A stretch of DNA of 57,131 bases from positions 1-57,131 of IMG/VR virus record IMGVR_UViG_3300021365_000017. One strand, written 5' to 3'. The translations under genes were made by a program, and so were the position numbers. The notes below the pieces were generated by a model. It searched no databases. It had not been told where the DNA came from and saw only the letters and a program-made list of their open reading frames with translations. The DNA comes from a virus. Shown in pieces: positions 1 through 57,131 of this stretch; position 1 is the first letter of the stretch, and the number at the start of each line of letters is the position of its first letter.

Positions 1-142
1 GACAGTCTTGCTTGAACCGGTAGACTGAGCTACGGTAATCTGTGGGCTGGCGGTTCCTGACGTGCTGGTCGTTACAGTTGAAGCCGAGGGGAATGCCCTC
101 TTCTTAATTGTACCATCACTAGCAATAATCAAAACATCTGTT
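1..142. repeat. Terminal direct repeat, left copy
   Basis: These bases recur in the same orientation at 56990-57131 with a single mismatch (A at 127, C at 57116). The repeat lies inside one coding frame that continues across the ends, so it marks closure of a circular or circularly permuted genome. It may be an assembly overlap rather than a physical terminal repeat; sequence alone cannot tell the two apart. Confidence 0.93.
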
Positions 143-345
143 TCGGTTCCGGTAGCCAAGCTGGTTGGTCCACTGCCAATCTTTAGTCCAGCAACTTTTA
201 CCTCCGTGGTAGAAAGCGAGAGTGCGGAAGAGTTTCCACTCCCATCTTCAATTACCTTTAGGCTGGATGTAAGGTTAGCGGCATCTGTTGTTTTCAGAAG
301 CCCTTGATACGTTGACTTAATCCTATTTCCACTAAGTGTTCCCAT
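1..345 (-). CDS. Tail appendage/fibre-like protein, N-terminal part (gene continues at the right end)
   Basis: The minus-strand frame starts at the ATG at 345-343 (MGTLSGNRIKSTYQGLLKTT) and stays open to base 1. Joined to 56989-56477 through the terminal repeat it gives one continuous protein of 285 residues. The N-terminus (STYQGLLKT.DAANLTSSLKVIEDGSGNSSALSLS) is of the kind found at the start of Bacteroidetes-phage fibre proteins; the rest is Ser/Thr/Gly-rich beta-type sequence. A perfect TATATTTG element lies 16 nt upstream (362-369). The role as a virion surface appendage is inferred from composition and from its place at the head of the late operon that contains terminase. Confidence 0.75.
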   Translation of the reverse strand, partial: MGTLSGNRIKSTYQGLLKTTDAANLTSSLKVIEDGSGNSSALSLSTTEVKVAGLKIGSGPTSLATGTETDVLIIASDGTIKKRAFPSASTVTTSTSGTASPQITVAQSTGSSKTV

Positions 346-361
346 GCGATTAACTTTACAG

Positions 362-369
362 CAAATATA
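362..369 (-). promoter_or_regulatory. Bacteroidetes-type -7 promoter element TATATTTG
   Basis: On the minus strand this reads TATATTTG, an exact match to TAnnTTTG, 16 nt before the ATG at 345. It is suited to drive the late operon that runs across the circular junction into the GroES-like, terminase and portal genes. No clear -33 TTTG is seen. Confidence 0.55.
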
Positions 370-375
370 CTACTA

Positions 376-810
376 ATGAGTAGACACCATCCGTCGCGCA
401 GAAGGCGTGACTTTAGCAAATTGAATAAACGATATGTAAAGCGTAACGACCTAAAGAAACTATCGTTAGTACTAAGAGATGTAAAACTTAACTTCGATAT
501 AGGACTGGCCGAAGTTGAGACACTTTTGTTCTGTTACGACTACGAGTTCTTCACCATCAACCATCTCTCGAAAGCCATGGGCAAGAGCAGGAAGAAGCTG
601 TATGAAAGGACCGTGTTGCCCCTGAAGCAAAAAGGGTACATAGAAGTAATACATCATGGCAAGGAGGTTGATTCTTACGTCAATGCCCTATTCCATGAGA
701 AGTCCGGTAACGAGCATAGACTCGGTTTGTCTCAATCGGGACGCATGCTTGTGCAGCGAATATACAGAAAGCTAGATGGGGGTGAGCCTATTAATCTTGA
801 GTCTTCTTGA
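376..810 (+). CDS. Winged-helix DNA-binding protein (MarR-like fold)
   Basis: A 144-residue protein with a very basic N-terminus (SRHHPSRRRRDF) followed by helices and a recognition-helix-like segment (INHLSKAMGKSRKKLYERTV, residues about 57-76), a likely wing and a closing helix (LGLSQSGRMLVQRIYRKL). This order resembles MarR/winged-helix proteins. The gene is on the plus strand, opposite to its late-gene neighbours, and diverges from the appendage gene starting at 345. Its last 20 bases overlap the end of the convergent lysozyme gene. A role as transcriptional regulator or virion DNA-binding protein is inference. Confidence 0.6.
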   Translation: MSRHHPSRRRRDFSKLNKRYVKRNDLKKLSLVLRDVKLNFDIGLAEVETLLFCYDYEFFTINHLSKAMGKSRKKLYERTVLPLKQKGYIEVIHHGKEVDSYVNALFHEKSGNEHRLGLSQSGRMLVQRIYRKLDGGEPINLESS

Positions 811-1345
811 GTGATGAGTCTGAATACTCGGACTCGAACTTCTCGTTGTAACCTAGAATCTTAGAGACGTAATCTCTTGTTTCTAAAGGAAGTCTTTTAA
901 TCCAGTCTAAGGAGTTGTAGATATCCACACCCTCGTCTCTAGCTTGATTCAATACACGAACTACGGCAGTGGGACCAAAGTTGTAGGCCGCAAGAGACTT
1001 GGCAATCTTAACCTCATCTGAACCCTTGTTCCAACTTCTTTCCATCAACGACTCCATGTATGCACGTTGAGCCATACGGGAGTCTTTAGGATTAAAAGCG
1101 TCAAAGCCCTCAGGTATCATGCCTTTCTCCTTCATGTAACTTTCAGTGCCGGGCATAATCTGAGCTAGTCCACGAGCTCCCGCAGGTGACTCAGCTAAAG
1201 GATTAAACCTAGACTCCTTAAAGATTTGTCTTTCAAGAATGTCATCAAAACTCTTAGCACCAGACGGTGGCCAATCAACTGAACCGTCCTCTCTCATGCT
1301 TACTCTGGCTACCCTTTGATTTTTTTTTTCTCGTTTTACAAGCAT
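791..1345 (-). CDS. Lytic transglycosylase (SLT domain, goose-lysozyme fold)
   Basis: A 184-residue protein with classic soluble-lytic-transglycosylase signatures: RQIFKESRFNPLAESPAGAR with the catalytic Glu in the KES triplet, then GLAQIMPGT, and SLAAYNFGPTAV near residue 125-135. Such enzymes cleave peptidoglycan between MurNAc and GlcNAc. In a phage it serves as endolysin or as a virion-borne wall-opening enzyme. No signal peptide is seen. I chose the ATG at 1345 rather than the GTG at 1351 because a degenerate -7 box (TATATTG) occupies 1351-1357. It converges on and overlaps the winged-helix gene by 20 bases. Confidence 0.88.
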   Translation of the reverse strand: MLVKREKKNQRVARVSMREDGSVDWPPSGAKSFDDILERQIFKESRFNPLAESPAGARGLAQIMPGTESYMKEKGMIPEGFDAFNPKDSRMAQRAYMESLMERSWNKGSDEVKIAKSLAAYNFGPTAVVRVLNQARDEGVDIYNSLDWIKRLPLETRDYVSKILGYNEKFESEYSDSSLKKTQD

Positions 1346-1350
1346 GGGCA

Positions 1351-1357
1351 CAATATA
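1351..1357 (-). promoter_or_regulatory. Degenerate -7 element TATATTG upstream of lysozyme
   Basis: The minus strand reads TATATTG, one T short of TATATTTG, ending 5 nt before the ATG at 1345. The position matches the perfect boxes in front of other late genes, so it is probably a weak version of the same promoter. Confidence 0.35.
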
Positions 1358-1408
1358 CGGAATCTAATAGCGTTAAGGATGTAGACAAACCTTTAAACCC
1401 CTTCCATT

Positions 1409-1873
1409 ATGAAGAACATCATTTTAATTTTTGCCCTTGTCGCAAACGCAGCTTCGGCTCAGTACATGCATTTCAGAATCATACCTGACCATGACCACAA
1501 CATGTTGTCATCTTCTGACAACGATAGTGTGGAGTGGGTTGTATTCATCGACGACCTATACGAACCGTCCGAAACTCCAGACTTCAAACCGTTGCGCGAA
1601 GCGGAGTGTATTTTTGATTCAGGCTCTACTGTCCTGAACTACAAAACGTACACACTCGGTACTCATCACCTGCTGCTACGCAATAAGATTAGTGGACAGA
1701 ACATCGCATACGCAGTCCTGCACATTGACTACAATGCCCGAGATTTTAGAATGAGCCGGGGAGGAGTGTTTACAATGTGGATTTTCGAGCACGATGACCC
1801 ATACGCGGTGTATGCACCTACACGGGAGAATGCGTGGGCTACCCCTTACTTTATTCCGGGGTTGCTGAATTAA
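1409..1873 (+). CDS. Secreted or periplasmic protein with signal peptide, function unknown
   Basis: A 154-residue protein beginning with a good Sec signal peptide (MKNIILIFALVANAASA, probable cleavage before QYM). The mature part is mixed alpha/beta with many His, Asp and aromatic residues (RIIPDHDHNM; FEHDDPYAVYAP). No known family is recognised. The gene lies on the plus strand between minus-strand late genes, and its TAA shares the palindrome TTAA (1870-1873) with the stop of the convergent gene. Export plus isolated orientation suggests an accessory gene acting in the host envelope, for example in superinfection exclusion; that is speculation. Confidence 0.65.
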   Translation: MKNIILIFALVANAASAQYMHFRIIPDHDHNMLSSSDNDSVEWVVFIDDLYEPSETPDFKPLREAECIFDSGSTVLNYKTYTLGTHHLLLRNKISGQNIAYAVLHIDYNARDFRMSRGGVFTMWIFEHDDPYAVYAPTRENAWATPYFIPGLLN

Positions 1874-3081
1874 AACTTTGCTTTAAGGTCCTTTCGGGTA
1901 AACAGTTTAGCAAGCTTAGTAGGATACTTTACAGTACCCCTGTCACCGAAATTTTCGGTTCGATTGAACAAGCCTCTGCTGACAGAAGTGACTCCGCGTT
2001 CACCCTCTTCTTTTGTAGGGGGAATCTCGGTGCCTCTGTTGGCACGCTTGTAAATCATTCCCCCGCCATCCATCTCATCTCGAATCAAACGACCCATCGA
2101 ATCGTATCTAGGGCGGTTTTGCTGCCTTGCCTTCTGAGCTTGCTCTGCTCTTTGCAGTTGTTCTTGGGCTTCACGCTCATCCGCGTCTATGAAGTATTGG
2201 TCTACATTTCCATAGTACTGACCTTTCTGTGAGGACTGCCCGGGGGCTGTATATCGAGGTCCGGTTTCCTGAGAGCCATTTTCATCCATGAACCTTTCTA
2301 GGAAATTGACCGCATCTTTATTAGGGGTGCCGCTCGCGCTTCCGCTCAGGTCAACCCCTTCGGCCTTGGCTAGTTCCAACATCTTAACGGCATCTTCATT
2401 CCTAACCGCTCTATTTCCAACAGAAACCATAAACCCTTTACGCTCGACCGGCCCCTTACCTACCTCGCTTCTCTGAGTAACCGAAGGGGGCGTGTGATAA
2501 GAAACACGAGGAACCGTTAGCTCCCCTAACATCAAAGCACCATGGAAATCACCAATCTTCTTGTCAGTCATGTATGTAGTAGCCACTGAAAGCTTCTCCG
2601 CATCTGACTTACCCTCAAGACCTTGGAAGTTTTCGTTACCAGATTCAATCATTTGATTGATTGCATTGAGAGCTTGGTCTGGGTTTCTCTTCATGTATCC
2701 AACAACCTTAGCGGAGTACTTATTGTACTGCTGGTCAAGAGAGCCATCACCAGACAAATAGTCTTTACCGAAGTCAGACTTAACAAGAGTCTGCTTCATA
2801 TCATCATCTAAGTCATCAAGGTTTCCTGAAGCGGGGAGTTGGAAGTTGTATGCGTCAATCTTACCGGGGGATTGCGCCTCCTGCATACCTTCGTTATTAC
2901 GAAAGTTGGAAGTAATCGTTTCTTGAGTTACAGGGTTGTAAGGGCTTGCTGGAGTTTTCTTAGGGTCACCTTCACGCTCAATCCCAACGCCGTTCTCAGC
3001 GTAAGCCATCTTACCGCCAAAGGCCATTCTCAATCTGTCTACAGAGCTTCCGTAGCCATACTTTTTTCTTCCGTATTCCAT
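1870..3081 (-). CDS. Unknown protein, probable virion-associated, 403 residues
   Basis: No family recognised. The protein is hydrophilic, rich in Gly, Asn, Asp and Gln, starts with MEYGRKKYGYGSSVDRLRMA and ends with a basic tail (KLAKLFTRKDLKAKF). Residues about 310-330 form a Gln/Ala-rich helix (EREAQEQLQRAEQAQKARQQ). The start is supported by a perfect -7 element 4 nt before the ATG. The gene is in the late orientation downstream of small basic-protein genes. A structural or internal virion role is only inferred from orientation and composition. Confidence 0.6.
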   Translation of the reverse strand: MEYGRKKYGYGSSVDRLRMAFGGKMAYAENGVGIEREGDPKKTPASPYNPVTQETITSNFRNNEGMQEAQSPGKIDAYNFQLPASGNLDDLDDDMKQTLVKSDFGKDYLSGDGSLDQQYNKYSAKVVGYMKRNPDQALNAINQMIESGNENFQGLEGKSDAEKLSVATTYMTDKKIGDFHGALMLGELTVPRVSYHTPPSVTQRSEVGKGPVERKGFMVSVGNRAVRNEDAVKMLELAKAEGVDLSGSASGTPNKDAVNFLERFMDENGSQETGPRYTAPGQSSQKGQYYGNVDQYFIDADEREAQEQLQRAEQAQKARQQNRPRYDSMGRLIRDEMDGGGMIYKRANRGTEIPPTKEEGERGVTSVSRGLFNRTENFGDRGTVKYPTKLAKLFTRKDLKAKF

Positions 3082-3085
3082 ACTG

Positions 3086-3093
3086 CAAATGTA
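3086..3093 (-). promoter_or_regulatory. -7 promoter element TACATTTG, 4 nt before ATG
   Basis: The minus strand reads TACATTTG-CAGT-ATG at the start of the 403-residue protein. It is an exact TAnnTTTG match, so close to the start codon that the transcript would begin at or next to the ATG. The same geometry occurs at 3971, 4484, 30824 and 44115. Confidence 0.65.
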
Positions 3094-3104
3094 ATCTTAA
3101 GTTG

Positions 3105-3524
3105 TTATCTCAAATCTGTGTCGTGTTTCTTAGAGCCACGAATGTAACTGTTGACTCTGCCCATAGCCCACGCAGCCATAGATGCTCCTCGACGAGAGCC
3201 AGACGAAAGCCAAGCACCTTGTCCCCTTCTGTAAACTTTCTTTAAGGTTCCGAAAGAAATTCCGGAACTCTTGGCTTTCTTTTGTAGTGTTGCTCTTGTA
3301 GAGCTACTCAAAGGTTTGGCTTTTACTTTAGCCCCCTTCTTAGCCTCTACCCTCTTCTTGAATAGGGATAGCTTGATACGCTTGCCAGACCTGTAGTCCT
3401 CCGACATCTTCTTCTTGTTGGCGGCATCCTCCTCTACAGTGGCTTTTATTTCTTTACCCTGTCCGGGGTCAGTGTATCTAGTAGGGAGTCCGAGTCTATA
3501 CGGTTGCTTCCTTTTACTTGCCAT
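3105..3524 (-). CDS. DUF5824-family protein
   Basis: A 139-residue, strongly basic protein. Its C-terminal half (GISFGTLKKVYRRGQGAWLS, then RRGASMAAWAMGRVNSYI and KKHDTDLR) matches the conserved pattern of DUF5824 phage proteins. The family has no established function; the charge suggests nucleic-acid contact in or around the capsid. The ATG at 3524 overlaps the end of the upstream small basic gene by 11 nt, so the two are translationally coupled. Confidence 0.7.
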   Translation of the reverse strand: MASKRKQPYRLGLPTRYTDPGQGKEIKATVEEDAANKKKMSEDYRSGKRIKLSLFKKRVEAKKGAKVKAKPLSSSTRATLQKKAKSSGISFGTLKKVYRRGQGAWLSSGSRRGASMAAWAMGRVNSYIRGSKKHDTDLR

Positions 3525-3702
3525 GGTCAGCCACTTTAAACGATGCCTTCTCTACAGCACCCGGATGCGGTTTGTACTCACCCTTCATGAGGTAGTATCT
3601 ACCCTGCTCCTCCATCCAGTGATATCCAGAGGGGGGAGAGACCGAAACCTTCTTAGAGGAAACCTTCAGCTTTGCGCGTTCTGATTTCTTCGCCGTCTTC
3701 AT
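3514..3702 (-). CDS. Small basic protein, unknown function
   Basis: A 62-residue, lysine-rich protein (MKTAKKSERAKLKVSSKKVS) with an aromatic centre (SGYHWMEEQGRYYLMKGEYK). No family recognised. It overlaps both neighbours by a few bases (4 nt with the gene before, 11 nt with DUF5824 after) within a compact late cluster. The overlap pattern supports its being real. Confidence 0.6.
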   Translation of the reverse strand: MKTAKKSERAKLKVSSKKVSVSPPSGYHWMEEQGRYYLMKGEYKPHPGAVEKASFKVADHGK

Positions 3703-3971
3703 GTCTTCATCTTAGGTTTTGGTAAACCCTTGGACTGTCTCTCCTTCTCCTTGGAGATGATGTCTTTCAATGCCTCGTCTCGTCTTCCGGTAAGGAGCCA
3801 AGTCATAGCATACCCTTTCATTACCTTATCAGGAATTGACACATCAGGGAAGGCATCACCCATGTGCTTAGCCATGTCCTTTAGATTGGACTCTTTTGTT
3901 ATCGGCTTTTTAGTTGGGTCGCCGTTTACCTTGACACCCGTTGAGGCTTTCTTTTTGCTCTTGTATAGCAT
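3699..3971 (-). CDS. Unknown 90-residue protein
   Basis: The open frame extends upstream to 4052, but the ATG at 3971 (MLYKSKKKASTGVKVNGDP) is chosen because a perfect TATATTTG box ends 4 nt before it and the longer form would run into the neighbouring gene. The protein is basic at both ends and helical in the middle (LKDMAKHMGDAFPDV; AMTWLLTGRRDEALKDII). No family recognised. It overlaps the next small gene by 4 nt. Confidence 0.6.
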   Translation of the reverse strand: MLYKSKKKASTGVKVNGDPTKKPITKESNLKDMAKHMGDAFPDVSIPDKVMKGYAMTWLLTGRRDEALKDIISKEKERQSKGLPKPKMKT

Positions 3972-3975
3972 AACG

Positions 3976-3983
3976 CAAATATA
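3976..3983 (-). promoter_or_regulatory. -7 promoter element TATATTTG, 4 nt before ATG
   Basis: The minus strand reads TATATTTG-CGTT-ATG, with the ATG at 3971. This fixes the start of the 90-residue gene and probably drives the 3971-3105 cluster of small genes as a leaderless-type mRNA. Confidence 0.65.
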
Positions 3984-3984
3984 G

Positions 3985-4251
3985 TCATTTGGTAAGACCC
4001 CATTTGTGGTTGCTGTATCCAACATGAACCTTGAAATCAATGGACTTGACACTCAGCCTCAAGTTATCTTTCTGCTTCTTAATTCTAGCGGGGCTCTTGA
4101 ACGCGAGCTGTATCAGCCTATCCCGGTGAACATCGCTTCCCCAGATTAGATTTTTATTATTACCCGAAAGAACAACGTCTTTAATACGGTAATCTCTTTT
4201 CGTTTTGCCGTCGTGAAGAACGACATCGCACAGGTGGATAGGGTCTTTCAT
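3985..4251 (-). CDS. Unknown 88-residue basic protein
   Basis: The start is taken at ATG 4251 (MKDPIHLCDVVLHDGKTKRD), which has an AGGAG directly before it; a TTG at 4269 would add six residues. The protein is beta-rich and basic (SPARIKKQKDNLRLSVKSIDFK). No family recognised. It follows the membrane coiled-coil gene with a 26-nt gap and belongs to the same late cluster. Confidence 0.5.
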   Translation of the reverse strand: MKDPIHLCDVVLHDGKTKRDYRIKDVVLSGNNKNLIWGSDVHRDRLIQLAFKSPARIKKQKDNLRLSVKSIDFKVHVGYSNHKWGLTK

Positions 4252-4277
4252 ACTCCTATAACGGAGCAAGAATCAAA

Positions 4278-4484
4278 TTATTGCATCTGGTTTTTAGCCA
4301 ACAGCAATTTCACCTCCTGCACTTCTTTAAGAAGTAGCTTCACGTCCTCTTTCATCTCGGAGTTGTCGGTCTCCAAGGCAATCACCCTCCCCTTCAAGGA
4401 GCTGTAGTCTGACTGGTGTTTAATCCAAATCCCAATCAGCGAGCCTGCTATAATAAACAGCTCAAACTGTGTCAATGCATCCAT
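4278..4484 (-). CDS. Small membrane protein with coiled coil (holin- or spanin-like architecture)
   Basis: A 68-residue protein with one hydrophobic segment at residues about 8-22 (FELFIIAGSLIGIWI) followed by a charged heptad helix (SLKGRVIALETDNSEMKEDV and beyond, residues about 30-65). This layout is shared by small phage lysis proteins and XhlA-like membrane anchors, but no family motif is certain. The start is supported by the TACTTTTG box 4 nt upstream. A lysis role is inferred from architecture only. Confidence 0.6.
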   Translation of the reverse strand: MDALTQFELFIIAGSLIGIWIKHQSDYSSLKGRVIALETDNSEMKEDVKLLLKEVQEVKLLLAKNQMQ

Positions 4485-4488
4485 GTTA

Positions 4489-4496
4489 CAAAAGTA
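4489..4496 (-). promoter_or_regulatory. -7 promoter element TACTTTTG, 4 nt before ATG
   Basis: The minus strand reads TACTTTTG-TAAC-ATG at 4484. A TTG lies 18 nt upstream of the box (inside GTTGACG), a plausible -33 partner. Together they match the two-part Bacteroidetes promoter better than the other copies. Confidence 0.65.
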
Positions 4497-4518
4497 GTAA
4501 AATGAATATTACGTCAAC

Positions 4519-5640
4519 TCAAAACCTCCGCTCTGTAATTCTCCTTACTTGCTCCTCTCTATAGAAGGGGTCTAGCTCTGCACCGAAACAAATCTGACCC
4601 CAGTTAGCCAGCACAATTTGAAGGTCGGTAACTGTAAAGAAGCCATCCCCATTTAGGTCTCCCTCAATCCAGTCTATATCTCCCAGATGCGCAAGCATCA
4701 GCATCAAGTCGTTCATACCTACAACCAAATCACCACTGATATCTCCTGCGCAATACGGGTCACCTGTCGTGAGTCCCGGCCTAGTGATTTCAATCATGTT
4801 GTGCATGCGTTCAATCTGACCAGTGGTAAAGTGTTGCCTGCATGAATCTACGTAGTAGTCCATGTGGTTATCTGGTGTATAGCTGTATAGTGCAGGAGGG
4901 CATATTGGATTTTCACAGCTCCAGTTTAGTTTGGTTGGTGGAGTGTCACAAACAAAGTCTCCTGTCTCCTCGCAATCACCGAGGTCTTGGCCGCAGTTAT
5001 CTACGTTTCGAAAGACATGCTGTAGGCTTAGGAAATGTCCCACCTCATGGATAAGTGTTTTGTTCTCATCTCTATTATTCAGTAGGTGGTCTCCGAGTCT
5101 TCCGAATACACTTGTCTTGACCCACACTCCGTCTAGCGTTGTTTGAGGTGTGTAAGCTGTCCACGCAAAACCAAGTATGCCTTGACAAAAAGCTGGGAAC
5201 ACATGTACATTCATTACCGTCTCCCTATCCCATACGATATCCTCTAGGTAATTATTCATAGAAATAAAGGCAAACCCATTGTAAGGAACGCAGTTAGTGT
5301 TGAGTAACGCATAGGAATCCTCGTACTCATCAAAGTCATGGTACTCTATGGATAGTAAATCAAACTCGTACATCGCCTCCTCGAACTCCTCATTCAAATG
5401 AGCAGCTGCATCGTTAACGACATAGGTAGGTAGATTGCTGTGGGGTATGCTGTCGGTGTGATAGATATGAATGACGTAGTTGACCGTCTTCCATTCTGGT
5501 TCATCTGGAAAGAACCCCATTGTTCTTACAGCTAAATCCTCCGGTTCCCCGAATGTGACACACTGAGAATTGACCCTGCTCACAAACAAGAGGGTAAGCA
5601 TCCATAGGATGAAGATTGCATGGAACTTATAGCGTGACAT
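4519..5640 (-). CDS. Secreted M43 (pappalysin-type) zinc metalloprotease with dockerin-like C-terminus
   Basis: A 373-residue protein (start at ATG 5640; ATG 5664 and GTG 5676 are alternatives). It has a signal peptide with hydrophobic core IFILWMLTLLFV and cleavage near VNSQ. The zinc site IHEVGHFLSLQHVF begins near residue 197: HExxH plus a third His, the M43 consensus. Paired Cys residues follow (DNCGQDLGDCEETGDFVCDT), then the Met-turn region HMDYYVDS. Residues about 295-350 hold two EF-hand-like repeats, GDISGDLVVGMNDLMLMLAH and GDLNGDGFFTVTDLQIVLAN, as in type I dockerin. Secreted proteases of this kind are host-type enzymes in Bacteroidetes and odd in a phage. A role in surface remodelling, lysis or virion penetration is inference. 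Confidence 0.85.
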   Translation of the reverse strand: MSRYKFHAIFILWMLTLLFVSRVNSQCVTFGEPEDLAVRTMGFFPDEPEWKTVNYVIHIYHTDSIPHSNLPTYVVNDAAAHLNEEFEEAMYEFDLLSIEYHDFDEYEDSYALLNTNCVPYNGFAFISMNNYLEDIVWDRETVMNVHVFPAFCQGILGFAWTAYTPQTTLDGVWVKTSVFGRLGDHLLNNRDENKTLIHEVGHFLSLQHVFRNVDNCGQDLGDCEETGDFVCDTPPTKLNWSCENPICPPALYSYTPDNHMDYYVDSCRQHFTTGQIERMHNMIEITRPGLTTGDPYCAGDISGDLVVGMNDLMLMLAHLGDIDWIEGDLNGDGFFTVTDLQIVLANWGQICFGAELDPFYREEQVRRITERRF

Positions 5641-5715
5641 GTGGTTGAGTTTAGGGTATAGCATTCCCTCGCACACTATTAGTATTCAACAAGAACGATA
5701 GCCACGTTTCCAAAA

Positions 5716-5856
5716 ATGCTGGATGCTGTCGTAGCTATACGTGAGTGCTCCACAAGCACTCTACGTGAAGCGTTCGTTGCTAAGCTTATGCGAAGTTACA
5801 CGAAAAAAATTAGAAAGTCAAGTGCTTTGACAAGATTAAAACAGTTTGAGCCATAA
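5716..5856 (+). CDS. Possible small protein, 46 residues
   Basis: A clean plus-strand frame from ATG 5716 to TAA 5856 encodes MLDAVVAIRECSTSTLREAF followed by a basic helical tail (MRSYTKKIRKSSALTRLKQF). No family recognised. It lies between the divergent metalloprotease gene and the early block. It has the composition of a real small DNA- or protein-binding peptide, but no promoter cassette or close neighbour supports it. Confidence 0.4.
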   Translation: MLDAVVAIRECSTSTLREAFVAKLMRSYTKKIRKSSALTRLKQFEP

Positions 5857-6295
5857 AAGTAGTACTTACAACCCGCATGCTAATCCGTTTTTTAGGTGAA
5901 AAAAGCGATGAGAAATGTACCCCCATGGGATTATACATACATACAGACGCTACGCCGTGCAAACCGAAACGCAATCGCTGACCCCACCCCCTGCAAACGT
6001 GTCGTGTTGCCGCCAAACATTCTAGCTTTTTGCTTGCGTGCTCTGCTGGTCTGGTCGATGGCCGTGCTCCATCCGTGGTCTGAGACATGAGGTACAGCCA
6101 GCCGATTGATGGACTAGAACCAAAGACCCAAGGCACAATCCACACCCCTGCATTCGGTTGCTCCTATACGCTACCCACAAATGGGGCATTAACATCTGTT
6201 GGCAATTAGCTCATACTAGAACAAGATTGATATCCGTTATACACTCAACAACGCGATAGCTAAATAGATATAACATAACCCCTAACACACTGATA
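5857..6295. other. Intergenic divergent control region
   Basis: No convincing gene is seen in this 439-nt stretch. It separates the minus late cluster from the plus early block, so it probably holds early control sites and perhaps the replication origin. Visible structures are an inverted repeat TTTTTT-AGGTG-AAAAAA (5888-5904), a GATGG/CCATC hairpin near 6057-6073, and a diverged copy of the early palindrome, TTAACATCTGTTGGCA (6189-6204). The leader before 6296 contains ATAACATAACCCCT, which recurs before the gene at 12149. A 64-codon frame at 5896-6090 was judged too weak to call. Confidence 0.5.
6189..6204 (+). promoter_or_regulatory. Diverged copy of the early palindrome/direct repeat
   Basis: The sequence TTAACATCTGTTGGCA resembles the perfect TTAACATCCGTTAACA found after four early genes. 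It is the first member of the series and lies about 90 nt upstream of the first early gene. Confidence 0.4.
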
Positions 6296-6784
6296 ATGAA
6301 TAAGTTAAACATCACATACAAGCGAGGCATCAACACGATGGACTTGACAGCAGAGGGATACGGAGTCATTCAGGAGAAGGTCACCGACGTGTTCGTCGAT
6401 GGTGAATTCAGAATGTTCATCTCCAAGGACGAAGTGACCAAGGAGTACACTGCATGGGAGGACAATGACAGCGAAATGTTCTCCGGAGGATTGACCTTGA
6501 GAGAGTGCAAGGAGAACGTCGAGCGAGTGCTGTTGAAGGAAGCCCGTGAGGACAACCAAGACGCATACGAGGACGCGATACTGGAGCGCAGATACATGCG
6601 TAACCTCAAGGATGCTTGCACCACTCCAAGTGAGCGGTTCGAGGCTCAGGAAGCCATCGACATTGCTCAATCGAAGCTGGACACGTTGCAGGCTGAGTAC
6701 GTTGCGATACTGGAACGCTTGAAGCCATTGATGCCAAGCCACGCAAAGAGCATGGCGCAAATTAGATTGGGTTCTGCACAATAA
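6296..6784 (+). CDS. Early protein, unknown function, 162 residues
   Basis: The first gene of the rightward block. The N-terminal half is beta-rich (EGYGVIQEKVTDVFVDGEFR) and residues about 75-160 form a long charged helical region (LERRYMRNLKDAC; LDTLQAEYVAILERLKPL). No family recognised. Its last codons and stop overlap the CACAATAA part of the next promoter cassette. Immediate-early expression and host-takeover functions are inferred from position only. Confidence 0.65.
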   Translation: MNKLNITYKRGINTMDLTAEGYGVIQEKVTDVFVDGEFRMFISKDEVTKEYTAWEDNDSEMFSGGLTLRECKENVERVLLKEAREDNQDAYEDAILERRYMRNLKDACTTPSERFEAQEAIDIAQSKLDTLQAEYVAILERLKPLMPSHAKSMAQIRLGSAQ

Positions 6785-6817
6785 AGCGAGATTGAGAAGC
6801 GTTAACACTATAGAAAC
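6777..6817 (+). promoter_or_regulatory. Early promoter cassette, copy b
   Basis: CACAATAAA (6777) is followed by GCGTTAACACTATAGAAAC (6799-6817). The distance from the first C to the G of TATAG is 36 nt, matching other copies. It precedes the ArdC-like gene and lacks the TTAACA palindrome. Confidence 0.6.
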
Positions 6818-6818
6818 A

Positions 6819-6840
6819 GGGGAGGCAAATCGGTCTCCCC
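6819..6840 (+). promoter_or_regulatory. Leader hairpin before the ArdC-like gene
   Basis: A perfect 6-bp inverted repeat GGGGAG / CTCCCC with a 10-nt loop lies between the TATAG element and the ATG at 6855. No other early leader has it. It could shield or pace translation, or act as a processing site. Confidence 0.5.
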
Positions 6841-6854
6841 ACAAATTGAAAGCC

Positions 6855-7796
6855 ATGAGTAAAGCAAAGAAAGACGTCTACCAGCAGGTCACCGACCGCA
6901 TCATCGAGGGTCTCCAGACCAAGGGTCTCCAATGGTTCAAGCCTTGGAACGCTGGACAAGGCATGGGTGCTATGATGCCCATCAACAACACCACGGGGAA
7001 AGCCTATCGTGGTCTCAACCAGCTGTTCCTCTGCATCGAGCAGACGGCCAATGGCTACGAGCACAACGAATGGTTGACCTACAAGCAGGCGGCTAAGGCT
7101 GGCGGCAATGTAGTCAAGGGTTCTACAGGCACTGAGATTGTGTTCTGGAACATCAGCTACGTTGACCCAACGGCCAGCCCAGCTAAGTTCTACCGCAAGG
7201 TGACTGACGCTCCTGCCAGCATCCGTCCGCTGTTGAAGAAGGTCTTCAGCCCACGTCTCTGGAACGTGTTCAACATCGCCCAGTGCGAAGGTATCGAGCC
7301 ACGTCGCAAGCCCGTGACTCCGGTTGAGCCAGCGGAGCAGTTCAATCCAATCGGTGAGGCTGATAAGGTGTACGCAGAGCTGTACCCCACCAAGCACAAG
7401 CCCACACTGGGTCATGGTGGAGCCAGCGCGTTCTACGCTCCAATGCGCCATCACGTCCAGATGCCCAAGCCTGAGACGTTCGTGACGAACGATGACTACT
7501 ACAAGACTCTGTTCCACGAGTTGGTGCACAGCACTGGTCACGAGGATATCTTGAACCGCCTGAACAAGGTGGCCGCCTTCGGGTCTGAGGACTACAGCAA
7601 GGAGGAGTTGGTGGCTGAGATTGGTGCTCAGTTCCTCGTCGGTCTCACAGGCATCGAGCCAAAGGATGACCACGTAAACAGCCAAGCCTACGTCAACAAC
7701 TGGGTGAAGCAGTTGAAGGATAAGCCGAAGATGGCTCTGTCAGCCGCGAACAAGGCAATGAAGGCTGTGGACTTCATCATGGGGGGAGAGGTGTGA
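6855..7796 (+). CDS. ArdC-like antirestriction protein with zincin domain
   Basis: A 313-residue protein starting at MSKAKKDVYQQVTDRIIEGL. Residues about 1-130 match the ArdC N-terminal (DUF1738) pattern: LQWFKPWN, NNTTGKAYRGLN, NEWLTYKQAAKAGGNVVKG, IVFWN. The C-terminal half carries a metallopeptidase-like site, FHELVHSTGHED (HExxH) with a downstream Glu in ELVAEIGAQFL. ArdC proteins bind single-stranded DNA and protect incoming DNA from restriction. An upstream in-frame ATG at 6792 would run through the promoter cassette, so 6855 is preferred. Early expression fits defence evasion. Confidence 0.85.
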   Translation: MSKAKKDVYQQVTDRIIEGLQTKGLQWFKPWNAGQGMGAMMPINNTTGKAYRGLNQLFLCIEQTANGYEHNEWLTYKQAAKAGGNVVKGSTGTEIVFWNISYVDPTASPAKFYRKVTDAPASIRPLLKKVFSPRLWNVFNIAQCEGIEPRRKPVTPVEPAEQFNPIGEADKVYAELYPTKHKPTLGHGGASAFYAPMRHHVQMPKPETFVTNDDYYKTLFHELVHSTGHEDILNRLNKVAAFGSEDYSKEELVAEIGAQFLVGLTGIEPKDDHVNSQAYVNNWVKQLKDKPKMALSAANKAMKAVDFIMGGEV

Positions 7797-7806
7797 GCCT
7801 CCCCTC

Positions 7807-7820
7807 CGCCCTTCGGGGCG
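7807..7820 (+). terminator. UUCG-type hairpin after the ArdC-like gene
   Basis: CGCCC-TTCG-GGGCG forms a perfect 5-bp stem with a stable tetraloop, 10 nt after the stop codon. No T-run follows (the next bases are TTAACATTAA), so it is either a weak terminator or a 3'-end stabiliser in front of the next promoter cassette. Confidence 0.5.
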
Positions 7821-7884
7821 TTAACATTAATTCACAAGTAACGCACAATAAAACGAATACATCCAGCGTTACTACTATAGAAAC
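7821..7884 (+). promoter_or_regulatory. Early promoter cassette, copy c
   Basis: A diverged first element (TTAACATTAATTCACA) is followed by CACAATAAA (7844) and GCGTTACTACTATAGAAAC (7866-7884). The C-to-G distance is 36 nt. GTAACG upstream and CGTTAC downstream are complementary. Confidence 0.65.
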
Positions 7885-7892
7885 GAGAGAAC

Positions 7893-8228
7893 ATGAAAAA
7901 ATACGACTCAACACCGATTGCATACGCAAGCTACCCAAACACCGGAGTAGTCCGAACTGACCGCAAGTTCCGCGCCACAATCCAGTTCCACACTGGGAGC
8001 GCATGGAGCAAAGGGACATGGGCTTGCTCGAAGACGTTCAACAACGAGAGCCACATAGACAACTTCATCGCATACATGGAGAGGACTAAGGGTTGGAACG
8101 TCGATGAGGTATGGTATGGAAAGAACCTGACTCCCCTTGAGGACTCTTGGGCGTATGCTGGCGATGCTGTAAAAAAGAAGTTTCACAAGCCTAATGGCTG
8201 GAAGGCTAGACGCTCTGCCGGATACTAA
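7893..8228 (+). CDS. Early protein, unknown function, 111 residues
   Basis: No family recognised. The protein is basic and aromatic (SAWSKGTWACSKTFNNESHI; KGWNVDEVWYGKN; KKKFHKPNGWKARR). It stands alone between two promoter cassettes, so it has its own transcription start and is likely made in quantity early in infection. The stop codon abuts the TTAACA element of the next cassette. Confidence 0.65.
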   Translation: MKKYDSTPIAYASYPNTGVVRTDRKFRATIQFHTGSAWSKGTWACSKTFNNESHIDNFIAYMERTKGWNVDEVWYGKNLTPLEDSWAYAGDAVKKKFHKPNGWKARRSAGY

Positions 8229-8290
8229 TTAACATCCGTTAACAACCTGAGCACAATAACAAGAAGCCCTTCTGCGTTATTACTATAGAA
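8229..8290 (+). promoter_or_regulatory. Early promoter cassette, copy d (most complete)
   Basis: Perfect TTAACATCCGTTAACA (8229-8244), CACAATAAC (8252-8260) and GCGTTATTACTATAGAA (8274-8290). AATAAC pairs with GTTATT, and AGAA-GCCC-TTCT lies between them, so the spacer can fold into a hairpin. The ATG follows 22 nt after the TATAG. Confidence 0.75.
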
Positions 8291-8310
8291 GCCACCAATA
8301 GATAAATTAC

Positions 8311-8604
8311 ATGGGACAGAAAGCAATTCAAATAGACACGATGACATGCGGACAGCACTTCCTTCCCGCCATCTTTAACGGGGACACCGAGTCCCTAGGC
8401 GCACACGAAGAGTATCTCTTGGAGCGCGAGGTGAGGTGGTATCAGATGCAGGGAGAGGAGGACTACCCCAACTTCGTTAGCATCGAGTTCGAGTGCACAT
8501 CAAGCGAGCGATACATGTGCGGATGTGACCTAACAGGGCATCTCGGTGAATGTGTAGAGGTGAAGGTCTTTGTGTTCCTAGATGAGAACTACGTGAAAGA
8601 TTAA
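8311..8604 (+). CDS. Early protein, unknown function, Cys-containing, 97 residues
   Basis: No family recognised. It has five Cys residues (MTCGQ; FECTSS; YMCGCDLTGHLGEC), four of them spaced so that they could bind a metal together with His. The rest is acidic (YLLEREVRWYQMQGEEDYPN). It has a single-gene transcription unit between cassettes d and e; its TAA lies within the next TTAACA element. Confidence 0.6.
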   Translation: MGQKAIQIDTMTCGQHFLPAIFNGDTESLGAHEEYLLEREVRWYQMQGEEDYPNFVSIEFECTSSERYMCGCDLTGHLGECVEVKVFVFLDENYVKD

Positions 8605-8661
8605 CATCCGTTAACAGACTGCGCACAATAACAGCAAACCTGCCGCGTTATTACTAAAGAA
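8601..8661 (+). promoter_or_regulatory. Early promoter cassette, copy e
   Basis: Perfect TTAACATCCGTTAACA (8601-8616), CACAATAAC (8624-8632) and GCGTTATTACTAAAGAA (8645-8661), with TAAAG in place of TATAG. The C-to-G distance is 35 nt. The leader AAAAACAATTCAATATG follows. Confidence 0.7.
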
Positions 8662-8684
8662 GACATCATTAAAAACAATTCAAT

Positions 8685-9890
8685 ATGAGAGTTACCACGA
8701 AAAACAACAAGGCCTTCACGCCTGATTCCAAGTCAGCCATCATCGCACTTGTGAGGTTACGACGTTCGTCATTCCAAAGCATCTACAAGGTTGAGCAAGC
8801 AATCAGAGATGAGTACATCAAGCTTACAGCTAACAGCTTCGGTGTCATCCCAGCAGATTACTATCAACTACAAAAGCCCGTCAACGCTAAGGCAATGGCA
8901 AAGGCTAGATTGGCTGTAATTGGGGGGACAAGTACTACTATTTGCAGGCGATTCCTTGAGGTCGTACCAAATATGTCTGACTACACGATATCGCTGTGTG
9001 AACAGGGTGAGGCTGTATTAGAGGAGGCAAACGGCAACGGGTCAAGCCATTCAGCTTACAGCAATCGAGTAAGTGAGTATGACCTGAATCGAGTCTTAGA
9101 ATTTGTCTTGGAGAAGAAGCACCTTGATAACCAAGAGCTACTGGACTACAACGAAGACGTTAAGAGGTCTATTAAACGGGGCAAGTATCTCAAGGCGGTG
9201 CGCGAAGGTGACCCTCTGCGTGCTGGGCTGGAGGAAGGTCAGGTGTGCTATGAGTTCACTGATGCCGTGTTCGATGACCACATCGACATGTTCACCAATG
9301 TGCTGTTCATTGGTCACCAACTGCGTGTTGTGAAGGATACAGATTGCAACATGTACACCATTCAAAAACTGACCACCAACGCCCATGAACCATGGAGAAC
9401 AGTTGGATTCGAGGACAAGTTGTACGATGTTATCGTTGGGTTATCTGGCACATTGCTAAACAAGGAGCTAAGGGCTGTAGAGTCAGCCGTTCGACAATGC
9501 GAGCGAGGTCAACCTATGATTCAAGACCTATTCACACCGGATGAGATTCGACAACTGGCTGATACCCAGTGCGTGCAACTGCCAAAGCAGACTACGTTTT
9601 CTGTAGTGAAAGTTGGCACAGAGTCTTTCGGGTGCGTTGAATGCTCTAAGGTCAAGCCAGAGGCGAACGTGATTGCATCTGGACTCAAGTATGAGGATGC
9701 TGATAAGTTGCGAGGCTTATCATCCAAAGACGCTGAAGCAAAGCGACGAGTGGAGAAAAAAGCCAATCGCATCAACAACATGAGAGAACAGCTCGTTCAA
9801 GAAAGGGCTGAGTTGGTTAAGCTGGAAGAGGAGCAAGAGCAAGCTGAAAGCAACTTGACTAATCACCAGAACCAAATACAGGCGGCATGA
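8685..9890 (+). CDS. Large early protein, unknown function, 401 residues
   Basis: No family recognised. A basic N-terminus (MRVTTKNNKAFTPDSKSAII) leads to a helical body. Two Cys pairs occur (QVCYEF; SFGCVECSKVK). The last 60 residues form a heptad coiled coil (RINNMREQLVQERAELVKLE, ending EEQEQAESNLTNHQNQIQ). It is the largest early gene without an assignment. Its TGA overlaps the ATG of the small following gene (ATGA), so the two are translationally coupled. Confidence 0.65.
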   Translation: MRVTTKNNKAFTPDSKSAIIALVRLRRSSFQSIYKVEQAIRDEYIKLTANSFGVIPADYYQLQKPVNAKAMAKARLAVIGGTSTTICRRFLEVVPNMSDYTISLCEQGEAVLEEANGNGSSHSAYSNRVSEYDLNRVLEFVLEKKHLDNQELLDYNEDVKRSIKRGKYLKAVREGDPLRAGLEEGQVCYEFTDAVFDDHIDMFTNVLFIGHQLRVVKDTDCNMYTIQKLTTNAHEPWRTVGFEDKLYDVIVGLSGTLLNKELRAVESAVRQCERGQPMIQDLFTPDEIRQLADTQCVQLPKQTTFSVVKVGTESFGCVECSKVKPEANVIASGLKYEDADKLRGLSSKDAEAKRRVEKKANRINNMREQLVQERAELVKLEEEQEQAESNLTNHQNQIQAA

Positions 9891-10054
9891 TATTCGATAA
9901 CGCACACAACCCATTCATCGAGCTTGACCTATCGAAGGAAGAGCTGGTGGAAGCATACAACTTCTTCCAAGGAGTTGACCTAGAATCCCAGATGCTTGTA
10001 GCTGATGCACTTGATGCTAAGTACAGCTTGATGGAGTTAATTAACATCCGTTAA
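9887..10054 (+). CDS. Small acidic early protein, 55 residues
   Basis: The ATG at 9887 overlaps the stop of the preceding gene (ATGA). The frame encodes MIFDNAHNPFIELDLSKEEL, then a helical acidic region, ending in LMELINIR. The final codons and TAA are read from the TTAACATCCGTTAA palindrome itself, so the regulatory element doubles as coding sequence. No family recognised; the coupling supports its being real. Confidence 0.6.
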   Translation: MIFDNAHNPFIELDLSKEELVEAYNFFQGVDLESQMLVADALDAKYSLMELINIR

Positions 10055-10103
10055 CAAACGACGGACAATATCTCAGAACACGGTGCGTTCTAACTATAGA
10101 AAC
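10041..10103 (+). promoter_or_regulatory. Early promoter cassette, copy f
   Basis: Perfect TTAACATCCGTTAACA (10041-10056), GACAATATC (10064) and GCGTTCTAACTATAGAAAC (10085-10103). The inner arms change to AGAAC/GTTCT, so the inverted repeat is kept while the bases differ from copy d. Confidence 0.7.
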
Positions 10104-10122
10104 ACCACAAAAACAATTCACC

Positions 10123-10368
10123 ATGATTAAAATCATTTTAACAACAGAAGACGGATGGGACTGCGCTCCCGCCATCATGGAGGTATCCGAGCTACTACCA
10201 CATGCTCGTGAGATGCACTACGAGATTCAGTGTTGCAAGAGAAGCATGAGCGCGAAGGATATGCTTAGTGACCTGAACGATTTCGTTACCGACCTCAAGC
10301 AAAGGATAGACGATGCCGCTGAAGAATTAGAAGGAGTTGAATTTCAAACCGTTGAAGATGAAGAGTAA
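10123..10368 (+). CDS. Early protein, unknown function, 81 residues
   Basis: No family recognised. A mostly helical acidic protein (MIKIILTTEDGWDCAPAIME; DLNDFVTDLKQRIDDAAEEL). Preceded by cassette f and the leader AAAAACAATTCACCATG. Its end overlaps the next gene by 11 nt (ATGAAGAGTAA), which links the two in translation. Confidence 0.6.
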   Translation: MIKIILTTEDGWDCAPAIMEVSELLPHAREMHYEIQCCKRSMSAKDMLSDLNDFVTDLKQRIDDAAEELEGVEFQTVEDEE

Positions 10369-10588
10369 AGCCGCAATCCCAGAGAAAGGTCAGTTGACCG
10401 ACATGATTATAAACTTCGAGGAGCAACAGTGTACCATCGAAGAGATACTGGAGTTGTTCTCCGTGCTCATCCAGACTGGCATGGCATGGTCTCTTCAGGG
10501 TAGCTACGGGCGGTTGGCTCGTCACCTCATCGACCAAGGAAGTTTATCCGATGATGGCACAATAACTCACGAGTTCCTGCCGTTCTAA
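10358..10588 (+). CDS. Early protein, unknown function, 76 residues
   Basis: The start at ATG 10358 (MKSKAAIPEKGQLTDMIINF) is preferred over an upstream in-frame ATG at 10337 because it gives a short stop/start overlap with the previous gene. The body is helical (EEQQCTIEEILELFSVLIQT). The C-terminal codons are read from promoter cassette g. No family recognised. Confidence 0.55.
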   Translation: MKSKAAIPEKGQLTDMIINFEEQQCTIEEILELFSVLIQTGMAWSLQGSYGRLARHLIDQGSLSDDGTITHEFLPF

Positions 10589-10598
10589 TTATAGAAAC
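10558..10598 (+). promoter_or_regulatory. Early promoter cassette, copy g, inside the end of a gene
   Basis: CACAATAAC (10558) and CCGTTCTAATTATAGAAAC (10580-10598) are 36 nt apart from C to the G of TATAG. The inverted repeat here is AACTC-AC-GAGTT. The cassette is embedded in the last codons of the 76-residue gene and drives the gene at 10615. Confidence 0.65.
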
Positions 10599-10614
10599 CA
10601 AAAAACAATTCAAT

Positions 10615-10848
10615 ATGAGTATGTTCGATAAAACCCCACGTCACTTCAGCGTGACACAAAACAAGGCCACCGAAGCCGGAGTCATGAAGATTCAAATCGG
10701 AAAGCTTGAGCTGTCAATCACAACGCTCAACGGAATCAATGAAGCTGTGGTGTTCTCAGAGAGCGGAGACCAAGTTTCTGAGACTAAGTTCACAGATTTC
10801 AACGAGGTCATCTCGTTATTCTGGAAGCTGGAATCACTCGACATTTAA
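10615..10848 (+). CDS. Early protein, unknown function, 77 residues
   Basis: No family recognised. The protein is beta-rich (MKIQIGKLELSITTLNGINE; AVVFSESGDQVSETKFTDFN) with a short C-terminal helix. The leader AAAAAACAATTCAATATG precedes it, 21 nt after the TATAG of cassette g. It shares a transcript with the following gene, which has a leader motif but no cassette. Confidence 0.6.
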   Translation: MSMFDKTPRHFSVTQNKATEAGVMKIQIGKLELSITTLNGINEAVVFSESGDQVSETKFTDFNEVISLFWKLESLDI

Positions 10849-10874
10849 GTTAAACCCCCAAAAAACAATTCACC

Positions 10875-11354
10875 ATGGGATTAGATATGTACCTGACTCG
10901 TAACCACTATGTGCGGAACTGGAGTCACCGACCAGACAGAGACTACAAGGTCTCTGCGAAGATGAACAACAAGCGTGTACCCTTCCTCGGAAGCGTAGGC
11001 GAAGTGACCAGCATCCGTGAGGAGGTGCTGTGCTGGAGAAAAGCCAACGCCATCCACAAGTGGTTCGTTGACAACGTGCAGGACGGAGATGATGACTGCG
11101 GGAAATACTACGTAGGTATCGAGCAACTACAAGAGTTGCGACACGCCTGCCTTGCCGTCATCGCATCGCCAGAGCGAGCCGAAGAACTACTACCTACGCA
11201 AAGTGGGTTCTTCTACGGGAGCACAGAGTTTGATGAGTACTACTTGGAGGACTTGCGTATGACCGCAAAGACTATCGAGAAGCTCGTGAAACAGCAAATC
11301 CAAGCCAAGGACATGAAGCACTCGATGGACTTCGAGTACAGCTCATCTTGGTAA
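10875..11354 (+). CDS. Conserved phage protein of the MGLDMYL type, unknown function
   Basis: A 159-residue protein. Its start MGLDMYLTRNHYV and the blocks AIHKWFVDNVQDGDDDCGKY and FFYGSTEFDEYYLEDL are, from memory, a recurring set in phage proteins of many hosts. Function is not established. The conserved Asp, His and Cys residues could form an active or metal site, but nothing confirms this. It is preceded by the leader AAAAAACAATTCACCATG without a TATAG element. Confidence 0.65.
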   Translation: MGLDMYLTRNHYVRNWSHRPDRDYKVSAKMNNKRVPFLGSVGEVTSIREEVLCWRKANAIHKWFVDNVQDGDDDCGKYYVGIEQLQELRHACLAVIASPERAEELLPTQSGFFYGSTEFDEYYLEDLRMTAKTIEKLVKQQIQAKDMKHSMDFEYSSSW

Positions 11355-11417
11355 TTAACATCCGTTAACAAGCGGAGCACAATAACCCAGAAAGTCTGGC
11401 GTTATAGATAGAGAAAC
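11355..11417 (+). promoter_or_regulatory. Early promoter cassette, copy i
   Basis: Perfect TTAACATCCGTTAACA (11355-11370), CACAATAAC (11378-11386) and GCGTTATAGATAGAGAAAC (11399-11417). The spacer holds the best hairpin of the set: ATAAC/GTTAT outside and CCAGA-AAG-TCTGG inside. Confidence 0.75.
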
Positions 11418-11433
11418 CAAAAAACATTTCATT

Positions 11434-11838
11434 ATGAGTGAAGTAAATAGTAATATCGAGTGGACGGATGAGGCAATGATGGCCTTCTGTCAAGTGTATG
11501 CAGGCAACATCAATTCGCCACGACTGCCAATGCAAATCAGCTACAAGAAGTATCACAAGCTGAAGATTAATGAGAAGCTGGAAGCATTCAAGCGAGACTG
11601 GTCAGAGTACCAGCGTAAGCTTAAGTTTCCCTTCAGTGAGGGAGATGAGCATTGGGTGCTGGGTGGTGATGGCATCCTCCGCTACAGCGTATGGGACGAC
11701 GTGTCCGAGGAAGACCACATGGCCAACCCCGACCTCAGGTACTTCACCTTTGAGCAGGGCATAGACATGGCTCGTCGCAACGGAATCCTGAACGACTACA
11801 ACAGCCTGATTGGTCTTCTAAAAGCCCCAACGCCATGA
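11434..11838 (+). CDS. Early protein, unknown function, 134 residues
   Basis: No family recognised. A basic, aromatic protein (MQISYKKYHKLKINEKLEAF; RDWSEYQRKLKFPFSEGDEH) with an acidic centre. It overlaps the next gene by 4 nt (ATGA), which links it to the DUF7249-like protein. Driven by cassette i with the leader AAAAAACATTTCATTATG. Confidence 0.6.
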   Translation: MSEVNSNIEWTDEAMMAFCQVYAGNINSPRLPMQISYKKYHKLKINEKLEAFKRDWSEYQRKLKFPFSEGDEHWVLGGDGILRYSVWDDVSEEDHMANPDLRYFTFEQGIDMARRNGILNDYNSLIGLLKAPTP

Positions 11839-12122
11839 GTTACGAGTCATTCCGCAACAGAGAGACGTGGTTGGTCAACGTCTGGGGTTTTGTTGATGGT
11901 CTCGCAGAGACCTACATCGACACCGAGAATCCGAACGACCTAACGGGAGTAACCCCTCAGTGGTGTAGAGATTGCTTCGACATGATAGTCGAGGATACCT
12001 ACAACAAATTACCTAACGGAATCCTCAAGGACTTCGTTGATGGATGCCTTCAGGCAATCGACTGGCACGAGCTGTCAATGACGGTGAAGGACACAATAAA
12101 AGAGCAACGAGAGACGTTGTAG
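11835..12122 (+). CDS. DUF7249-like early protein
   Basis: A 95-residue protein whose start MSYESFRNRETWLVNVWGFV fits the 'NxETWxVxLW' pattern of small phage and mobile-element proteins now placed in DUF7249. The remainder is an acidic helical domain with Trp and Cys (TPQWCRDCFDMIVEDTYNKL). Function unknown. Its end contains the CACAATAAA part of cassette j. Confidence 0.55.
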   Translation: MSYESFRNRETWLVNVWGFVDGLAETYIDTENPNDLTGVTPQWCRDCFDMIVEDTYNKLPNGILKDFVDGCLQAIDWHELSMTVKDTIKEQRETL

Positions 12123-12133
12123 CTGTATAAAAC
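12092..12133 (+). promoter_or_regulatory. Early promoter cassette, diverged copy j
   Basis: CACAATAAA (12092) is followed by ACGTTGTAGCTGTATAAAAC (12114-12133), with TATAA at 12126. The C-to-end distance is 38 nt, slightly longer than in other copies. The leader AACATAACCCC matches that before the gene at 6296. Confidence 0.45.
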
Positions 12134-12148
12134 ATAACCCCTTTTACA

Positions 12149-12367
12149 ATGAGTAATACAACAGAAGATATGAGCCGTGAGGATACGATGGCAATGCACT
12201 TCGAGCTTCACGACAGCAAGACAGTGTGCCGTCTGTTCCTTGATGTTTGTCGCAGGTACGACCTAGGTAACATAGACCAGAGCCAAATGGTGCAGGCATG
12301 CATGCTGGTCGCAGACGAAGCAGAAAAACTTGGGTTGCGAGACCCCCTAAAAGAATGGGAGTTATGA
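12149..12367 (+). CDS. Unknown protein, 72 residues
   Basis: No family recognised. Acidic and helical (MSNTTEDMSREDTMAMHFEL; ADEAEKLGLRDPLKEWEL) with two Cys (VCRLFLDVCRRYD). It is the first gene of the compact overlapping operon; its TGA overlaps the ATG of the next gene (ATGA). Confidence 0.6.
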   Translation: MSNTTEDMSREDTMAMHFELHDSKTVCRLFLDVCRRYDLGNIDQSQMVQACMLVADEAEKLGLRDPLKEWEL

Positions 12368-12636
12368 ATGAAGCAATTAACATGTGGAAAAAAATGTGCA
12401 GTAATCTGTTGAAAATGTCACGGAAAACATCGAACTTTGCAAAAGCGGTTCACGTCGAGAGGCAAGCTTACAGCAACCTGATACGACAACAGGGTGTACT
12501 GCTTGATGAATACGAAGATTTAGTTAAAGCCTATGAAGAGAACAATCAAGATGCTGATAGCGTCACCCCTACTCCTCCTGTCAATCCTACTACACCCAGT
12601 AGTGATACTACAAGGATGGATAATGAAAGAAGTTGA
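12364..12636 (+). CDS. Unknown protein with Pro/Thr-rich tail, 90 residues
   Basis: The start at ATG 12364 (MNEAINMWKKMCSNLLKMSR) is coupled to the preceding stop; the longer frame from 12298 would overlap the previous gene by 70 nt. Residues 1-60 form a basic coiled-coil-like helix. The tail (SVTPTPPVNPTTPSSDTTRM) is low complexity. No family recognised. Confidence 0.55.
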   Translation: MNEAINMWKKMCSNLLKMSRKTSNFAKAVHVERQAYSNLIRQQGVLLDEYEDLVKAYEENNQDADSVTPTPPVNPTTPSSDTTRMDNERS

Positions 12637-12655
12637 ATCCTTTATTAAATAGAAT

Positions 12656-13174
12656 ATGTCACAACACAAATTCAAGACCACGAACATCCGTGGCAAGCAA
12701 TACGTCGAAGTAAACGAGCGTATTAAATTCTTCCGACAGGAAGACCAGTACAAGAACTGGACAATCTCCACAGAAATCAACATGATGGATACCGGAGACG
12801 AGTGTATCTGTAAATGCCTGATTGCCGACCCCGAACAACGAGTCATAGCCACAGGTCATGCACATGAAGTGAAGTCATCGAGTAACATCAACAAGACATC
12901 CTTCGTGGAGAACTGCGAGACATCGGCTGTAGGTAGAGCACTTGCGATGATGGGGATTGGGATAGATGCCAGCATTGCCTCAGCTAACGAGGTCAAGGAA
13001 GCTATCGCTAAACAAGACGAGCCAGAGGATATTGAGCGTGACTACCAAAAGGCAGTGACCTACCTCAAGAATGCTAAAGACCGTAAGGATGCTTGGACTA
13101 AGATTGAAAAGCAATCTAAGACTAAGTTCAGCAAGGCTCAGTACAGCAAACTAGTGGAATACTCCGAAGCCTGA
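12656..13174 (+). CDS. Putative single-strand annealing/recombination-associated protein
   Basis: A 172-residue protein with the block SFVENCETSAVGRALAMMGI followed by GIDASIASANEVKEA, a signature known from phage proteins encoded beside recombination exonucleases. The N-terminal part is beta-rich (ISTEINMMDTGDECICKCLI) and the C-terminus is a basic helical domain. The single-base overlap with a RecE/PDDEXK exonuclease gene strongly suggests a partner in single-strand annealing, analogous to ERF or RecT systems. The family link is by pattern; the annealase role is inferred. Confidence 0.6.
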   Translation: MSQHKFKTTNIRGKQYVEVNERIKFFRQEDQYKNWTISTEINMMDTGDECICKCLIADPEQRVIATGHAHEVKSSSNINKTSFVENCETSAVGRALAMMGIGIDASIASANEVKEAIAKQDEPEDIERDYQKAVTYLKNAKDRKDAWTKIEKQSKTKFSKAQYSKLVEYSEA

Positions 13175-13938
13175 TGTTGTCAGTTCAATTAGCAGAAGCC
13201 GTAGGTAAGGGTCACTTATCATACAGCTCAGTAAAGTACGCACTACAAGACATGCGCTTGTGGGAGATGTACATGAGGGGACAACTCTTCAAAGAGAGTG
13301 AAGCCCTGACGTTCGGAAGTATGTACGATTGCCTTCTGTTTACACCGGAGGATTTCGATAAGCAATTCTTAGTGCTCAATGACAGCGCAAAGTGTGAGGA
13401 GATTGGTGGTCGTGCACCACGTATGACTAACAAGTACAAGGCTTGGGTTAAGGACTTCCAAGAGGAGGCCGAAGAAAAGAAAGTCAAGCTCATTGGTCAG
13501 GACGATTTCAAGAAAGCTCAAGAAATGATTGAGCGATTGAAGGTGACTGGTGTAATGGAGGAGTACCTCATCGGTGATTACCAACACGAGTTCAATAAGG
13601 AAATCTCAGGCGTTCCAGTACGTGGATTCTTGGATTGCCTGAACAAGGACTACATCAGTGACCATAAGACCACCCGTAGCCTATCGGCATTCCGTTACGC
13701 GGTAAGAGACTACGGTTACGACATCCAAGCTTACATCTACTGTAGCGTGCTGGGTTTGGATAAGTTCTACTGGGTAGCACAAGAGAAGGCGTATCCCTAC
13801 GTCATCGGTGTTTACCAAGCCAGTGATGAAACCATTGAGAATGGTAAGGTGAAGTTTGATAAGGCAGTAGAAAGAATTACTCGGTACTTGGACAATAACC
13901 TTGAGACAGAGACGTTCTACATCAAAGGACTAATCTGA
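13174..13938 (+). CDS. RecE/exonuclease VIII-like PD-(D/E)XK nuclease
   Basis: A 254-residue protein with features of the PDDEXK_1/DUF3799 group: SYSSVKYAL near the start, LTFGSMYDCLLFTPEDFDKQ (residues about 44-63), then RGFLDCLNKDYISDHKTTRS with the Asp...Asp-x-Lys active site, and YGYDIQAYIYCSVLGL with the conserved Gln. Such enzymes resect dsDNA ends to give 3' tails for annealing. It overlaps the upstream putative annealing gene by one base and the downstream gene by one base. Likely used to process replicating phage DNA. Confidence 0.8.
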   Translation: MLSVQLAEAVGKGHLSYSSVKYALQDMRLWEMYMRGQLFKESEALTFGSMYDCLLFTPEDFDKQFLVLNDSAKCEEIGGRAPRMTNKYKAWVKDFQEEAEEKKVKLIGQDDFKKAQEMIERLKVTGVMEEYLIGDYQHEFNKEISGVPVRGFLDCLNKDYISDHKTTRSLSAFRYAVRDYGYDIQAYIYCSVLGLDKFYWVAQEKAYPYVIGVYQASDETIENGKVKFDKAVERITRYLDNNLETETFYIKGLI

Positions 13939-14207
13939 TGAATGCACAAGAGCTAATCACACGAGCAAACCTGCACTTCGGTATCGACGTTACCAAGTGT
14001 AAGGACTTTGGCAAGGACGGTTTCACTGACCGATGCTTTACAGCATACTATGCCATCACTGAATTGAAGATGCCCTACAAGGAGCTGGCTGATGCCATGG
14101 ACGAACAGGACAGAACTAAGCTACGCCTCATGTGGCTGTACGCTGAAGGACTTATGGGAGTTGTACAATCCCGCAACCGGTACAAGCAGTTTACATTAAC
14201 CTTTTAA
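13938..14207 (+). CDS. Unknown protein, 89 residues
   Basis: No family recognised. A helical protein (DRCFTAYYAITELKMPYKEL; DAMDEQDRTKLRLMWLYAEG) with a basic C-terminus. The helix pattern could be a small helix-turn-helix. The start overlaps the exonuclease stop (TGATG), so it is translated with the recombination genes. Confidence 0.55.
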   Translation: MNAQELITRANLHFGIDVTKCKDFGKDGFTDRCFTAYYAITELKMPYKELADAMDEQDRTKLRLMWLYAEGLMGVVQSRNRYKQFTLTF

Positions 14208-14217
14208 TTTTTTAGAC

Positions 14218-14478
14218 ATGGCTGATAACAGCAACGTGTATGTGGGATACACTGAATCCCCACGAGTAAACCAGCGAGTATCATTCACGCTGGAGGAGTT
14301 AGACAACCTCAAGCAGTACGCAACTGCAAAGGGTAGAGTTTACATTGATGTTGTCTCTGTCCCAGACCGAGAAGACAATCGAAAGATGAAAGCTTTCTGC
14401 TCTGTGTACGACCCGAATAGTCAGGGTGAACAGCAGCGCAAGGTAGACAAGCAAAGCACTTCTGAAGTGCCGTTCTAA
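14218..14478 (+). CDS. Unknown protein with SSB-like C-terminal tip, 86 residues
   Basis: A beta-rich N-terminal two-thirds (RVSFTLEELDNLKQYATAKG; RVYIDVVSVPDREDNRKMKA) and a flexible charged tail ending in SEVPF. The Pro-Phe end resembles the tip used by single-stranded-DNA-binding proteins to recruit partners, but it is shorter than a normal OB-fold SSB and lacks the usual acidic run. An SSB-like role is only a suggestion. Confidence 0.5.
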   Translation: MADNSNVYVGYTESPRVNQRVSFTLEELDNLKQYATAKGRVYIDVVSVPDREDNRKMKAFCSVYDPNSQGEQQRKVDKQSTSEVPF

Positions 14479-14509
14479 ATAGTGGTTAGGATATAGATAG
14501 ACCGCAAGG

Positions 14510-14543
14510 GGGGAGTCAGTTTCGTGAATTGTTCTGGCTCCCC
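14510..14543 (+). other. Strong hairpin just upstream of the tRNA
   Basis: GGGGAGTCAG (14510-14519) pairs with CTGGCTCCCC (14534-14543) over 10 bp with one G-T pair and a 14-nt loop. No T-run follows. It ends 7 nt before the tRNA, so it may act as a processing or stability element separating the tRNA from the upstream message. Confidence 0.6.
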
Positions 14544-14550
14544 TCGCTAT

Positions 14551-14624
14551 GCTCTCGTAGCTCAACTGGATAGAGCATCACCCTTCTAAGGTGAATGTTG
14601 CAGGTTCGAGTCCTGCCGGGAGTA
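14551..14624 (+). tRNA. tRNA-Arg, anticodon TCT
   Basis: A 74-nt cloverleaf: acceptor GCTCTCG/CGGGAGT (first pair G-T), D arm GCTC...GAGC, anticodon stem TCACC/GGTGA with loop CTTCTAA giving TCT, variable loop of 5, and T arm GCAGG-TTCGAGT-CCTGC. The discriminator is A and CCA is not encoded. It reads AGA (and AGG) and lies in the plus operon between the SSB-like gene and the first DnaA-IV-like gene. Confidence 0.95.
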
Positions 14625-14639
14625 CAAAATTTTATTTCA

Positions 14640-15251
14640 ATGGACATCTTCAGACAAACATACCAAACCTACATCGAGGCTATCGGTGCAGAACCAAACA
14701 ACTCAAGGACACGGCAGCAAGTAGAGATAAGGGCAGCGTTTGCCAATGCTACATCAGCCTTCTTTCACCACAGCGTGTGTTCAAACCTGTTCAATAAAGA
14801 CAGGACAACCATCTACCATTACAAGCAGAGTCATGAGATGTATTTTGTCTCAAGCCCTGAATACAGAACGTACTTCGAAACAGCCTCTCGAATCGTACTA
14901 GAAAAGCTGGACTCCTTCAAGAAGGAGGACTTAAATTTAGAGGCTCAAAACTTTCTTTCTCCTCATGAGCAAATTGATACAATCAAAGGCATCATCGAAA
15001 CCCTCGAAACCTTCAAAGACCGAATCCAAATCAGACTCAGACGCTATAAACCCGGAACACTACAAGAAGGGGGGCAAGCAAGTGTGGCAGATGATGATAG
15101 ATATCTGGGGCAAAGACTCATACATCGCGTTCTGCGAGATGAACGTCTTCAAGTACCGCATGCGGGCAGGGAACAAGCCGGGGAACAGCTTGGAGCAGGA
15201 CATGAAGAAAGCAAAGTGGTACGAGAACCAGATACAACAGTTGCGCGATGA
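14640..15251 (+). CDS. DnaA-domain-IV-like HTH protein with long overlap into the next gene
   Basis: The start is ATG 14640, just after the tRNA; the frame upstream lies inside the tRNA and is ignored. Residues about 20-70 carry a helix-turn-helix of DnaA domain IV type ending in FNKDRTTIYHYKQSH (compare 'RDHTTVLYA' in DnaA). A helical segment follows (EQIDTIKGIIETLETFKDRI). From 14965 onward the same DNA also encodes the DUF3310 protein in the +1 frame, and the last 60 residues look like a passive shadow. Its TGA overlaps the ATG of the helicase (ATGA). The C-terminal extent is therefore uncertain. Confidence 0.55.
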   Translation: MDIFRQTYQTYIEAIGAEPNNSRTRQQVEIRAAFANATSAFFHHSVCSNLFNKDRTTIYHYKQSHEMYFVSSPEYRTYFETASRIVLEKLDSFKKEDLNLEAQNFLSPHEQIDTIKGIIETLETFKDRIQIRLRRYKPGTLQEGGQASVADDDRYLGQRLIHRVLRDERLQVPHAGREQAGEQLGAGHEESKVVREPDTTVAR

Positions 15252-15339
15252 ACAATCAAAAGGTAACCATCTATCCAACAATCTATCGCACACAGGAGGC
15301 AGTAATTACATCGCTGGATACAGTTCTAACGAGGATTAA
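14965..15339 (+). CDS. DUF3310 protein
   Basis: A 124-residue protein. Residues about 28-95 match DUF3310: INPEHYKKGGKQVWQMMIDI, then AFCEMNVFKYRMRAGNKPGN and DMKKAKWYENQIQQL. The domain is common in phage replication regions; its biochemical role is unsettled. The N-terminal 27 residues are a Ser/Lys-rich linker read over the +1 frame of the upstream gene, and the last 30 residues overlap the helicase gene by 92 nt. Both ends are thus dual-coding, which is unusual for a confident domain. Confidence 0.75.
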   Translation: MSKLIQSKASSKPSKPSKTESKSDSDAINPEHYKKGGKQVWQMMIDIWGKDSYIAFCEMNVFKYRMRAGNKPGNSLEQDMKKAKWYENQIQQLRDEQSKGNHLSNNLSHTGGSNYIAGYSSNED

Positions 15340-17044
15340 AGAAGGTAAGAGTCAACCAAAGGTTGAACTAATAAGGGAGGGTGACAAAGCTATTAAGCAA
15401 GAACTACCTGCGGTATGTTTTAGTGGAGTCTTTGAGAAGAACAAGCGAAGCGATGACAGCTTAAAGTTTCACAGCGGCTTGGTAATTCTAGACTTTGACC
15501 ATGTTGACGTAGCAAGAACTAAGTCTGCCTTAGCTGGAGACAAGTACATCATGTCGTGCTGGGCATCACCCAGCGGTGAGGGTGTTAAAGGTTTAGTCGA
15601 GATAACAAACACGGAGAGACATCGTGACCACTACCGCTCACTGATTAAATACTTCGACGAGCAGTATGGTCTTGAGTTAGACAGCACCGGAGAGAATGAA
15701 AGCCGAGCGTGCTTTGAGTCATACGACCCAGACATCGTTGTCAAGGCTGAGTACGAGAGGTATGGCGGCATGATGTCAGAGCATTCTCAAAATCAAGTCG
15801 TTAAAGACTTGTCTGGGAGGACTGACTTCAATAAGATAAACATAGCAGCAGCTATGATACGCAAGGCGGAGGAAGGAGAGAAGCATAACGTCCTTGTCAA
15901 GGCTTCCAGTTTAATGGGTGGGTACATTGCCAGTGGCATTGTTGAAGAAGATGTTGCTCGCTGGATACTCGAAAGAGAGATTCAGAAGCGGGACATTGAC
16001 AATTTGGAGGGGGCTTTACTGACTATTAATGACGGGATAGCAAACGGAAAGAAGCTACCTATCAGTGAGGTCATCAGTAGCGAAGAGAAGATTAAGAGAG
16101 ACATGAAACTGAATGATGGGGACATGTCCTTTATCAGCAGTGACGATGTTGATTACGATTGGATTGAGCAGTATGTGGATGGCAAGATACCCCTAGGTCT
16201 TAGCACAGGAAACCAATTCATGGATGAGAACTTCGTATTCAAAAAGGAGTTCGTTATGATTAATGGTCACAGTAATATCGGTAAGACAACCTTTGCGCTG
16301 TGGATGATGGTGGCAAGTTCAATGCATCACAACTGGAGGTGGGTAATCTACAGCTCAGAGAACCGCTCTGCTGCCGTGAAGATGAAGCTGGTTCAGTTTG
16401 CGCTGAATAAGAAGATTGGTAGCACCACACACATCGAACGTAAAAAAGCTAGGGACTGGGTTGAGAAGCACTTCGTTGTAATCGACAACAGCAAGACCTA
16501 CAGTTACATGGACATCATCCTGTTCTGTGAGAAGGTGCACAGGCAGAACCCGATTGACGGCTTGTTTGTTGACCCATACAACAGCCTTAAGATTGAGATG
16601 AGTGCTAACCGTGGAGTCGGCCCTCATGAGTATCACTATGAAGCAGCTTCAGAGTTTCTGACCTTCAGCAATAACATGGATGTAGCTGTATGGGTTAACG
16701 CTCACAGTATTACTGAGAGCCAGCGCAGGAAAGGCGATGACGGTTTGCAAGTCGCTCCTTACGCAGAGGATACTGAGCATGGTGGAAAGTGGGTGAATCG
16801 TAGTGACTGCTTCATCACGTTACACAGAAAGATTCAGCACCCCGATGTTCTCCAGCGCAGGTGTATTGAGATGCATGTTCGAAAGGTTCGAGAGGTGGAC
16901 ACTGGTGGTAAGCCCACTCCCTACGCTCAGCCAATGATTTTTGAATTGAACTCAACACAGAGTGGATTTTCTATGCACGCTCCCAACCAAAAGCTATTCA
17001 CATCTCTTGGTGAACAACTTGTTGGCAAACAAGAGCACTTCTAA
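15248..17044 (+). CDS. Replicative helicase with BT4734/VirE-N-type N-terminal domain
   Basis: A 598-residue protein. Residues about 20-175 fit the BT4734/VirE-N domain frequent in Bacteroidetes and their phages: FSGVFEKNKRSDDSLKFHSG, LVILDFDHVD, SPSGEGVKGLVEI, SRACFESYDPDI. Residues about 330-550 form a RecA/DnaB-type ATPase with Walker A GHSNIGKTT (about 336-344), a Walker B-like GLFVDPYNS (about 437-445) and a VNAHS sensor segment. No CHC2 zinc finger is seen. It probably unwinds phage DNA and may prime or load a primase at host-type forks. As no phage DNA polymerase is recognised, it likely works with the host enzyme. Confidence 0.8.
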   Translation: MNNQKVTIYPTIYRTQEAVITSLDTVLTRIKEGKSQPKVELIREGDKAIKQELPAVCFSGVFEKNKRSDDSLKFHSGLVILDFDHVDVARTKSALAGDKYIMSCWASPSGEGVKGLVEITNTERHRDHYRSLIKYFDEQYGLELDSTGENESRACFESYDPDIVVKAEYERYGGMMSEHSQNQVVKDLSGRTDFNKINIAAAMIRKAEEGEKHNVLVKASSLMGGYIASGIVEEDVARWILEREIQKRDIDNLEGALLTINDGIANGKKLPISEVISSEEKIKRDMKLNDGDMSFISSDDVDYDWIEQYVDGKIPLGLSTGNQFMDENFVFKKEFVMINGHSNIGKTTFALWMMVASSMHHNWRWVIYSSENRSAAVKMKLVQFALNKKIGSTTHIERKKARDWVEKHFVVIDNSKTYSYMDIILFCEKVHRQNPIDGLFVDPYNSLKIEMSANRGVGPHEYHYEAASEFLTFSNNMDVAVWVNAHSITESQRRKGDDGLQVAPYAEDTEHGGKWVNRSDCFITLHRKIQHPDVLQRRCIEMHVRKVREVDTGGKPTPYAQPMIFELNSTQSGFSMHAPNQKLFTSLGEQLVGKQEHF

Positions 17045-17060
17045 CCGTACCTTTTAGGGT

Positions 17061-17543
17061 ATGGCTAAACGCCGGAAGAACTTAACAAGACCAACGAAGG
17101 GAAGGAAGCGCAAAGACCTCAGTAGGGGTTCAGTAAAGCTGAAGTCAACTCTTGAGACCTACTGTTACGACAGGTTGAAGGAATCAAAGATTGATTTTGG
17201 ATATGAGAGCGAGACATTTCAGTTGATGGACTCGTTTAGGTATCCCGGAGTTTACCATAAGTCTACGAGGGGTAAGGATGTTATGACGGATGCGACAAAC
17301 AAGGTGGTGCTTTCGATTAAGTACACTCCAGACTTTGTTAGCCACGAGAATCGTTTCATTATTGAGACGAAGGGGTGGGTTCCATCACAGCACACTTTTC
17401 CTTTAAGGTGGAAGCTGTTTTTAAAGTACATGTCAGACAATGACATGGATGACTACATGCTTTTCATCCCTAAAAACAAAAAGCAAATAGATGCCGCGAT
17501 AACAATCATACTGAACCACATCAATGGAGAAGCAAAAACTTAG
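17061..17543 (+). CDS. PD-(D/E)XK endonuclease (T7 endonuclease I/DUF1064-like)
   Basis: A 160-residue protein with a strongly basic start (MAKRRKNLTRPTKGRKRKDL), a conserved Glu helix (KSTLETYCYDRLKESKIDFG) and the catalytic core YTPDFVSHENRFIIETKGW, i.e. PD...E-x-K. The closing segment SDNDMDDYMLFIPKNKKQID is typical of small resolvase-like nucleases. A role in cutting branched DNA or trimming concatemers before packaging is inferred from the family. It overlaps the next gene by 20 nt. Confidence 0.75.
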   Translation: MAKRRKNLTRPTKGRKRKDLSRGSVKLKSTLETYCYDRLKESKIDFGYESETFQLMDSFRYPGVYHKSTRGKDVMTDATNKVVLSIKYTPDFVSHENRFIIETKGWVPSQHTFPLRWKLFLKYMSDNDMDDYMLFIPKNKKQIDAAITIILNHINGEAKT

Positions 17544-17757
17544 TCAGCTCTACAGCTACTGTACTCAGGAGATACAGAGGTTGACTACGGAGCTGTACGA
17601 GCAGCTTCACGACAACAAGGGTGCACCAGTCACGAACTGGGAGCAAACGCTTGACGACGTAAGAAAGTACAAGAAACTAGTAATCTTGGAGCTTGAAGCA
17701 ATGAAGCACGCTCTTAGGGAATACATAGAAGAATCAGATGGCGAGCAGCTTCCGTAA
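17524..17757 (+). CDS. Small helical protein, unknown, 77 residues
   Basis: Almost wholly alpha-helical and coiled-coil-like (MEKQKLSQLYSYCTQEIQRL; KYKKLVILELEAMKHALREY). No family recognised. It overlaps the two flanking nuclease genes by 20 nt each, which suggests a co-translated accessory subunit. Confidence 0.6.
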   Translation: MEKQKLSQLYSYCTQEIQRLTTELYEQLHDNKGAPVTNWEQTLDDVRKYKKLVILELEAMKHALREYIEESDGEQLP

Positions 17758-18322
17758 AGACCTTGAGTTCGGCAATAGGATAGAGCTTGCTTGGATGAAC
17801 TTCATGGGGGACAAAACCCTAAAGACATACGAGCAGTCAAAGGGTAAGGAACCCGGATGGGATATCGTTGAGTTAAACGACAAGGTTTACTTCGAGGTCA
17901 AGTGGGATACCAAATCATCGGCAGCTTGGTCTTCATACGGAACCCGTAGAGACCCCACTGGTAACTTGTTTATCGAGTACGTAAACCCAAGTGCGGATAA
18001 AGACAGTGGGATTCGAGCGTCAATTTCAAAGTACTGGGTCTATGTGGTTAAGTACGCACCCAATTCTTTAGTTGATGAGAATAGTTTCGGTGACTACAAG
18101 GCTCATGCACATCTATTCAATCGCGAAGCCCTACTAAAATTCTGTGAGTCAAGCAACTTAAATACACGCGACACAAAGAGAGATGTAGGTAAAGGCATGC
18201 CGGTAAATGCTCGTGGTTGGATTCTCCCTTGGGACATTGTTAATGAATCGAAAAAAGACAGCGGATGGTTGGCTGTTTATGACATCTCTGACTATCTTTC
18301 TCTTCCGATTTTAACACAATGA
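17738..18322 (+). CDS. PD-(D/E)XK nuclease-like protein, 194 residues
   Basis: Core motif GWDIVELNDKVYFEVKWDTK (residues about 40-59) gives the Asp...Glu-x-Lys active site; an upstream Glu sits in LEFGNRIELAWM. The segment RRDPTGNLFIEYVNP is a further mark of this nuclease group. The rest is a mixed alpha/beta domain. It may be a restriction-like or repair nuclease aimed at host DNA or branched phage DNA; the substrate cannot be read from sequence. It overlaps its neighbours by 20 and 4 nt. Confidence 0.65.
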   Translation: MASSFRKDLEFGNRIELAWMNFMGDKTLKTYEQSKGKEPGWDIVELNDKVYFEVKWDTKSSAAWSSYGTRRDPTGNLFIEYVNPSADKDSGIRASISKYWVYVVKYAPNSLVDENSFGDYKAHAHLFNREALLKFCESSNLNTRDTKRDVGKGMPVNARGWILPWDIVNESKKDSGWLAVYDISDYLSLPILTQ

Positions 18323-18855
18323 AAAAGATTATTAACAAAGAGTTTGGCGTTCTTCATGAGGCCATCGAAAGCATTCTTCATGTTGAGCTGATTACAACAT
18401 GCCGAAACAGAGAGAATGTAAATGCCCGTATGATTTTCTCCAAGATTTTACTGGACAAGGGCTACACTACGGTGGCTATTGCTAAGTACTTAAGTAAGAC
18501 CCACTGCACTATCGTTCATTACAAGAAACGATTCGACGGATACATTCTGAATGATAAAAGACTGAAGGGTTCTTACGAAAGCGCAAAGGCAGTGTACTTC
18601 GGTAGCTTTGACCCAGTGTTTGACATGAGTAACAAAGAACTCAAGGACGAGGTGTTCAACCTCAGAAAAACAATCAAGTCACTAGAGAATGATGTCACCG
18701 AAGCGAAGGAATACCTGCGCGAAGTGAAAGAGAAGTACGTGTGGAAGGGTGGGTTTGATGGGATACAGGAATTGCTGCATCAAAAGTGTCCGATTGGAGA
18801 AGAGACGAGTGTACAACGCGCCCTTAATAATTACTTAAATGGATTACACTACTGA
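18319..18855 (+). CDS. DnaA-domain-IV-like DNA-binding protein with coiled coil
   Basis: A 178-residue protein. Residues about 28-75 resemble DnaA domain IV: NVNARMIFSKILLDKGYTTV, then AIAKYLSKTHCTIVHYKKRF, where the Thr-x-Val-x-His-Tyr part corresponds to the DnaA-box-reading helix. Residues about 95-150 are a coiled coil (LKDEVFNLRKTIKSLENDVT). It shares this plan with the gene at 14640, so the two may be paralogues. It probably binds DnaA-box-like DNA and could recruit or block host initiation; no ATPase domain is present. Confidence 0.65.
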   Translation: MKKIINKEFGVLHEAIESILHVELITTCRNRENVNARMIFSKILLDKGYTTVAIAKYLSKTHCTIVHYKKRFDGYILNDKRLKGSYESAKAVYFGSFDPVFDMSNKELKDEVFNLRKTIKSLENDVTEAKEYLREVKEKYVWKGGFDGIQELLHQKCPIGEETSVQRALNNYLNGLHY

Positions 18856-19075
18856 AGACCTTGATAAAGTTCTAGGTTTCAAGACTTGGACAGACAAACA
18901 AAAGATGGACGAACTCCTTAGGATGGACTGTGCTTTGCACTGCGCCCTAGGAACGGATTCAACAAAGGGTGAGCGGGAGGCCGTTAAAAGAGAGTCTCGA
19001 AAGATTTACAAAGCAATCAAGACGTTTGATGAGCAGAACGGGGAGATGTTCTTACGAGTAATGGATTTGAAATGA
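18839..19075 (+). CDS. Unknown helical protein, 78 residues
   Basis: Helical and charged (MDYTTEDLDKVLGFKTWTDK; EREAVKRESRKIYKAIKTFD) with two Cys (MDCALHCALG). No family recognised. It overlaps the DnaA-IV-like gene by 17 nt and the next gene by 4 nt, in the tail of the plus operon. Confidence 0.6.
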   Translation: MDYTTEDLDKVLGFKTWTDKQKMDELLRMDCALHCALGTDSTKGEREAVKRESRKIYKAIKTFDEQNGEMFLRVMDLK

Positions 19076-19365
19076 AGACACGACCCACTAAAGAGTTTAT
19101 CGCTGGTCTCAACAAGTTCAAAAGGGACTATCTTATTGAGGTGTTGGCAGAGAACGATGCGCTACTAGCTGATGGCTTCGAGGAAGCTTTGGTTGGTCAC
19201 ACGCAAGGGGGAAACATCGTAGCTGTGTACGATTACGACACCTGTGTTTCAATCCTAATCCATAGAGACGGTATGACGATTGAAGACGCTGTTGAGTTCA
19301 TGGAGTTCAACGTCGTTGGTTCATACGTCGGAGAAAAGACTCCCGTGTTTATCTCGTATGGTTGA
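19072..19365 (+). CDS. Unknown protein, 97 residues
   Basis: An N-terminal helical part (EFIAGLNKFKRDYLIEVLAE) is followed by an alpha/beta segment GNIVAVYDYDTCVSILIHRD and DGMTIEDAVEFMEFNVVGSY. The latter matches a frequent phage pattern ('...MTYEEAxEYFEFNVxGAYVGExTPVF'), without known function. It overlaps the terminal nuclease-like gene by 8 nt (ATGGTTGA). Confidence 0.6.
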   Translation: MKTRPTKEFIAGLNKFKRDYLIEVLAENDALLADGFEEALVGHTQGGNIVAVYDYDTCVSILIHRDGMTIEDAVEFMEFNVVGSYVGEKTPVFISYG

Positions 19366-19843
19366 GCTCTCGGTAACAACGGGAATGATTCTTCGTGCAG
19401 AGCAGCGTGCAGAAGAAATGGGTGCACTGAACAATAGTATTACCGAGGGAGAGGCAAACCTAGAAGCTTTCATTGCAGAGCAGGCGGTGTCAGAGCATCT
19501 TAAGCAGAGGATTGAAGACACCTACGATTACGATTTGTTTTGGGCACCACATGGCCACGTCCTTACAGCTGACATCAAGACCAAGCGAAGAACTAAGCTG
19601 CCGTCTCCCTACTTCGATTGCCACATTGCAGACACTAGCCTGCATCAAGAATGCGATACATACATCTTCGCATCCATAGTCAAGACGGATAAGAAATTCA
19701 GAGTTTGGGCATTGGGTTGGATAACCAAGAAGGATTTCCTCGGCAAAGCCAAACGTGTACGCAAGGGAGACAGAGACGGAGACTTTGTTGAGCACGTTGA
19801 CGCTTACAAATGCAAGGTGTCAGAGCTCTGGCGAATGCCATAA
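19358..19843 (+). CDS. Nuclease-like protein (PD-(D/E)XK pattern), 161 residues
   Basis: The start is taken at ATG 19358, coupled to the previous stop, rather than at 19280. The sequence has a Glu-rich helix (EANLEAFIAEQAVSEHLKQR), then YDYDLFWAPHGHVLTADIKT with a possible Asp...Asp-x-Lys site, and AKRVRKGDRDGDFVEH. This agrees in outline with small PD-(D/E)XK nucleases, but the pattern is weaker than in the two upstream nucleases. It is the last gene before the plus terminator. Confidence 0.55.
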   Translation: MVELSVTTGMILRAEQRAEEMGALNNSITEGEANLEAFIAEQAVSEHLKQRIEDTYDYDLFWAPHGHVLTADIKTKRRTKLPSPYFDCHIADTSLHQECDTYIFASIVKTDKKFRVWALGWITKKDFLGKAKRVRKGDRDGDFVEHVDAYKCKVSELWRMP

Positions 19844-19904
19844 AGATGTATATTGCATTGCGTTACGCCGGATAGTGCATAGCGAATTTTGGTTACCTTT
19901 CAGA

Positions 19905-19931
19905 CCCCTGCTCTTCGGAGCGGGGGTTTTT
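19905..19931 (+). terminator. Intrinsic terminator of the plus early/replication operon
   Basis: CCCCTGCTC (19905-19913), TTCG loop, GAGCGGGGG (19918-19926) form a 9-bp stem with one G-T pair, followed directly by TTTTT (19927-19931). It is a textbook Rho-independent terminator placed where the plus and minus blocks converge. On the minus strand no T-run follows the stem. Confidence 0.93.
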
Positions 19932-19932
19932 G

Positions 19933-20064
19933 TTAGCCACTACAGGACTCGCAGTCCTCAGGGCTTTCGATGTTGCAAGTGATTTCCCCCGATTCAATCT
20001 TGTCTTCTGACTCTTTAAGTTTCTTTGGGTCAAGGAAGCTGATATCAAATTCTTCTTCTCTCAT
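19933..20064 (-). CDS. Small acidic protein with Cys tail, 43 residues
   Basis: The ATG at 20064 overlaps the holin stop (ATGA). The frame encodes MREEEFDISFLDPKKLKESE, an acidic middle, and ends ITCNIESPEDCESCSG with three Cys. The stop lies directly beside the convergent terminator. No family recognised. The Cys tail could bind metal or form disulphides; a lysis-cassette role is inferred from coupling to the holin. Confidence 0.6.
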   Translation of the reverse strand: MREEEFDISFLDPKKLKESEDKIESGEITCNIESPEDCESCSG

Positions 20065-20504
20065 TTTGCTCTAGATTTTTCAATGGTTCGTCCTGCAAAG
20101 TAAGCACCAAATGATGTAAGCATAAGTATCTCAAGGAGAGACACGTAGCTGTCTTTCACGTTGAAAGGAAGGTTGTCCATAGAGTCTAACACCATGGTCA
20201 TTACAAACATTACCATCAAAGCAATAAGCGTTACTGGCCTAATGTACTTAGCTAGCTTCACGTCGCTACCCATGTCAGCCTTCCAACGCTCAGTCACGTT
20301 GTTCTGGTAGGCAATCTCTGCGTCAACCTTTGCCCTGACTTCTTCTGGGTCTATGTCAGGGTATTCCCTGTCAATCAAGTTCTTCACCATGCCGAGTGCC
20401 CCGCTATCTGGAAGCAAGTCTCCTACGGTGTCGAGTACATTGGGTGCAGCCTTGGCAAGCCACTTACCTAGTCCGGTGTCTTTGATTTTCTTTTTATCAG
20501 CCAT
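20061..20504 (-). CDS. 3-TM holin (gene-transfer-agent holin type)
   Basis: A 147-residue protein starting at MADKKKIKDTGLGKWLAKAA (an ATG 3 nt earlier is also possible; the longer frame overlaps the upstream gene and is rejected). The block TERWKADMGSDVKLAKYIRP followed by VTLIALMVMFVMTMVLDS, then SYVSLLEILMLTSFGAYFAGRTIEKS, fits the 'holin of 3TMs' family (PF11351). The start overlaps the DUF5675 stop. It likely forms the membrane lesion that releases the cell-wall enzyme at lysis. Confidence 0.8.
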   Translation of the reverse strand: MADKKKIKDTGLGKWLAKAAPNVLDTVGDLLPDSGALGMVKNLIDREYPDIDPEEVRAKVDAEIAYQNNVTERWKADMGSDVKLAKYIRPVTLIALMVMFVMTMVLDSMDNLPFNVKDSYVSLLEILMLTSFGAYFAGRTIEKSRAK

Positions 20505-20967
20505 CATAATCAGTGTATGTGATTGTACATTCCTCACACTCCAGTGCCGCTGCAATGGGAGGGTAAACTCTTTTGTATGCTGCGGTCGAGCCACCGACAA
20601 ATCCAGTGGACGCGATGTTCTCCGTCTGGGTATTGCCAAGCAAGAGGCACCCACTAGTATCGTCCTCATCGTTGCCGCAATGAATAAGGATGTGCTTGAA
20701 GTTAGGTACATCTAATACCTCAAGCATTCCCTTGTGCATTTCACCAAACCTTTTAGTGTATCTGTCGTGGTATCCACCCCAAGTCTTCAGCCTTAGCTTG
20801 TATGTTCCCGCAGGGATTCGGGTCTCATGCATGACCTTCTCTTTTCTATCCTCGTCCTCAAGGGTGAAGCAAAGAAACTCACGGAACTCTGTCCCGTTGC
20901 TCACATCAAACAACAGCCCCAGCGTGTCCCGCTCTTGGCTGCTAAACCTCATTACTTCTAGTTTCAT
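20497..20967 (-). CDS. DUF5675 protein, probable lysis-associated
   Basis: A 156-residue protein matching DUF5675: FCFTLEDEDRKEKV-type start, RIPAGTYKLRLKTWGGYHDR, GMLEVLDVPNFKHILIHCGN and DEDDTSGCLLLGNTQ. Conserved His, Cys and Asp residues in IHCGN and TSGCLL suggest an active site; the family is commonly found beside holins. It may act on peptidoglycan, but this is not established. It is coupled at both ends by short overlaps (ATGA with the giant gene; 8 nt with holin). Confidence 0.75.
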   Translation of the reverse strand: MKLEVMRFSSQERDTLGLLFDVSNGTEFREFLCFTLEDEDRKEKVMHETRIPAGTYKLRLKTWGGYHDRYTKRFGEMHKGMLEVLDVPNFKHILIHCGNDEDDTSGCLLLGNTQTENIASTGFVGGSTAAYKRVYPPIAAALECEECTITYTDYDG

Positions 20968-23900
20968 TCTTCTACGGATTCTATGTACTGCTCCTCAACA
21001 TAGAACGAAGGTCTGACGATGGCCAGATAAGAGTCAATGAATGTCTTGAACTTTTCAAACTCTTGCGGCTCCATGTCTTGACTCTTCCCTCTGAGGTAGG
21101 CGTAGTAATCTCTAGCGTTCTTAAGTTGCTTAGGTAGCTTTCGAGCCTCTCTGATGTATGACTTGTAGTCCTCTGGGTATTCATCCTTCATCACCTGCTC
21201 CGCCACCAATGGCTTGACAGAAGAGCGGAAGCTGTCAGCGGCACGCTTCTTATCAAACACAGATTCTTTGTCTTCGATGACTTTCATGATTCTCTCCTCA
21301 CCTATGACCTCTCCCTCAAGGTTGTTGCCATACTTTTCTGCAATTACCTCATACGCAGCGAGTGCCTCCTCGTTGGACAACCTCCTGTCTTTTGGTAGGT
21401 CATCCATTTCACGGACAAGAACATCAATCTCTTTACTAGACAGCCCAAACATCTGACCAGCAAACAAAAATGTCTTCATGTAGTAGTGTAACTCCATTGC
21501 CTCTTTGTCTTCTGGTCTAACGAAGTACTCCGTCCCGTTGCTCGACACCACGCGGTTCGGTGGTAGCGCAAGGTTTTCCGCAACCGTTCTAGCATCGTCA
21601 AGGAAGTCTCCATACGGGCCAAGGAATCTAGTGAACCCTTGAGTTACATCCTTCGGGGCAGACTTGTAGTACATCGGAGCACCCTTGCTTAGCCTTGTCC
21701 ATCTTTCGTATCCATCATCATCACCTAAATCAAAATCACCTTCCATCATTACATCGTAGGGATAGAAGAGGAACATGTTTAAAGCACCCTTGACTTGATT
21801 GTCAAAGATTCCCATTGGCGGGAGCGGATTCGCATCGACAACCACCTGAGATAAAATGTCTCTCCATCTCGAATCTTTTGGCATCTCCTCTTCGTCGTCG
21901 TCGATAAACATACTGGAGATTGCAGGAATCAAAACCTTTCCGATGTAAGCAAAAAGAGTAAGCTCAGCAGCGTGCCCAAGCATAGCAATACCACCCTCTT
22001 TTTTAGCTTGCGCATCACCCTTGTAGATTCTCATTGCATCCGACGAGATGCTTCGCTTCTTGTTTACGGCGAATCTTGAGAACGGAAGAAGAATGTTTTG
22101 TGCGAGGTAGGCAATGATAGATTTCACACCTTTCTCCTGCATGTATAAATCAGCCGCCTCTCTTGGAGTAGATGCCGCTTGGTCTTTGTTCACCATTGCG
22201 TCAGCATAACTCAATGCTGTAGAGTTGGGGGTAACAGCTTCCGCGTCCCAGTCAATCTGGTCAAAGCTTTCAACGACACCTTCGGTAATTAAGGCATCAC
22301 CATAGAACGTAAACCACGATGCTACAGCCGCAACCTTGTCAGTGCCCTTAAGGTTCTTCAAGCTTATATCACTCATAGTCCTGACAATCTTTTGAAGGTT
22401 GCCTTCATCAAGGCTCATCCTCCCTGTGTATGGGTCGATGTTACCTGCCTCGTAGTCCCTCTGGAATACAGGAGAGTTTTGAAGTAGTTTGTACCTACCG
22501 TCATCAAGAGCAAGCTTAGCGTCTTTGCCCGCTAGAGTCTTCAAGGAGAAGTAAACCATCTCCGATAAGGTTGTAAGCAGATATGGGATAGATTGAATTG
22601 GGTTCTTAGTCTGAAACATGACCGACGTAAGGACTGTACTCTGCTTCAGAGTTTGAATACCGAAGCTACCGAATGCCCTTACGATGACCGCATTACGAAG
22701 CAGGTTGATGGGATTGATGAATCTAAAACCAATAGCCTTGAATGTAGGCTGGAATACTGGAGGAACCTTACCAGTGTCTTGCTGCACATACAGCATGATT
22801 TTTCTCTCAAGCTCCATGCGAACTTTAGCATTCGGGATGAAGGCTTTCATTGCGTCGCTGTTCAGGACATAGCTTGAACGGACAACTGAACCAACGGTGT
22901 TGGATAATATGATGTTGTCTCTCAGCGTCCTCTCGTTAACAGATAGAAAATCAAGACCGATTCTATTCTTACCCTTGAGTGAACGAGGATTTCTCTCGAA
23001 GCTACTTCCAGCCACCTTCTTGGTTTGAGACAGTGAACTACTTGCTAATGCATCGTTCAATGAAATCCGTAGACTAAGCATGTCATCTACATCTCTTGAG
23101 CCTGTCTCTGGAATAACCTCAAATGCCGTATAGTTATCCTCAACAACCAACTCCTTGCCAAGATATCTCTCGACGTAGTTTCTAAACGCTGGCATGAGGC
23201 TGGAGTGAATGTCCGACGTAAACTGAACCATCTCCACTACGTCCTTACGTTCCGACTCAACCCGAGCAATCATTTCTGAAAGAGTTTCAGCCTGACCAAA
23301 CATGTAATTGAATGCATCTTCAAACTCATCAATCTCTTCATTAGAGAAAGACTGCTGCTCGGAGTAGTAATCAATCGTTCTGCGCATAGAGTTTCGAAGC
23401 TCCAAGTACCAAGCCGCCTCAGCTTGGCCACGCTCACCCTCAAACTCAGGCATCTGCTTAGCCATAGAGTACAGCTGCATAATAGCTCTGTCCATTCTGG
23501 TTGTTACGCTTCCCCCATCTTCGGTAATTCTGTTAATCTCATTCTCCAACAACTCAACCACCTGACTGTGAATGAAATCCGCATTAGCAAAGTCATTGGT
23601 TAGCTGTGCCAAACCGATAGCAACCCTAAGCTTTGCGAAGGTTATCCTGTCTGTTGGAATCACATTAGACAGATAGGAGTTTACAGTATCTAGCATGCCA
23701 AAGAACGCACCCTTTCTCGCTTTCAATCCCTTACGCCTTACAAGCTGTTCGAGCTTGCTAGGCATGTCGATATTCCCCTGAACCAAAGCGTGCATGTATC
23801 CGATGCCATATACCGAATCATTAATGAGGTAATCGTCAAGCCTGTAATCAAGGTTGATGATGTGATGTCTCTTTAGTTTATTGAGCCTTGCTCTGAGCTT

Positions 23901-26900
23901 ATCAAAGTCCAAGTCTGCCACGCTGTAGATACCAAGGATGTCCGCAATTTGCGTATCCTCTAGGAGTTTCTCAATGTTGGCTACAATCCTTGGTAGTAAC
24001 ACGTCATTAATAATGGCATCCTTCTGTAGCTCCTCTTTCGTTACAGCCTGTTCAGCCAGAATCTGAGTAATCAAATCAACATGAGCCGGGTTGCTCGCAT
24101 TAAGGACAACAGTATCACCCGTATCTGGGTGTTGGATTGTTGGGTTGTCATCAATGAACTTAAGTATAGCTCTGCGGCTAGAAGACAATCTACTCCTCTC
24201 GTAATTCTGAACCAGCTTCTTATACTCCTCCTCTACGGTGGTGTTGTTCTTTGCTGCACGCAGCTGAGCGCGAGCCATGAAAACAGCCTGTCTACCCAGC
24301 TCCTCCATCGCTTGATAGTTGCTAAGCTTATTGTACAAAATACCAGCCTCGGTCTTAGGGAAAGCAACACCAACATAGGCCTCAATCTCTGGCTCAAAGA
24401 CAGCCTTGGCCTTGGACATTGAGCTGATGGTTGACATCAGTGTACTGACGAATCCTTCCAGCTCGTTCTGAGGAAGAAGTGCAGGGTTGATTGAGGCTAA
24501 ACCGTTTGCAATCTTCGCGTAGGTAGTTACGTTTTTTGCTGCACCGCTTCTACCCTTTGGCCTAGCCATTCTTTTGATTCGCTTCTGCAACTTCTGAGCA
24601 TGCTTGATGCCGTCTAGGTATCGCTGCATCTCAGCCTTAGAGTCTCTCTTATCAAAGATGACAGAGATTTTGTCGATGAAGGTTTGCATAGCCTCCATAC
24701 CCTGCTCCTCAATCTTCTTTCCGCTGGTTTTGTGCGCCTGTCGGATGGCCTTAACCATTGCTGTAATTTGGGAGCGGGTGAAGGGAGTCTTTGAATCCTC
24801 TTTCATGCGCCCATCAATCAGTTCAATCGCCTTAGTCAAGAACTCATTAAAGGTCTTGGACTTATCCTTCAGTTGAGTGAGAGCTTTCTGTAAGTTCTTT
24901 GCCTTGGTTCCCATCTTTCGGGTCTCGGCTGCATTAGCGATAGCTACACGCATACCCTCTTTCTTCCCTTGAGAACGCCCCTGCTTATAGGCTACAGCTT
25001 TCTTGAACAGCATATCAGCCCCCTCCTTAGAAAGACCCATGTCCATCAAGGTCTTAATAACCTCAGGCTTGGCGTAAGCAAAAGCATCTAGCTGTTGAGA
25101 TTCATCCAACCCTGTAACAGGATTCTTTCTGCGCTTATCTCTGGTGATGATAGGTGACGGGTATGCCTTATCAATCATTTGAGAAACCTTCTTCAGGAAG
25201 CTACCTTGAGCTTTAGATTCTGAGTCAACGATAGCTTGAGCCTTGGGTCTAGTCTTACCAAAGCCATAAGCCGCCTGAAGCAATCCCATACTTCCCTTCC
25301 ACCTGCCGTCAATAGCCTTGCGTTCGTTTGCATCACTCCTTCGAACACCATCCTTCGTGGCATACTCACCGTCAGCAAGCTTGGCCTCCATGAAGTCCGA
25401 CCTACTGAGGCCTGTTTCGTTGTCAAGCATCACATCGTTGACATGAGGTTTGTCTGCGAACAAGTGAATCTTTGGTGTCTTTTTATTTCCGCCAGCATTT
25501 CTCATGACCACGGCAGCAGGGAATGCCTCGTTGCCCGGCATCATGTCAACCTCAAGGTCTGAGTCAACCTCGATGGCGGCGTACACCACATCTTTAGGAA
25601 CACCTTGAAGGTGACCCTCAATCATAGAGAGAACAAGTGTCCTCTTGAGCGTGCTTCCAACTTGGGATTTTGTAAGCTTGCTTACACCCGTAATTTCTTT
25701 TACTTTATCGAGAGACTTAGGGTTTTCTCTAATCACAGACATGCGCCCGAGGTTAGCGAACAGCTTATCCATGTAAGCCCTCCTTAATTCAAAGGATGTG
25801 TTGTCAGTTCTGCGAAGACTTGCCTCCACAGCCGAACGAATGTCTGCTCTCTTTCCCTTGAACTTAACCTTCTCACCGTATCTACCTTCTTTCTTTGCTG
25901 GTAGTGCATCAATGATATCATTCAAAGAGTCTACGATAAGTTTGTCGATTTGATTTTGCGTAAGGATACCTTCCCCTACTAACCTATCCATGAGGTTAAG
26001 ACCTGCCTCCATTGTGGTGATGTTACTCTTCACCTTGTCGTCAGTTCCACTGACAAGCAAAACATGAACCTTACCGTCAGGAGACTTAGCCCTCATCTTG
26101 TTGACGGTATTCTTGAATGCGCTAGCGTCTCCCTTTTGTCCAAACGCCCATGTGTTCTTTGTTCGAACTGGATAAAACAATCCGCCTCCGCCTTCAGCTA
26201 AGACTTCTTCGTCAAGAAAAACAGTACCAACAAGCATGTGGTCTGGAGATGATACTATCACCTGACTCTCATTCAGCACCTCATCAAACACGGCATTGTG
26301 AAGTACGACACTAGCACTCTCTTCAAACTCACCATCTTCTACCGCGTATCTGTTTGAGATGCGACCAAATTTCTGAGCCTTGTTGCTGAAAGACACCTTG
26401 GTGTCCATGCCGTCTTGACCCGGAAGGATGTGCTGAAACTTAATCGGCGCGCCGTCCTTAGTGACCATGCTAAATCGTTCGTCAGTTACAGGAACTTTTT
26501 CTACGTCTTTAGCAAGGACGAGAGCACCAATCTGAATAACCTCAGATGCGCTTACAATAGGGTTGCCGTCCCTTTTGTCATAGAACCAGCTGTGACGGAA
26601 AGGGTTCATGCCCACCTGCACCCATCCCTCGTGCTTTCCTACAGGGTGGTCTGAGATGTTGTACTGGTCGCTATCCATGATGTCTACCGCACGTTGGCGG
26701 AGCTGCTGTGAATCGTGATTCCTCCAGTCGCCAAACATGCGGGCAATAGGACTCTTGCTTTTCTCTGTTGCAATTTGAAATGCGAACTTCGGCATGGCAA
26801 GGAACTCAACATCACTAATCAGTCCCGTTTGACCATACCCAATAGAGCCCCCCATGTTTGGAGACCTCACGTCATTCGTAGAGCCTTGGTGAATGGAAAC

Positions 26901-29900
26901 AACCCACACATCGTAACTGTCGTATGCAGGTATGTCCAAACGAAGCGCAACATAGTACCCCTCAGGGATGGTCTTGTTTACGTCAATGATTCCAGCGTTT
27001 AGCTTATTAGATGTAAGGGCACTACCAACATCTAGTATGCTTGGAACCTCGGGAACAGTGGGGAACGGAGTAATTGGTGACTCCCTCCTGATAATCTCAA
27101 TGAACTGCTCTTGATTGATTTCTTGAGCAGCGTAGCTCTTGAGAGCCTCTACGACAATAGGCTTTCTTTTTTGACGTTGACTGTCCGGAAGCAAGAGTTC
27201 CTTCTTCCTTTCCTCAAGCTCAGTCTGGGTGAGGTTAGCCTTGGTGAGAAAGTCCTCTAGTCCGGGCTTGTTTTGAAGCTCTCTAACGAATGCCTGTGGC
27301 TTACCGTTGGCAAGACCTTCTGCATAGTTGAATGCATCGTCGTATTCATCCATACGGATACCATCCCCAACCTTACCCTCACCCTTAACGAAGAACACAA
27401 CGTCCGGCTTGTCTATTAGCGGTGAGTCAGCGTCATTCCAACCCTCTGGTGCAAACTCTTCATTGAAGTCAAGCCTAACGACTGGCCTCCATCCATTGTT
27501 CACGTAAAGACTCTCAAGCTTTGTAGCAAAAGCATCGTAGAACTTACCTCCCTCCCTTGCTCTGATGGCCTGAAGAGGTGCGCTGATTGCCCTTAACTGT
27601 GAGTCAGGGTTCTTAAACAACCCACCCATGTATCCATCAGATTTAAGGTACGCCCCACCAAGCCCATCCCTAGTCATGAACAGCTTACCTCCGTCGTCTA
27701 TGATTTTCTGTGCGTCCGCCTCCGATAGAGCATCGACCTGAAGAACCATCTTCATCTTGAGCTCCTTCATTCTGTCCGTGGCTTCAGCCATAGAAGCAGC
27801 CCATCGACCCGCATCAGTAACCTCTTCTACATCCCTGTTCCTAGCGTAGATACCTTGAGCCTTGGTATCCATATCCGCGAGCTCCACCATCATGGCGTTA
27901 TACCCAGCACGAACAGCTGCATTACGCAAGTCTTCGGTAGCTGTTACCGCCTCTCCAGCCGCTAACTGACCAGTCATTTTTTGAATAGCTGTAACAAGGT
28001 CATCGAGCCTAGGGTCGGCTTCCGTCATGTCTACCTCAACACCCGGGATAGTATTTACGGCCTTAGCAACGAAGTCTTTGAACTGATTTACCAAACCTTT
28101 CTTTACCTCAATGCCCACATCTCCAGTTGTAATGTCTCCAAGTAACTCAACTAAGAACTCCTCAGCAGTCATGGGGTCACCCTCCATCGATTGAGCTTGC
28201 TTTGTCTTAACTCCTCTTTGACCAGCAAGGAAGTTGTTGTACTTCTTCCGCAGCTCTCCAGACAGTCCCTTGTACAAAGAGACTGACAGCTGTTGTACCG
28301 CATCCTCTCCTATAGACTCAAGAACAAGGTCGTGAAATGCCTCGTGGAAAGATGTGTTTTCCATGGCGGCTGGAGCATAGATGTGAATCTTACCCTTGCC
28401 TACCCACATTCCGCGACCAAGAGCTTCTCCCGTCGCGTTCATAAATGATGTGTCCGTCTTGTGAATTACAACGCCTTCGAACTTACCAGTCTTAGACAGT
28501 GCTTTGGCTACAGTTACGACATTCTTAAGGGCACGCTTCATACCCACCCCAGTGCTTAGCTTTTCAACTTGGTCAATCCTATTGAATGTTACTTCATTAA
28601 TAGCATCAAGAACAGAGTCTGCGTTTTCTCCAGTAACGGTAGTAGATTCTGAGTCACCTTCGAACAGAGAGCCGTAGTCGTTGTAGTATCTGTCAATCTT
28701 AGAGATTCTACCGCTGACACGATTGAACTCTTTATTGATGTCAAGGTCGTACTCCATGCCAAGCTCCTTCTCAAGCTTGGTCCTCTCCTCAAGCAACGCA
28801 ACCATCTCTGCTTTAAACCCATCTCTTGTCTCACCCTTTTCAGTTCTCTCAAACTGTAACCCCAGTTGGATAATCTTCTTCTGGATACCCGTCAACTGAG
28901 ACCAAGCCTCGTTGTTGTTTTCATGTAGGTCTTCGTAGAACTTTCTTCTGTTCCGGTTTCGAGTAGCCCTGCCCATTACAGCTGCCTCCAACTTCCTACC
29001 AATCTCTTGTCTCGTGGCTTGGTCTGGAGCTGTATCGTATTCCTTAGTGAGCTTCTCGATTTGAATAGCGTCACGCACTGAAGGCAGCGATGTTACAGCC
29101 ATAGCTCCCGCGTAGATAGCACCGGGAATTTGAGCCGTAACGGAAACACCACCACCAAGAGCGATACCACCGTACACCCCGTCCTTTACGTCAGCCATCA
29201 TGTCATCAAAATCAAACTCCACGTTGGGGTTGAATGATGCACTTGTAATGTACTGAATGCCCGCAGTAACACCTTCGGTAACACCCTCCTCAATCATACC
29301 AATACCAGTTGCCTTTAGAAGACCCTTAACAAAGTTCTCCTTACCAACTTTAGAAAGCCTCCCTAATGCTCTTGAGCTAATGTTTGCAGCGACTAGGGCT
29401 GGCAACCCCTCGGCAACACCCATGATTGAGGTGTATGCGGACTTCTCCGCACCGCTCATTTCCTGAAACCACTCCTCGTCTCTTACGGCGTTGTACTGTG
29501 TGCCCATACCCATGGCACTGGTGGCGGTAAACATACCTGCGGTCCGGCTTATTCTGACAATCTTCTTTGCCTGAGATACAGTCTTACCAGCAGCCATAAA
29601 CTGTCTGGTCTTTGCAATTTGCTCAGCTCGACTCAGCCCCTTGAGTGAGGTTCTAAGCTGCGAAAGTCCTGTGCTTCTTGAGGCTGCCCCTCTAGTGAGT
29701 ACCCCCGCAACGATTGCGCCACCCATCATAGGAACAGATTCACCCCCCATTCTGAGGTAATCATTAATCAAGTCGTCAAGCTCTCCATCATCTCCCTTAA
29801 GAGACAATACCTTGTCTGTTTTCGCTGCAAGTCTTTCTAACGAAATAGGAAGTTCCTTTGCAATTTCTTCAGCCTGCGCACTCCCCTCTTCACCGGCACG

Positions 29901-30824
29901 AATCGCCCATTGTGTGAACCAGTTGTCGTCCCCAAACATTGAAGCGACCGCATCGCCAAGTATGAAGTTGCCACCAGCCATGGTCTCTTTCCACGCCTTG
30001 GATACCGAACGCCCAAACCCAGCAAATGCACCACCCTCAACGACCTCTACACCGCCGATGTATTTGTCTTCGTTCAGGTCAACTGAGAGCCCGTAATTAT
30101 CATACAGATATCTCTCGTAATCACTTACTTTCTTAGGGTCTTCGAGAATGGATTGAGGTAGGTTTTCCCTAAGCTTAGCACCAGACCTAGTGGCAATGCC
30201 AGCTCCTAAGTCTTGAAGAGATTTAGACACCTGATTCTTAAGTGGAACAGGCATTAGGATGCTCTCTCCCTCAAGCTCTGGATTTCCAGTAAGGTCTCTG
30301 TAAACCTCATCAGTTACACCACCCAAAACCCTTCTATTGATTTCAAAGTCAGGGTCACCCTCTTCAATCAAGAAGTCTACAAGTTCTTTTTTCGCTGTAA
30401 ACCTTTCGTCCTCGGTTGTTGATTGGTTAAATGCGTTTAGAAAATCTTGATAGCTACCTTGACTATTCTCATAGTTGACAATATCCGTAAACTTGGATAC
30501 ATCAAACTTTTCGTAAATCGTTTGTAGGTATGCGTTGTCAAAAGACGTGGCATAATCATTCAGGATGTCCGCCTCAAACTGCGGAACTCTTACATCATTT
30601 ATCCTCGGTGCCGTAAGAAAATCCGAAAGTGCAGTGTCTTGTTCTCCACCCAGAGATGTAGGTGAACTTGAATCCAATGAATCCACCTCCGAAACCAAGG
30701 GAGATTGTGAAGTTTCTTCTTTTTTTTTTTGACTATTGTACTGGGCAATAATCGCTAGAAGTTCTGCTTCAGAAGCACCATTAGCCTGCGCTTCAGTAAG
30801 CAGTGCCTTTAACTGTTCGTCCAT
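20964..30824 (-). CDS. Giant polyvalent virion protein (3286 residues), zincin motif and LPD38-like C-terminus
   Basis: The largest gene. The N-terminus (MDEQLKALLTEAQANGASEA) is a helical tag. Residues about 350-600 contain several glycine-rich hydrophobic segments that could enter membranes. A metallopeptidase-like site FHEAFHDLVLE lies at about 826-836, with a candidate third ligand in AEEFLVELLGD. Near 1124 is a block around APEGW...KPDVVFF also seen in phage polyvalent proteins. From about 2700 to 3050 the sequence (AFGSFGIQTLKQSTVL; FSRFAVNKKRSISSDAMRIY) resembles the LPD38 domain. Polyvalent proteins are injected with DNA; ejection and early host control are inferred. No RNA-polymerase motif was recognised. 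A TATTTTTG box 4 nt upstream supports the start. Confidence 0.8.
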   Translation of the reverse strand: MDEQLKALLTEAQANGASEAELLAIIAQYNSQKKKEETSQSPLVSEVDSLDSSSPTSLGGEQDTALSDFLTAPRINDVRVPQFEADILNDYATSFDNAYLQTIYEKFDVSKFTDIVNYENSQGSYQDFLNAFNQSTTEDERFTAKKELVDFLIEEGDPDFEINRRVLGGVTDEVYRDLTGNPELEGESILMPVPLKNQVSKSLQDLGAGIATRSGAKLRENLPQSILEDPKKVSDYERYLYDNYGLSVDLNEDKYIGGVEVVEGGAFAGFGRSVSKAWKETMAGGNFILGDAVASMFGDDNWFTQWAIRAGEEGSAQAEEIAKELPISLERLAAKTDKVLSLKGDDGELDDLINDYLRMGGESVPMMGGAIVAGVLTRGAASRSTGLSQLRTSLKGLSRAEQIAKTRQFMAAGKTVSQAKKIVRISRTAGMFTATSAMGMGTQYNAVRDEEWFQEMSGAEKSAYTSIMGVAEGLPALVAANISSRALGRLSKVGKENFVKGLLKATGIGMIEEGVTEGVTAGIQYITSASFNPNVEFDFDDMMADVKDGVYGGIALGGGVSVTAQIPGAIYAGAMAVTSLPSVRDAIQIEKLTKEYDTAPDQATRQEIGRKLEAAVMGRATRNRNRRKFYEDLHENNNEAWSQLTGIQKKIIQLGLQFERTEKGETRDGFKAEMVALLEERTKLEKELGMEYDLDINKEFNRVSGRISKIDRYYNDYGSLFEGDSESTTVTGENADSVLDAINEVTFNRIDQVEKLSTGVGMKRALKNVVTVAKALSKTGKFEGVVIHKTDTSFMNATGEALGRGMWVGKGKIHIYAPAAMENTSFHEAFHDLVLESIGEDAVQQLSVSLYKGLSGELRKKYNNFLAGQRGVKTKQAQSMEGDPMTAEEFLVELLGDITTGDVGIEVKKGLVNQFKDFVAKAVNTIPGVEVDMTEADPRLDDLVTAIQKMTGQLAAGEAVTATEDLRNAAVRAGYNAMMVELADMDTKAQGIYARNRDVEEVTDAGRWAASMAEATDRMKELKMKMVLQVDALSEADAQKIIDDGGKLFMTRDGLGGAYLKSDGYMGGLFKNPDSQLRAISAPLQAIRAREGGKFYDAFATKLESLYVNNGWRPVVRLDFNEEFAPEGWNDADSPLIDKPDVVFFVKGEGKVGDGIRMDEYDDAFNYAEGLANGKPQAFVRELQNKPGLEDFLTKANLTQTELEERKKELLLPDSQRQKRKPIVVEALKSYAAQEINQEQFIEIIRRESPITPFPTVPEVPSILDVGSALTSNKLNAGIIDVNKTIPEGYYVALRLDIPAYDSYDVWVVSIHQGSTNDVRSPNMGGSIGYGQTGLISDVEFLAMPKFAFQIATEKSKSPIARMFGDWRNHDSQQLRQRAVDIMDSDQYNISDHPVGKHEGWVQVGMNPFRHSWFYDKRDGNPIVSASEVIQIGALVLAKDVEKVPVTDERFSMVTKDGAPIKFQHILPGQDGMDTKVSFSNKAQKFGRISNRYAVEDGEFEESASVVLHNAVFDEVLNESQVIVSSPDHMLVGTVFLDEEVLAEGGGGLFYPVRTKNTWAFGQKGDASAFKNTVNKMRAKSPDGKVHVLLVSGTDDKVKSNITTMEAGLNLMDRLVGEGILTQNQIDKLIVDSLNDIIDALPAKKEGRYGEKVKFKGKRADIRSAVEASLRRTDNTSFELRRAYMDKLFANLGRMSVIRENPKSLDKVKEITGVSKLTKSQVGSTLKRTLVLSMIEGHLQGVPKDVVYAAIEVDSDLEVDMMPGNEAFPAAVVMRNAGGNKKTPKIHLFADKPHVNDVMLDNETGLSRSDFMEAKLADGEYATKDGVRRSDANERKAIDGRWKGSMGLLQAAYGFGKTRPKAQAIVDSESKAQGSFLKKVSQMIDKAYPSPIITRDKRRKNPVTGLDESQQLDAFAYAKPEVIKTLMDMGLSKEGADMLFKKAVAYKQGRSQGKKEGMRVAIANAAETRKMGTKAKNLQKALTQLKDKSKTFNEFLTKAIELIDGRMKEDSKTPFTRSQITAMVKAIRQAHKTSGKKIEEQGMEAMQTFIDKISVIFDKRDSKAEMQRYLDGIKHAQKLQKRIKRMARPKGRSGAAKNVTTYAKIANGLASINPALLPQNELEGFVSTLMSTISSMSKAKAVFEPEIEAYVGVAFPKTEAGILYNKLSNYQAMEELGRQAVFMARAQLRAAKNNTTVEEEYKKLVQNYERSRLSSSRRAILKFIDDNPTIQHPDTGDTVVLNASNPAHVDLITQILAEQAVTKEELQKDAIINDVLLPRIVANIEKLLEDTQIADILGIYSVADLDFDKLRARLNKLKRHHIINLDYRLDDYLINDSVYGIGYMHALVQGNIDMPSKLEQLVRRKGLKARKGAFFGMLDTVNSYLSNVIPTDRITFAKLRVAIGLAQLTNDFANADFIHSQVVELLENEINRITEDGGSVTTRMDRAIMQLYSMAKQMPEFEGERGQAEAAWYLELRNSMRRTIDYYSEQQSFSNEEIDEFEDAFNYMFGQAETLSEMIARVESERKDVVEMVQFTSDIHSSLMPAFRNYVERYLGKELVVEDNYTAFEVIPETGSRDVDDMLSLRISLNDALASSSLSQTKKVAGSSFERNPRSLKGKNRIGLDFLSVNERTLRDNIILSNTVGSVVRSSYVLNSDAMKAFIPNAKVRMELERKIMLYVQQDTGKVPPVFQPTFKAIGFRFINPINLLRNAVIVRAFGSFGIQTLKQSTVLTSVMFQTKNPIQSIPYLLTTLSEMVYFSLKTLAGKDAKLALDDGRYKLLQNSPVFQRDYEAGNIDPYTGRMSLDEGNLQKIVRTMSDISLKNLKGTDKVAAVASWFTFYGDALITEGVVESFDQIDWDAEAVTPNSTALSYADAMVNKDQAASTPREAADLYMQEKGVKSIIAYLAQNILLPFSRFAVNKKRSISSDAMRIYKGDAQAKKEGGIAMLGHAAELTLFAYIGKVLIPAISSMFIDDDEEEMPKDSRWRDILSQVVVDANPLPPMGIFDNQVKGALNMFLFYPYDVMMEGDFDLGDDDGYERWTRLSKGAPMYYKSAPKDVTQGFTRFLGPYGDFLDDARTVAENLALPPNRVVSSNGTEYFVRPEDKEAMELHYYMKTFLFAGQMFGLSSKEIDVLVREMDDLPKDRRLSNEEALAAYEVIAEKYGNNLEGEVIGEERIMKVIEDKESVFDKKRAADSFRSSVKPLVAEQVMKDEYPEDYKSYIREARKLPKQLKNARDYYAYLRGKSQDMEPQEFEKFKTFIDSYLAIVRPSFYVEEQYIESVEE

Positions 30825-30828
30825 GCGT

Positions 30829-30836
30829 CAAAAATA
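30829..30836 (-). promoter_or_regulatory. -7 promoter element TATTTTTG, 4 nt before ATG
   Basis: The minus strand reads TATTTTTG-ACGC-ATG, with the ATG at 30824. It gives the giant gene (and the DUF5675-holin cassette behind it) its own leaderless-type promoter, separate from the upstream tail genes. Confidence 0.65.
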
Positions 30837-30840
30837 CGGA

Positions 30841-32469
30841 TTATTCCTGACCTTCCTCCTGTTGAGCTAAGAACTCACGTAGAATCACTTTTGTAGCTGC
30901 CTCCTCCAAAATATCCCTACCAATTCTTCTACCTGTCGGCTGGTCAACAGCACGGAATTTGCTGTTAATTAGCTCAAACCTTGGGTCGAATGTAAATACA
31001 GTTTCTGTGCTTAGGTCAAGACCTTCAATATCTTGGGTAACACCCTCGATAAGTCCCGGTCCAGTAGCAATATCATAACCTATGAGCTCACCCCCCGGGC
31101 TAAGAACAACATTATTGACAAGGGTTGTTTGAGCAGCTTCTCCATCCCCTGCCCCTACAGCAAACTTAAATTCTCTGCCCTTGACACTTGCGGGAACACG
31201 ATACACACTTTGATTAGGTTTTTCTGGAACCGTGTTGTCATCCTCATCAATGTACGCTGGGATTGTCATGCTGTCTTTTACAGGGATAAGGTCTGTTAAT
31301 GGCTTGTCGGTCTCTTGAGAGGCCTTAAGTCTTGCTTGTGCAGCAGCGTCAGAGCGTCTTGCCGAAAGGTCTTGAGCAAGCTGATTGTTTACCTGCACAA
31401 GGTTGAATGCCTTTGATGCGGCCTCCTCCATGTACAGCTTAACAGCCTTTCTTCTTTCAATGTACTGTCGAGATACAGCACCCATGTTCCCCATCTCTTC
31501 CTTAACCTCCTCATCAGACACATCAAATACCCACTCTCCGCTAGAGTCGAGTTTACCATTACCAATGTTTTTACCGCTGGGTAGCACAGTAAAAATTTCC
31601 TCTGCATTGTAAAGAGCAAAAGCCTCAGTAAAATCTGACTCCGTAAGCTCTGTAGTTCCGGGCTTCTGTAAATTCTTGTAGCCTGTAACAGCGATAGCCT
31701 CCATCATTTCAGTACCCCTTACGGAAAACTTAGATTGAAGGTTCGCGTCAATGTCTTCATAGATTGCCGCTTTGTTAAGTGTACCATCTGCAAACCCAAG
31801 GTCTGTAAGGTTTTGGTAGGTTGCCTCGCGAGCTGCAAGCACGTCTGTATATACAGAGTTACCAAGGTTTTCCGTCATGTATTCGGTACCCTTCCATAGG
31901 GTAGAAGGAACAAACACGTCGCTCATGTCCGCGATGTTAGACTCTCTCCAGTTTATTTGACCGTTGCCCATCACCACCTCAAGCTGTCTAGTCGCTTCGT
32001 TCCAACTGTAGTTGGCTTTAGAGTATTCGTTGTATTTATCTAAGCTTTCTGCAATACCGCCCGATAGGTTCTTGTATTGGCCTTGTGCGATTGACAATCT
32101 AGTTTGATTATCTAGTGCACTTTTAGCTGTAGAAATGTTCTTGAACTCAATAAACTCACCACGAAGTCTTTGATACTCGTCAATGTCTGATTGAACACCG
32201 GTTCTGTAAGCTTTTGTTGCAGCATTCTGATACTCAGTCAATAAAATCTGAGCACCATCCCTGTATTTTGATGTGATTCCAGCGGGTACAGCCTCACCGA
32301 GCGCGTCGGTAAAGCCCATGGTTTGGTTAGTCTGAGCTTTTCTTCTTTCAAACTCATCAGACATACCCTGAATGCCTTGGCTTATTCTATCTCCAATCTG
32401 AGCACCGATACCTGTGTAGCTAATTGGTGCTGGGAGAAAACCAGTTTTAAATCTCGTTCCTTCTGCCAT
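30841..32469 (-). CDS. Internal virion/ejection-associated protein, 542 residues
   Basis: The start is taken at ATG 32469 (MAEGTRFKTGFLPAPISYTG), directly after the previous stop. The sequence is largely helical and soluble, with long charged helices (GMSDEFERRKAQTNQTMGFT; LTEYQNAATKAYRTGVQSDI). No enzymatic motif is seen. Position between the Gly/Ala-rich internal protein and the giant polyvalent protein matches the set of internal proteins that podovirus-like phages eject with DNA; the assignment is by context. Confidence 0.6.
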   Translation of the reverse strand: MAEGTRFKTGFLPAPISYTGIGAQIGDRISQGIQGMSDEFERRKAQTNQTMGFTDALGEAVPAGITSKYRDGAQILLTEYQNAATKAYRTGVQSDIDEYQRLRGEFIEFKNISTAKSALDNQTRLSIAQGQYKNLSGGIAESLDKYNEYSKANYSWNEATRQLEVVMGNGQINWRESNIADMSDVFVPSTLWKGTEYMTENLGNSVYTDVLAAREATYQNLTDLGFADGTLNKAAIYEDIDANLQSKFSVRGTEMMEAIAVTGYKNLQKPGTTELTESDFTEAFALYNAEEIFTVLPSGKNIGNGKLDSSGEWVFDVSDEEVKEEMGNMGAVSRQYIERRKAVKLYMEEAASKAFNLVQVNNQLAQDLSARRSDAAAQARLKASQETDKPLTDLIPVKDSMTIPAYIDEDDNTVPEKPNQSVYRVPASVKGREFKFAVGAGDGEAAQTTLVNNVVLSPGGELIGYDIATGPGLIEGVTQDIEGLDLSTETVFTFDPRFELINSKFRAVDQPTGRRIGRDILEEAATKVILREFLAQQEEGQE

Positions 32470-32470
32470 C

Positions 32471-33388
32471 TTAATCTGCTTTTTCAAATCTAGTTACGAG
32501 CTTTCTAACGAAGCTGTGAAGTCCTGATTTACCCTTACCTGAAAGTTTCTGTAGCCGAGTAGCATCCTCTGGAGCAATAACATACTCGCCTCCAGTAAGG
32601 GCAATACCCATAGACTTACCATCTTCATCAACTACATACATCTCATTTTTCTCGTGGCTAAACTCACCCGGTGTTTTTTGAACCTCGCCTCCATCTTCCA
32701 TTTTAGAAAGGGCAATACCGCCTACTGCGGCCTGAGCCATCCCTCCAAGGGCACCAGCAAAGCCAGCGGAACGCTGTTGTCTAGCTTGAGCAACTTGAGC
32801 CTGTGCTAATGCCTGCGCGTCGTAACCATACTCGATGTCTCTCGTAGAGCGGGCCTCTCTTCTGCCAACTTCTTGTTGTTTTGCATCGGCCAAATTTGTA
32901 AGAGCCTGCGTTTGTAATTGTTGTTGGGTCATGGCTTCCGTTCTCATCTGAGATTGAGCGTCTCTTTGCGCCTGCATCACAGCCCCAAGACCTCTAGCCC
33001 CAAACTGACCCGCTGCCTGCGTCGTGGTGGCTAAGGAACGGTTGATGTCCTCTGTTCTCATCTTAACTAACCTTTGGTCATAGGCGTTTTTTGCAGCCTC
33101 GTAGTACTCCGAAGGCGTTGACAAAGATGGTTGAGAAGCCTTAAGCTTTCTAAGCTCTGTCTCCGCAACTCCAAGTGCCTTTTCACCTCGCTTGATTCCA
33201 GCACCCCCAGCAAAAATGTCTACAATACCACCCAAAGCAGTGGCAGCTCCAGAGCCTATCATACCCAACGCAGCCGCTGAAGGGGAGTAAGTGCTCCCGC
33301 CGCCGCCGCCACTGGGGTCACCACCCCCGCCAGTGTTGTCGGGAGTTTCTGGTGGTGGAATGTTTGCTTCGTTTCCGTCTTGACTCAT
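32471..33388 (-). CDS. Internal virion protein, Gly/Ala/Gln-rich, 305 residues
   Basis: The N-terminus is low complexity (PPPETPDNTGGGGDPSGGGG), followed by a small-residue hydrophobic segment (ALGMIGSGAATALGGIVDIF) that may insert into membrane, long Gln/Ala helices (QQQLQTQALTNLADAKQQEV), and a second Gly/Ala segment (AGFAGALGGMAQAAVGGIAL). This is the usual look of small ejected proteins of short-tailed phages. The C-terminal block (GGEYVIAPEDATRLQKLSGK) recurs in such proteins. Role inferred from composition and context. Confidence 0.65.
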   Translation of the reverse strand: MSQDGNEANIPPPETPDNTGGGGDPSGGGGGSTYSPSAAALGMIGSGAATALGGIVDIFAGGAGIKRGEKALGVAETELRKLKASQPSLSTPSEYYEAAKNAYDQRLVKMRTEDINRSLATTTQAAGQFGARGLGAVMQAQRDAQSQMRTEAMTQQQLQTQALTNLADAKQQEVGRREARSTRDIEYGYDAQALAQAQVAQARQQRSAGFAGALGGMAQAAVGGIALSKMEDGGEVQKTPGEFSHEKNEMYVVDEDGKSMGIALTGGEYVIAPEDATRLQKLSGKGKSGLHSFVRKLVTRFEKAD

Positions 33389-33393
33389 AGCTA

Positions 33394-33401
33394 CAAATTT
33401 A
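33394..33401 (-). promoter_or_regulatory. -7 promoter element TAAATTTG, 5 nt before ATG
   Basis: The minus strand reads TAAATTTG-TAGCT-ATG, with the ATG at 33388. The box overlaps the stop of the 1777-residue gene, so the internal virion genes have an extra promoter within the operon. Confidence 0.55.
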
Positions 33402-36400
33402 TTGGTTTTGTGAATTATCTAGTGGAGAAGGTGTGTACACCGCATTTACCCCGTACAGCTCAACCGCAGACGTGTTGTCATTTACGAGTTTAAATTTAGC
33501 GTAGTAATCTCTCAACACCTCTCCGTTGATAACGTCAGAAGATAAGGCCATTAGCGTGCTACCAACAAGGTTGCCGGGGTCGCTGTCTACAACGATTGTC
33601 TTTCTGTCCTTTACGGACTGTATAGTTTTGGTTGTATTGCCCTCTGCGGAGCCCGTAAGAGTTTTAACAGTATCGCCAATACCGAACGGAAGGTTGCTAA
33701 TCCTAGAGGTGAAGGTGATTTCTTTATTGCTGTTTGCCTGTGAAGCAACAACACCTAACACAATCCGCTCAGTGCCAATAGAGTCACTGGCATTTGCAGC
33801 GATACCACGAGGGATATTGGTGTAGTACATACCCTCCTTCTCCTCAAACATTGCTTCGGTGATGGTGGTGTTTTGCGTGTTGTTTTCTATGGCTCCAGAC
33901 CAAGTGTCGTTACCCTCAAGGCTCATAGCTGTGTAAGCCTTTACCATGGATGGTGTTTGCTTAGAAACCATGTCTACCGTAGAGTTAAATTGATTACCGT
34001 AGAAGTTGTTTCGAGTAGCATTGATGTTATGTCTGTACATCTGACCCCCTTCAAAGGAAAAGAATCTGTTGTGAATATGAGCATACATCTCAGGGATGAA
34101 GCTGTATCTCGTCATCCAGAACTCCTTTGTAGTAGAGTATGCAATGGTTTCCCCATTGTTGGTTACGGCACTCCCCACAGCCACAGCATCGGAAGCATCT
34201 GAAGCTACATTAGCCCCGATATCAATGATGCTGGTACAGAACTTAATTGAACCGTCTTTACATGACAGCTCAGCAGTACCTCTAAATTCTCCAGATGTAC
34301 TTAAGACTACATCTACCGGCACTTTTTCTTCCTTGTCAACATGAATTGGGTCAACGAAAACAGAACCTCTTTTCATCAGGAGGTCGGCATACACAACACC
34401 AACATGGGTCTTGTTCCATATCGGCTCTCTATCATCACTGTTAATGTGTGCGCTGTCCCAAGGGTATTCGTCTTTATCCCAAGTAAGAGTGTTGGTCGAT
34501 GCAACGATGGACACCCTCCCATCGGCAGATGTGATATCCGGATTGGTGGGGGGCTTAACTATATCTCCAACTGTTGTACCCCCAAAACCCAATGGCGCGG
34601 TGTCTGTACTTTCAATAGTAACGATGAACTCGCTATTCTCTGGGTCAATTCCCGAAGGCAGTCTGGGGGTTGATGTGCTTTCAAAAGCATTCATGAAGGC
34701 AGTCTCGAAGAAAGACTCCATTTTAGTGTCACTAATAGGACTAATGCCAGATGAGGTCACCGCGATAACCTTACCTGAAGACATGTCAGAAAAATAAATC
34801 CTTCCGAATCTTTCAACCACCGACTCTGGATTTCTTCCGGGGCCGTATGTACCAGAAAGATAGGTCTCCTTGCCGAGCACATCAGTGGAAGTGACTAGTT
34901 GAGATTGACCCGTGCTTTGGATTAGTGTTCTTCCTACTGGTGTAAGACTAACCTTGTTTTCCTGTAGGTTAAAGAAGGACTCCCCTGCATCAACCAAGTA
35001 GGTGATAATCCCATGCTGACTATTGTAGTCTTTGAATGGGAACAATGAAGGGTTAAACGAGGAAAGGTTAAGCCTACTGGAGTCGGACACAAACCTGTCA
35101 CTGTAAGTAACTGCCGACTCACGGGTAATCTCTTTTTGCTCTACTGTCTCGACGAATGGTCGGCCAATGTTAATAGCCTTCGAGTCAAAGAAGTCGCTAA
35201 CGCTTTCTGACTCTACAATTTGCTTTCTGTATCTAGCCTCATCAACCTTAGTTGGGTCAAAGATTCTAGTGATGCCAGACACTGGGGCAAATGAAGATTC
35301 AGGGTTGAACAACTGTTCCCTAATACGCATGTAAACGTCACCCTCTCTGAGTGTAATCACACCGGGGAACAGACTGTTTCCACTCCCCACCGTAGTGTCT
35401 ACAGTGTTTGCGGAGGCCGTGGTTCCGATGGTGTTAGAACTAAATGGATTAGACGGATGCACGCTATACACAAACAGCCCGTTGCCCTCTGGCCTAACAC
35501 TCTCAACAAAAACCCTACCAGTAGAACTAATTGCATCGCCGTCGGCGTTGTCTCCAGTGTTCACCCTGTCTCCATTGTACAACCTCTGAGAAGAGATAAA
35601 CGAAAACTCACCCTCAACAGTGATGCTAAAAGCGGGAACTGAGGTGTTACTGCGGTCACCTCCGTGAGTTCTAGTTCCGCCTACTGTTTTGATGTCGTAA
35701 CACCTACCAACCTCATAGTAAATCCTGTTCTCTTGCCCTTTTTGAGGTCTGTAAATTTCTACCACACATCCCTGAGAAAAGAAGTCCGTACCCACAGCAA
35801 TCTCATCCCTACTAAACCTTGGAGTATTGTTGTCCCTAACAGTTAAAAACCATCCTGTTCTTCGGAAATTGTTTTCATCAGACTGAACCGCACCACCATC
35901 AGAGGCCGTAGATTGTACGGATAGTTTAATTGGATTCTTGTCGTCGTCTACATAGTACTTGTAGGAGGTGATTGCAAACTCGTGCATCGGTCTAATACGG
36001 CTGCCGTCTGGACCAACGTACTCGATGATTCGCATTACATCTCCCTCCTGATACTGATAGTCTAACTGCCCTCCTTTAAATTCCTTGTAAGAGTTTGCCT
36101 TACCCTCAGTAGGCCTCATAGACACAAAGATTTGACCATTGATTCCGCCAGCAATGGATTCGATAACTGGTCTATCCCTATCTGCTACCACATTCTGAGG
36201 AGAGAGAATGTCGGAGAATGTCGTTTGCTTTCCTAGGCAAGCCTCAGCAATACTCACCTGCATAATCTTATCGTAGCTGGTGTTTTTGCTGTACATGGGA
36301 GCCCATTTTGATGCCCACTCTGGTGGCTCATGCAAGAGTCTCATGTCAATCGCAGTCGGTCCGTTCCTTCCCTGTCTCTGAGAAGCCCCAAAGTGAGCCA

Positions 36401-38732
36401 CATCCACGGTGTCAATCTTCTGGACACCAGAGGCTCTGTTTCTTTCGTCGTAATACACAACACCGAAGTCGTGTGTCGCACCAGCCTTGAAGCTCTGAAC
36501 CTTTTCAGACTCTCCAAACACATCAACATTTCCTACAGCGTCGTAATCAAAAAGCAAAGACTTAATGCTACTAGAGCCATTGTCGTAGTCCTCGACAGTA
36601 AACCCATCCGCATTCACATGCGTTGAGTTGATGATGACGCTGTGCTCATCAATGTCGTAGACATCATATCCGCTATAATTTTCTGCAACCAGAGGATGGT
36701 TTGAAGTATCAACAAACTGGTTTCCTGTTTGAGTTGAGCCAAAGCCCCTATTTACACCCTTCACGAACTGTGATGAAAGGTCAACACCAGCCATCCGAAC
36801 AAAGAACCTAACTTTTGTTGGCGAGATAACCGAAGAGGAGTGAATGACAAACTTTAATTCTCCTGAAAATCCTACAAACAACTGGTTCTTGTTGTTGATG
36901 TTTGATGGGATTAAGTCATGGTTGGCACCCCCAACAGCAGCCATGTGGGTGGTCATCCTCCCAAACTGACCCTCGTTGTTGTCGTTAGAAGAAAGGTTGT
37001 TTCCATAGGCATCTCCAGCCTGAGAGCTTGAGGTCTGACCCGGAGACACCCCAACGAATGCAGATGTTTGGCCAACAACACCATCAATCAGGGCATCCCG
37101 AAAGTTATCCAAGTTTGTTACGTCAGACACATCGAACTGCTTGCTGAATATGATGTCGCTATTTGGGGTGAAATTTGATAGTGCTCCGTTCGTGTTATCG
37201 GGGTGAAGAATTGTGCAGTTCTGCGAGTGTACTAGCTGCCCGTTTTGAAACGTACTAGCCGGAACATCAATAGCACTGTCGTTGTCCCCAGAACACATGA
37301 TTCCAATTTTACTCGAAGACAGATTTACACTGAAGTCAATAGATGGAGACATGTCCGCAGGAAAACCACCTTCAGGAAACTCTGAAAGGTCTACATCAAA
37401 ATGGATTCCCGTCGTGGTGAAGCTATTGTCACTGGTGTTATCAGGGTCTGTAAAGCCATAACCGTCAAGGTGATTTGCTGCAAAATCCAACTCCGATGGA
37501 CTAGCTGAGCTAGTGCCATTCAATGGGGCAAAGAAGGCTTCAGCAAAGTCTGTGTTATACGAACCACTAAAGGAACTGTAATAGACGTTATTTGACCTTA
37601 CGATAGCATCGTTGTCATTAACTGTAAAGTCATAGTCTCCACCAAGAGAGCTCTCGGGTTTGTACACTGGGTAGTTGTAGACATCTGTTTCTATGTTGTC
37701 AAACCCCTCTAAGTAGTTCCCGTAAATCAACCTACCGTCAGACACGCATTGAGCCCCAGCTCTTCTGGGAACTGCATCAAAAGACTTGTTCACCTCCTCA
37801 TCGGAGAGGAAGGTGTAGGCTCCATCGTTTCTGAAGATAAAGTTTTGAGTCAGCGTACCTATGCTCACGGGCTCGACATTATCAAGCTCCTTAATAAGCA
37901 CGAACGCACCATCATTATTCTTTCTACCGAACAACCTAATCTTCTCAACGGGACCGCTGGAGTTAGTGATTGTTAGCCTAAGCTCATTGTTTCTTTTCTC
38001 TAGCGAGCCAAACTCTCTAGAGTTGAATGCAGTGTGAGACTTACTTACAGCTAGGGATGAGTACGCAGAAAGCGCAGACACCTCGCCATCGTCATAAACG
38101 TATTGATACGCGAACTGAAAGCAAGACTCTTTGAGGTTGTTTACACCTAAGCTTTGATTGGTTTGAAATGCAAACGTAATTACATCCTGAGGCGGTGCCT
38201 TTGCAACAGTGAGAAACTTCGATTTAGTTTGGTCTGTGCCACCTGTGAATGCGGAGCTGTACTGCCCAAGGATTGCCTTGGTAGCGTTAATCTTTCTAGG
38301 TTCGTTTCTGTTGTCGGTGAAGTAGAGTAAGTGCTCTTGAAATTGATTAACAACAATATCAGCCTTCACGAAACCGCCTTGGGAAAAGTTTAAAACGTCG
38401 TCCTCATAAACCTTTCTGTAGGTGTTGTCAGAAGAATCATACAGGTAGATACCGTGACTACCGTTTGAGTTGTAGAGAAAGAAGTAGATGCTCTTCTCTG
38501 CGTCAGATGACACACACCCAATGACCCTATTGGTGCCAGAGCTTGGGATAGCGTCTTCGGAAGTTCTTGCAGCTATAGCAGTATTGCCCTGCACGTTTTT
38601 TACCACGCCTTGTTGCCCGTCACTCTCGTGTGAAACGCGAATGTTGAGAGCATCAGTCATCTCAAAAGGCTTTACAAGTCTTTCGTCCTCATCCTTGTTG
38701 AGATACTGGGGTACAAGCTTCTCAATAGCCAT
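33399..38732 (-). CDS. Tail tubular/stabilisation protein, 1777 residues
   Basis: The N-terminus (MAIEKLVPQYLNKDEDERLV, then KPFEMTDALNIRVSHESDGQ and GVVKNVQGN) resembles the tail tube/stabilisation protein of crAss-like and other Bacteroidetes short-tailed phages: an opening beta-propeller region with repeated 'YFTDNRNEPRKIN'-type blades. The rest is long beta-rich sequence. It follows two adaptor-like genes, with which it overlaps (TAATG at 38732). It likely forms the tail hub or tube that links head to appendages. Family link is by pattern and order. Confidence 0.7.
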   Translation of the reverse strand: MAIEKLVPQYLNKDEDERLVKPFEMTDALNIRVSHESDGQQGVVKNVQGNTAIAARTSEDAIPSSGTNRVIGCVSSDAEKSIYFFLYNSNGSHGIYLYDSSDNTYRKVYEDDVLNFSQGGFVKADIVVNQFQEHLLYFTDNRNEPRKINATKAILGQYSSAFTGGTDQTKSKFLTVAKAPPQDVITFAFQTNQSLGVNNLKESCFQFAYQYVYDDGEVSALSAYSSLAVSKSHTAFNSREFGSLEKRNNELRLTITNSSGPVEKIRLFGRKNNDGAFVLIKELDNVEPVSIGTLTQNFIFRNDGAYTFLSDEEVNKSFDAVPRRAGAQCVSDGRLIYGNYLEGFDNIETDVYNYPVYKPESSLGGDYDFTVNDNDAIVRSNNVYYSSFSGSYNTDFAEAFFAPLNGTSSASPSELDFAANHLDGYGFTDPDNTSDNSFTTTGIHFDVDLSEFPEGGFPADMSPSIDFSVNLSSSKIGIMCSGDNDSAIDVPASTFQNGQLVHSQNCTILHPDNTNGALSNFTPNSDIIFSKQFDVSDVTNLDNFRDALIDGVVGQTSAFVGVSPGQTSSSQAGDAYGNNLSSNDNNEGQFGRMTTHMAAVGGANHDLIPSNINNKNQLFVGFSGELKFVIHSSSVISPTKVRFFVRMAGVDLSSQFVKGVNRGFGSTQTGNQFVDTSNHPLVAENYSGYDVYDIDEHSVIINSTHVNADGFTVEDYDNGSSSIKSLLFDYDAVGNVDVFGESEKVQSFKAGATHDFGVVYYDERNRASGVQKIDTVDVAHFGASQRQGRNGPTAIDMRLLHEPPEWASKWAPMYSKNTSYDKIMQVSIAEACLGKQTTFSDILSPQNVVADRDRPVIESIAGGINGQIFVSMRPTEGKANSYKEFKGGQLDYQYQEGDVMRIIEYVGPDGSRIRPMHEFAITSYKYYVDDDKNPIKLSVQSTASDGGAVQSDENNFRRTGWFLTVRDNNTPRFSRDEIAVGTDFFSQGCVVEIYRPQKGQENRIYYEVGRCYDIKTVGGTRTHGGDRSNTSVPAFSITVEGEFSFISSQRLYNGDRVNTGDNADGDAISSTGRVFVESVRPEGNGLFVYSVHPSNPFSSNTIGTTASANTVDTTVGSGNSLFPGVITLREGDVYMRIREQLFNPESSFAPVSGITRIFDPTKVDEARYRKQIVESESVSDFFDSKAINIGRPFVETVEQKEITRESAVTYSDRFVSDSSRLNLSSFNPSLFPFKDYNSQHGIITYLVDAGESFFNLQENKVSLTPVGRTLIQSTGQSQLVTSTDVLGKETYLSGTYGPGRNPESVVERFGRIYFSDMSSGKVIAVTSSGISPISDTKMESFFETAFMNAFESTSTPRLPSGIDPENSEFIVTIESTDTAPLGFGGTTVGDIVKPPTNPDITSADGRVSIVASTNTLTWDKDEYPWDSAHINSDDREPIWNKTHVGVVYADLLMKRGSVFVDPIHVDKEEKVPVDVVLSTSGEFRGTAELSCKDGSIKFCTSIIDIGANVASDASDAVAVGSAVTNNGETIAYSTTKEFWMTRYSFIPEMYAHIHNRFFSFEGGQMYRHNINATRNNFYGNQFNSTVDMVSKQTPSMVKAYTAMSLEGNDTWSGAIENNTQNTTITEAMFEEKEGMYYTNIPRGIAANASDSIGTERIVLGVVASQANSNKEITFTSRISNLPFGIGDTVKTLTGSAEGNTTKTIQSVKDRKTIVVDSDPGNLVGSTLMALSSDVINGEVLRDYYAKFKLVNDNTSAVELYGVNAVYTPSPLDNSQNQ

Positions 38733-39553
38733 TAGTACTTAGGTGATTGCTTGAAGTTCTTGCGAATAATTTGAAGCGCATCCTCTTTGCTGAACGCCTT
38801 AAGTCTAGCGTTCGCCTTTCTCCTCTCGTTGTAGTAATCCTGTCTTGCTCTTCCCTTCTCACCCAATGGTACACTTGTCTTTCTTTCGATTAACTTGTAG
38901 TACATGTAAGAACGTAGGGCTTCTTCAGCCTCAACGTGAACTGTAGGGTTTGAAGAACGGGCCTCGTCTGCGATGTATTCAATAACAATCTCACCACCTG
39001 AACCAGATGACAATTCAATCCTGTTCTGGTCCTCATTGAGCCTGTACTGGCCTTCGTAGAACCCGCCGCCTAGCCCGTAAATCTGTCCGATACCCCCTTG
39101 AAAAACATAGTTGCTAAACGTGATGAAGTCTTCGTCACCAAATACACCACCAGATGTAGCTCCTTTATCGTCCACTCGGTCAAACACGCCGTCTCCGTTG
39201 GAGTCAACCGCATCAGCTGTAGTTGCTGCTTTTGTCCCGCTGCTATTTGCGTATGCTTGCGCGTAGTCAATGTTCTTGTTCTCTGCAAACACATGAACCA
39301 ATCCATCGCTACCCACAATACCAACCTTAATCAGGCTTACAAAATCATCCGGGAGGTCAACAGTATCGTTGGTGTTTCTCTTAAGCTTTACTGAGCGAAC
39401 TCGCTTCAGCATATCAAATCCCATCTCCCTGATTCCACGCAGAGCAAGGTTCCTGATAACAACATCAGAAGCATTGCTGACGTAATCATCAGAGTCAATA
39501 GTTAGAACAAAGTCATTTACTACCTGCTCTACGGTGACGAGGTTCCTTGCCAT
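38732..39553 (-). CDS. Head-tail adaptor/tail tubular A-like protein, 273 residues
   Basis: Helical start (NLVTVEQVVNDFVLTIDSDD) with ALRGIREMGFDMLKRVRSVK and TVDLPDDFVSLIKVGIVGSD, the pattern of ring/adaptor proteins in podovirus-like phages. A stretch with a calcium-loop look occurs at DSNGDGVFDRVDD. The C-terminus is basic and helical (ERRKANARLKAFSKEDALQI). It sits between another adaptor-like gene and the 1777-residue tail protein. Assignment by pattern and order. Confidence 0.6.
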   Translation of the reverse strand: MARNLVTVEQVVNDFVLTIDSDDYVSNASDVVIRNLALRGIREMGFDMLKRVRSVKLKRNTNDTVDLPDDFVSLIKVGIVGSDGLVHVFAENKNIDYAQAYANSSGTKAATTADAVDSNGDGVFDRVDDKGATSGGVFGDEDFITFSNYVFQGGIGQIYGLGGGFYEGQYRLNEDQNRIELSSGSGGEIVIEYIADEARSSNPTVHVEAEEALRSYMYYKLIERKTSVPLGEKGRARQDYYNERRKANARLKAFSKEDALQIIRKNFKQSPKY

Positions 39554-39556
39554 GTG

Positions 39557-40294
39557 TTATCTCTTTTGCGATTGAGTCTCTGCGTAGTTGTAGATGTTAG
39601 CGTCACGCAGTGTAACACCGATAAGTCTAGCCATCTCCTCGATAATCTCAGGGATGTAATGCTCAGGAAGCTCGAAATCTATGCTGCTTGCAGCTGCGTA
39701 AGTCTCCTTGTTATTGACAACTGTAAACCCAAACGTAGGCATGGATACAGTTCTAGCACCAGTGGTAGCGAGCAAACCCTCGGGCTGCTTGTAGTATCGG
39801 ACATTAATCTTTTTGATACTAGTGGGAAACACCATAATTTCATCATCCAAGAAAGCAACAGGATTGTCCTCAGTCGGCTTGCTCAGATTGCTTGATAGAA
39901 TGTACTCAAGCTTTTCCTCATCGTATTCGACAGGAACAGTAACAGACGATGACACATCCATTAGGATTGAGCCGTGTGTCTTTACCGTAATGATTTTAGC
40001 TAGGTCATCCGGCTTTGCAAAGTGAGAACCAGAAGTTCTAGGGATTGCTCCAGACGACTTAGAGAACAGAGCCAAGTCCTCTTTAACCTGCTTAGACAAA
40101 GACTTATCTCTACCGGGGTCAATACCCCTCCTCTTCAAAGCCTCAATGTCGCTGAGCTTAGTGAACAGCTTATTGAATATGTTGGCCTGTGCGATTGGTG
40201 CAAACGCATTGAATTGGGCGGGTGTAACAAAGCCTCGCTGGTCTTTATTAGCGATGTCTTTCAGTGCATTGTAAACTTCTCGTACGCTTGCCAT
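39557..40294 (-). CDS. Head-tail connector/ring-like protein, 245 residues
   Basis: MASVREVYNALKDIANKDQR followed by GFVTPAQFNAFAPIAQANIF and a beta domain (KINVRYYKQPEGLLATTGAR) ending in helices (HYIPEIIEEMARLIGVTLRD). This order is that of connector/ring proteins of Bacteroidetes podovirus-like phages. A perfect -7 element stands 19 nt before the ATG, and a terminator separates it from the capsid operon, so it starts a new transcription unit for tail genes. Confidence 0.6.
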   Translation of the reverse strand: MASVREVYNALKDIANKDQRGFVTPAQFNAFAPIAQANIFNKLFTKLSDIEALKRRGIDPGRDKSLSKQVKEDLALFSKSSGAIPRTSGSHFAKPDDLAKIITVKTHGSILMDVSSSVTVPVEYDEEKLEYILSSNLSKPTEDNPVAFLDDEIMVFPTSIKKINVRYYKQPEGLLATTGARTVSMPTFGFTVVNNKETYAAASSIDFELPEHYIPEIIEEMARLIGVTLRDANIYNYAETQSQKR

Positions 40295-40313
40295 GGATTA
40301 GGGGAATCTCCTG

Positions 40314-40321
40314 CAAATATA
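40314..40321 (-). promoter_or_regulatory. -7 promoter element TATATTTG for the tail operon
   Basis: Exact TAnnTTTG match on the minus strand, 19 nt before the ATG at 40294 and immediately downstream of the capsid-operon terminator. Terminator and promoter stand back to back, so tail genes are reset to their own level of expression. Confidence 0.65.
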
Positions 40322-40324
40322 CAG

Positions 40325-40353
40325 AAAAAGAAAGGGGGCTATGCGCCCCCCTT
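40325..40353 (-). terminator. Intrinsic terminator of the capsid operon
   Basis: On the minus strand GGGGGC-GCATA-GCCCCC forms a perfect 6-bp GC stem (40334-40350), followed by TTTCTTTTT (40325-40333). It lies just after the stop at 40375 and before the tail-operon promoter. Confidence 0.88.
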
Positions 40354-40374
40354 CCCCTGATGATTACGTTGATA

Positions 40375-41181
40375 TTAGGCAATAGCCTCTAGCTGGCGTT
40401 CCAGCTCTGAGAGTACCGTTGAACCTTTATCAGTCATTACAAATCTAGTCATTACTTCTACAGCATCCTGTCCTACAGGTATAGAAACAATCATCTTACC
40501 TGTATCAAACCAAACCACAGCACCCTTCCTTTCTTCAATTACTTGAAAGTCAAGGGATTGTGATACGGTAGAACGAGCGTTAACCATTGGACTATCAATC
40601 GTACCCAAGAACTTAGCTGGGTTTGATTTTGCAATCTTAATAAGAGCATGCTTTATGGCAAGGTCTTTTTGATTGGTGTTGATGTTTAGCGCAAGAGCAA
40701 CAGGTAAGAGCTCATCTAGCGGTCTTGATTTGATGATTGAGATAGCATCATTAATCTTGAACTCACTCTCTATATCCGCCTCAAACGTTTCTTCCTTGTT
40801 CATCAGTTGAAACAGGATACCCCCATTCGCCTTGTTGTCTGGATGATTGTCTAGAAACGCGGAGAGATTTGATTGGTCTGGGTAAACTGTAAGATAGCTC
40901 TTGTCAAAGAGTACCTGACCCACCTGAGCTAGGTTAGTTTGCTCATCAACCCAAGGTGAGTTTTCTTGTGGGCAATACCTTAGAGCCCGAATCCTTTTGG
41001 TTTCAGGGTCAATGGCTCTAACATTCTTTGATGAAATCTTTAAGATAAAATCATTACCACTGATTACCTCGTAAGTCTTTGGGGCGGTATCCGCATTAGG
41101 AATAACCCTCTTAAATGAAGTGCCTGATGGCTTGGTAGTTTTTTGAGGCGGTCTACCACCGCGCTTCTTTGTCTGTTCCAT
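40375..41181 (-). CDS. Unknown protein downstream of major capsid, 268 residues
   Basis: The N-terminus is a basic tail with an AT-hook-like core (KKRGGRPPQKTTKP). The remainder is alpha/beta (KTYEVISGNDFILKISSKNV; LLPVALALNINTNQKDLAIK). No family recognised. Its place between major capsid and the terminator suggests a capsid-associated or decoration protein, or a DNA-binding head protein. It is separated from the capsid gene by a hairpin that may lower its expression. Confidence 0.55.
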   Translation of the reverse strand: MEQTKKRGGRPPQKTTKPSGTSFKRVIPNADTAPKTYEVISGNDFILKISSKNVRAIDPETKRIRALRYCPQENSPWVDEQTNLAQVGQVLFDKSYLTVYPDQSNLSAFLDNHPDNKANGGILFQLMNKEETFEADIESEFKINDAISIIKSRPLDELLPVALALNINTNQKDLAIKHALIKIAKSNPAKFLGTIDSPMVNARSTVSQSLDFQVIEERKGAVVWFDTGKMIVSIPVGQDAVEVMTRFVMTDKGSTVLSELERQLEAIA

Positions 41182-41210
41182 TCTAAAAAATTAAATTAAG
41201 AAAGTAACGA

Positions 41211-41233
41211 GGGGGAGAGCACTTCCCTCCCCC
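41211..41233 (-). terminator. Hairpin after major capsid gene (partial terminator)
   Basis: GGGGGAG and CTCCCCC pair over 7 bp with a 9-nt loop in the 67-nt gap after the capsid gene. On the minus strand it is followed by the broken T-tract TCGTTACTTTCTT. It probably allows partial read-through, giving more capsid than downstream message. Confidence 0.6.
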
Positions 41234-41248
41234 GCATTACCAATTAGA

Positions 41249-42661
41249 TTACTTGAGCAATACGTGCTGGTTAGCAGCGCGAGTTACCAAGCAGCACTCA
41301 GAGCGATAGTGGAACTTCGCAACATCGGAAGTGTCATTAGTGAAACCAAGTACACCACCACCAGTTACCCAGTGCTCCATTTCTCTGTTGTATCCGTTTG
41401 CAGCCTTATAGTTCATCTCCAAAGCAGGAGCTCTGTGACCAGTCTTAGGGTCTGCAACGTCAGTCAAAGGAATCATACATCCCTTAACGATACCCTGACC
41501 GCTTGCATTATTAAGCAAGTTAGGGTTGTTCAAGAGTCCCATCTTCTTAAGGTGGAAAGTATATCCGCCTCTAGCGAAGCTCTGGAAACCGAGGTTGAGA
41601 GCTGCATCTTGATTGTTTTGAAACGCACCGAAGTTCGCCGCAACACCAGAAGTAACTGAATCACCAACAGAACCAGCAGCAGAAGGAATGTTATTGATTT
41701 GAGCGAAGAGCTGGCTATTCAACATAGCAGCATACTCAGGAGTAGCACCTTGCTTATCCAAGAGAGCAATCAACGCATCAAGGTCAGCAACCGAATCCAA
41801 GTCCCCAGCAGCCGCAGAGGTAATACCTCTAGAAGCAACAGCATCGAAGTACCCTTCAGTACCAGCAATACCGGCAGGGCCATGTGTACCCGCCAGCTTC
41901 TTGCCCATCAACATGGTGAGTTCTCTAGCGTCCATAAAACGCTGACGAGCATCCATCTCACCTTTGATGTACCATCGGTAGTCTCCTCCACCAACGTCGA
42001 TATAACCGATGTTAGTTGCAGCAGAACCACTCACTTGGTAAGTCTCTTTCACGATAGCAAAAGGATTGGTTCTCTTCACAACGTTAGATTCGATGAAACG
42101 TCCCGGCTGGTCTGTTCCCTGAGCATACATGTTACCCACGATAGGTAGCTCATGCGCCGCAGCGGTAACAGCACTTAAGTTAGAATCAGCGAAGTTAGCA
42201 ATAGTGAATGCACCATCGGCAGGAGTCGTAGCTGTAACGATACACACAACCTTGTCGATTGGGTGAATTACGAGGTCTCCTTTTCTAACCTTCAATGCCT
42301 CTACATCAGCATAATCGTCAGCGTCCTCAGCGTCGGCAGCAGCGAATGCTTGAGTCTTTCCAGTGGCAATCTCCGTTGCAACGGTAACGGCTTGAATTGG
42401 GTGGAGACGGGTCTCCTCAAAGTAGGTTACCTCATCGTTAGTTCCTACAGCTTTTGTAGCCCCCATCAACTCCAACAAACCAGAGATACCCTGATTTCCA
42501 AAAGTTTTAATAAGGTCTTTTCTCACATCGGGTGCGAGAACGCTTGCCAAGTCGCCCAACGAAGCATACTTGCTTACTGGTGCGCCTAAGTTAAAAGCGT
42601 TGTTTGTTGCTCCATTGGGAGCGTTTGAACGGGCGGTTGCGCCCTGTTGTCCTAAGGCCAT
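41249..42661 (-). CDS. Major capsid protein
   Basis: A 470-residue protein with the look of a HK97-fold capsid subunit: a flexible N-arm (GQQGATARSNAPNGATNNAF), helices (SVLAPDVRKDLIKTFGNQGI), a beta P-domain with strand-loop region, ARQRFMDARELTMLMGKKLA (spine-like helix) and a Gly-rich C-terminal domain. It directly follows the scaffold gene. The sequence type is close in pattern to major capsid proteins of Bacteroidetes podovirus-like phages. Size, composition and gene order support it strongly. Confidence 0.82.
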   Translation of the reverse strand: MALGQQGATARSNAPNGATNNAFNLGAPVSKYASLGDLASVLAPDVRKDLIKTFGNQGISGLLELMGATKAVGTNDEVTYFEETRLHPIQAVTVATEIATGKTQAFAAADAEDADDYADVEALKVRKGDLVIHPIDKVVCIVTATTPADGAFTIANFADSNLSAVTAAAHELPIVGNMYAQGTDQPGRFIESNVVKRTNPFAIVKETYQVSGSAATNIGYIDVGGGDYRWYIKGEMDARQRFMDARELTMLMGKKLAGTHGPAGIAGTEGYFDAVASRGITSAAAGDLDSVADLDALIALLDKQGATPEYAAMLNSQLFAQINNIPSAAGSVGDSVTSGVAANFGAFQNNQDAALNLGFQSFARGGYTFHLKKMGLLNNPNLLNNASGQGIVKGCMIPLTDVADPKTGHRAPALEMNYKAANGYNREMEHWVTGGGVLGFTNDTSDVAKFHYRSECCLVTRAANQHVLLK

Positions 42662-42675
42662 TTGTTCTAAGTTTT

Positions 42676-43788
42676 TTAGATGTTAAAAGTCATTGTTCCC
42701 CTACCACCTAAAGCTTTTCTGAGTTGTTCTGCAACACCATCTGATTGACCTTGAGACATGTCCCTTTGAGTTGTATCGTTGCTCACATTAGCTGCCGTTT
42801 GCACAACCTTTCTTTGACCATCGCTTAGTCCCTGTTGGTACACAGACTTTACAATAGAATCAATGTTGTCTACTACAGCTCTATGAGCATTGAGTTTCTC
42901 AAAGTTCCAGTCACCTCCGTCATTCACATAGTCGTCGAAGTATTCCTCTAGTCGAGAGTTCTTACTAATGAGTTGTGACCGATAGTCTTCTTTGATTCCA
43001 TAGGTGAATTTCTCACCCGAAGGAAGTTCAAATACTAAACCATCAAAGTCTTTTACCTCAGCAGTCATTGTTCTCACCCAGTCTTCAGTAATAGGAGATT
43101 GCGCTTCCGTCTCTCCGTTCTCATCAACAGGAAGCTGGTAAGCGTCCCTGAGTTCGGAGATAGACTTCCGTGCGGATTCCGCATCCATCTTGAGTTGAAG
43201 TTTCGCTAGGTTGACATCGCCCTCTTCAAAACGGTCGGCATCCAGTTTGTATTTGCTGGTCATCAACAAAGCCACCTCATCTGTTGTGAGATTGCCATGT
43301 TCAATAACCATCTGGTTTCGTACAGCTGTAAGGTCATCCATTTCGGATGGGTTCAACTGCTGATACTTGTACCAGTCTTCTGGACTACGACCCGTCTTGC
43401 GGACGAAATCATTGATAGCGGAAACGCGCTCGTCGATTTCAACGGGTTTATTTGAAATCACGTCGGACAAGTAGTCATAACCAGAGACCTCTGTCCCAAG
43501 CTTTTCGCTTAGATACTTGAGGACTTCGGAATCGACATCCAAGCCTTCGAATGATTCAGATTCTTTTACAGCTTCCTGAAGAGACTCTGAAGGTTGAGCT
43601 TCAGGCTCTGCAACAGGTTGCGGATTTTCAGTAGTAGCTGGTTCAGCCACGACTTCATTTTGGACAGGCTCCACTGGAGCATCTGCCACGGTTTCTTCCA
43701 CAGCATTTTGTGTAGGTTCTTGTACTGGCGGTGTGTCGCTAATTGCAAACCCAGCCTCCGCCATTGCGGTTTCTAAATCTTTACTCAT
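42676..43788 (-). CDS. Scaffolding protein
   Basis: A 370-residue acidic protein. Residues about 20-80 are a Pro/Glu/Val/Ala-rich disordered region (EPTQNAVEETVADAPVEPVQ); the middle is helical (RVSAINDFVRKTGRSPEDWY; LAKLQLKMDAESARKSISEL) and the C-terminus is basic (AEQLRKALGGRGTMTFNI). This charge layout and its place directly before the major capsid gene are typical of procapsid scaffolds. The leader AATAATTCAATATG resembles the early-gene leader. Confidence 0.72.
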   Translation of the reverse strand: MSKDLETAMAEAGFAISDTPPVQEPTQNAVEETVADAPVEPVQNEVVAEPATTENPQPVAEPEAQPSESLQEAVKESESFEGLDVDSEVLKYLSEKLGTEVSGYDYLSDVISNKPVEIDERVSAINDFVRKTGRSPEDWYKYQQLNPSEMDDLTAVRNQMVIEHGNLTTDEVALLMTSKYKLDADRFEEGDVNLAKLQLKMDAESARKSISELRDAYQLPVDENGETEAQSPITEDWVRTMTAEVKDFDGLVFELPSGEKFTYGIKEDYRSQLISKNSRLEEYFDDYVNDGGDWNFEKLNAHRAVVDNIDSIVKSVYQQGLSDGQRKVVQTAANVSNDTTQRDMSQGQSDGVAEQLRKALGGRGTMTFNI

Positions 43789-43794
43789 ATTGAA

Positions 43795-44115
43795 TTATTT
43801 GTAAGTTTTCTTTTGGCTTTTTGGTGGTGTCTTACTGTGACCACCTTTGCTCCAAAGGAATCGGTTTGCCCAGTATGCGGCACTACCTTTCCTCTTAATG
43901 TTTTTTGCGTGTCTACTTCTGAAGGCAGCTCTAGCTTTTGAGCTGTAGTTGTTACCCATGCTCTGGTCACCAAAGCGAACGAGGGCCCCGCCCTCTTGCC
44001 CCGGACCAAGCGTACTAACCACGGCAGCTTTTTTCGTAGCGTGACCGCGCGTCAATTTGGGCTTGTTGACTCCAGCAAAACCCAGTCTCTTAGCCTTTTC
44101 TGAAGCACTAGACAT
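43795..44115 (-). CDS. Small basic phage protein (DUF6321-like), 106 residues
   Basis: A basic protein with the block STLGPGQEGGALVRFGDQSM followed by SSKARAAFRSRHAKNIKRKG and SAAYWANRFLW, a pattern recurring in phage structural regions and placed in DUF6321 or a near relative. Function is not known; the RHAKN...AAYWANRFLW end and the charge suggest nucleic-acid contact. It precedes the scaffold gene and has a perfect promoter box 4 nt upstream, so it opens the capsid operon. Confidence 0.65.
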   Translation of the reverse strand: MSSASEKAKRLGFAGVNKPKLTRGHATKKAAVVSTLGPGQEGGALVRFGDQSMGNNYSSKARAAFRSRHAKNIKRKGSAAYWANRFLWSKGGHSKTPPKSQKKTYK

Positions 44116-44119
44116 ACTG

Positions 44120-44127
44120 CAAATATA
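44120..44127 (-). promoter_or_regulatory. -7 promoter element TATATTTG, 4 nt before ATG
   Basis: The minus strand reads TATATTTG-CAGT-ATG, with the ATG at 44115. It drives the capsid operon (small basic protein, scaffold, capsid). The same spacer CAGT occurs before the gene at 3081. Confidence 0.7.
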
Positions 44128-44137
44128 ACTCTATTGG

Positions 44138-44338
44138 CTATATATGAATTACACTGCCTGAGTCAAAGGTAAAGCTGTTGTCATAGTCGTTAAAAACACC
44201 ACGGTGCTCGTCCCCTACCTCGGTGTCATTCCAGTTCAAGGAAACCTCCTTGTAGGTTCCTATTTCAGTTGTCTTATCAGATTCAAAAACCTTGTACCCC
44301 GTTCTGGTGCAGATGTAGTATGCTGTTCTGGTTGCCAT
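44138..44338 (-). CDS. Small unknown protein, 66 residues
   Basis: Beta-rich, with Tyr/Thr strands (MATRTAYYICTRTGYKVFES; VFNDYDNSFTFDSGSVIHI). No family recognised. Its ATG overlaps the stop of the MAM-like adhesin gene (TAATG), so it may be a fibre accessory or chaperone translated with that protein. Confidence 0.55.
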   Translation of the reverse strand: MATRTAYYICTRTGYKVFESDKTTEIGTYKEVSLNWNDTEVGDEHRGVFNDYDNSFTFDSGSVIHI

Positions 44339-45216
44339 TAGCTTTCAATAAATCTAACGTCGTCAATAGCAAAGTCAGAGGAAAAGTTGTTGGGTGCCTC
44401 GTAAACGAAGTAGATGTAGTTCGTGACTTGGGAGGCTCTGTAGTTGTCTAGACTAATAACGTGCTCCACCCAATAAGAGCTGGTACCACTCCAAGTCGCT
44501 GAGGCAGGAGTTATTGAGGTGTGCTGGCCGCCAGCCGTATTCGTCATCGTGACTCTCCTAGTACTAGTGTTGTAGGCACCAGTTAAAGTAGCAAGAAGCG
44601 TTGCTTGGTCAGAAGCAGAGCTTGCTGCGTCGTCAATGTAAACTTTCAATACACCGGGAGCACTACCAAACATGTGCGCGTAGAACTTCAGGTCTAAACT
44701 ATTAGTCCCATCAGCCAGCTCGTTCTTAAAGATAAAGCCGGGAGTCCTCATTAGATAGAGGTTGCTTGTATCCAAGATTCCCGTGGCCTCGGTATAGGCA
44801 TACCTTGTTCCTGATGCGGTATCGTGAGCACCTAAGCTACCTCCATCAAACCCTGCGTGAGCTCCATTTGGGCCTGTGTTTCCAGAGCCAGTAGCGTTTG
44901 AATCAATCCTCCAGCCCGTAGCTGTCTTAGTCGTGCTGAGGCCCGCATTCTGCTGCGTTTGATTTTGAACCCACTTATTGTTAGTTGCTGAAGTGCAGTC
45001 TGCTCCACTAGCCCAACTGGACATGTCACCACTAGGTGACCACCCGCCACCCGAAGTCGTAGTGTTTACCGTTTGACCATTAAACGTCCAATGCTCAGAG
45101 AACGGGGTGCTACCAGCAACGCCAGCCAGCTCAGCAATACTGTTGATAGTAGTGCCGTTGATTTCTGCAACGTCGGCCTTTGCAACTCCAGAAAATGTGG
45201 CAAAATTTACTGGCAT
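44338..45216 (-). CDS. MAM/jelly-roll-domain adhesin-like tail protein
   Basis: A 292-residue protein. The N-terminal 60 residues are a short attachment region (NFATFSGVAKADVAEINGTT). Residues about 85-290 look like a MAM or concanavalin-like beta-sandwich: GFIFKNELADGTNSLDLKFY, AHMFGSAPGVLKVYIDD, SYWVEHVISLDNYRASQVTN and the closing SDFAIDDVRF, which corresponds to the typical 'AIDDI' end of MAM domains. Such domains bind sugars or proteins at surfaces. In the fibre gene cluster it is a good candidate for host recognition; this is inferred. Confidence 0.65.
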   Translation of the reverse strand: MPVNFATFSGVAKADVAEINGTTINSIAELAGVAGSTPFSEHWTFNGQTVNTTTSGGGWSPSGDMSSWASGADCTSATNNKWVQNQTQQNAGLSTTKTATGWRIDSNATGSGNTGPNGAHAGFDGGSLGAHDTASGTRYAYTEATGILDTSNLYLMRTPGFIFKNELADGTNSLDLKFYAHMFGSAPGVLKVYIDDAASSASDQATLLATLTGAYNTSTRRVTMTNTAGGQHTSITPASATWSGTSSYWVEHVISLDNYRASQVTNYIYFVYEAPNNFSSDFAIDDVRFIES

Positions 45217-45219
45217 GCC

Positions 45220-46269
45220 TTAGCTGATTTTCACCCAGCTACGGTCTGGATAGAAATAAATGAGTGCATTACTTGCATCAATAACGTACCCAATAATTCT
45301 TGAATAGTAGTTCTGAGTAGTTGGAGGGGATGACGCGACAGTGCCGCTCGAAGCCCCTAGATACAGAGGCGTTCCTTGTGCGGCTGTACTCCAGCCCTGA
45401 TTAGTAGCCATTTTAATACAGCCTTCAAGTAAAAGCTCTTGAGGGCTCACCGCGTCAGTAGTGCAAAACAACATTGTCGTTCCAGCAGCCGATGATGTAT
45501 GGTCAGCTGTGGTGATGGGGTTTGTGCCCTGCCCTTGAGAGTACCTCATGACCCTTCCGGCACTTAGGGTTCCTTGAAAGGAGCCACCTTTTACTAATAG
45601 CCTCGAACCTACTCCAAACGCACCAACTGTATTAACAGATACTAGGCCAACATCGATTTCTGCGGACGTAAGCGTCTGGGACCTAACAACACCAGTTGCT
45701 GCAACACCCGTAACAACAGCCGCAGTAAACGAACCAGCCGTAATTTTGTGAGTGCCAGAAGAATAGGTGATTTCAGAGTCAGAGGTAAGGGTGTCTGCGT
45801 CGCTCCAAATAGCAATCCTGTCTGCCCCTCCGCTACCGTCGATAGTTCCACCGCCTCCCGAAATCGTGCTAAAGGAAAGGGCTCCGCTTCCGTTTGTTGT
45901 TAACGCCTGCCCATTGGTGCCATCTGCTGTAGGAAGAGTTAGTGTATAAGCTTCCGTAAGGTTAGGGGCTGCAATACTAACCGTATCTGAGCCGTCATTA
46001 GATGCCTCAAACAGTGTAAGTTTGCCGGGCTGAGAGGCGACGGCACCTTTAACCTCTATGTCTTTCGCCTGAAATAACACACCGTCTTGCTGGGCATTGG
46101 TTGGCCCACTAGAAAGCCTAAGGATTTCGGTGCTATGTTCACTAATGAACTTTAAAGTACTTCCGTTACCGGAAATAGTATAAGTCCTGTCGGCATCAGC
46201 CTGTGTGAGGCTGGTAGTACCTATGTTACCATCCTCAGTTGTAAGTATTCTTTTCCAAGTTGCAGACAT
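45220..46269 (-). CDS. Tail fibre/appendage protein, 349 residues
   Basis: The N-terminus (MSATWKRILTTEDG) is nearly the same as that of the 483-residue fibre protein (MAASWRRILTTAD), suggesting a shared docking tag. The rest is Ser/Thr/Gly-rich with PNLTEAYTLTLPTADGTNGQ and ALTTNGSGALSFSTISGGG, which are common in fibre shafts, and a compact C-terminal domain (YYSRIIGYVIDASNALIYFY). Virion surface role is inferred from composition and neighbours. Confidence 0.65.
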   Translation of the reverse strand: MSATWKRILTTEDGNIGTTSLTQADADRTYTISGNGSTLKFISEHSTEILRLSSGPTNAQQDGVLFQAKDIEVKGAVASQPGKLTLFEASNDGSDTVSIAAPNLTEAYTLTLPTADGTNGQALTTNGSGALSFSTISGGGGTIDGSGGADRIAIWSDADTLTSDSEITYSSGTHKITAGSFTAAVVTGVAATGVVRSQTLTSAEIDVGLVSVNTVGAFGVGSRLLVKGGSFQGTLSAGRVMRYSQGQGTNPITTADHTSSAAGTTMLFCTTDAVSPQELLLEGCIKMATNQGWSTAAQGTPLYLGASSGTVASSPPTTQNYYSRIIGYVIDASNALIYFYPDRSWVKIS

Positions 46270-46278
46270 GGTGCGCGG

Positions 46279-46458
46279 TTATTTTGCAACCCTCACGCCA
46301 TTGGCTGCTTCTTTCTTTTCTTCAAGCTTCAGTAGTCTGTCAAACTCCCTTTCGAGTTTGGACACCAAATCACCTACCACCTTGGCATCCACGGCTTTGA
46401 TGGTTTGGTTTTCTACAGACTTCTTACAGAGGGCGACTTCAGTGATGTCTAATTTCAT
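46279..46458 (-). CDS. Small helical protein, 59 residues
   Basis: A frame from ATG 46458 to TAA 46279 encodes MKLDITEVALCKKSVENQTI, then KAVDAKVVGDLVSKLEREFD and a Lys/Glu-rich helix. No family recognised. It lies between two small/fibre genes with 9- and 18-nt gaps, so it is likely a fibre-assembly accessory or chaperone; this is inferred from position. Confidence 0.55.
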   Translation of the reverse strand: MKLDITEVALCKKSVENQTIKAVDAKVVGDLVSKLEREFDRLLKLEEKKEAANGVRVAK

Positions 46459-46476
46459 TTAAATGAGGGTTTGAAT

Positions 46477-46650
46477 TTATTTCGATTTCAACTGGTTCTG
46501 TAGTTTTTGCACTACGGCTGCCAGCAAAAGTACGTCCTTTCCGTCGAACTTGCAATCATGCACGACCTTTAAAAGAAAGGTGAGTTCTGGATGACTAAGG
46601 GTGTCAGTAGTTACACCGACACCCTTGTCACGGTTCTTTAATAGGCTCAT
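46477..46650 (-). CDS. Small protein in fibre cluster, 57 residues
   Basis: The start is at ATG 46650 (MSLLKNRDKGVGVTTDTLSH), 5 nt after the upstream stop; a TTG at 46659 would overlap that stop. The C-terminal half is helical (GKDVLLLAAVVQKLQNQLKS). No family recognised. Probably a fibre-assembly helper like its 59-residue neighbour. Confidence 0.5.
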   Translation of the reverse strand: MSLLKNRDKGVGVTTDTLSHPELTFLLKVVHDCKFDGKDVLLLAAVVQKLQNQLKSK

Positions 46651-46655
46651 TCTTA

Positions 46656-48107
46656 TCAAGCTCCGTCAATGTACAGGTAAAGTCCCGCTGTACCAGTGCC
46701 AGTGCCATCGTTAAACGCAAGGCTACCCTGTGGCATCGTAGTGATTGTAGGGTCGGCTGCATACTTGTTCAGTACCGCAACACCCATTTGAGGGAGCGAA
46801 GCCCCGGAGTCTCTTACCTCCCATCCGGAGAGACCCACGCTTGAGTCAACCCACTTGAAACTTGCTTTGTTTGCAGAAGTTGTAGTGGTGTCAACAATAA
46901 GACCCGCTCCGTCTGCGGTAGCGTCCGAGTGAGCACCCTCAGCAATCTCAATGGTCTTGTCTTCGACCGTCAACGTTTGAACATCAACAGATGATGTAGA
47001 GCCATTTACGACGAGGTCACCGTTAATGGTAACAGTAGTGTCAGCACCTTCGGACGTTGCCGCAGCAATCGTCATCGCCGTTTCAAGGCTGTTCGCGTTG
47101 GTCGTTCCGTCGGCATCAACGGTAGATGTCTTAAATAAGATGTCACCACCGATACCAGCACCAGTACTAATACCACCTGAGAAGGTCAGGTCGGATGCGC
47201 TGCCGTTACTGCCTGTGCCGTCTGCACCAGCCATAGAAGTCATCCCCGTCAGCGCAGCGGCCAAGTCAATGGTTACACTTCCAGAGGCACCACCACCACC
47301 GAGGTTTGTGCCAGCGGTAACATTCGTGATGTCACCAGTATTCGTAGTGTACCCGAATGACGTAATGCGGTCATTGATTGCCGCAGAGGTCATAAGAGAT
47401 GTGTCGTTGTCGGCGAAAGCTTCGCTTGAAAGCTGAATAGAGTTAGCCTCGAACTCAGACACAGTCAGTCCAGAAACGTCTAATGTGACAGAACCAGAAG
47501 CTCCGCCACCGGAGAGACCTGTACCAGCAGTAACACCTGTAATGTCACCAGTGTTTGTGGTGTAGCCGAATGACTCAATGCGGTCGTTAACAGCCGCAGA
47601 AGTCATGATGGACGTATCATTGTCTGCAAACGCCTCGTTTGAGAGTTGAATCGAGTTGGCCGCGAACTCAGTTACCGTCAATCCTGAGACATCCAGCGTA
47701 ACGCTACCGGAGGCACCGCCCCCAGAAAGACCAGTTCCCGCAGTAACGCCCGTGACGTCACCGGTGTTTGTCGTATATCCAAATGATGTAATGCGGTCAT
47801 TAATCGCAGCCGATGTCATAATAGACGTATCGTTGTCTGCGAATGCCTCACTCGAAAGTTGAATCGAAGCTGCTGCGAACTCAGATACGGTTAACCCGGA
47901 AACGTCGAGGGTGACGGCCCCTGAAGCACCGCCTCCAGTAAGACCAGTGCCTGCCGTTACACCCGTAATGTCACCAGTGTTGGAGGTGTACCCGAGTCCA
48001 GTTACAAAGTCGTGTACCGCATCCGCGTCCGGCAGAGCGGAACTGCCGTTCGTTACCGTGTCGGTAGTATCAGCGGTTGTAAGTATTCTTCTCCAAGATG
48101 CTGCCAT
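46656..48107 (-). CDS. Tail fibre protein with three 71-residue repeats
   Basis: A 483-residue protein. After an N-terminal tag (MAASWRRILTTADTTDTVTN) come three tandem 71-residue units (residues about 61-273) with the pattern SIQLSSEAFADNDTSIMTSA followed by GYTTNTGD and VTAGTGLSGGG. These are nearly identical in protein but differ at many third bases. The C-terminal part includes DGTTNANSLETAMTIAA and TVTINGDLVVNGSTSSVDVQ, typical of phage fibre/receptor proteins. It is likely a trimeric shaft whose length is set by the repeat number. Confidence 0.72.
   Translation of the reverse strand: MAASWRRILTTADTTDTVTNGSSALPDADAVHDFVTGLGYTSNTGDITGVTAGTGLTGGGASGAVTLDVSGLTVSEFAAASIQLSSEAFADNDTSIMTSAAINDRITSFGYTTNTGDVTGVTAGTGLSGGGASGSVTLDVSGLTVTEFAANSIQLSNEAFADNDTSIMTSAAVNDRIESFGYTTNTGDITGVTAGTGLSGGGASGSVTLDVSGLTVSEFEANSIQLSSEAFADNDTSLMTSAAINDRITSFGYTTNTGDITNVTAGTNLGGGGASGSVTIDLAAALTGMTSMAGADGTGSNGSASDLTFSGGISTGAGIGGDILFKTSTVDADGTTNANSLETAMTIAAATSEGADTTVTINGDLVVNGSTSSVDVQTLTVEDKTIEIAEGAHSDATADGAGLIVDTTTTSANKASFKWVDSSVGLSGWEVRDSGASLPQMGVAVLNKYAADPTITTMPQGSLAFNDGTGTGTAGLYLYIDGA
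47287..47925 (-). repeat. Three tandem 213-nt coding repeats
   Basis: Units begin at 47287, 47500 and 47713, each exactly 213 nt (71 codons), with partial copies on both sides. Protein identity is very high while many synonymous positions differ between units. Confidence 0.85.
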
Positions 48108-48150
48108 AATTGATTTTTTTTAAACGTTGCTAAGTTAAGGACAATTTAGT

Positions 48151-48645
48151 TTATTCTGAATCGACTCCGAAGTACAGGTCGTCGTTGTCGTCGGCGTACA
48201 TACCCCCTTGAAAAGCGGCGGGTGGTGAGCCTGCCGGAAACACCTTGAACTCCACAACCCCATCTAGATTTATTTTACCTGTCCCGTTTGGGGTAAACTG
48301 AATGTCACCATTGGTTTGAGTAGTGGTAATTTTAAATGCGGTCGTGCCATCAAACAAGTCGAGGTCTCCGCCAAGCTGAGGGCTGGTGTCTTCAACGACA
48401 TTGTTTAACCCACTTCCAGTACCAATTTCCGTCCAGTTATTAGCATCCGTCCAAGTGCCGCCACCATAGATAAATGGTGTAGTCCCTACGATTGCCAAGA
48501 AACCACTTACCCTAAGGTTTGAATTCAATGCATCTCTCTCACCCGTGTTCGCAAAAAAACCAAAGCCTTTTACCTGATTGCCAGTGGCATCAAGGATAGG
48601 AGCGTTGGGGTTATTGTGCGATACTGGTCCGGGAAAAATTGGCAT
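48151..48645 (-). CDS. Tail appendage protein, 164 residues
   Basis: Beta-rich protein: [20 protein letters not shown], then GFFANTGERDALNSNLRVSG and TPQ-type motif EDTSPQLGGDLDLFDGTTAF, KITTTQTNGDIQFTPNGTGK, ending YADDNDDLYFGVDSE. The 'SPQLGGDLDLNG...I..T.NGDI.ltPnGtGkv' block is very common in marine phage tail-fibre proteins. It overlaps the collagen-like gene by one base (TAATG type). Confidence 0.7.
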   Translation of the reverse strand: MPIFPGPVSHNNPNAPILDATGNQVKGFGFFANTGERDALNSNLRVSGFLAIVGTTPFIYGGGTWTDANNWTEIGTGSGLNNVVEDTSPQLGGDLDLFDGTTAFKITTTQTNGDIQFTPNGTGKINLDGVVEFKVFPAGSPPAAFQGGMYADDNDDLYFGVDSE

Positions 48646-49889
48646 CAGAAATCAATAGTTAGAATCTGACCGGATGCAAAAGCTTTGTCGAAGTCGCTTC
48701 TGTAAAACCGATAAGATGTAGTTACACCATAGGGGTTAGTTAAATTGTAATCTACTGGAGACTGGAAGTCGGACAGAACGTCCACACCAGCCAAGTCCAC
48801 TTTATTGAGGTTGCCAAATGAGGCCGGGTACGCAATCCAAGTATAGTTAAGTGCTGTGTCCATTGCGGCATTAGCAGTAACATTGAAGTCTGACTCAGAG
48901 CGAAGGGCATTGAAGGCAGTCGTAAGTCCAGAATCAAAAAGTGCTTGGGCACTAGCGTCAGAGTTGATTGCAGTTGTGGTCGAGCCACCTACCTTGAGCC
49001 TAGGTCTAAACGAAATAGTAATGCTTCCGCTGGTTATAGTTTGGTCTCCAAGCCCAGAACCCCCGTCGTCGATAGCGGTGGCTTTGTACGACACACTAGT
49101 ATTGTTACCTGTATCCTGCTCCTCTACAGATGATAAGGTCTTTGTTCCGTTTGCGTCTGAGAATCCCTGCTCAATAACACTGCTTCCTCTTAGGAACTTT
49201 ACGGAGTTGTCTGTCGTTTGAGTATTGTCTCCGATAGAAATGGTAAAAGCAGAGACCCTAATACCCTGCCCCATCTCTAGCGTTTCATTTGAGCTACGTG
49301 TACTGAATGAACCATACCCACCACCAGTCTCCTGAAGTGCTCTGGTAATAGACGACATAGAAATGTTAGTTCGATTGTACTGCTCCAACATGTTTCTAAG
49401 TACAGCCTCGATAGAAGTGCCCGCAGTTATTGGGGTAGTCATGTGCGAAAACGCAGCATCGTTATTTGAGATTGTGATAGCCGATGTAATGTTAGAGCTC
49501 ACATCACTCCATTGAGTGTTGTAGTTTACTCCGTCAATCTTTGTAAGTGCTTGACCTGCTGTTCCACCAACAGGAACACCCTGACCCGCTGCTCCGTCCT
49601 GACCATCAGTGCCGTCAGTGCCGTCAGTGCCGTCAGTGCCATTAGTACCGTTAGTGCCTGCTGGTCCCTGCGGTCCCTGCGCTCCTTGCGGACCTTGTGG
49701 TCCCTGCAATCCTTGCGCTCCAGCAGGTCCAGCACCAATAGCCCCAGCAATAGAAATAGAGTTGTCTGCTACCTGATTAACGGTAACGACTTTAGTGTCA
49801 GAACCACCATTAACAATAGACACCTTGATGATGTCACCGTGCTGGCTGGATACTTTTACATTATTAGGCTGGGTTACACTTACAGGCAT
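48645..49889 (-). CDS. Collagen-like tail fibre protein, 414 residues
   Basis: The N-terminal domain ([20 protein letters not shown]) is followed at residues about 54-105 by Gly-X-Y triplets ([20 protein letters not shown], then [15 protein letters not shown]), which form a collagen-like triple helix, a common trimeric fibre shaft. A linker [20 protein letters not shown] is shared by many phage fibres. The C-terminal beta domain (about 150-414) is probably the receptor-binding head. The Asp/Thr triplets come from a 9-nt tandem repeat. It starts 9 nt after the preceding gene. Confidence 0.8.
49605..49658 (-). repeat. 9-nt tandem repeat in the collagen-like shaft
   Basis: About six copies of a 9-bp unit (plus-strand form GTCAGTGCC, with small variants such as ATTAGTACC) lie in tandem. 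Gain or loss of units keeps the reading frame and would change shaft length by three residues each. Confidence 0.75.
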
Positions 49890-49898
49890 GGTGCTTCA

Positions 49899-50291
49899 TT
49901 ACGCGGTTATTGAAACATCTTCGTTCACCTTCAGTGTACCAAAAATCAAAGTAGATACAACTGCTGCTGTCTTCTGCTCGACATCATAGATGTAAAGACC
50001 TGATGGCATAGTCTTCATAACAGATGCAGCTACGGTAATGTCGATGAACTTAGCTGTTACGTCATCTGAGTCAGCCGTAACTGAAGCCGCAAAATTTACG
50101 TTGTCTGTGTTTTTCACATGGTCCCCTATGTCGGAGTGTCTAACCTCAAAGAGAAACACGTCTCCAGACTTAAAGGCTGCACCACCAGTAGAATTAGTTA
50201 CGGTGAGACGAAGAGAGAAGGTGTCCCCCTTTCTGCAAGTCACATCTACCCTTGATGAGGTGTCTAGGTTAATCTTAGTTGCGTTACTCAT
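49899..50291 (-). CDS. Beta-sandwich structural protein, 130 residues
   Basis: The start at ATG 50291 (MSNATKINLDTSSRVDVTCR) overlaps the portal stop. The sequence has strands KGDTFSLRLTVTNSTGGAAF, DVFLFEVRHSD and MPSGLYIYDVEQKTAAVVST, resembling the N-terminal domain of BppU-type baseplate proteins. It may be an attachment domain between the tail hub and the fibres encoded next to it. The family resemblance is moderate. Confidence 0.55.
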   Translation of the reverse strand: MSNATKINLDTSSRVDVTCRKGDTFSLRLTVTNSTGGAAFKSGDVFLFEVRHSDIGDHVKNTDNVNFAASVTADSDDVTAKFIDITVAASVMKTMPSGLYIYDVEQKTAAVVSTLIFGTLKVNEDVSITA

Positions 50292-52737
50292 CTCCAAAAA
50301 TCTCGTTGATTACTTCTTGATTCATTCCATCCTGCTTACCCTCAAGCTCACCGCGATTGCCTTGGCGTTGAGAGATAAGCTTTGATTGCTCAACAGCTTG
50401 TTTCTCTACTCTTTTGTCCTTGCGGTCCTCTTTTAGGGTTTCAATCTTTTCTCTAAACTCCTTGTCGTCAGCTTTAAAACCGAGACTTGCTTGAGCTCTA
50501 ATCATCTCAAGTTCTTTTCTCATCTGGTGCAATGCAGCAGCAACCTGTACTTCGACCTGACCCTTGAGTTGAATCTTCTGTACCTCAACCTGAGCCTCTA
50601 CCTGCATTTTTTGCATTTCACTCTGGGCGGCCACCTGAGAAGCCTGTGCATTTGCTTGAGCCTGCGCCTGCATATTCTGCTGCTGTTGACGCTGAAGCAT
50701 CTGCATGCGCTTCTTTCTTTTTACAGCAAGCAGTCTTTGAGCTTGGTCAATATCCTTAACCTGTCTGATTGCCATAGCGTCTTCAAGGTCAATCTCTTTT
50801 TGCGCTAGAGTAGCTTGAACATTTTGCTCAAGGAAGATGCGGTCATCGTCAGACATTTCTTGGACGACCATAACACCAAAGTTATACATAGGTAGGTTCT
50901 CAAAACTCTGAAGTACACCCATGCTCTTTTCACCTACAGCTTTCTCATAGACCCTATACAGTACTGAGTCCGGTGGGATAACCTGCAAGCACTTTACAAT
51001 GTCTTCGCACACTCTACGGTACAAAACCATACCCGCGTTTGTAATGTCATACAGGGCATTGTTGCCTGCGGCAAGAGCCTGTTGCCTCACCCCAACCAAA
51101 GCATCACCCTTAGGTGTACTTGCATCCATCACCTCGTTGATTCCTGTCGCATCACGAATCATGCGTAAGTAGTGGTTGTATAGATTGATGTACTCGTTGA
51201 TGTTTCGAATGTTGTTTTCTATTGAGCGGATAGGAGGATTTTGAAACCCACCCTCTGGGTTCTTACTTCTATAGTAGAACACACCAGTCTGCTCGTAGAT
51301 GTCTTGAATCTCTAATGGCTGTAAATCACCACCTCGTCCAAGCTGTACATTCTCAAGCCCCTCAATATCAACCAAGATTCCGTCCGGCTTAGCCTTAGCT
51401 ACAGCTTGCTGAATCTTCAGGTGTGTTAGCTGTAGTTGGTCAGCGAATCCAATAACGCTTCCAACAATGGACTTAGGCCGCATGCGACGGATGTTTGTAC
51501 AGGCAACACTGTAAGAAAGCCTAGCCTTGGTAAGGTCGTGTACATTCTTGGGCACATTCTTCTTCATGCCGTATCCAAAAATCATGCTAGTCCCGACGAC
51601 GTAACACCCGCCGTAGATGGTTTGATTCTCCATCTTGTATGGCTGCCTGTCATACACAGAGCCAGCTGACTCCTTGTACTCACCACCCTTAAAGTAGAAA
51701 CCAGTATTCCCGAACTGGGACTCCTTGCTTTCGTAATACACGCAGTCAACAGACAGGAACTCAAAGTCCATGATGTCTATTAGATAGTCGTCGTATCCAT
51801 GGGTGTAGCCACCGGCTCCCCTATCGTAACTCTTTACACCAAACAGACTTTTATCGTTGTACTTCTTGCCCATTACCCCCTTGGCAATCTCCTCATACTG
51901 AGATTCAGTGAGCTCATCTCCAGCCATTCGCTTCAACTCCTGAATGCTAATTCTTTTAATGTGACCACCGTACACAATGTCAGACATCGTAGGGTCTTCT
52001 GTGTAGCTATGAAGGAATGTAGATGGGTCTACATACTTCGTGGTTATACCATAGTTGGGGTCGTTATCTCTTTTAATGACACCCATTCCACACACCACCA
52101 AATCCTCTACAGCTCTGCGATAAACTGTCTGGTCAAAGTCATTCCAATCCAACGTGAGTGAAGTAGCTAATTGAGCAGCAATCTCCGCATTCGTTTTCAT
52201 GTTTTGCTCCATGAATATCTCAGCCTCCTCTGTTGTATCCGGAAGGATGTCCGGGTCAATCTGAGGCTGAAGGCCCATTGCCTTTGCTTCCTTGAGAAGC
52301 TCTTTGTCCTCGATTGATGATTCGATAGCAGCGCGTGCCTCGTCCTTCTCACCCTTACTTACAGGGTCGATAGCATCAATAGACGGATAGGGCTTTCTAG
52401 ATAGAATCCTATTGACAACCACCTTGACAAACTTAGGTACGATAGGAACTGGGCTCCAGTCAAGATTAAGCAATGTCCCGTCTCCGTTGTTGGGGTCGAG
52501 TGCGTTTAGAATCTGCTTGTAAACAGAGCTATCTTGCGTGCCGTTTGCGTAGTCACGGTTCTTTTCAAAATCATGCAGGCGTTGCCGCAGTAAGGAACCC
52601 GAATTGTCGCTTTTCCCCCATTGACTCTCAATAGCTTTCGCATACTTTAATCCGTAAGAACGGTCTGATTTCTCTAGCGGTGACGCAAAGGGGTCAGGGA
52701 AATTACCGTACTTGTTATTTTTGCTCCCTTGGGTCAT
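50284..52737 (-). CDS. Portal protein
   Basis: An 817-residue protein starting MTQGSKNNKYGNFPDPFASP. The order is that of a podovirus-type portal: VPKFVKVVVNRILSRKPYPS in the wing region, YRRAVEDLVVCGMGVIKRDN, GITTKYVDPSTFLHSYTEDP, a long stem with LQLTHLKIQQAVAKAKPDGI, and a Gln-rich helical C-terminal barrel (LQRQQQQNMQAQAQANAQAS). Twelve copies form the DNA channel at one capsid vertex. It follows terminase, as usual. The ATG at 52737 is preferred over a TTG that lies inside the promoter box; the box is 24 nt upstream. Confidence 0.85.
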   Translation of the reverse strand: MTQGSKNNKYGNFPDPFASPLEKSDRSYGLKYAKAIESQWGKSDNSGSLLRQRLHDFEKNRDYANGTQDSSVYKQILNALDPNNGDGTLLNLDWSPVPIVPKFVKVVVNRILSRKPYPSIDAIDPVSKGEKDEARAAIESSIEDKELLKEAKAMGLQPQIDPDILPDTTEEAEIFMEQNMKTNAEIAAQLATSLTLDWNDFDQTVYRRAVEDLVVCGMGVIKRDNDPNYGITTKYVDPSTFLHSYTEDPTMSDIVYGGHIKRISIQELKRMAGDELTESQYEEIAKGVMGKKYNDKSLFGVKSYDRGAGGYTHGYDDYLIDIMDFEFLSVDCVYYESKESQFGNTGFYFKGGEYKESAGSVYDRQPYKMENQTIYGGCYVVGTSMIFGYGMKKNVPKNVHDLTKARLSYSVACTNIRRMRPKSIVGSVIGFADQLQLTHLKIQQAVAKAKPDGILVDIEGLENVQLGRGGDLQPLEIQDIYEQTGVFYYRSKNPEGGFQNPPIRSIENNIRNINEYINLYNHYLRMIRDATGINEVMDASTPKGDALVGVRQQALAAGNNALYDITNAGMVLYRRVCEDIVKCLQVIPPDSVLYRVYEKAVGEKSMGVLQSFENLPMYNFGVMVVQEMSDDDRIFLEQNVQATLAQKEIDLEDAMAIRQVKDIDQAQRLLAVKRKKRMQMLQRQQQQNMQAQAQANAQASQVAAQSEMQKMQVEAQVEVQKIQLKGQVEVQVAAALHQMRKELEMIRAQASLGFKADDKEFREKIETLKEDRKDKRVEKQAVEQSKLISQRQGNRGELEGKQDGMNQEVINEIFGDE

Positions 52738-52761
52738 GAAATAATTTGTTGGACTCAAGTG

Positions 52762-52769
52762 CAAATATA
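52762..52769 (-). promoter_or_regulatory. -7 promoter element TATATTTG before portal
   Basis: Exact TAnnTTTG match on the minus strand, 24 nt before the portal ATG at 52737 and just after the terminase stop. The leader contains ACAAATTATTTCATG, similar to the early leader motif. Confidence 0.6.
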
Positions 52770-52786
52770 GTGATATGCGGCAAGCC

Positions 52787-54901
52787 TTAGGTCAGCTTGT
52801 ATCTTCTGAAGAAAACCTTATCCTCAAGCTTAGGTACTGCTTTCTTTTGCTTTACTTTTTGAGCTGCTAAAAGAGCAAGACCAGAACTGATTGATAGGTC
52901 ATACTTCGTCCTCTTGTCAATCTTAAATCCAATCCAGTCTTCCAGAGTCCTATTGAAGTACATGCGCCCGGGTTCACCCATCTCATTCAAACCAACATAC
53001 TTGTGTATGTAGTCTTCTATCGCTGATGCGTGTGCTTGAATTACATCCTGTGAATTAGAGGGAATGCCCTTAGTCTTCACGTTTGCAGATGATGACGTTG
53101 ACCTTAGGTGTTCTGGCCTGTCCATCACATACCCATCGTAACCCCTTGCCTCAAAGTGTCTTACGATACCGTACTTGTTGTTCTCTATCAGTAGTGGGTA
53201 ACCGTAGAACACAGCAGCCATAAGCACATCCTCATAGAAGATTTTTGCCATAGGTGGGCGGCTTGCGTACTCAGCTACAAACATGTTACTGGCGGCATCC
53301 ATATTGAACTTGTTGTAGATGTGGCAAGCACCCTTAGATGACCTACTGTCTACTGTAGCGTCGAGGTCGTAAGAGTCAACCCCACCACAACCCATATCGC
53401 CATTTGGTGGAACCCTCCTGTTTCTGTCCATTGACATGGTGCTCCTCTTGCTTTGCTCTGGCATCCATGAAACATACCACCTTCCTTGATGGTTTGGTAG
53501 GAACACAACCTCAGTGTCAGGTACCCCACCCTTCCATTGGAAGTTTCCCCTTACCACTGGATTAGGATACAGCGAGTCGTTGTGTTCTACCTGCTCGTAA
53601 ATCTTTCCGATGTTAAACAGGCTACCCTCTACACTATCCCTGAAGGCCTCATCTGGAGTAAACGGAAACTGCCTAATGGTTTCATTCAACTCCTTAGCAT
53701 CATTCTTCAAAGCATCTCTTTCATTCTTTAGGAATGTCTTGGAGCCAAAAGTCATGAAGTCCCCATCGAGTGTTTTAATCTCGGAGTGTGGGTCTTCGAT
53801 AATCGGGTTTCCGTGCACATCAAAGAACCCCTCTAACGATTCGTATGCCGGGATAAAAAGCCTGTAAAGTCCAGAGGCAGTTCTACCATTAGCGTTCCTC
53901 TTTGCCGGGTCTGAGTCTTTCCAAATCTGCTTGTATTGAGAGCCACCCTTGTCCATCGGGTTAACGGTGCTACCGACAAGTGCCTTGCCGACAATACGAC
54001 GACCAACAATAAGACAAGTCCTTTCAATGCGCCAAGCCTCGCGGATGTCAGAAGGCTTCTCCCATTTGCCCGCCTCGTCCATATACAGCATGTGCAGCTT
54101 CTCACCGTCGTAAGCATTGTTGGTGGTGTTCTTCCAGTTAAGCACTGTATTGAGCGCGTCACCAACATACGATGTTTTGTTGTTCTTCGTTATCCTTTTA
54201 GATGGCTCCCGAAACGCAAGCTCCATACGGGGGTTTGTGGTACCGTCTTGAATTGGTTTGAAGAAGAAAGGGTAGTGCCGAAACATCGACACCACTTTTT
54301 TCATGAAGATGTTTTCCTGAGCATCCTTACCAGTCTTCGACTGTATGCCAAGAAGCTTGTCTTTAACCTGAGTAGCTTCGTCAAGAAGAACAGAAGAGCA
54401 GATATTAGTGTAACCAGAGCGGCGACACTTAGTGTAAAGCTGGCCAATACAGCGCGGGTCAGCTTCGCACGCAGCCATGTGAAGGAAAATGTCTCTTTGG
54501 AATCCCAGATATGAGGGGTAGCCAATGTCAATCTTCGTCCACTGGAGGAGCATGTAGTGCCGCCCCGTGATAAACGTAGGCTCACCCTTATTGTAAAACC
54601 AAAAACCTTCCCTGCGCCTTCTAAACTCTTCCTCGATAAATGGACGAAACTTTTCTCGAAACTCCTTGGGCGTTTCGGCCCACTCATCCATGCTTCGAAT
54701 ACGGGACAGTTCTGCTGGCATAGGTAGCCTTTCCCACATCTGCATACTTGCCTCCAGACCTTCTCCTTTGATTCCTTTTGTTGGAGCCTTAGGAAGACCA
54801 ATGAGAATCCCACTAAGCTCCACGACATCTCCGAGCGTACCGTTGGGACAAATCTTAACAATCGGTTCTTCATAATCATCTATTTTAAATAGGGCATCCA
54901 T
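52787..54901 (-). CDS. terL: Terminase large subunit
   Basis: A 704-residue protein; the ATG at 54901 (MDALFKIDDYEEPIVKICPN) overlaps the stop of the zinc-ribbon gene (TAATG). The ATPase half has FITGRHYMLLQWTKI, a degenerate Walker A-like KCRRSGYT (near residue 157) and Walker B MLYMDEAGKW (near 270). The nuclease half begins with the acidic site GCGGVDSYDLD (near 510), with the final acidic residues further on (SNSQDVIQAHASAIEDY). It translocates DNA into the capsid and cuts it. The circularly permuted look of the genome would fit headful packaging, but that is not proved. Confidence 0.87.
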   Translation of the reverse strand: MDALFKIDDYEEPIVKICPNGTLGDVVELSGILIGLPKAPTKGIKGEGLEASMQMWERLPMPAELSRIRSMDEWAETPKEFREKFRPFIEEEFRRRREGFWFYNKGEPTFITGRHYMLLQWTKIDIGYPSYLGFQRDIFLHMAACEADPRCIGQLYTKCRRSGYTNICSSVLLDEATQVKDKLLGIQSKTGKDAQENIFMKKVVSMFRHYPFFFKPIQDGTTNPRMELAFREPSKRITKNNKTSYVGDALNTVLNWKNTTNNAYDGEKLHMLYMDEAGKWEKPSDIREAWRIERTCLIVGRRIVGKALVGSTVNPMDKGGSQYKQIWKDSDPAKRNANGRTASGLYRLFIPAYESLEGFFDVHGNPIIEDPHSEIKTLDGDFMTFGSKTFLKNERDALKNDAKELNETIRQFPFTPDEAFRDSVEGSLFNIGKIYEQVEHNDSLYPNPVVRGNFQWKGGVPDTEVVFLPNHQGRWYVSWMPEQSKRSTMSMDRNRRVPPNGDMGCGGVDSYDLDATVDSRSSKGACHIYNKFNMDAASNMFVAEYASRPPMAKIFYEDVLMAAVFYGYPLLIENNKYGIVRHFEARGYDGYVMDRPEHLRSTSSSANVKTKGIPSNSQDVIQAHASAIEDYIHKYVGLNEMGEPGRMYFNRTLEDWIGFKIDKRTKYDLSISSGLALLAAQKVKQKKAVPKLEDKVFFRRYKLT

Positions 54902-55086
54902 TACATTACTTGACCCCAATGGTTAGACTTGAAACTCGGCATGCCTGACTTAGGCTCTTTTAATTCCATGTAAGCCTCACACTTATCGCACATCACATCG
55001 TGACGCGCCTTGCCCTCTATAATCCTAATCGAGGTGTTGGTTGCTTCCTGTTCGTGGCTACAATCGCTACAGATAAACTTTGCCAT
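54901..55086 (-). CDS. Zinc-ribbon protein, 61 residues
   Basis: Two Cys pairs, FICSDCSHE and DVMCDKCEAYM, about 30 residues apart form a zinc ribbon. The C-terminus is basic (KSGMPSFKSNHWGQVM). Small zinc proteins are often found next to terminase genes; it may bind DNA or terminase. It is coupled to terL by TAATG. Confidence 0.7.
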   Translation of the reverse strand: MAKFICSDCSHEQEATNTSIRIIEGKARHDVMCDKCEAYMELKEPKSGMPSFKSNHWGQVM

Positions 55087-55088
55087 AT

Positions 55089-55379
55089 CTACTTACTAAA
55101 TTTTTCAGCAAATCCGCCAGAGTAATCTTTTTCTTGCTCAATGCTTCCGTTTGACTTCAGGTCTTTTACCATCTGCTCAAGCCGCTGTCTCTCAACCAGC
55201 AACTCCTTGCAATCAATAGCTGTTTGTTTTATGGACTGTAGTTCGGCTTTACGCGCAGAACCACCGGCCTCAGGGTCAACAGGACGCTTGACCTCATCAA
55301 TCATGTTGTCTATAGCCAGCTCCATAGACTTCATTAGCCTTTGAGCGGCACCGATGGTTGTGAACTTACTTGACGACAT
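55089..55379 (-). CDS. Small helical protein, possible terminase small subunit
   Basis: The start is taken at ATG 55379 (MSSSKFTTIGAAQRLMKSME); earlier in-frame ATGs (up to 55394) fall within the GroES-like gene end. The 96 residues are mostly helical (ELAIDNMIDEVKRPVDPEAG; DCKELLVERQRLEQMVKDLK). Size, helical content and place two genes upstream of terL agree with a small terminase, but no helix-turn-helix is certain. Confidence 0.45.
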   Translation of the reverse strand: MSSSKFTTIGAAQRLMKSMELAIDNMIDEVKRPVDPEAGGSARKAELQSIKQTAIDCKELLVERQRLEQMVKDLKSNGSIEQEKDYSGGFAEKFSK

Positions 55380-55947
55380 AGAGGACATCATCATCTGTCA
55401 TGCGATACACAATGCTATCGTCATCCAGTTTCATTTTGTAATCGCGGTCTGGTAAGAAGCCAACCACGTCTCCTTTCCTTACACCTTGTTCGACCATCCG
55501 TTTCGATGGGGTAACGACCCGAGCCTCTACCTCTTTTTTCTCTTCATGAGAAACTATGATTACACCACCCTCGGTAACCTCCTCTTCGGTAGATGATTCT
55601 ATCGGCTCAAGAAAAACCCAATCAGCGAGCATGTGCAACTCACCATTTGAGTTTCGATACGCAATAGCGTGGCTACCCCTAGGGTTTGCGTAATTCAAGA
55701 CAGCCATGTACACGCCATCGTCTATCCGTAGGTTATCACTGATAGTTACATGATGGTGAAAGAACAGGGTGTCTCCTTTCTTTACTCCGGTCTCAAAAGA
55801 ATTAGGGGCGGACAGGACTTTCCCATGACAAACACGATGCTCAAATTCATTGAACCTTGTGTCGATGTAAAGCTCCTTGCCTCCTACCGTTACAGTGCCT
55901 GTAGTTTTCTCGGGCACCTCAACGAAGAAGTGTCTTAATGATTTCAT
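55366..55947 (-). CDS. GroES-like co-chaperonin with two GroES-type halves
   Basis: A 193-residue protein, about twice the size of GroES. The first half has GKVLSAPNSFETGVKKGDTL followed by FFHHHVTISDN; the second has EARVVTPSKRMVEQGVRKGD, VVGFLPDRDYKM and ends YRMTDDDVLYVVK, the last strand typical of GroES. Phage co-chaperonins (T4 gp31 type) adapt host GroEL to fold capsid proteins. Its place in the late operon next to terminase and before capsid genes agrees with this role. It overlaps both neighbours by 4-14 nt. Confidence 0.72.
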   Translation of the reverse strand: MKSLRHFFVEVPEKTTGTVTVGGKELYIDTRFNEFEHRVCHGKVLSAPNSFETGVKKGDTLFFHHHVTISDNLRIDDGVYMAVLNYANPRGSHAIAYRNSNGELHMLADWVFLEPIESSTEEEVTEGGVIIVSHEEKKEVEARVVTPSKRMVEQGVRKGDVVGFLPDRDYKMKLDDDSIVYRMTDDDVLYVVK

Positions 55948-56180
55948 TCAAAATTACAATCGTACTCAATTAGAACAGGTTGGTTCTCAACCGTCTTCCA
56001 AATATACGTTGAATCTTCGTCCTCTAGGTAAACATGGTACCTTCTTACGTTGTACCTGTATAGTGCTGCATCGTCTTCTTTGATTGCACAAACCTTAGCT
56101 TGTCCAGCTTTCATCCCGACATAGTACGCCATTGCGTCCTTGGGGTTTGGCCCAACGACAATCTTTCTAATAAGTTGCAT
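55944..56180 (-). CDS. Unknown protein, 78 residues
   Basis: A small alpha/beta protein (IRKIVVGPNPKDAMAYYVGM; YRYNVRRYHVYLEDEDSTYI). No family recognised. It overlaps the GroES-like gene by 4 nt (ATGA), so it is co-translated with it in the late operon. Confidence 0.6.
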   Translation of the reverse strand: MQLIRKIVVGPNPKDAMAYYVGMKAGQAKVCAIKEDDAALYRYNVRRYHVYLEDEDSTYIWKTVENQPVLIEYDCNFE

Positions 56181-56184
56181 GATT

Positions 56185-56472
56185 TTAGTTTAGGTAGAAA
56201 CCTAGAAAGCCGTCTTCATCTTCGTTTTCTTCAGCACCTTGAAAGGCTTGAAACTGAAGTGTCATGAACTCCTCAAACTCTCCTGAGTCCCTACAGTTAT
56301 TTCCGTAAGTCAAACTCCAACGATTCTCCTCTTCTCCTTCCTCTTCAAGAAAACCAAAAGCAGCAGTATATACCAAGTCTCCACAGTGATTGTACTTCTT
56401 GGTAATCTCCTCGATTCTCTCCATGACCTCTGAGACTTCAGAGAACATTGCTTTCTTTAGAATATCATCCAT
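56185..56472 (-). CDS. Unknown acidic protein, 95 residues
   Basis: The start is ATG 56472 (MDDILKKAMFSEVSEVMERI), 4 nt after the upstream stop; the longer frame to 56535 would overlap it. The protein is strongly acidic (FLEEEGEEENRWSLTYGNNC; GAEENEDEDGFLGFYLN). No family recognised. It lies between the appendage gene and a small gene of the same operon. Confidence 0.55.
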   Translation of the reverse strand: MDDILKKAMFSEVSEVMERIEEITKKYNHCGDLVYTAAFGFLEEEGEEENRWSLTYGNNCRDSGEFEEFMTLQFQAFQGAEENEDEDGFLGFYLN

Positions 56473-56476
56473 GGCA

Positions 56477-57131
56477 TTAAGTGATTGAGAAGATGGAACA
56501 GCTAGATGCGGCACCACTTGTTGTAAGGTTAGCATTTACAAGCCAGAACCCTGTATCAACAGCGATACACTCAATCACGTCTCCAATCTTTCCGCCTCTG
56601 GTTGCAGAATCACTATCTAGCGTAATCGTGTTGTTGGTACCGCTCTTGGCTTGGTTTTGAATAGCCCTAGAGCTGCCGTCACTTTTGTCAAGGGTGACCT
56701 TCCCGAAGAACTTATCACCACTAGCAGACTTGATTCTCATAGCAGTAGACTTCTCTGTTAAGACAACGAACTTTAGATTATCACCAGCAGCACTGATTGA
56801 AGGTAGGTTAATAGTACCACCGTTAATTGCGTTAATATCCAAGAGGTAAACGACACTACCGTCACTGGCTTGAATGCTACCGGTATTTGTAAGGGTAGAC
56901 ATGGTAGGAACAGCGGAGTCCGCAGCAATGGTAATCGTGTCTGTTGATGAGTTTCTAGAAAGAGTAATTCCACCTCCTGCATTGAACGTGACAGTCTTGC
57001 TTGAACCGGTAGACTGAGCTACGGTAATCTGTGGGCTGGCGGTTCCTGACGTGCTGGTCGTTACAGTTGAAGCCGAGGGGAATGCCCTCTTCTTAATTGT
57101 ACCATCACTAGCAATCATCAAAACATCTGTT
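56477..57131 (-). CDS. Tail appendage/fibre-like protein, C-terminal part (continues at the left end)
   Basis: Open to the right edge; the ATG seen at 57121 is a by-product of the single mismatch in the terminal repeat and is not the start. With 1-345 it forms a 285-residue protein. This part contains AQSTGSSKTVTFNAGGGITL, strand-rich LLDINAINGGTINLPSISAA and a compact end (GGKIGDVIECIAVDTGFWLV), a common fibre C-terminal pattern. It begins the late operon that leads to the GroES-like, terminase and portal genes. Confidence 0.72.
   Translation of the reverse strand, partial: TDVLMIASDGTIKKRAFPSASTVTTSTSGTASPQITVAQSTGSSKTVTFNAGGGITLSRNSSTDTITIAADSAVPTMSTLTNTGSIQASDGSVVYLLDINAINGGTINLPSISAAGDNLKFVVLTEKSTAMRIKSASGDKFFGKVTLDKSDGSSRAIQNQAKSGTNNTITLDSDSATRGGKIGDVIECIAVDTGFWLVNANLTTSGAASSCSIFSIT
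56990..57131. repeat. Terminal direct repeat, right copy
   Basis: Same 142-nt sequence as 1-142 except C at 57116 (A at 127). In the coding strand the change turns ATT (Ile) into ATG (Met). It shows that the window has wrapped round the genome once. Confidence 0.93.

Follow-up and report, generated by a model that had tools for sequence, protein, structure and literature searches.

Which RNA polymerase, and which sigma factor, reads a block of phage genes in which one gene after another stands behind the same short element? The early genes of a phage are usually transcribed with the host primary sigma factor or by a phage enzyme. The window examined here, the whole 57,131-nucleotide (57 kb) stretch of a crAss-related phage record, carries nine copies of a cassette recognised by a sequence model, and these probably represent a dedicated promoter class of the early block that is of the ECF type and is read by the host polymerase together with a host ECF sigma factor. 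The copies and the genes they serve are as follows, the +1 positions being predictions.

1348-1389, plus strand: ninth, weaker copy before ORF 1409-1873; matrix score 22.5, model score 21.4 bits; predicted +1 A 1383 by geometry
6776-6818, plus strand: element before the anti-restriction gene 6855-7796; CAATAA 6779-6784, CGTT 6800-6803, predicted +1 A 6812
7843-7885, plus strand: element before ORF 7893-8228; CAATAA 7846-7851, CGTT 7867-7870, predicted +1 A 7879
8229-8293, plus strand: TTAACATCCGTTAACA (8229-8244) and element (8251-8293) before ORF 8311-8604; CGTT 8275-8278, predicted +1 A 8287
8601-8664, plus strand: TTAACATCCGTTAACA (8601-8616) and element (8623-8664) before ORF 8685-9890; CGTT 8646-8649, predicted +1 A 8658
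10041-10104, plus strand: TTAACATCCGTTAACA (10041-10056) and element (10063-10104) before ORF 10123-10368; CGTT 10086-10089, predicted +1 A 10098
10557-10599, plus strand: element before ORF 10615-10848; CGTT 10581-10584, predicted +1 A 10593
11355-11418, plus strand: TTAACATCCGTTAACA (11355-11370) and element (11377-11418) before ORF 11434-11838; CGTT 11400-11403, predicted +1 A 11412
12091-12133, plus strand: diverged copy before ORF 12149-12367; CGTT 12115-12118, predicted +1 A 12127; matrix score 20.0, model score 21.9 bits
6855-12367, plus strand: genes served by the strong copies (the early block), taken as early from their content rather than from measurement

The cassette reads in the order CAATAA, 14-15 nt, CGTT, 8 nt and a near-fixed, putative TAG start that is often followed by GAAACC, and all nine window copies keep this spacing of 14 or 15 nt between the two boxes. 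Their scores with the sequence model, which was built in part from the strong copies, are 21.4-32.4 bits (E 3e-8 to 1e-4). The first-pass annotation had counted eight sites, all of which are present at the coordinates it gave, and had overlooked the one at 1348 in front of the ORF at 1409. Its distance of 35-36 nt between the C that opens block 1 and the G of TATAG holds for the seven good copies and extends to the ninth; the 38 nt ascribed to the eighth (12092) becomes 36 once that copy, which reads TATAT at this point, is registered on CGTT, and the distance from the G to the start codon, put at 17-41 nt, measures 12-41 nt to the ATG. Most sites are intergenic as described, the exceptions being 6777, where block 1 overlaps the 3' end of the preceding ORF 6296-6784, 10558, where block 1 lies inside the 3' end of ORF 10337-10588, and 12092, where most of the copy is inside the 3' end of ORF 11835-12122. 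Four copies (8252, 8624, 10064 and 11378) share the exact 16-mer TTAACATCCGTTAACA, which starts 22 nt 5' of block 1.

Taken alone, TTATTACTATAG is mildly enriched in the window, with eight matches at up to two mismatches against 3.4 expected and 2 of 100 shuffles reaching as many. When the two boxes are scored jointly the real copies reach 20.0-46.5 against a maximum of 18.2 in 30 one-strand shuffles, and a refined matrix gives the window copies 27.3-45.5 against a maximum of 15.0 in 20 first-order Markov resamples. The two boxes together are not the product of chance.

Scanning related phages with a motif built from the copies, a check proposed in the first-pass annotation, adds 62 copies in ten related records and brings the total to 71 in 11 records. 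Every one of the 71 is on the early-gene strand and has a gap of 10 or 11, and an ORF start follows 5-50 nt downstream in 67 of them (random expectation 21%); the number of copies, their strand and their position near ORF starts support the prediction of a dedicated early-block promoter class. In the 52 aligned distinct copies CAATA, CGTT and the A are invariant throughout, the copies having been gathered using matrices, which bears on the invariance of CGTT. The A of TAG is preceded by a pyrimidine in 66 of the 71 copies, and by the pyrimidine/purine rule this A, and not the G one base on, would fit as the start base. At E <= 5 the motif finds no match in the whole of MW202828 or in the searched parts of elemoA, phi18:3, phi38:1, Gundel_1 and phi14:2. 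The exact element pattern occurs in 28 stretches in viral contigs. Three candidate carriers of the pattern (L107, L111 and L115) have no homology to the phage clade and look like chance, and 26 of the 53 loci newly added by the 16-mer pattern likewise have no such homology and are probably chance.

The cassette shows the two sequence features of an ECF-type promoter, namely a CGT-type -10 box and a second conserved box near -30/-35 at near-fixed spacing. It does not look like a Bacteroidota primary-sigma promoter, which has TAnnTTTG at -7: within 120 nt upstream this box is found before none of the 27 plus-strand starts and before 7 of the 31 listed late (minus-strand) starts, which agrees with the earlier claim that the two signals are distinct. 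Over the whole window TAnnTTTG shows no enrichment, with 35 occurrences expected and 31 found, but there is a bias towards the minus strand, which has 24 of them and the plus strand 7.

Instead of forming a core promoter, the boxes could be operators bound by a regulator of the phage or of the host, as part of the phage copies contain the near-palindrome AATAAC..GTTATT and TTAACA repeats are spaced 10 nt apart. However, no other promoter is seen, TAnnTTTG being absent from the 120 nt upstream of the 27 plus-strand starts, the spacing, the distance to the ATG and the fixed start-like TAG suit a promoter, and the second box varies without a matching change in the first. The operator reading is thus improbable.

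A candidate sigma factor is suggested by bacterial genomes. A model built from the phage copies by sequence alone was run over 121 Bacteroidaceae genomes, where it gives 10 matches at E <= 0.01 against about one expected, the E-values being rough. Of 30 bacterial loci examined, 16-17 have the match directly before a gene against 7.8% at random points, a control that is not matched for base composition, such that AT-rich intergenic DNA alone can favour matches; one of the 30 (L241) was scored at a place other than its model match. T9SS genes recur among these matches, with six of the 30 loci being porV (two), porE (two), porW and sprA above the NCBIfam cut-offs. ECF sigma genes lie directly before two bacterial sites and directly behind a third.

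porV was followed up in loci picked by protein, namely the best 30 of 55 genomes with a match. CAATA[AT]-N13-15-GTT is found upstream of porV in 15 of 29 of these Bacteroidales loci, one of the 30 being left out for too little upstream sequence, where 0.43 are expected; leaving aside the seed genome, which was first found by the motif, the count is 14 of 28. The other strand of the same regions has none, and upstream of the control gene rpe the pattern occurs in 1 of 28 regions (two of 30 left out for the same reason). Among 6-mers upstream of porV, ACAATA ranks second, CAATAA fourth and CGTTAT ninth. Scored by the phage matrix, a single one of the 29 regions from these best 30 genomes reaches 12 and 6 reach 5, with none on the control strand, and therefore the bacterial boxes appear looser than those of the phage, above all the second. 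Most bacterial sites are weaker than the phage sites. In a phylum-wide draw the boxes stand before porW in 2 of 22 upstream regions (0.39 expected; eight of 30 loci were left out for unclear starts, the match beginning deep in the protein), which does not bear out conservation of the boxes at T9SS genes throughout the phylum. Phylum-wide, the strict pattern gives 0 of 395 and 1 in the reversed control, and the phage model gives 21 matches against 8 expected. rpe was considered as a general member of the regulon and rejected, the element being upstream of it only in G011 and G012, and G011 giving the only scoring region among the 28.

Among the closest known systems is that of Porphyromonas gingivalis, where SigP is described as an ECF sigma factor that runs T9SS genes and binds the porV promoter (PMC4800418). 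The motif that this study suggests (PMC4800418), read as alternatives, fits few phage copies (10 of 79), against 6 of the 15 porV sites. The study also reports no SigP binding upstream of sov (PMC4800418), although one of the bacterial sites found here precedes sprA/sov. The phage sites differ from these promoters in being stronger and in carrying TTAACA repeats and GAAACC. The SM6 promoters of Flavobacterium psychrophilum, whose starts were mapped by experiment, have a CGT box at -10, serve T9SS genes and are ascribed to an ECF sigma factor (PMC9723704); the likeness to the cassette is one of the -10 box and the genes served. The PM2 promoters of Bacteroides thetaiotaomicron are near-palindromic with boxes centred at -10 and -30, but are described as tied to stress and stationary phase and not to T9SS, and the comparison is one of description and not of letters (PMC7366714). 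PM2 was later proposed to be ECF-read (PMC12596196). The presence of the boxes before Bacteroidales secretion genes suggests that what the phage uses to begin its takeover is a specialised sigma factor of the host, and not the main host sigma or a polymerase of the phage. Of the readers entertained in the first-pass annotation, an unusual sigma factor is the best fit, and there is about an even chance that it is SigP itself.

A second of those readers, a phage-modified polymerase, would be the host enzyme working with a phage-encoded sigma factor or activator whose fold escapes recognition and which imitates or redirects the ECF specificity of the host. The phage copies match each other far better than the bacterial sites match them, TTAAC stands at fixed offsets in 18 of 41 non-redundant phage copies and at none of 28 bacterial sites, and several early proteins are without a Pfam family. 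But no sigma r4 domain is found in the window and no r2 domain in ten relatives, and the factor's own genes would need to be read first, which leaves this an unlikely main reader with a small share of the probability.

The third, a phage polymerase, recalls the T7 family, whose early promoters are read by the phage's own polymerase. TATAGAAAC resembles T7/SP6 start sites, and the first-pass annotation noted a likeness to the start sites of single-subunit phage polymerases. T7-type promoters are not known to have a far box, whereas here one lies at about -30, and bacterial T9SS genes stand behind the same boxes, so this likeness looks coincidental. In the T7 family and in P23-45 with its virion polymerase (PMC10770324), one repeated promoter also stands before many early genes and is kept among relatives, but these phages have a cognate polymerase, whereas none is recognised here and the boxes occur in bacteria as well. 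Virion polymerases can occur in crAss-like phages (PMC10770324), and an unrecognised single-subunit enzyme might lie within a giant late protein, the only one in the window besides identified structural proteins that is big enough to hide it.

20964-30824, minus strand: giant protein of 3286 residues on the late strand

Searches of this protein against Pfam and PHROG gave no match, and neither phmmer nor a three-sequence profile matched it to solved polymerases. A T7-type polymerase was not found in the window by a weak search that gave no signal in any control genome either. Two records are complete as judged by their end repeats: in G004 the unassigned ORFs do not exceed 574 codons, and G001 has one of 1317 codons, which is tail fibre-like by eye. 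Promoters of such an enzyme are very improbable.

For the preferred reading, a host ECF sigma factor, it is proposed that each copy is a core promoter with CAATAA as the -30 box, 14-15 bp, and CGTT as the -10 box, and that the ninth base after CGTT, the near-invariant A of TAG, would be the transcription start. The reader would be the host RNA polymerase with a host ECF sigma, most likely that of the T9SS regulon (SigP or a relative), and most early-block genes would be transcribed from a separate start, with about 25 nt of leader. The probable role of the TTAACA repeats, which lie further upstream, is to bind an activator or to make the polymerase bind more strongly, and the late genes would use the primary-sigma box TAnnTTTG. 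More tentatively, and at somewhat less than an even chance, the early programme of this clade of uncultured crAss-related phages may run on the T9SS-controlling host ECF sigma, with the primary sigma kept for late genes, takeover gated by the signals under which the host builds its secretion and surface machinery, and the repeats acting as a phage-added amplifier that outcompetes the host regulon. This would put the alternative sigma early and the primary sigma late, the reverse of the usual order, and an early programme on a signal-controlled sigma factor would tie infection to host physiology, that is to secretion and perhaps to surface receptors. Among open-licence papers no report of a phage with such a programme was found. 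If the proposal is true, loss of one ECF sigma should block infection, the two boxes should define a T9SS promoter in Bacteroidales, and the phage promoters could be used as strong reporters of that sigma factor.

The elements might finally act as RNA, in 5' leaders or as hairpin promoters of the N4 type, which is hardly credible. RNAalifold finds no consensus pair in the 52 copies, and the spacers alone of 39 non-redundant copies fold no better than shuffles (Fisher p 0.99), on which grounds the hairpin was rejected. On the other side, the complete element has a slight folding advantage over copies with shuffled spacers (Fisher p 0.015), and some copies, those at 11378 and 8252, have palindromic spacers.

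The window spans 57,131 bases of a virus record whose crAss-type structural genes include a muzzle domain (PF25729), a portal family and a large terminase family. Among named phages its terminase is closest to that of MW202828 (46% identity), followed by those of the Flavobacterium elemo phages (41%) and of Cellulophaga podoviruses (31-34%). The minus strand carries the structural genes, and a block on the plus strand is inferred to be early from its gene content (anti-restriction protein, nuclease, primase/helicase).

about 6.3-20 kb (+): early and replication genes
14551-14625 (+): tRNA-Arg (TCT) gene amid the replication genes
20964-30824 (-): 3286-residue protein with no Pfam or PHROG match, a zincin-like HEAFHDL motif by eye, present in 10/10 relatives
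4519-5676 (-): phage-encoded M43 metallopeptidase (PF05572) with an additional dockerin-like match under the Pfam cut-off, homologs in 7/10 relatives

The proposed early promoter cassette comprises a CAATAA box (block 1), a CGTT box and, 8 nt further on, a TAG with a near-invariant A. All eight copies reported by the first-pass annotation are present and a ninth lies at 1348; the interval between the two boxes is 14 or 15 nt in 9/9. The spacing of 35-36 nt between the first C and the G of TATAG holds, but the 38 nt given for the eighth copy does not, as registration on CGTT gives 35 or 36 in 9/9. The start codon follows after 12-41 nt rather than 17-41 nt, and not all copies are intergenic, three overlapping the 3' end of the preceding ORF. 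The short string TTATTACTATAG by itself is only mildly enriched in the window; both boxes together are far above shuffled and Markov sequence.

Relatives were sought with the primase/helicase (41 loci) and with the 16-mer TTAACATCCGTTAACA (55 stretches), the latter search giving 26 loci among 53 new ones without homology to the phage clade. Scanning 98 loci and the window yielded 87 distinct copies at a score of at least 15. Ten long related records were read whole, including G001 (60,853 bases) and G004 (58,876), both complete as judged by end repeats. At a score of at least 20 the 11 records hold 71 copies, 5-9 per record, all 71 on the early-gene strand, and an ORF of at least 40 codons begins 5-50 nt after 67 of them, compared to 21% of random positions. 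Across 52 distinct phage copies CAATA, CGTT and a single A never vary, which is partly an effect of selection as the copies were collected by matrices.

The cassette is laid out like a sigma-dependent promoter. With +1 set at the invariant A, 66/71 copies show the usual pyrimidine/purine start, CGTT spans -12 to -9 and CAATAA lies around -33 to -27. As to an RNA fold, RNAalifold found no base pair in the phage copies; the spacers show no folding advantage over shuffles (p 0.99), the whole element a slight one (p 0.015). The T7-type enzyme that TATAGAAAC had suggested was not found, in a family search that also gave no match in any control. This negative is further limited by one ORF of 1317 codons without assignment in G001, fibre-like by eye. 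The cassette also has a far box, which T7-type promoters are not known to have.

This promoter class already exists in bacteria. When a bacterial and archaeal collection with one genome per species was searched with 20 letters drawn from the phage copies, two related Bacteroidaceae assemblies matched (about one chance match expected by our own estimate). Both matches have the same position, ahead of a small ORF that precedes rpe, and both keep all 20 letters despite clearly diverged spacers. A looser pattern matched five of 301 Bacteroidaceae genomes (reversed control 0). At one site porV, a type IX secretion system (T9SS) gene, follows after 35 nt, and at the others an ORF follows after 25-56 nt; but two of these five sites also fall within a 92-96-codon open frame, and the one in L158 is the loop of a terminator-like inverted repeat. 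A sequence-only model from the 52 phage copies matched 83/121 Bacteroidaceae genomes at E <= 0.5, with 10 matches at E <= 0.01 against about one expected (E-values rough); the best reached 24.4 bits, short of the 27.9-32.4 bits of the strong phage copies.

In 17 of 30 model loci (one per genome) the site closely precedes a gene start (16 safe; L241, one of the 17, was scored away from the model match), versus 7.8% of random points not matched for base composition. T9SS genes stand behind six (PorV x2, PorE x2, PorW and SprA; NCBIfam, above cut-off); at the two PorE loci the predicted start coincides with the first ATG, which would mean either that there is no leader or that the true start codon is further downstream. 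The set extends beyond T9SS, since TonB-type proteins, a sugar transferase, ResB, DUF4954 and UxaC also follow model loci. ECF sigma genes, 55% identical to each other, lie directly before two host sites (L235 and L238), and another lies directly behind a third (L262). ORFs of about 30-60 codons with FARxYRP-like ends recur just behind the element at five Bacteroidaceae loci (L228, L235, L237, L238 and L158), two of them after an ECF sigma gene.

When porV loci were picked in Bacteroidales by protein search and not by motif (30 best of 55 matching genomes), CAATA[AT]-N13-15-GTT was found upstream in 15/29 regions versus 0.43 in shuffles and none on the other strand, or 14/28 without the genome first found by motif. 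Upstream of rpe the count was 1/28 on each strand (0.3 expected). A motif-free 6-mer ranking of the porV regions placed ACAATA 2nd, CAATAA 4th and CGTTAT 9th in enrichment, behind TTTGCA, part of the primary-sigma box. The full phage matrix reached a score of at least 12 in 1/29 and at least 5 in 6/29 (control strand 0); the far box is thus common to porV and phage, the remainder being looser. Results across the phylum count against the link: the boxes occur before porW in 2/22 genomes (0.39 expected; several starts uncertain), a strict pattern in 0/395 (reversed control 1), and the model gave 21 matches at E <= 0.02 versus 8 expected, where 6 of the 19 loci gained precede genes (random points 8.5%, again unmatched for base composition). 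The element thus stands out at T9SS genes in Bacteroidales, its presence elsewhere being unproven.

The P. gingivalis ECF sigma SigP binds the porV, porT, ruvA and porP promoters and not those of sov or porK (PMC4800418); the motif suggested in that paper, read as alternatives, fits 6/15 porV sites and 10/79 phage copies. Within the porT promoter, one PorX-bound stretch contains ACAATATC, a block 1 form found in phage copies (PMC8265659). F. psychrophilum SM6 comprises mapped T9SS-gene promoters whose -10 box is CGT and which have been attributed to an ECF sigma (PMC9723704). B. thetaiotaomicron PM2 is a second, near-palindromic promoter class whose boxes centre on -10 and -30 (PMC7366714), later proposed as ECF-read (PMC12596196). 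Part of the phage copies are near-palindromic (AATAAC..GTTATT) with boxes placed as in PM2, and therefore PM2, SM6 and the cassette may be one class, likened by described layout and not letter by letter. No report of the class as early promoters of a phage clade was found in the open-licence literature searched.

It is proposed that the early genes most likely start from ECF-type promoters, which the host enzyme would recognise through an ECF sigma linked to T9SS, and that most early-block genes would have their own transcription start. TTAAC units lie 5' of block 1 at fixed offsets of 22, 13, 12 or 3 nt (once 23) in 18/41 non-redundant phage copies versus 0/28 host loci, which makes them a phage addition, probably an activator site. 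The late genes would most likely use the primary sigma, as the TAnnTTTG box occurs within 120 nt of 7/31 late starts versus 0/27 plus-strand starts. Of these seven late starts, all on the minus strand, six (55947, 44115, 33388, 30824, 4484 and 3081) have the box beginning just 9-13 nt ahead of the codon, where almost no leader would thus remain; for the seventh (40294) the distance is 27 nt.

The cassette model does not match the different early element repeated in MW202828 (stretch 43000-60850, L101). This perfect palindrome, GTGTCGTTAACGACAC, stands a short way ahead of the start codons of at least seven early genes (ORFs 1574, 1841, 2632, 2926, 4709, 5963 and 6908).
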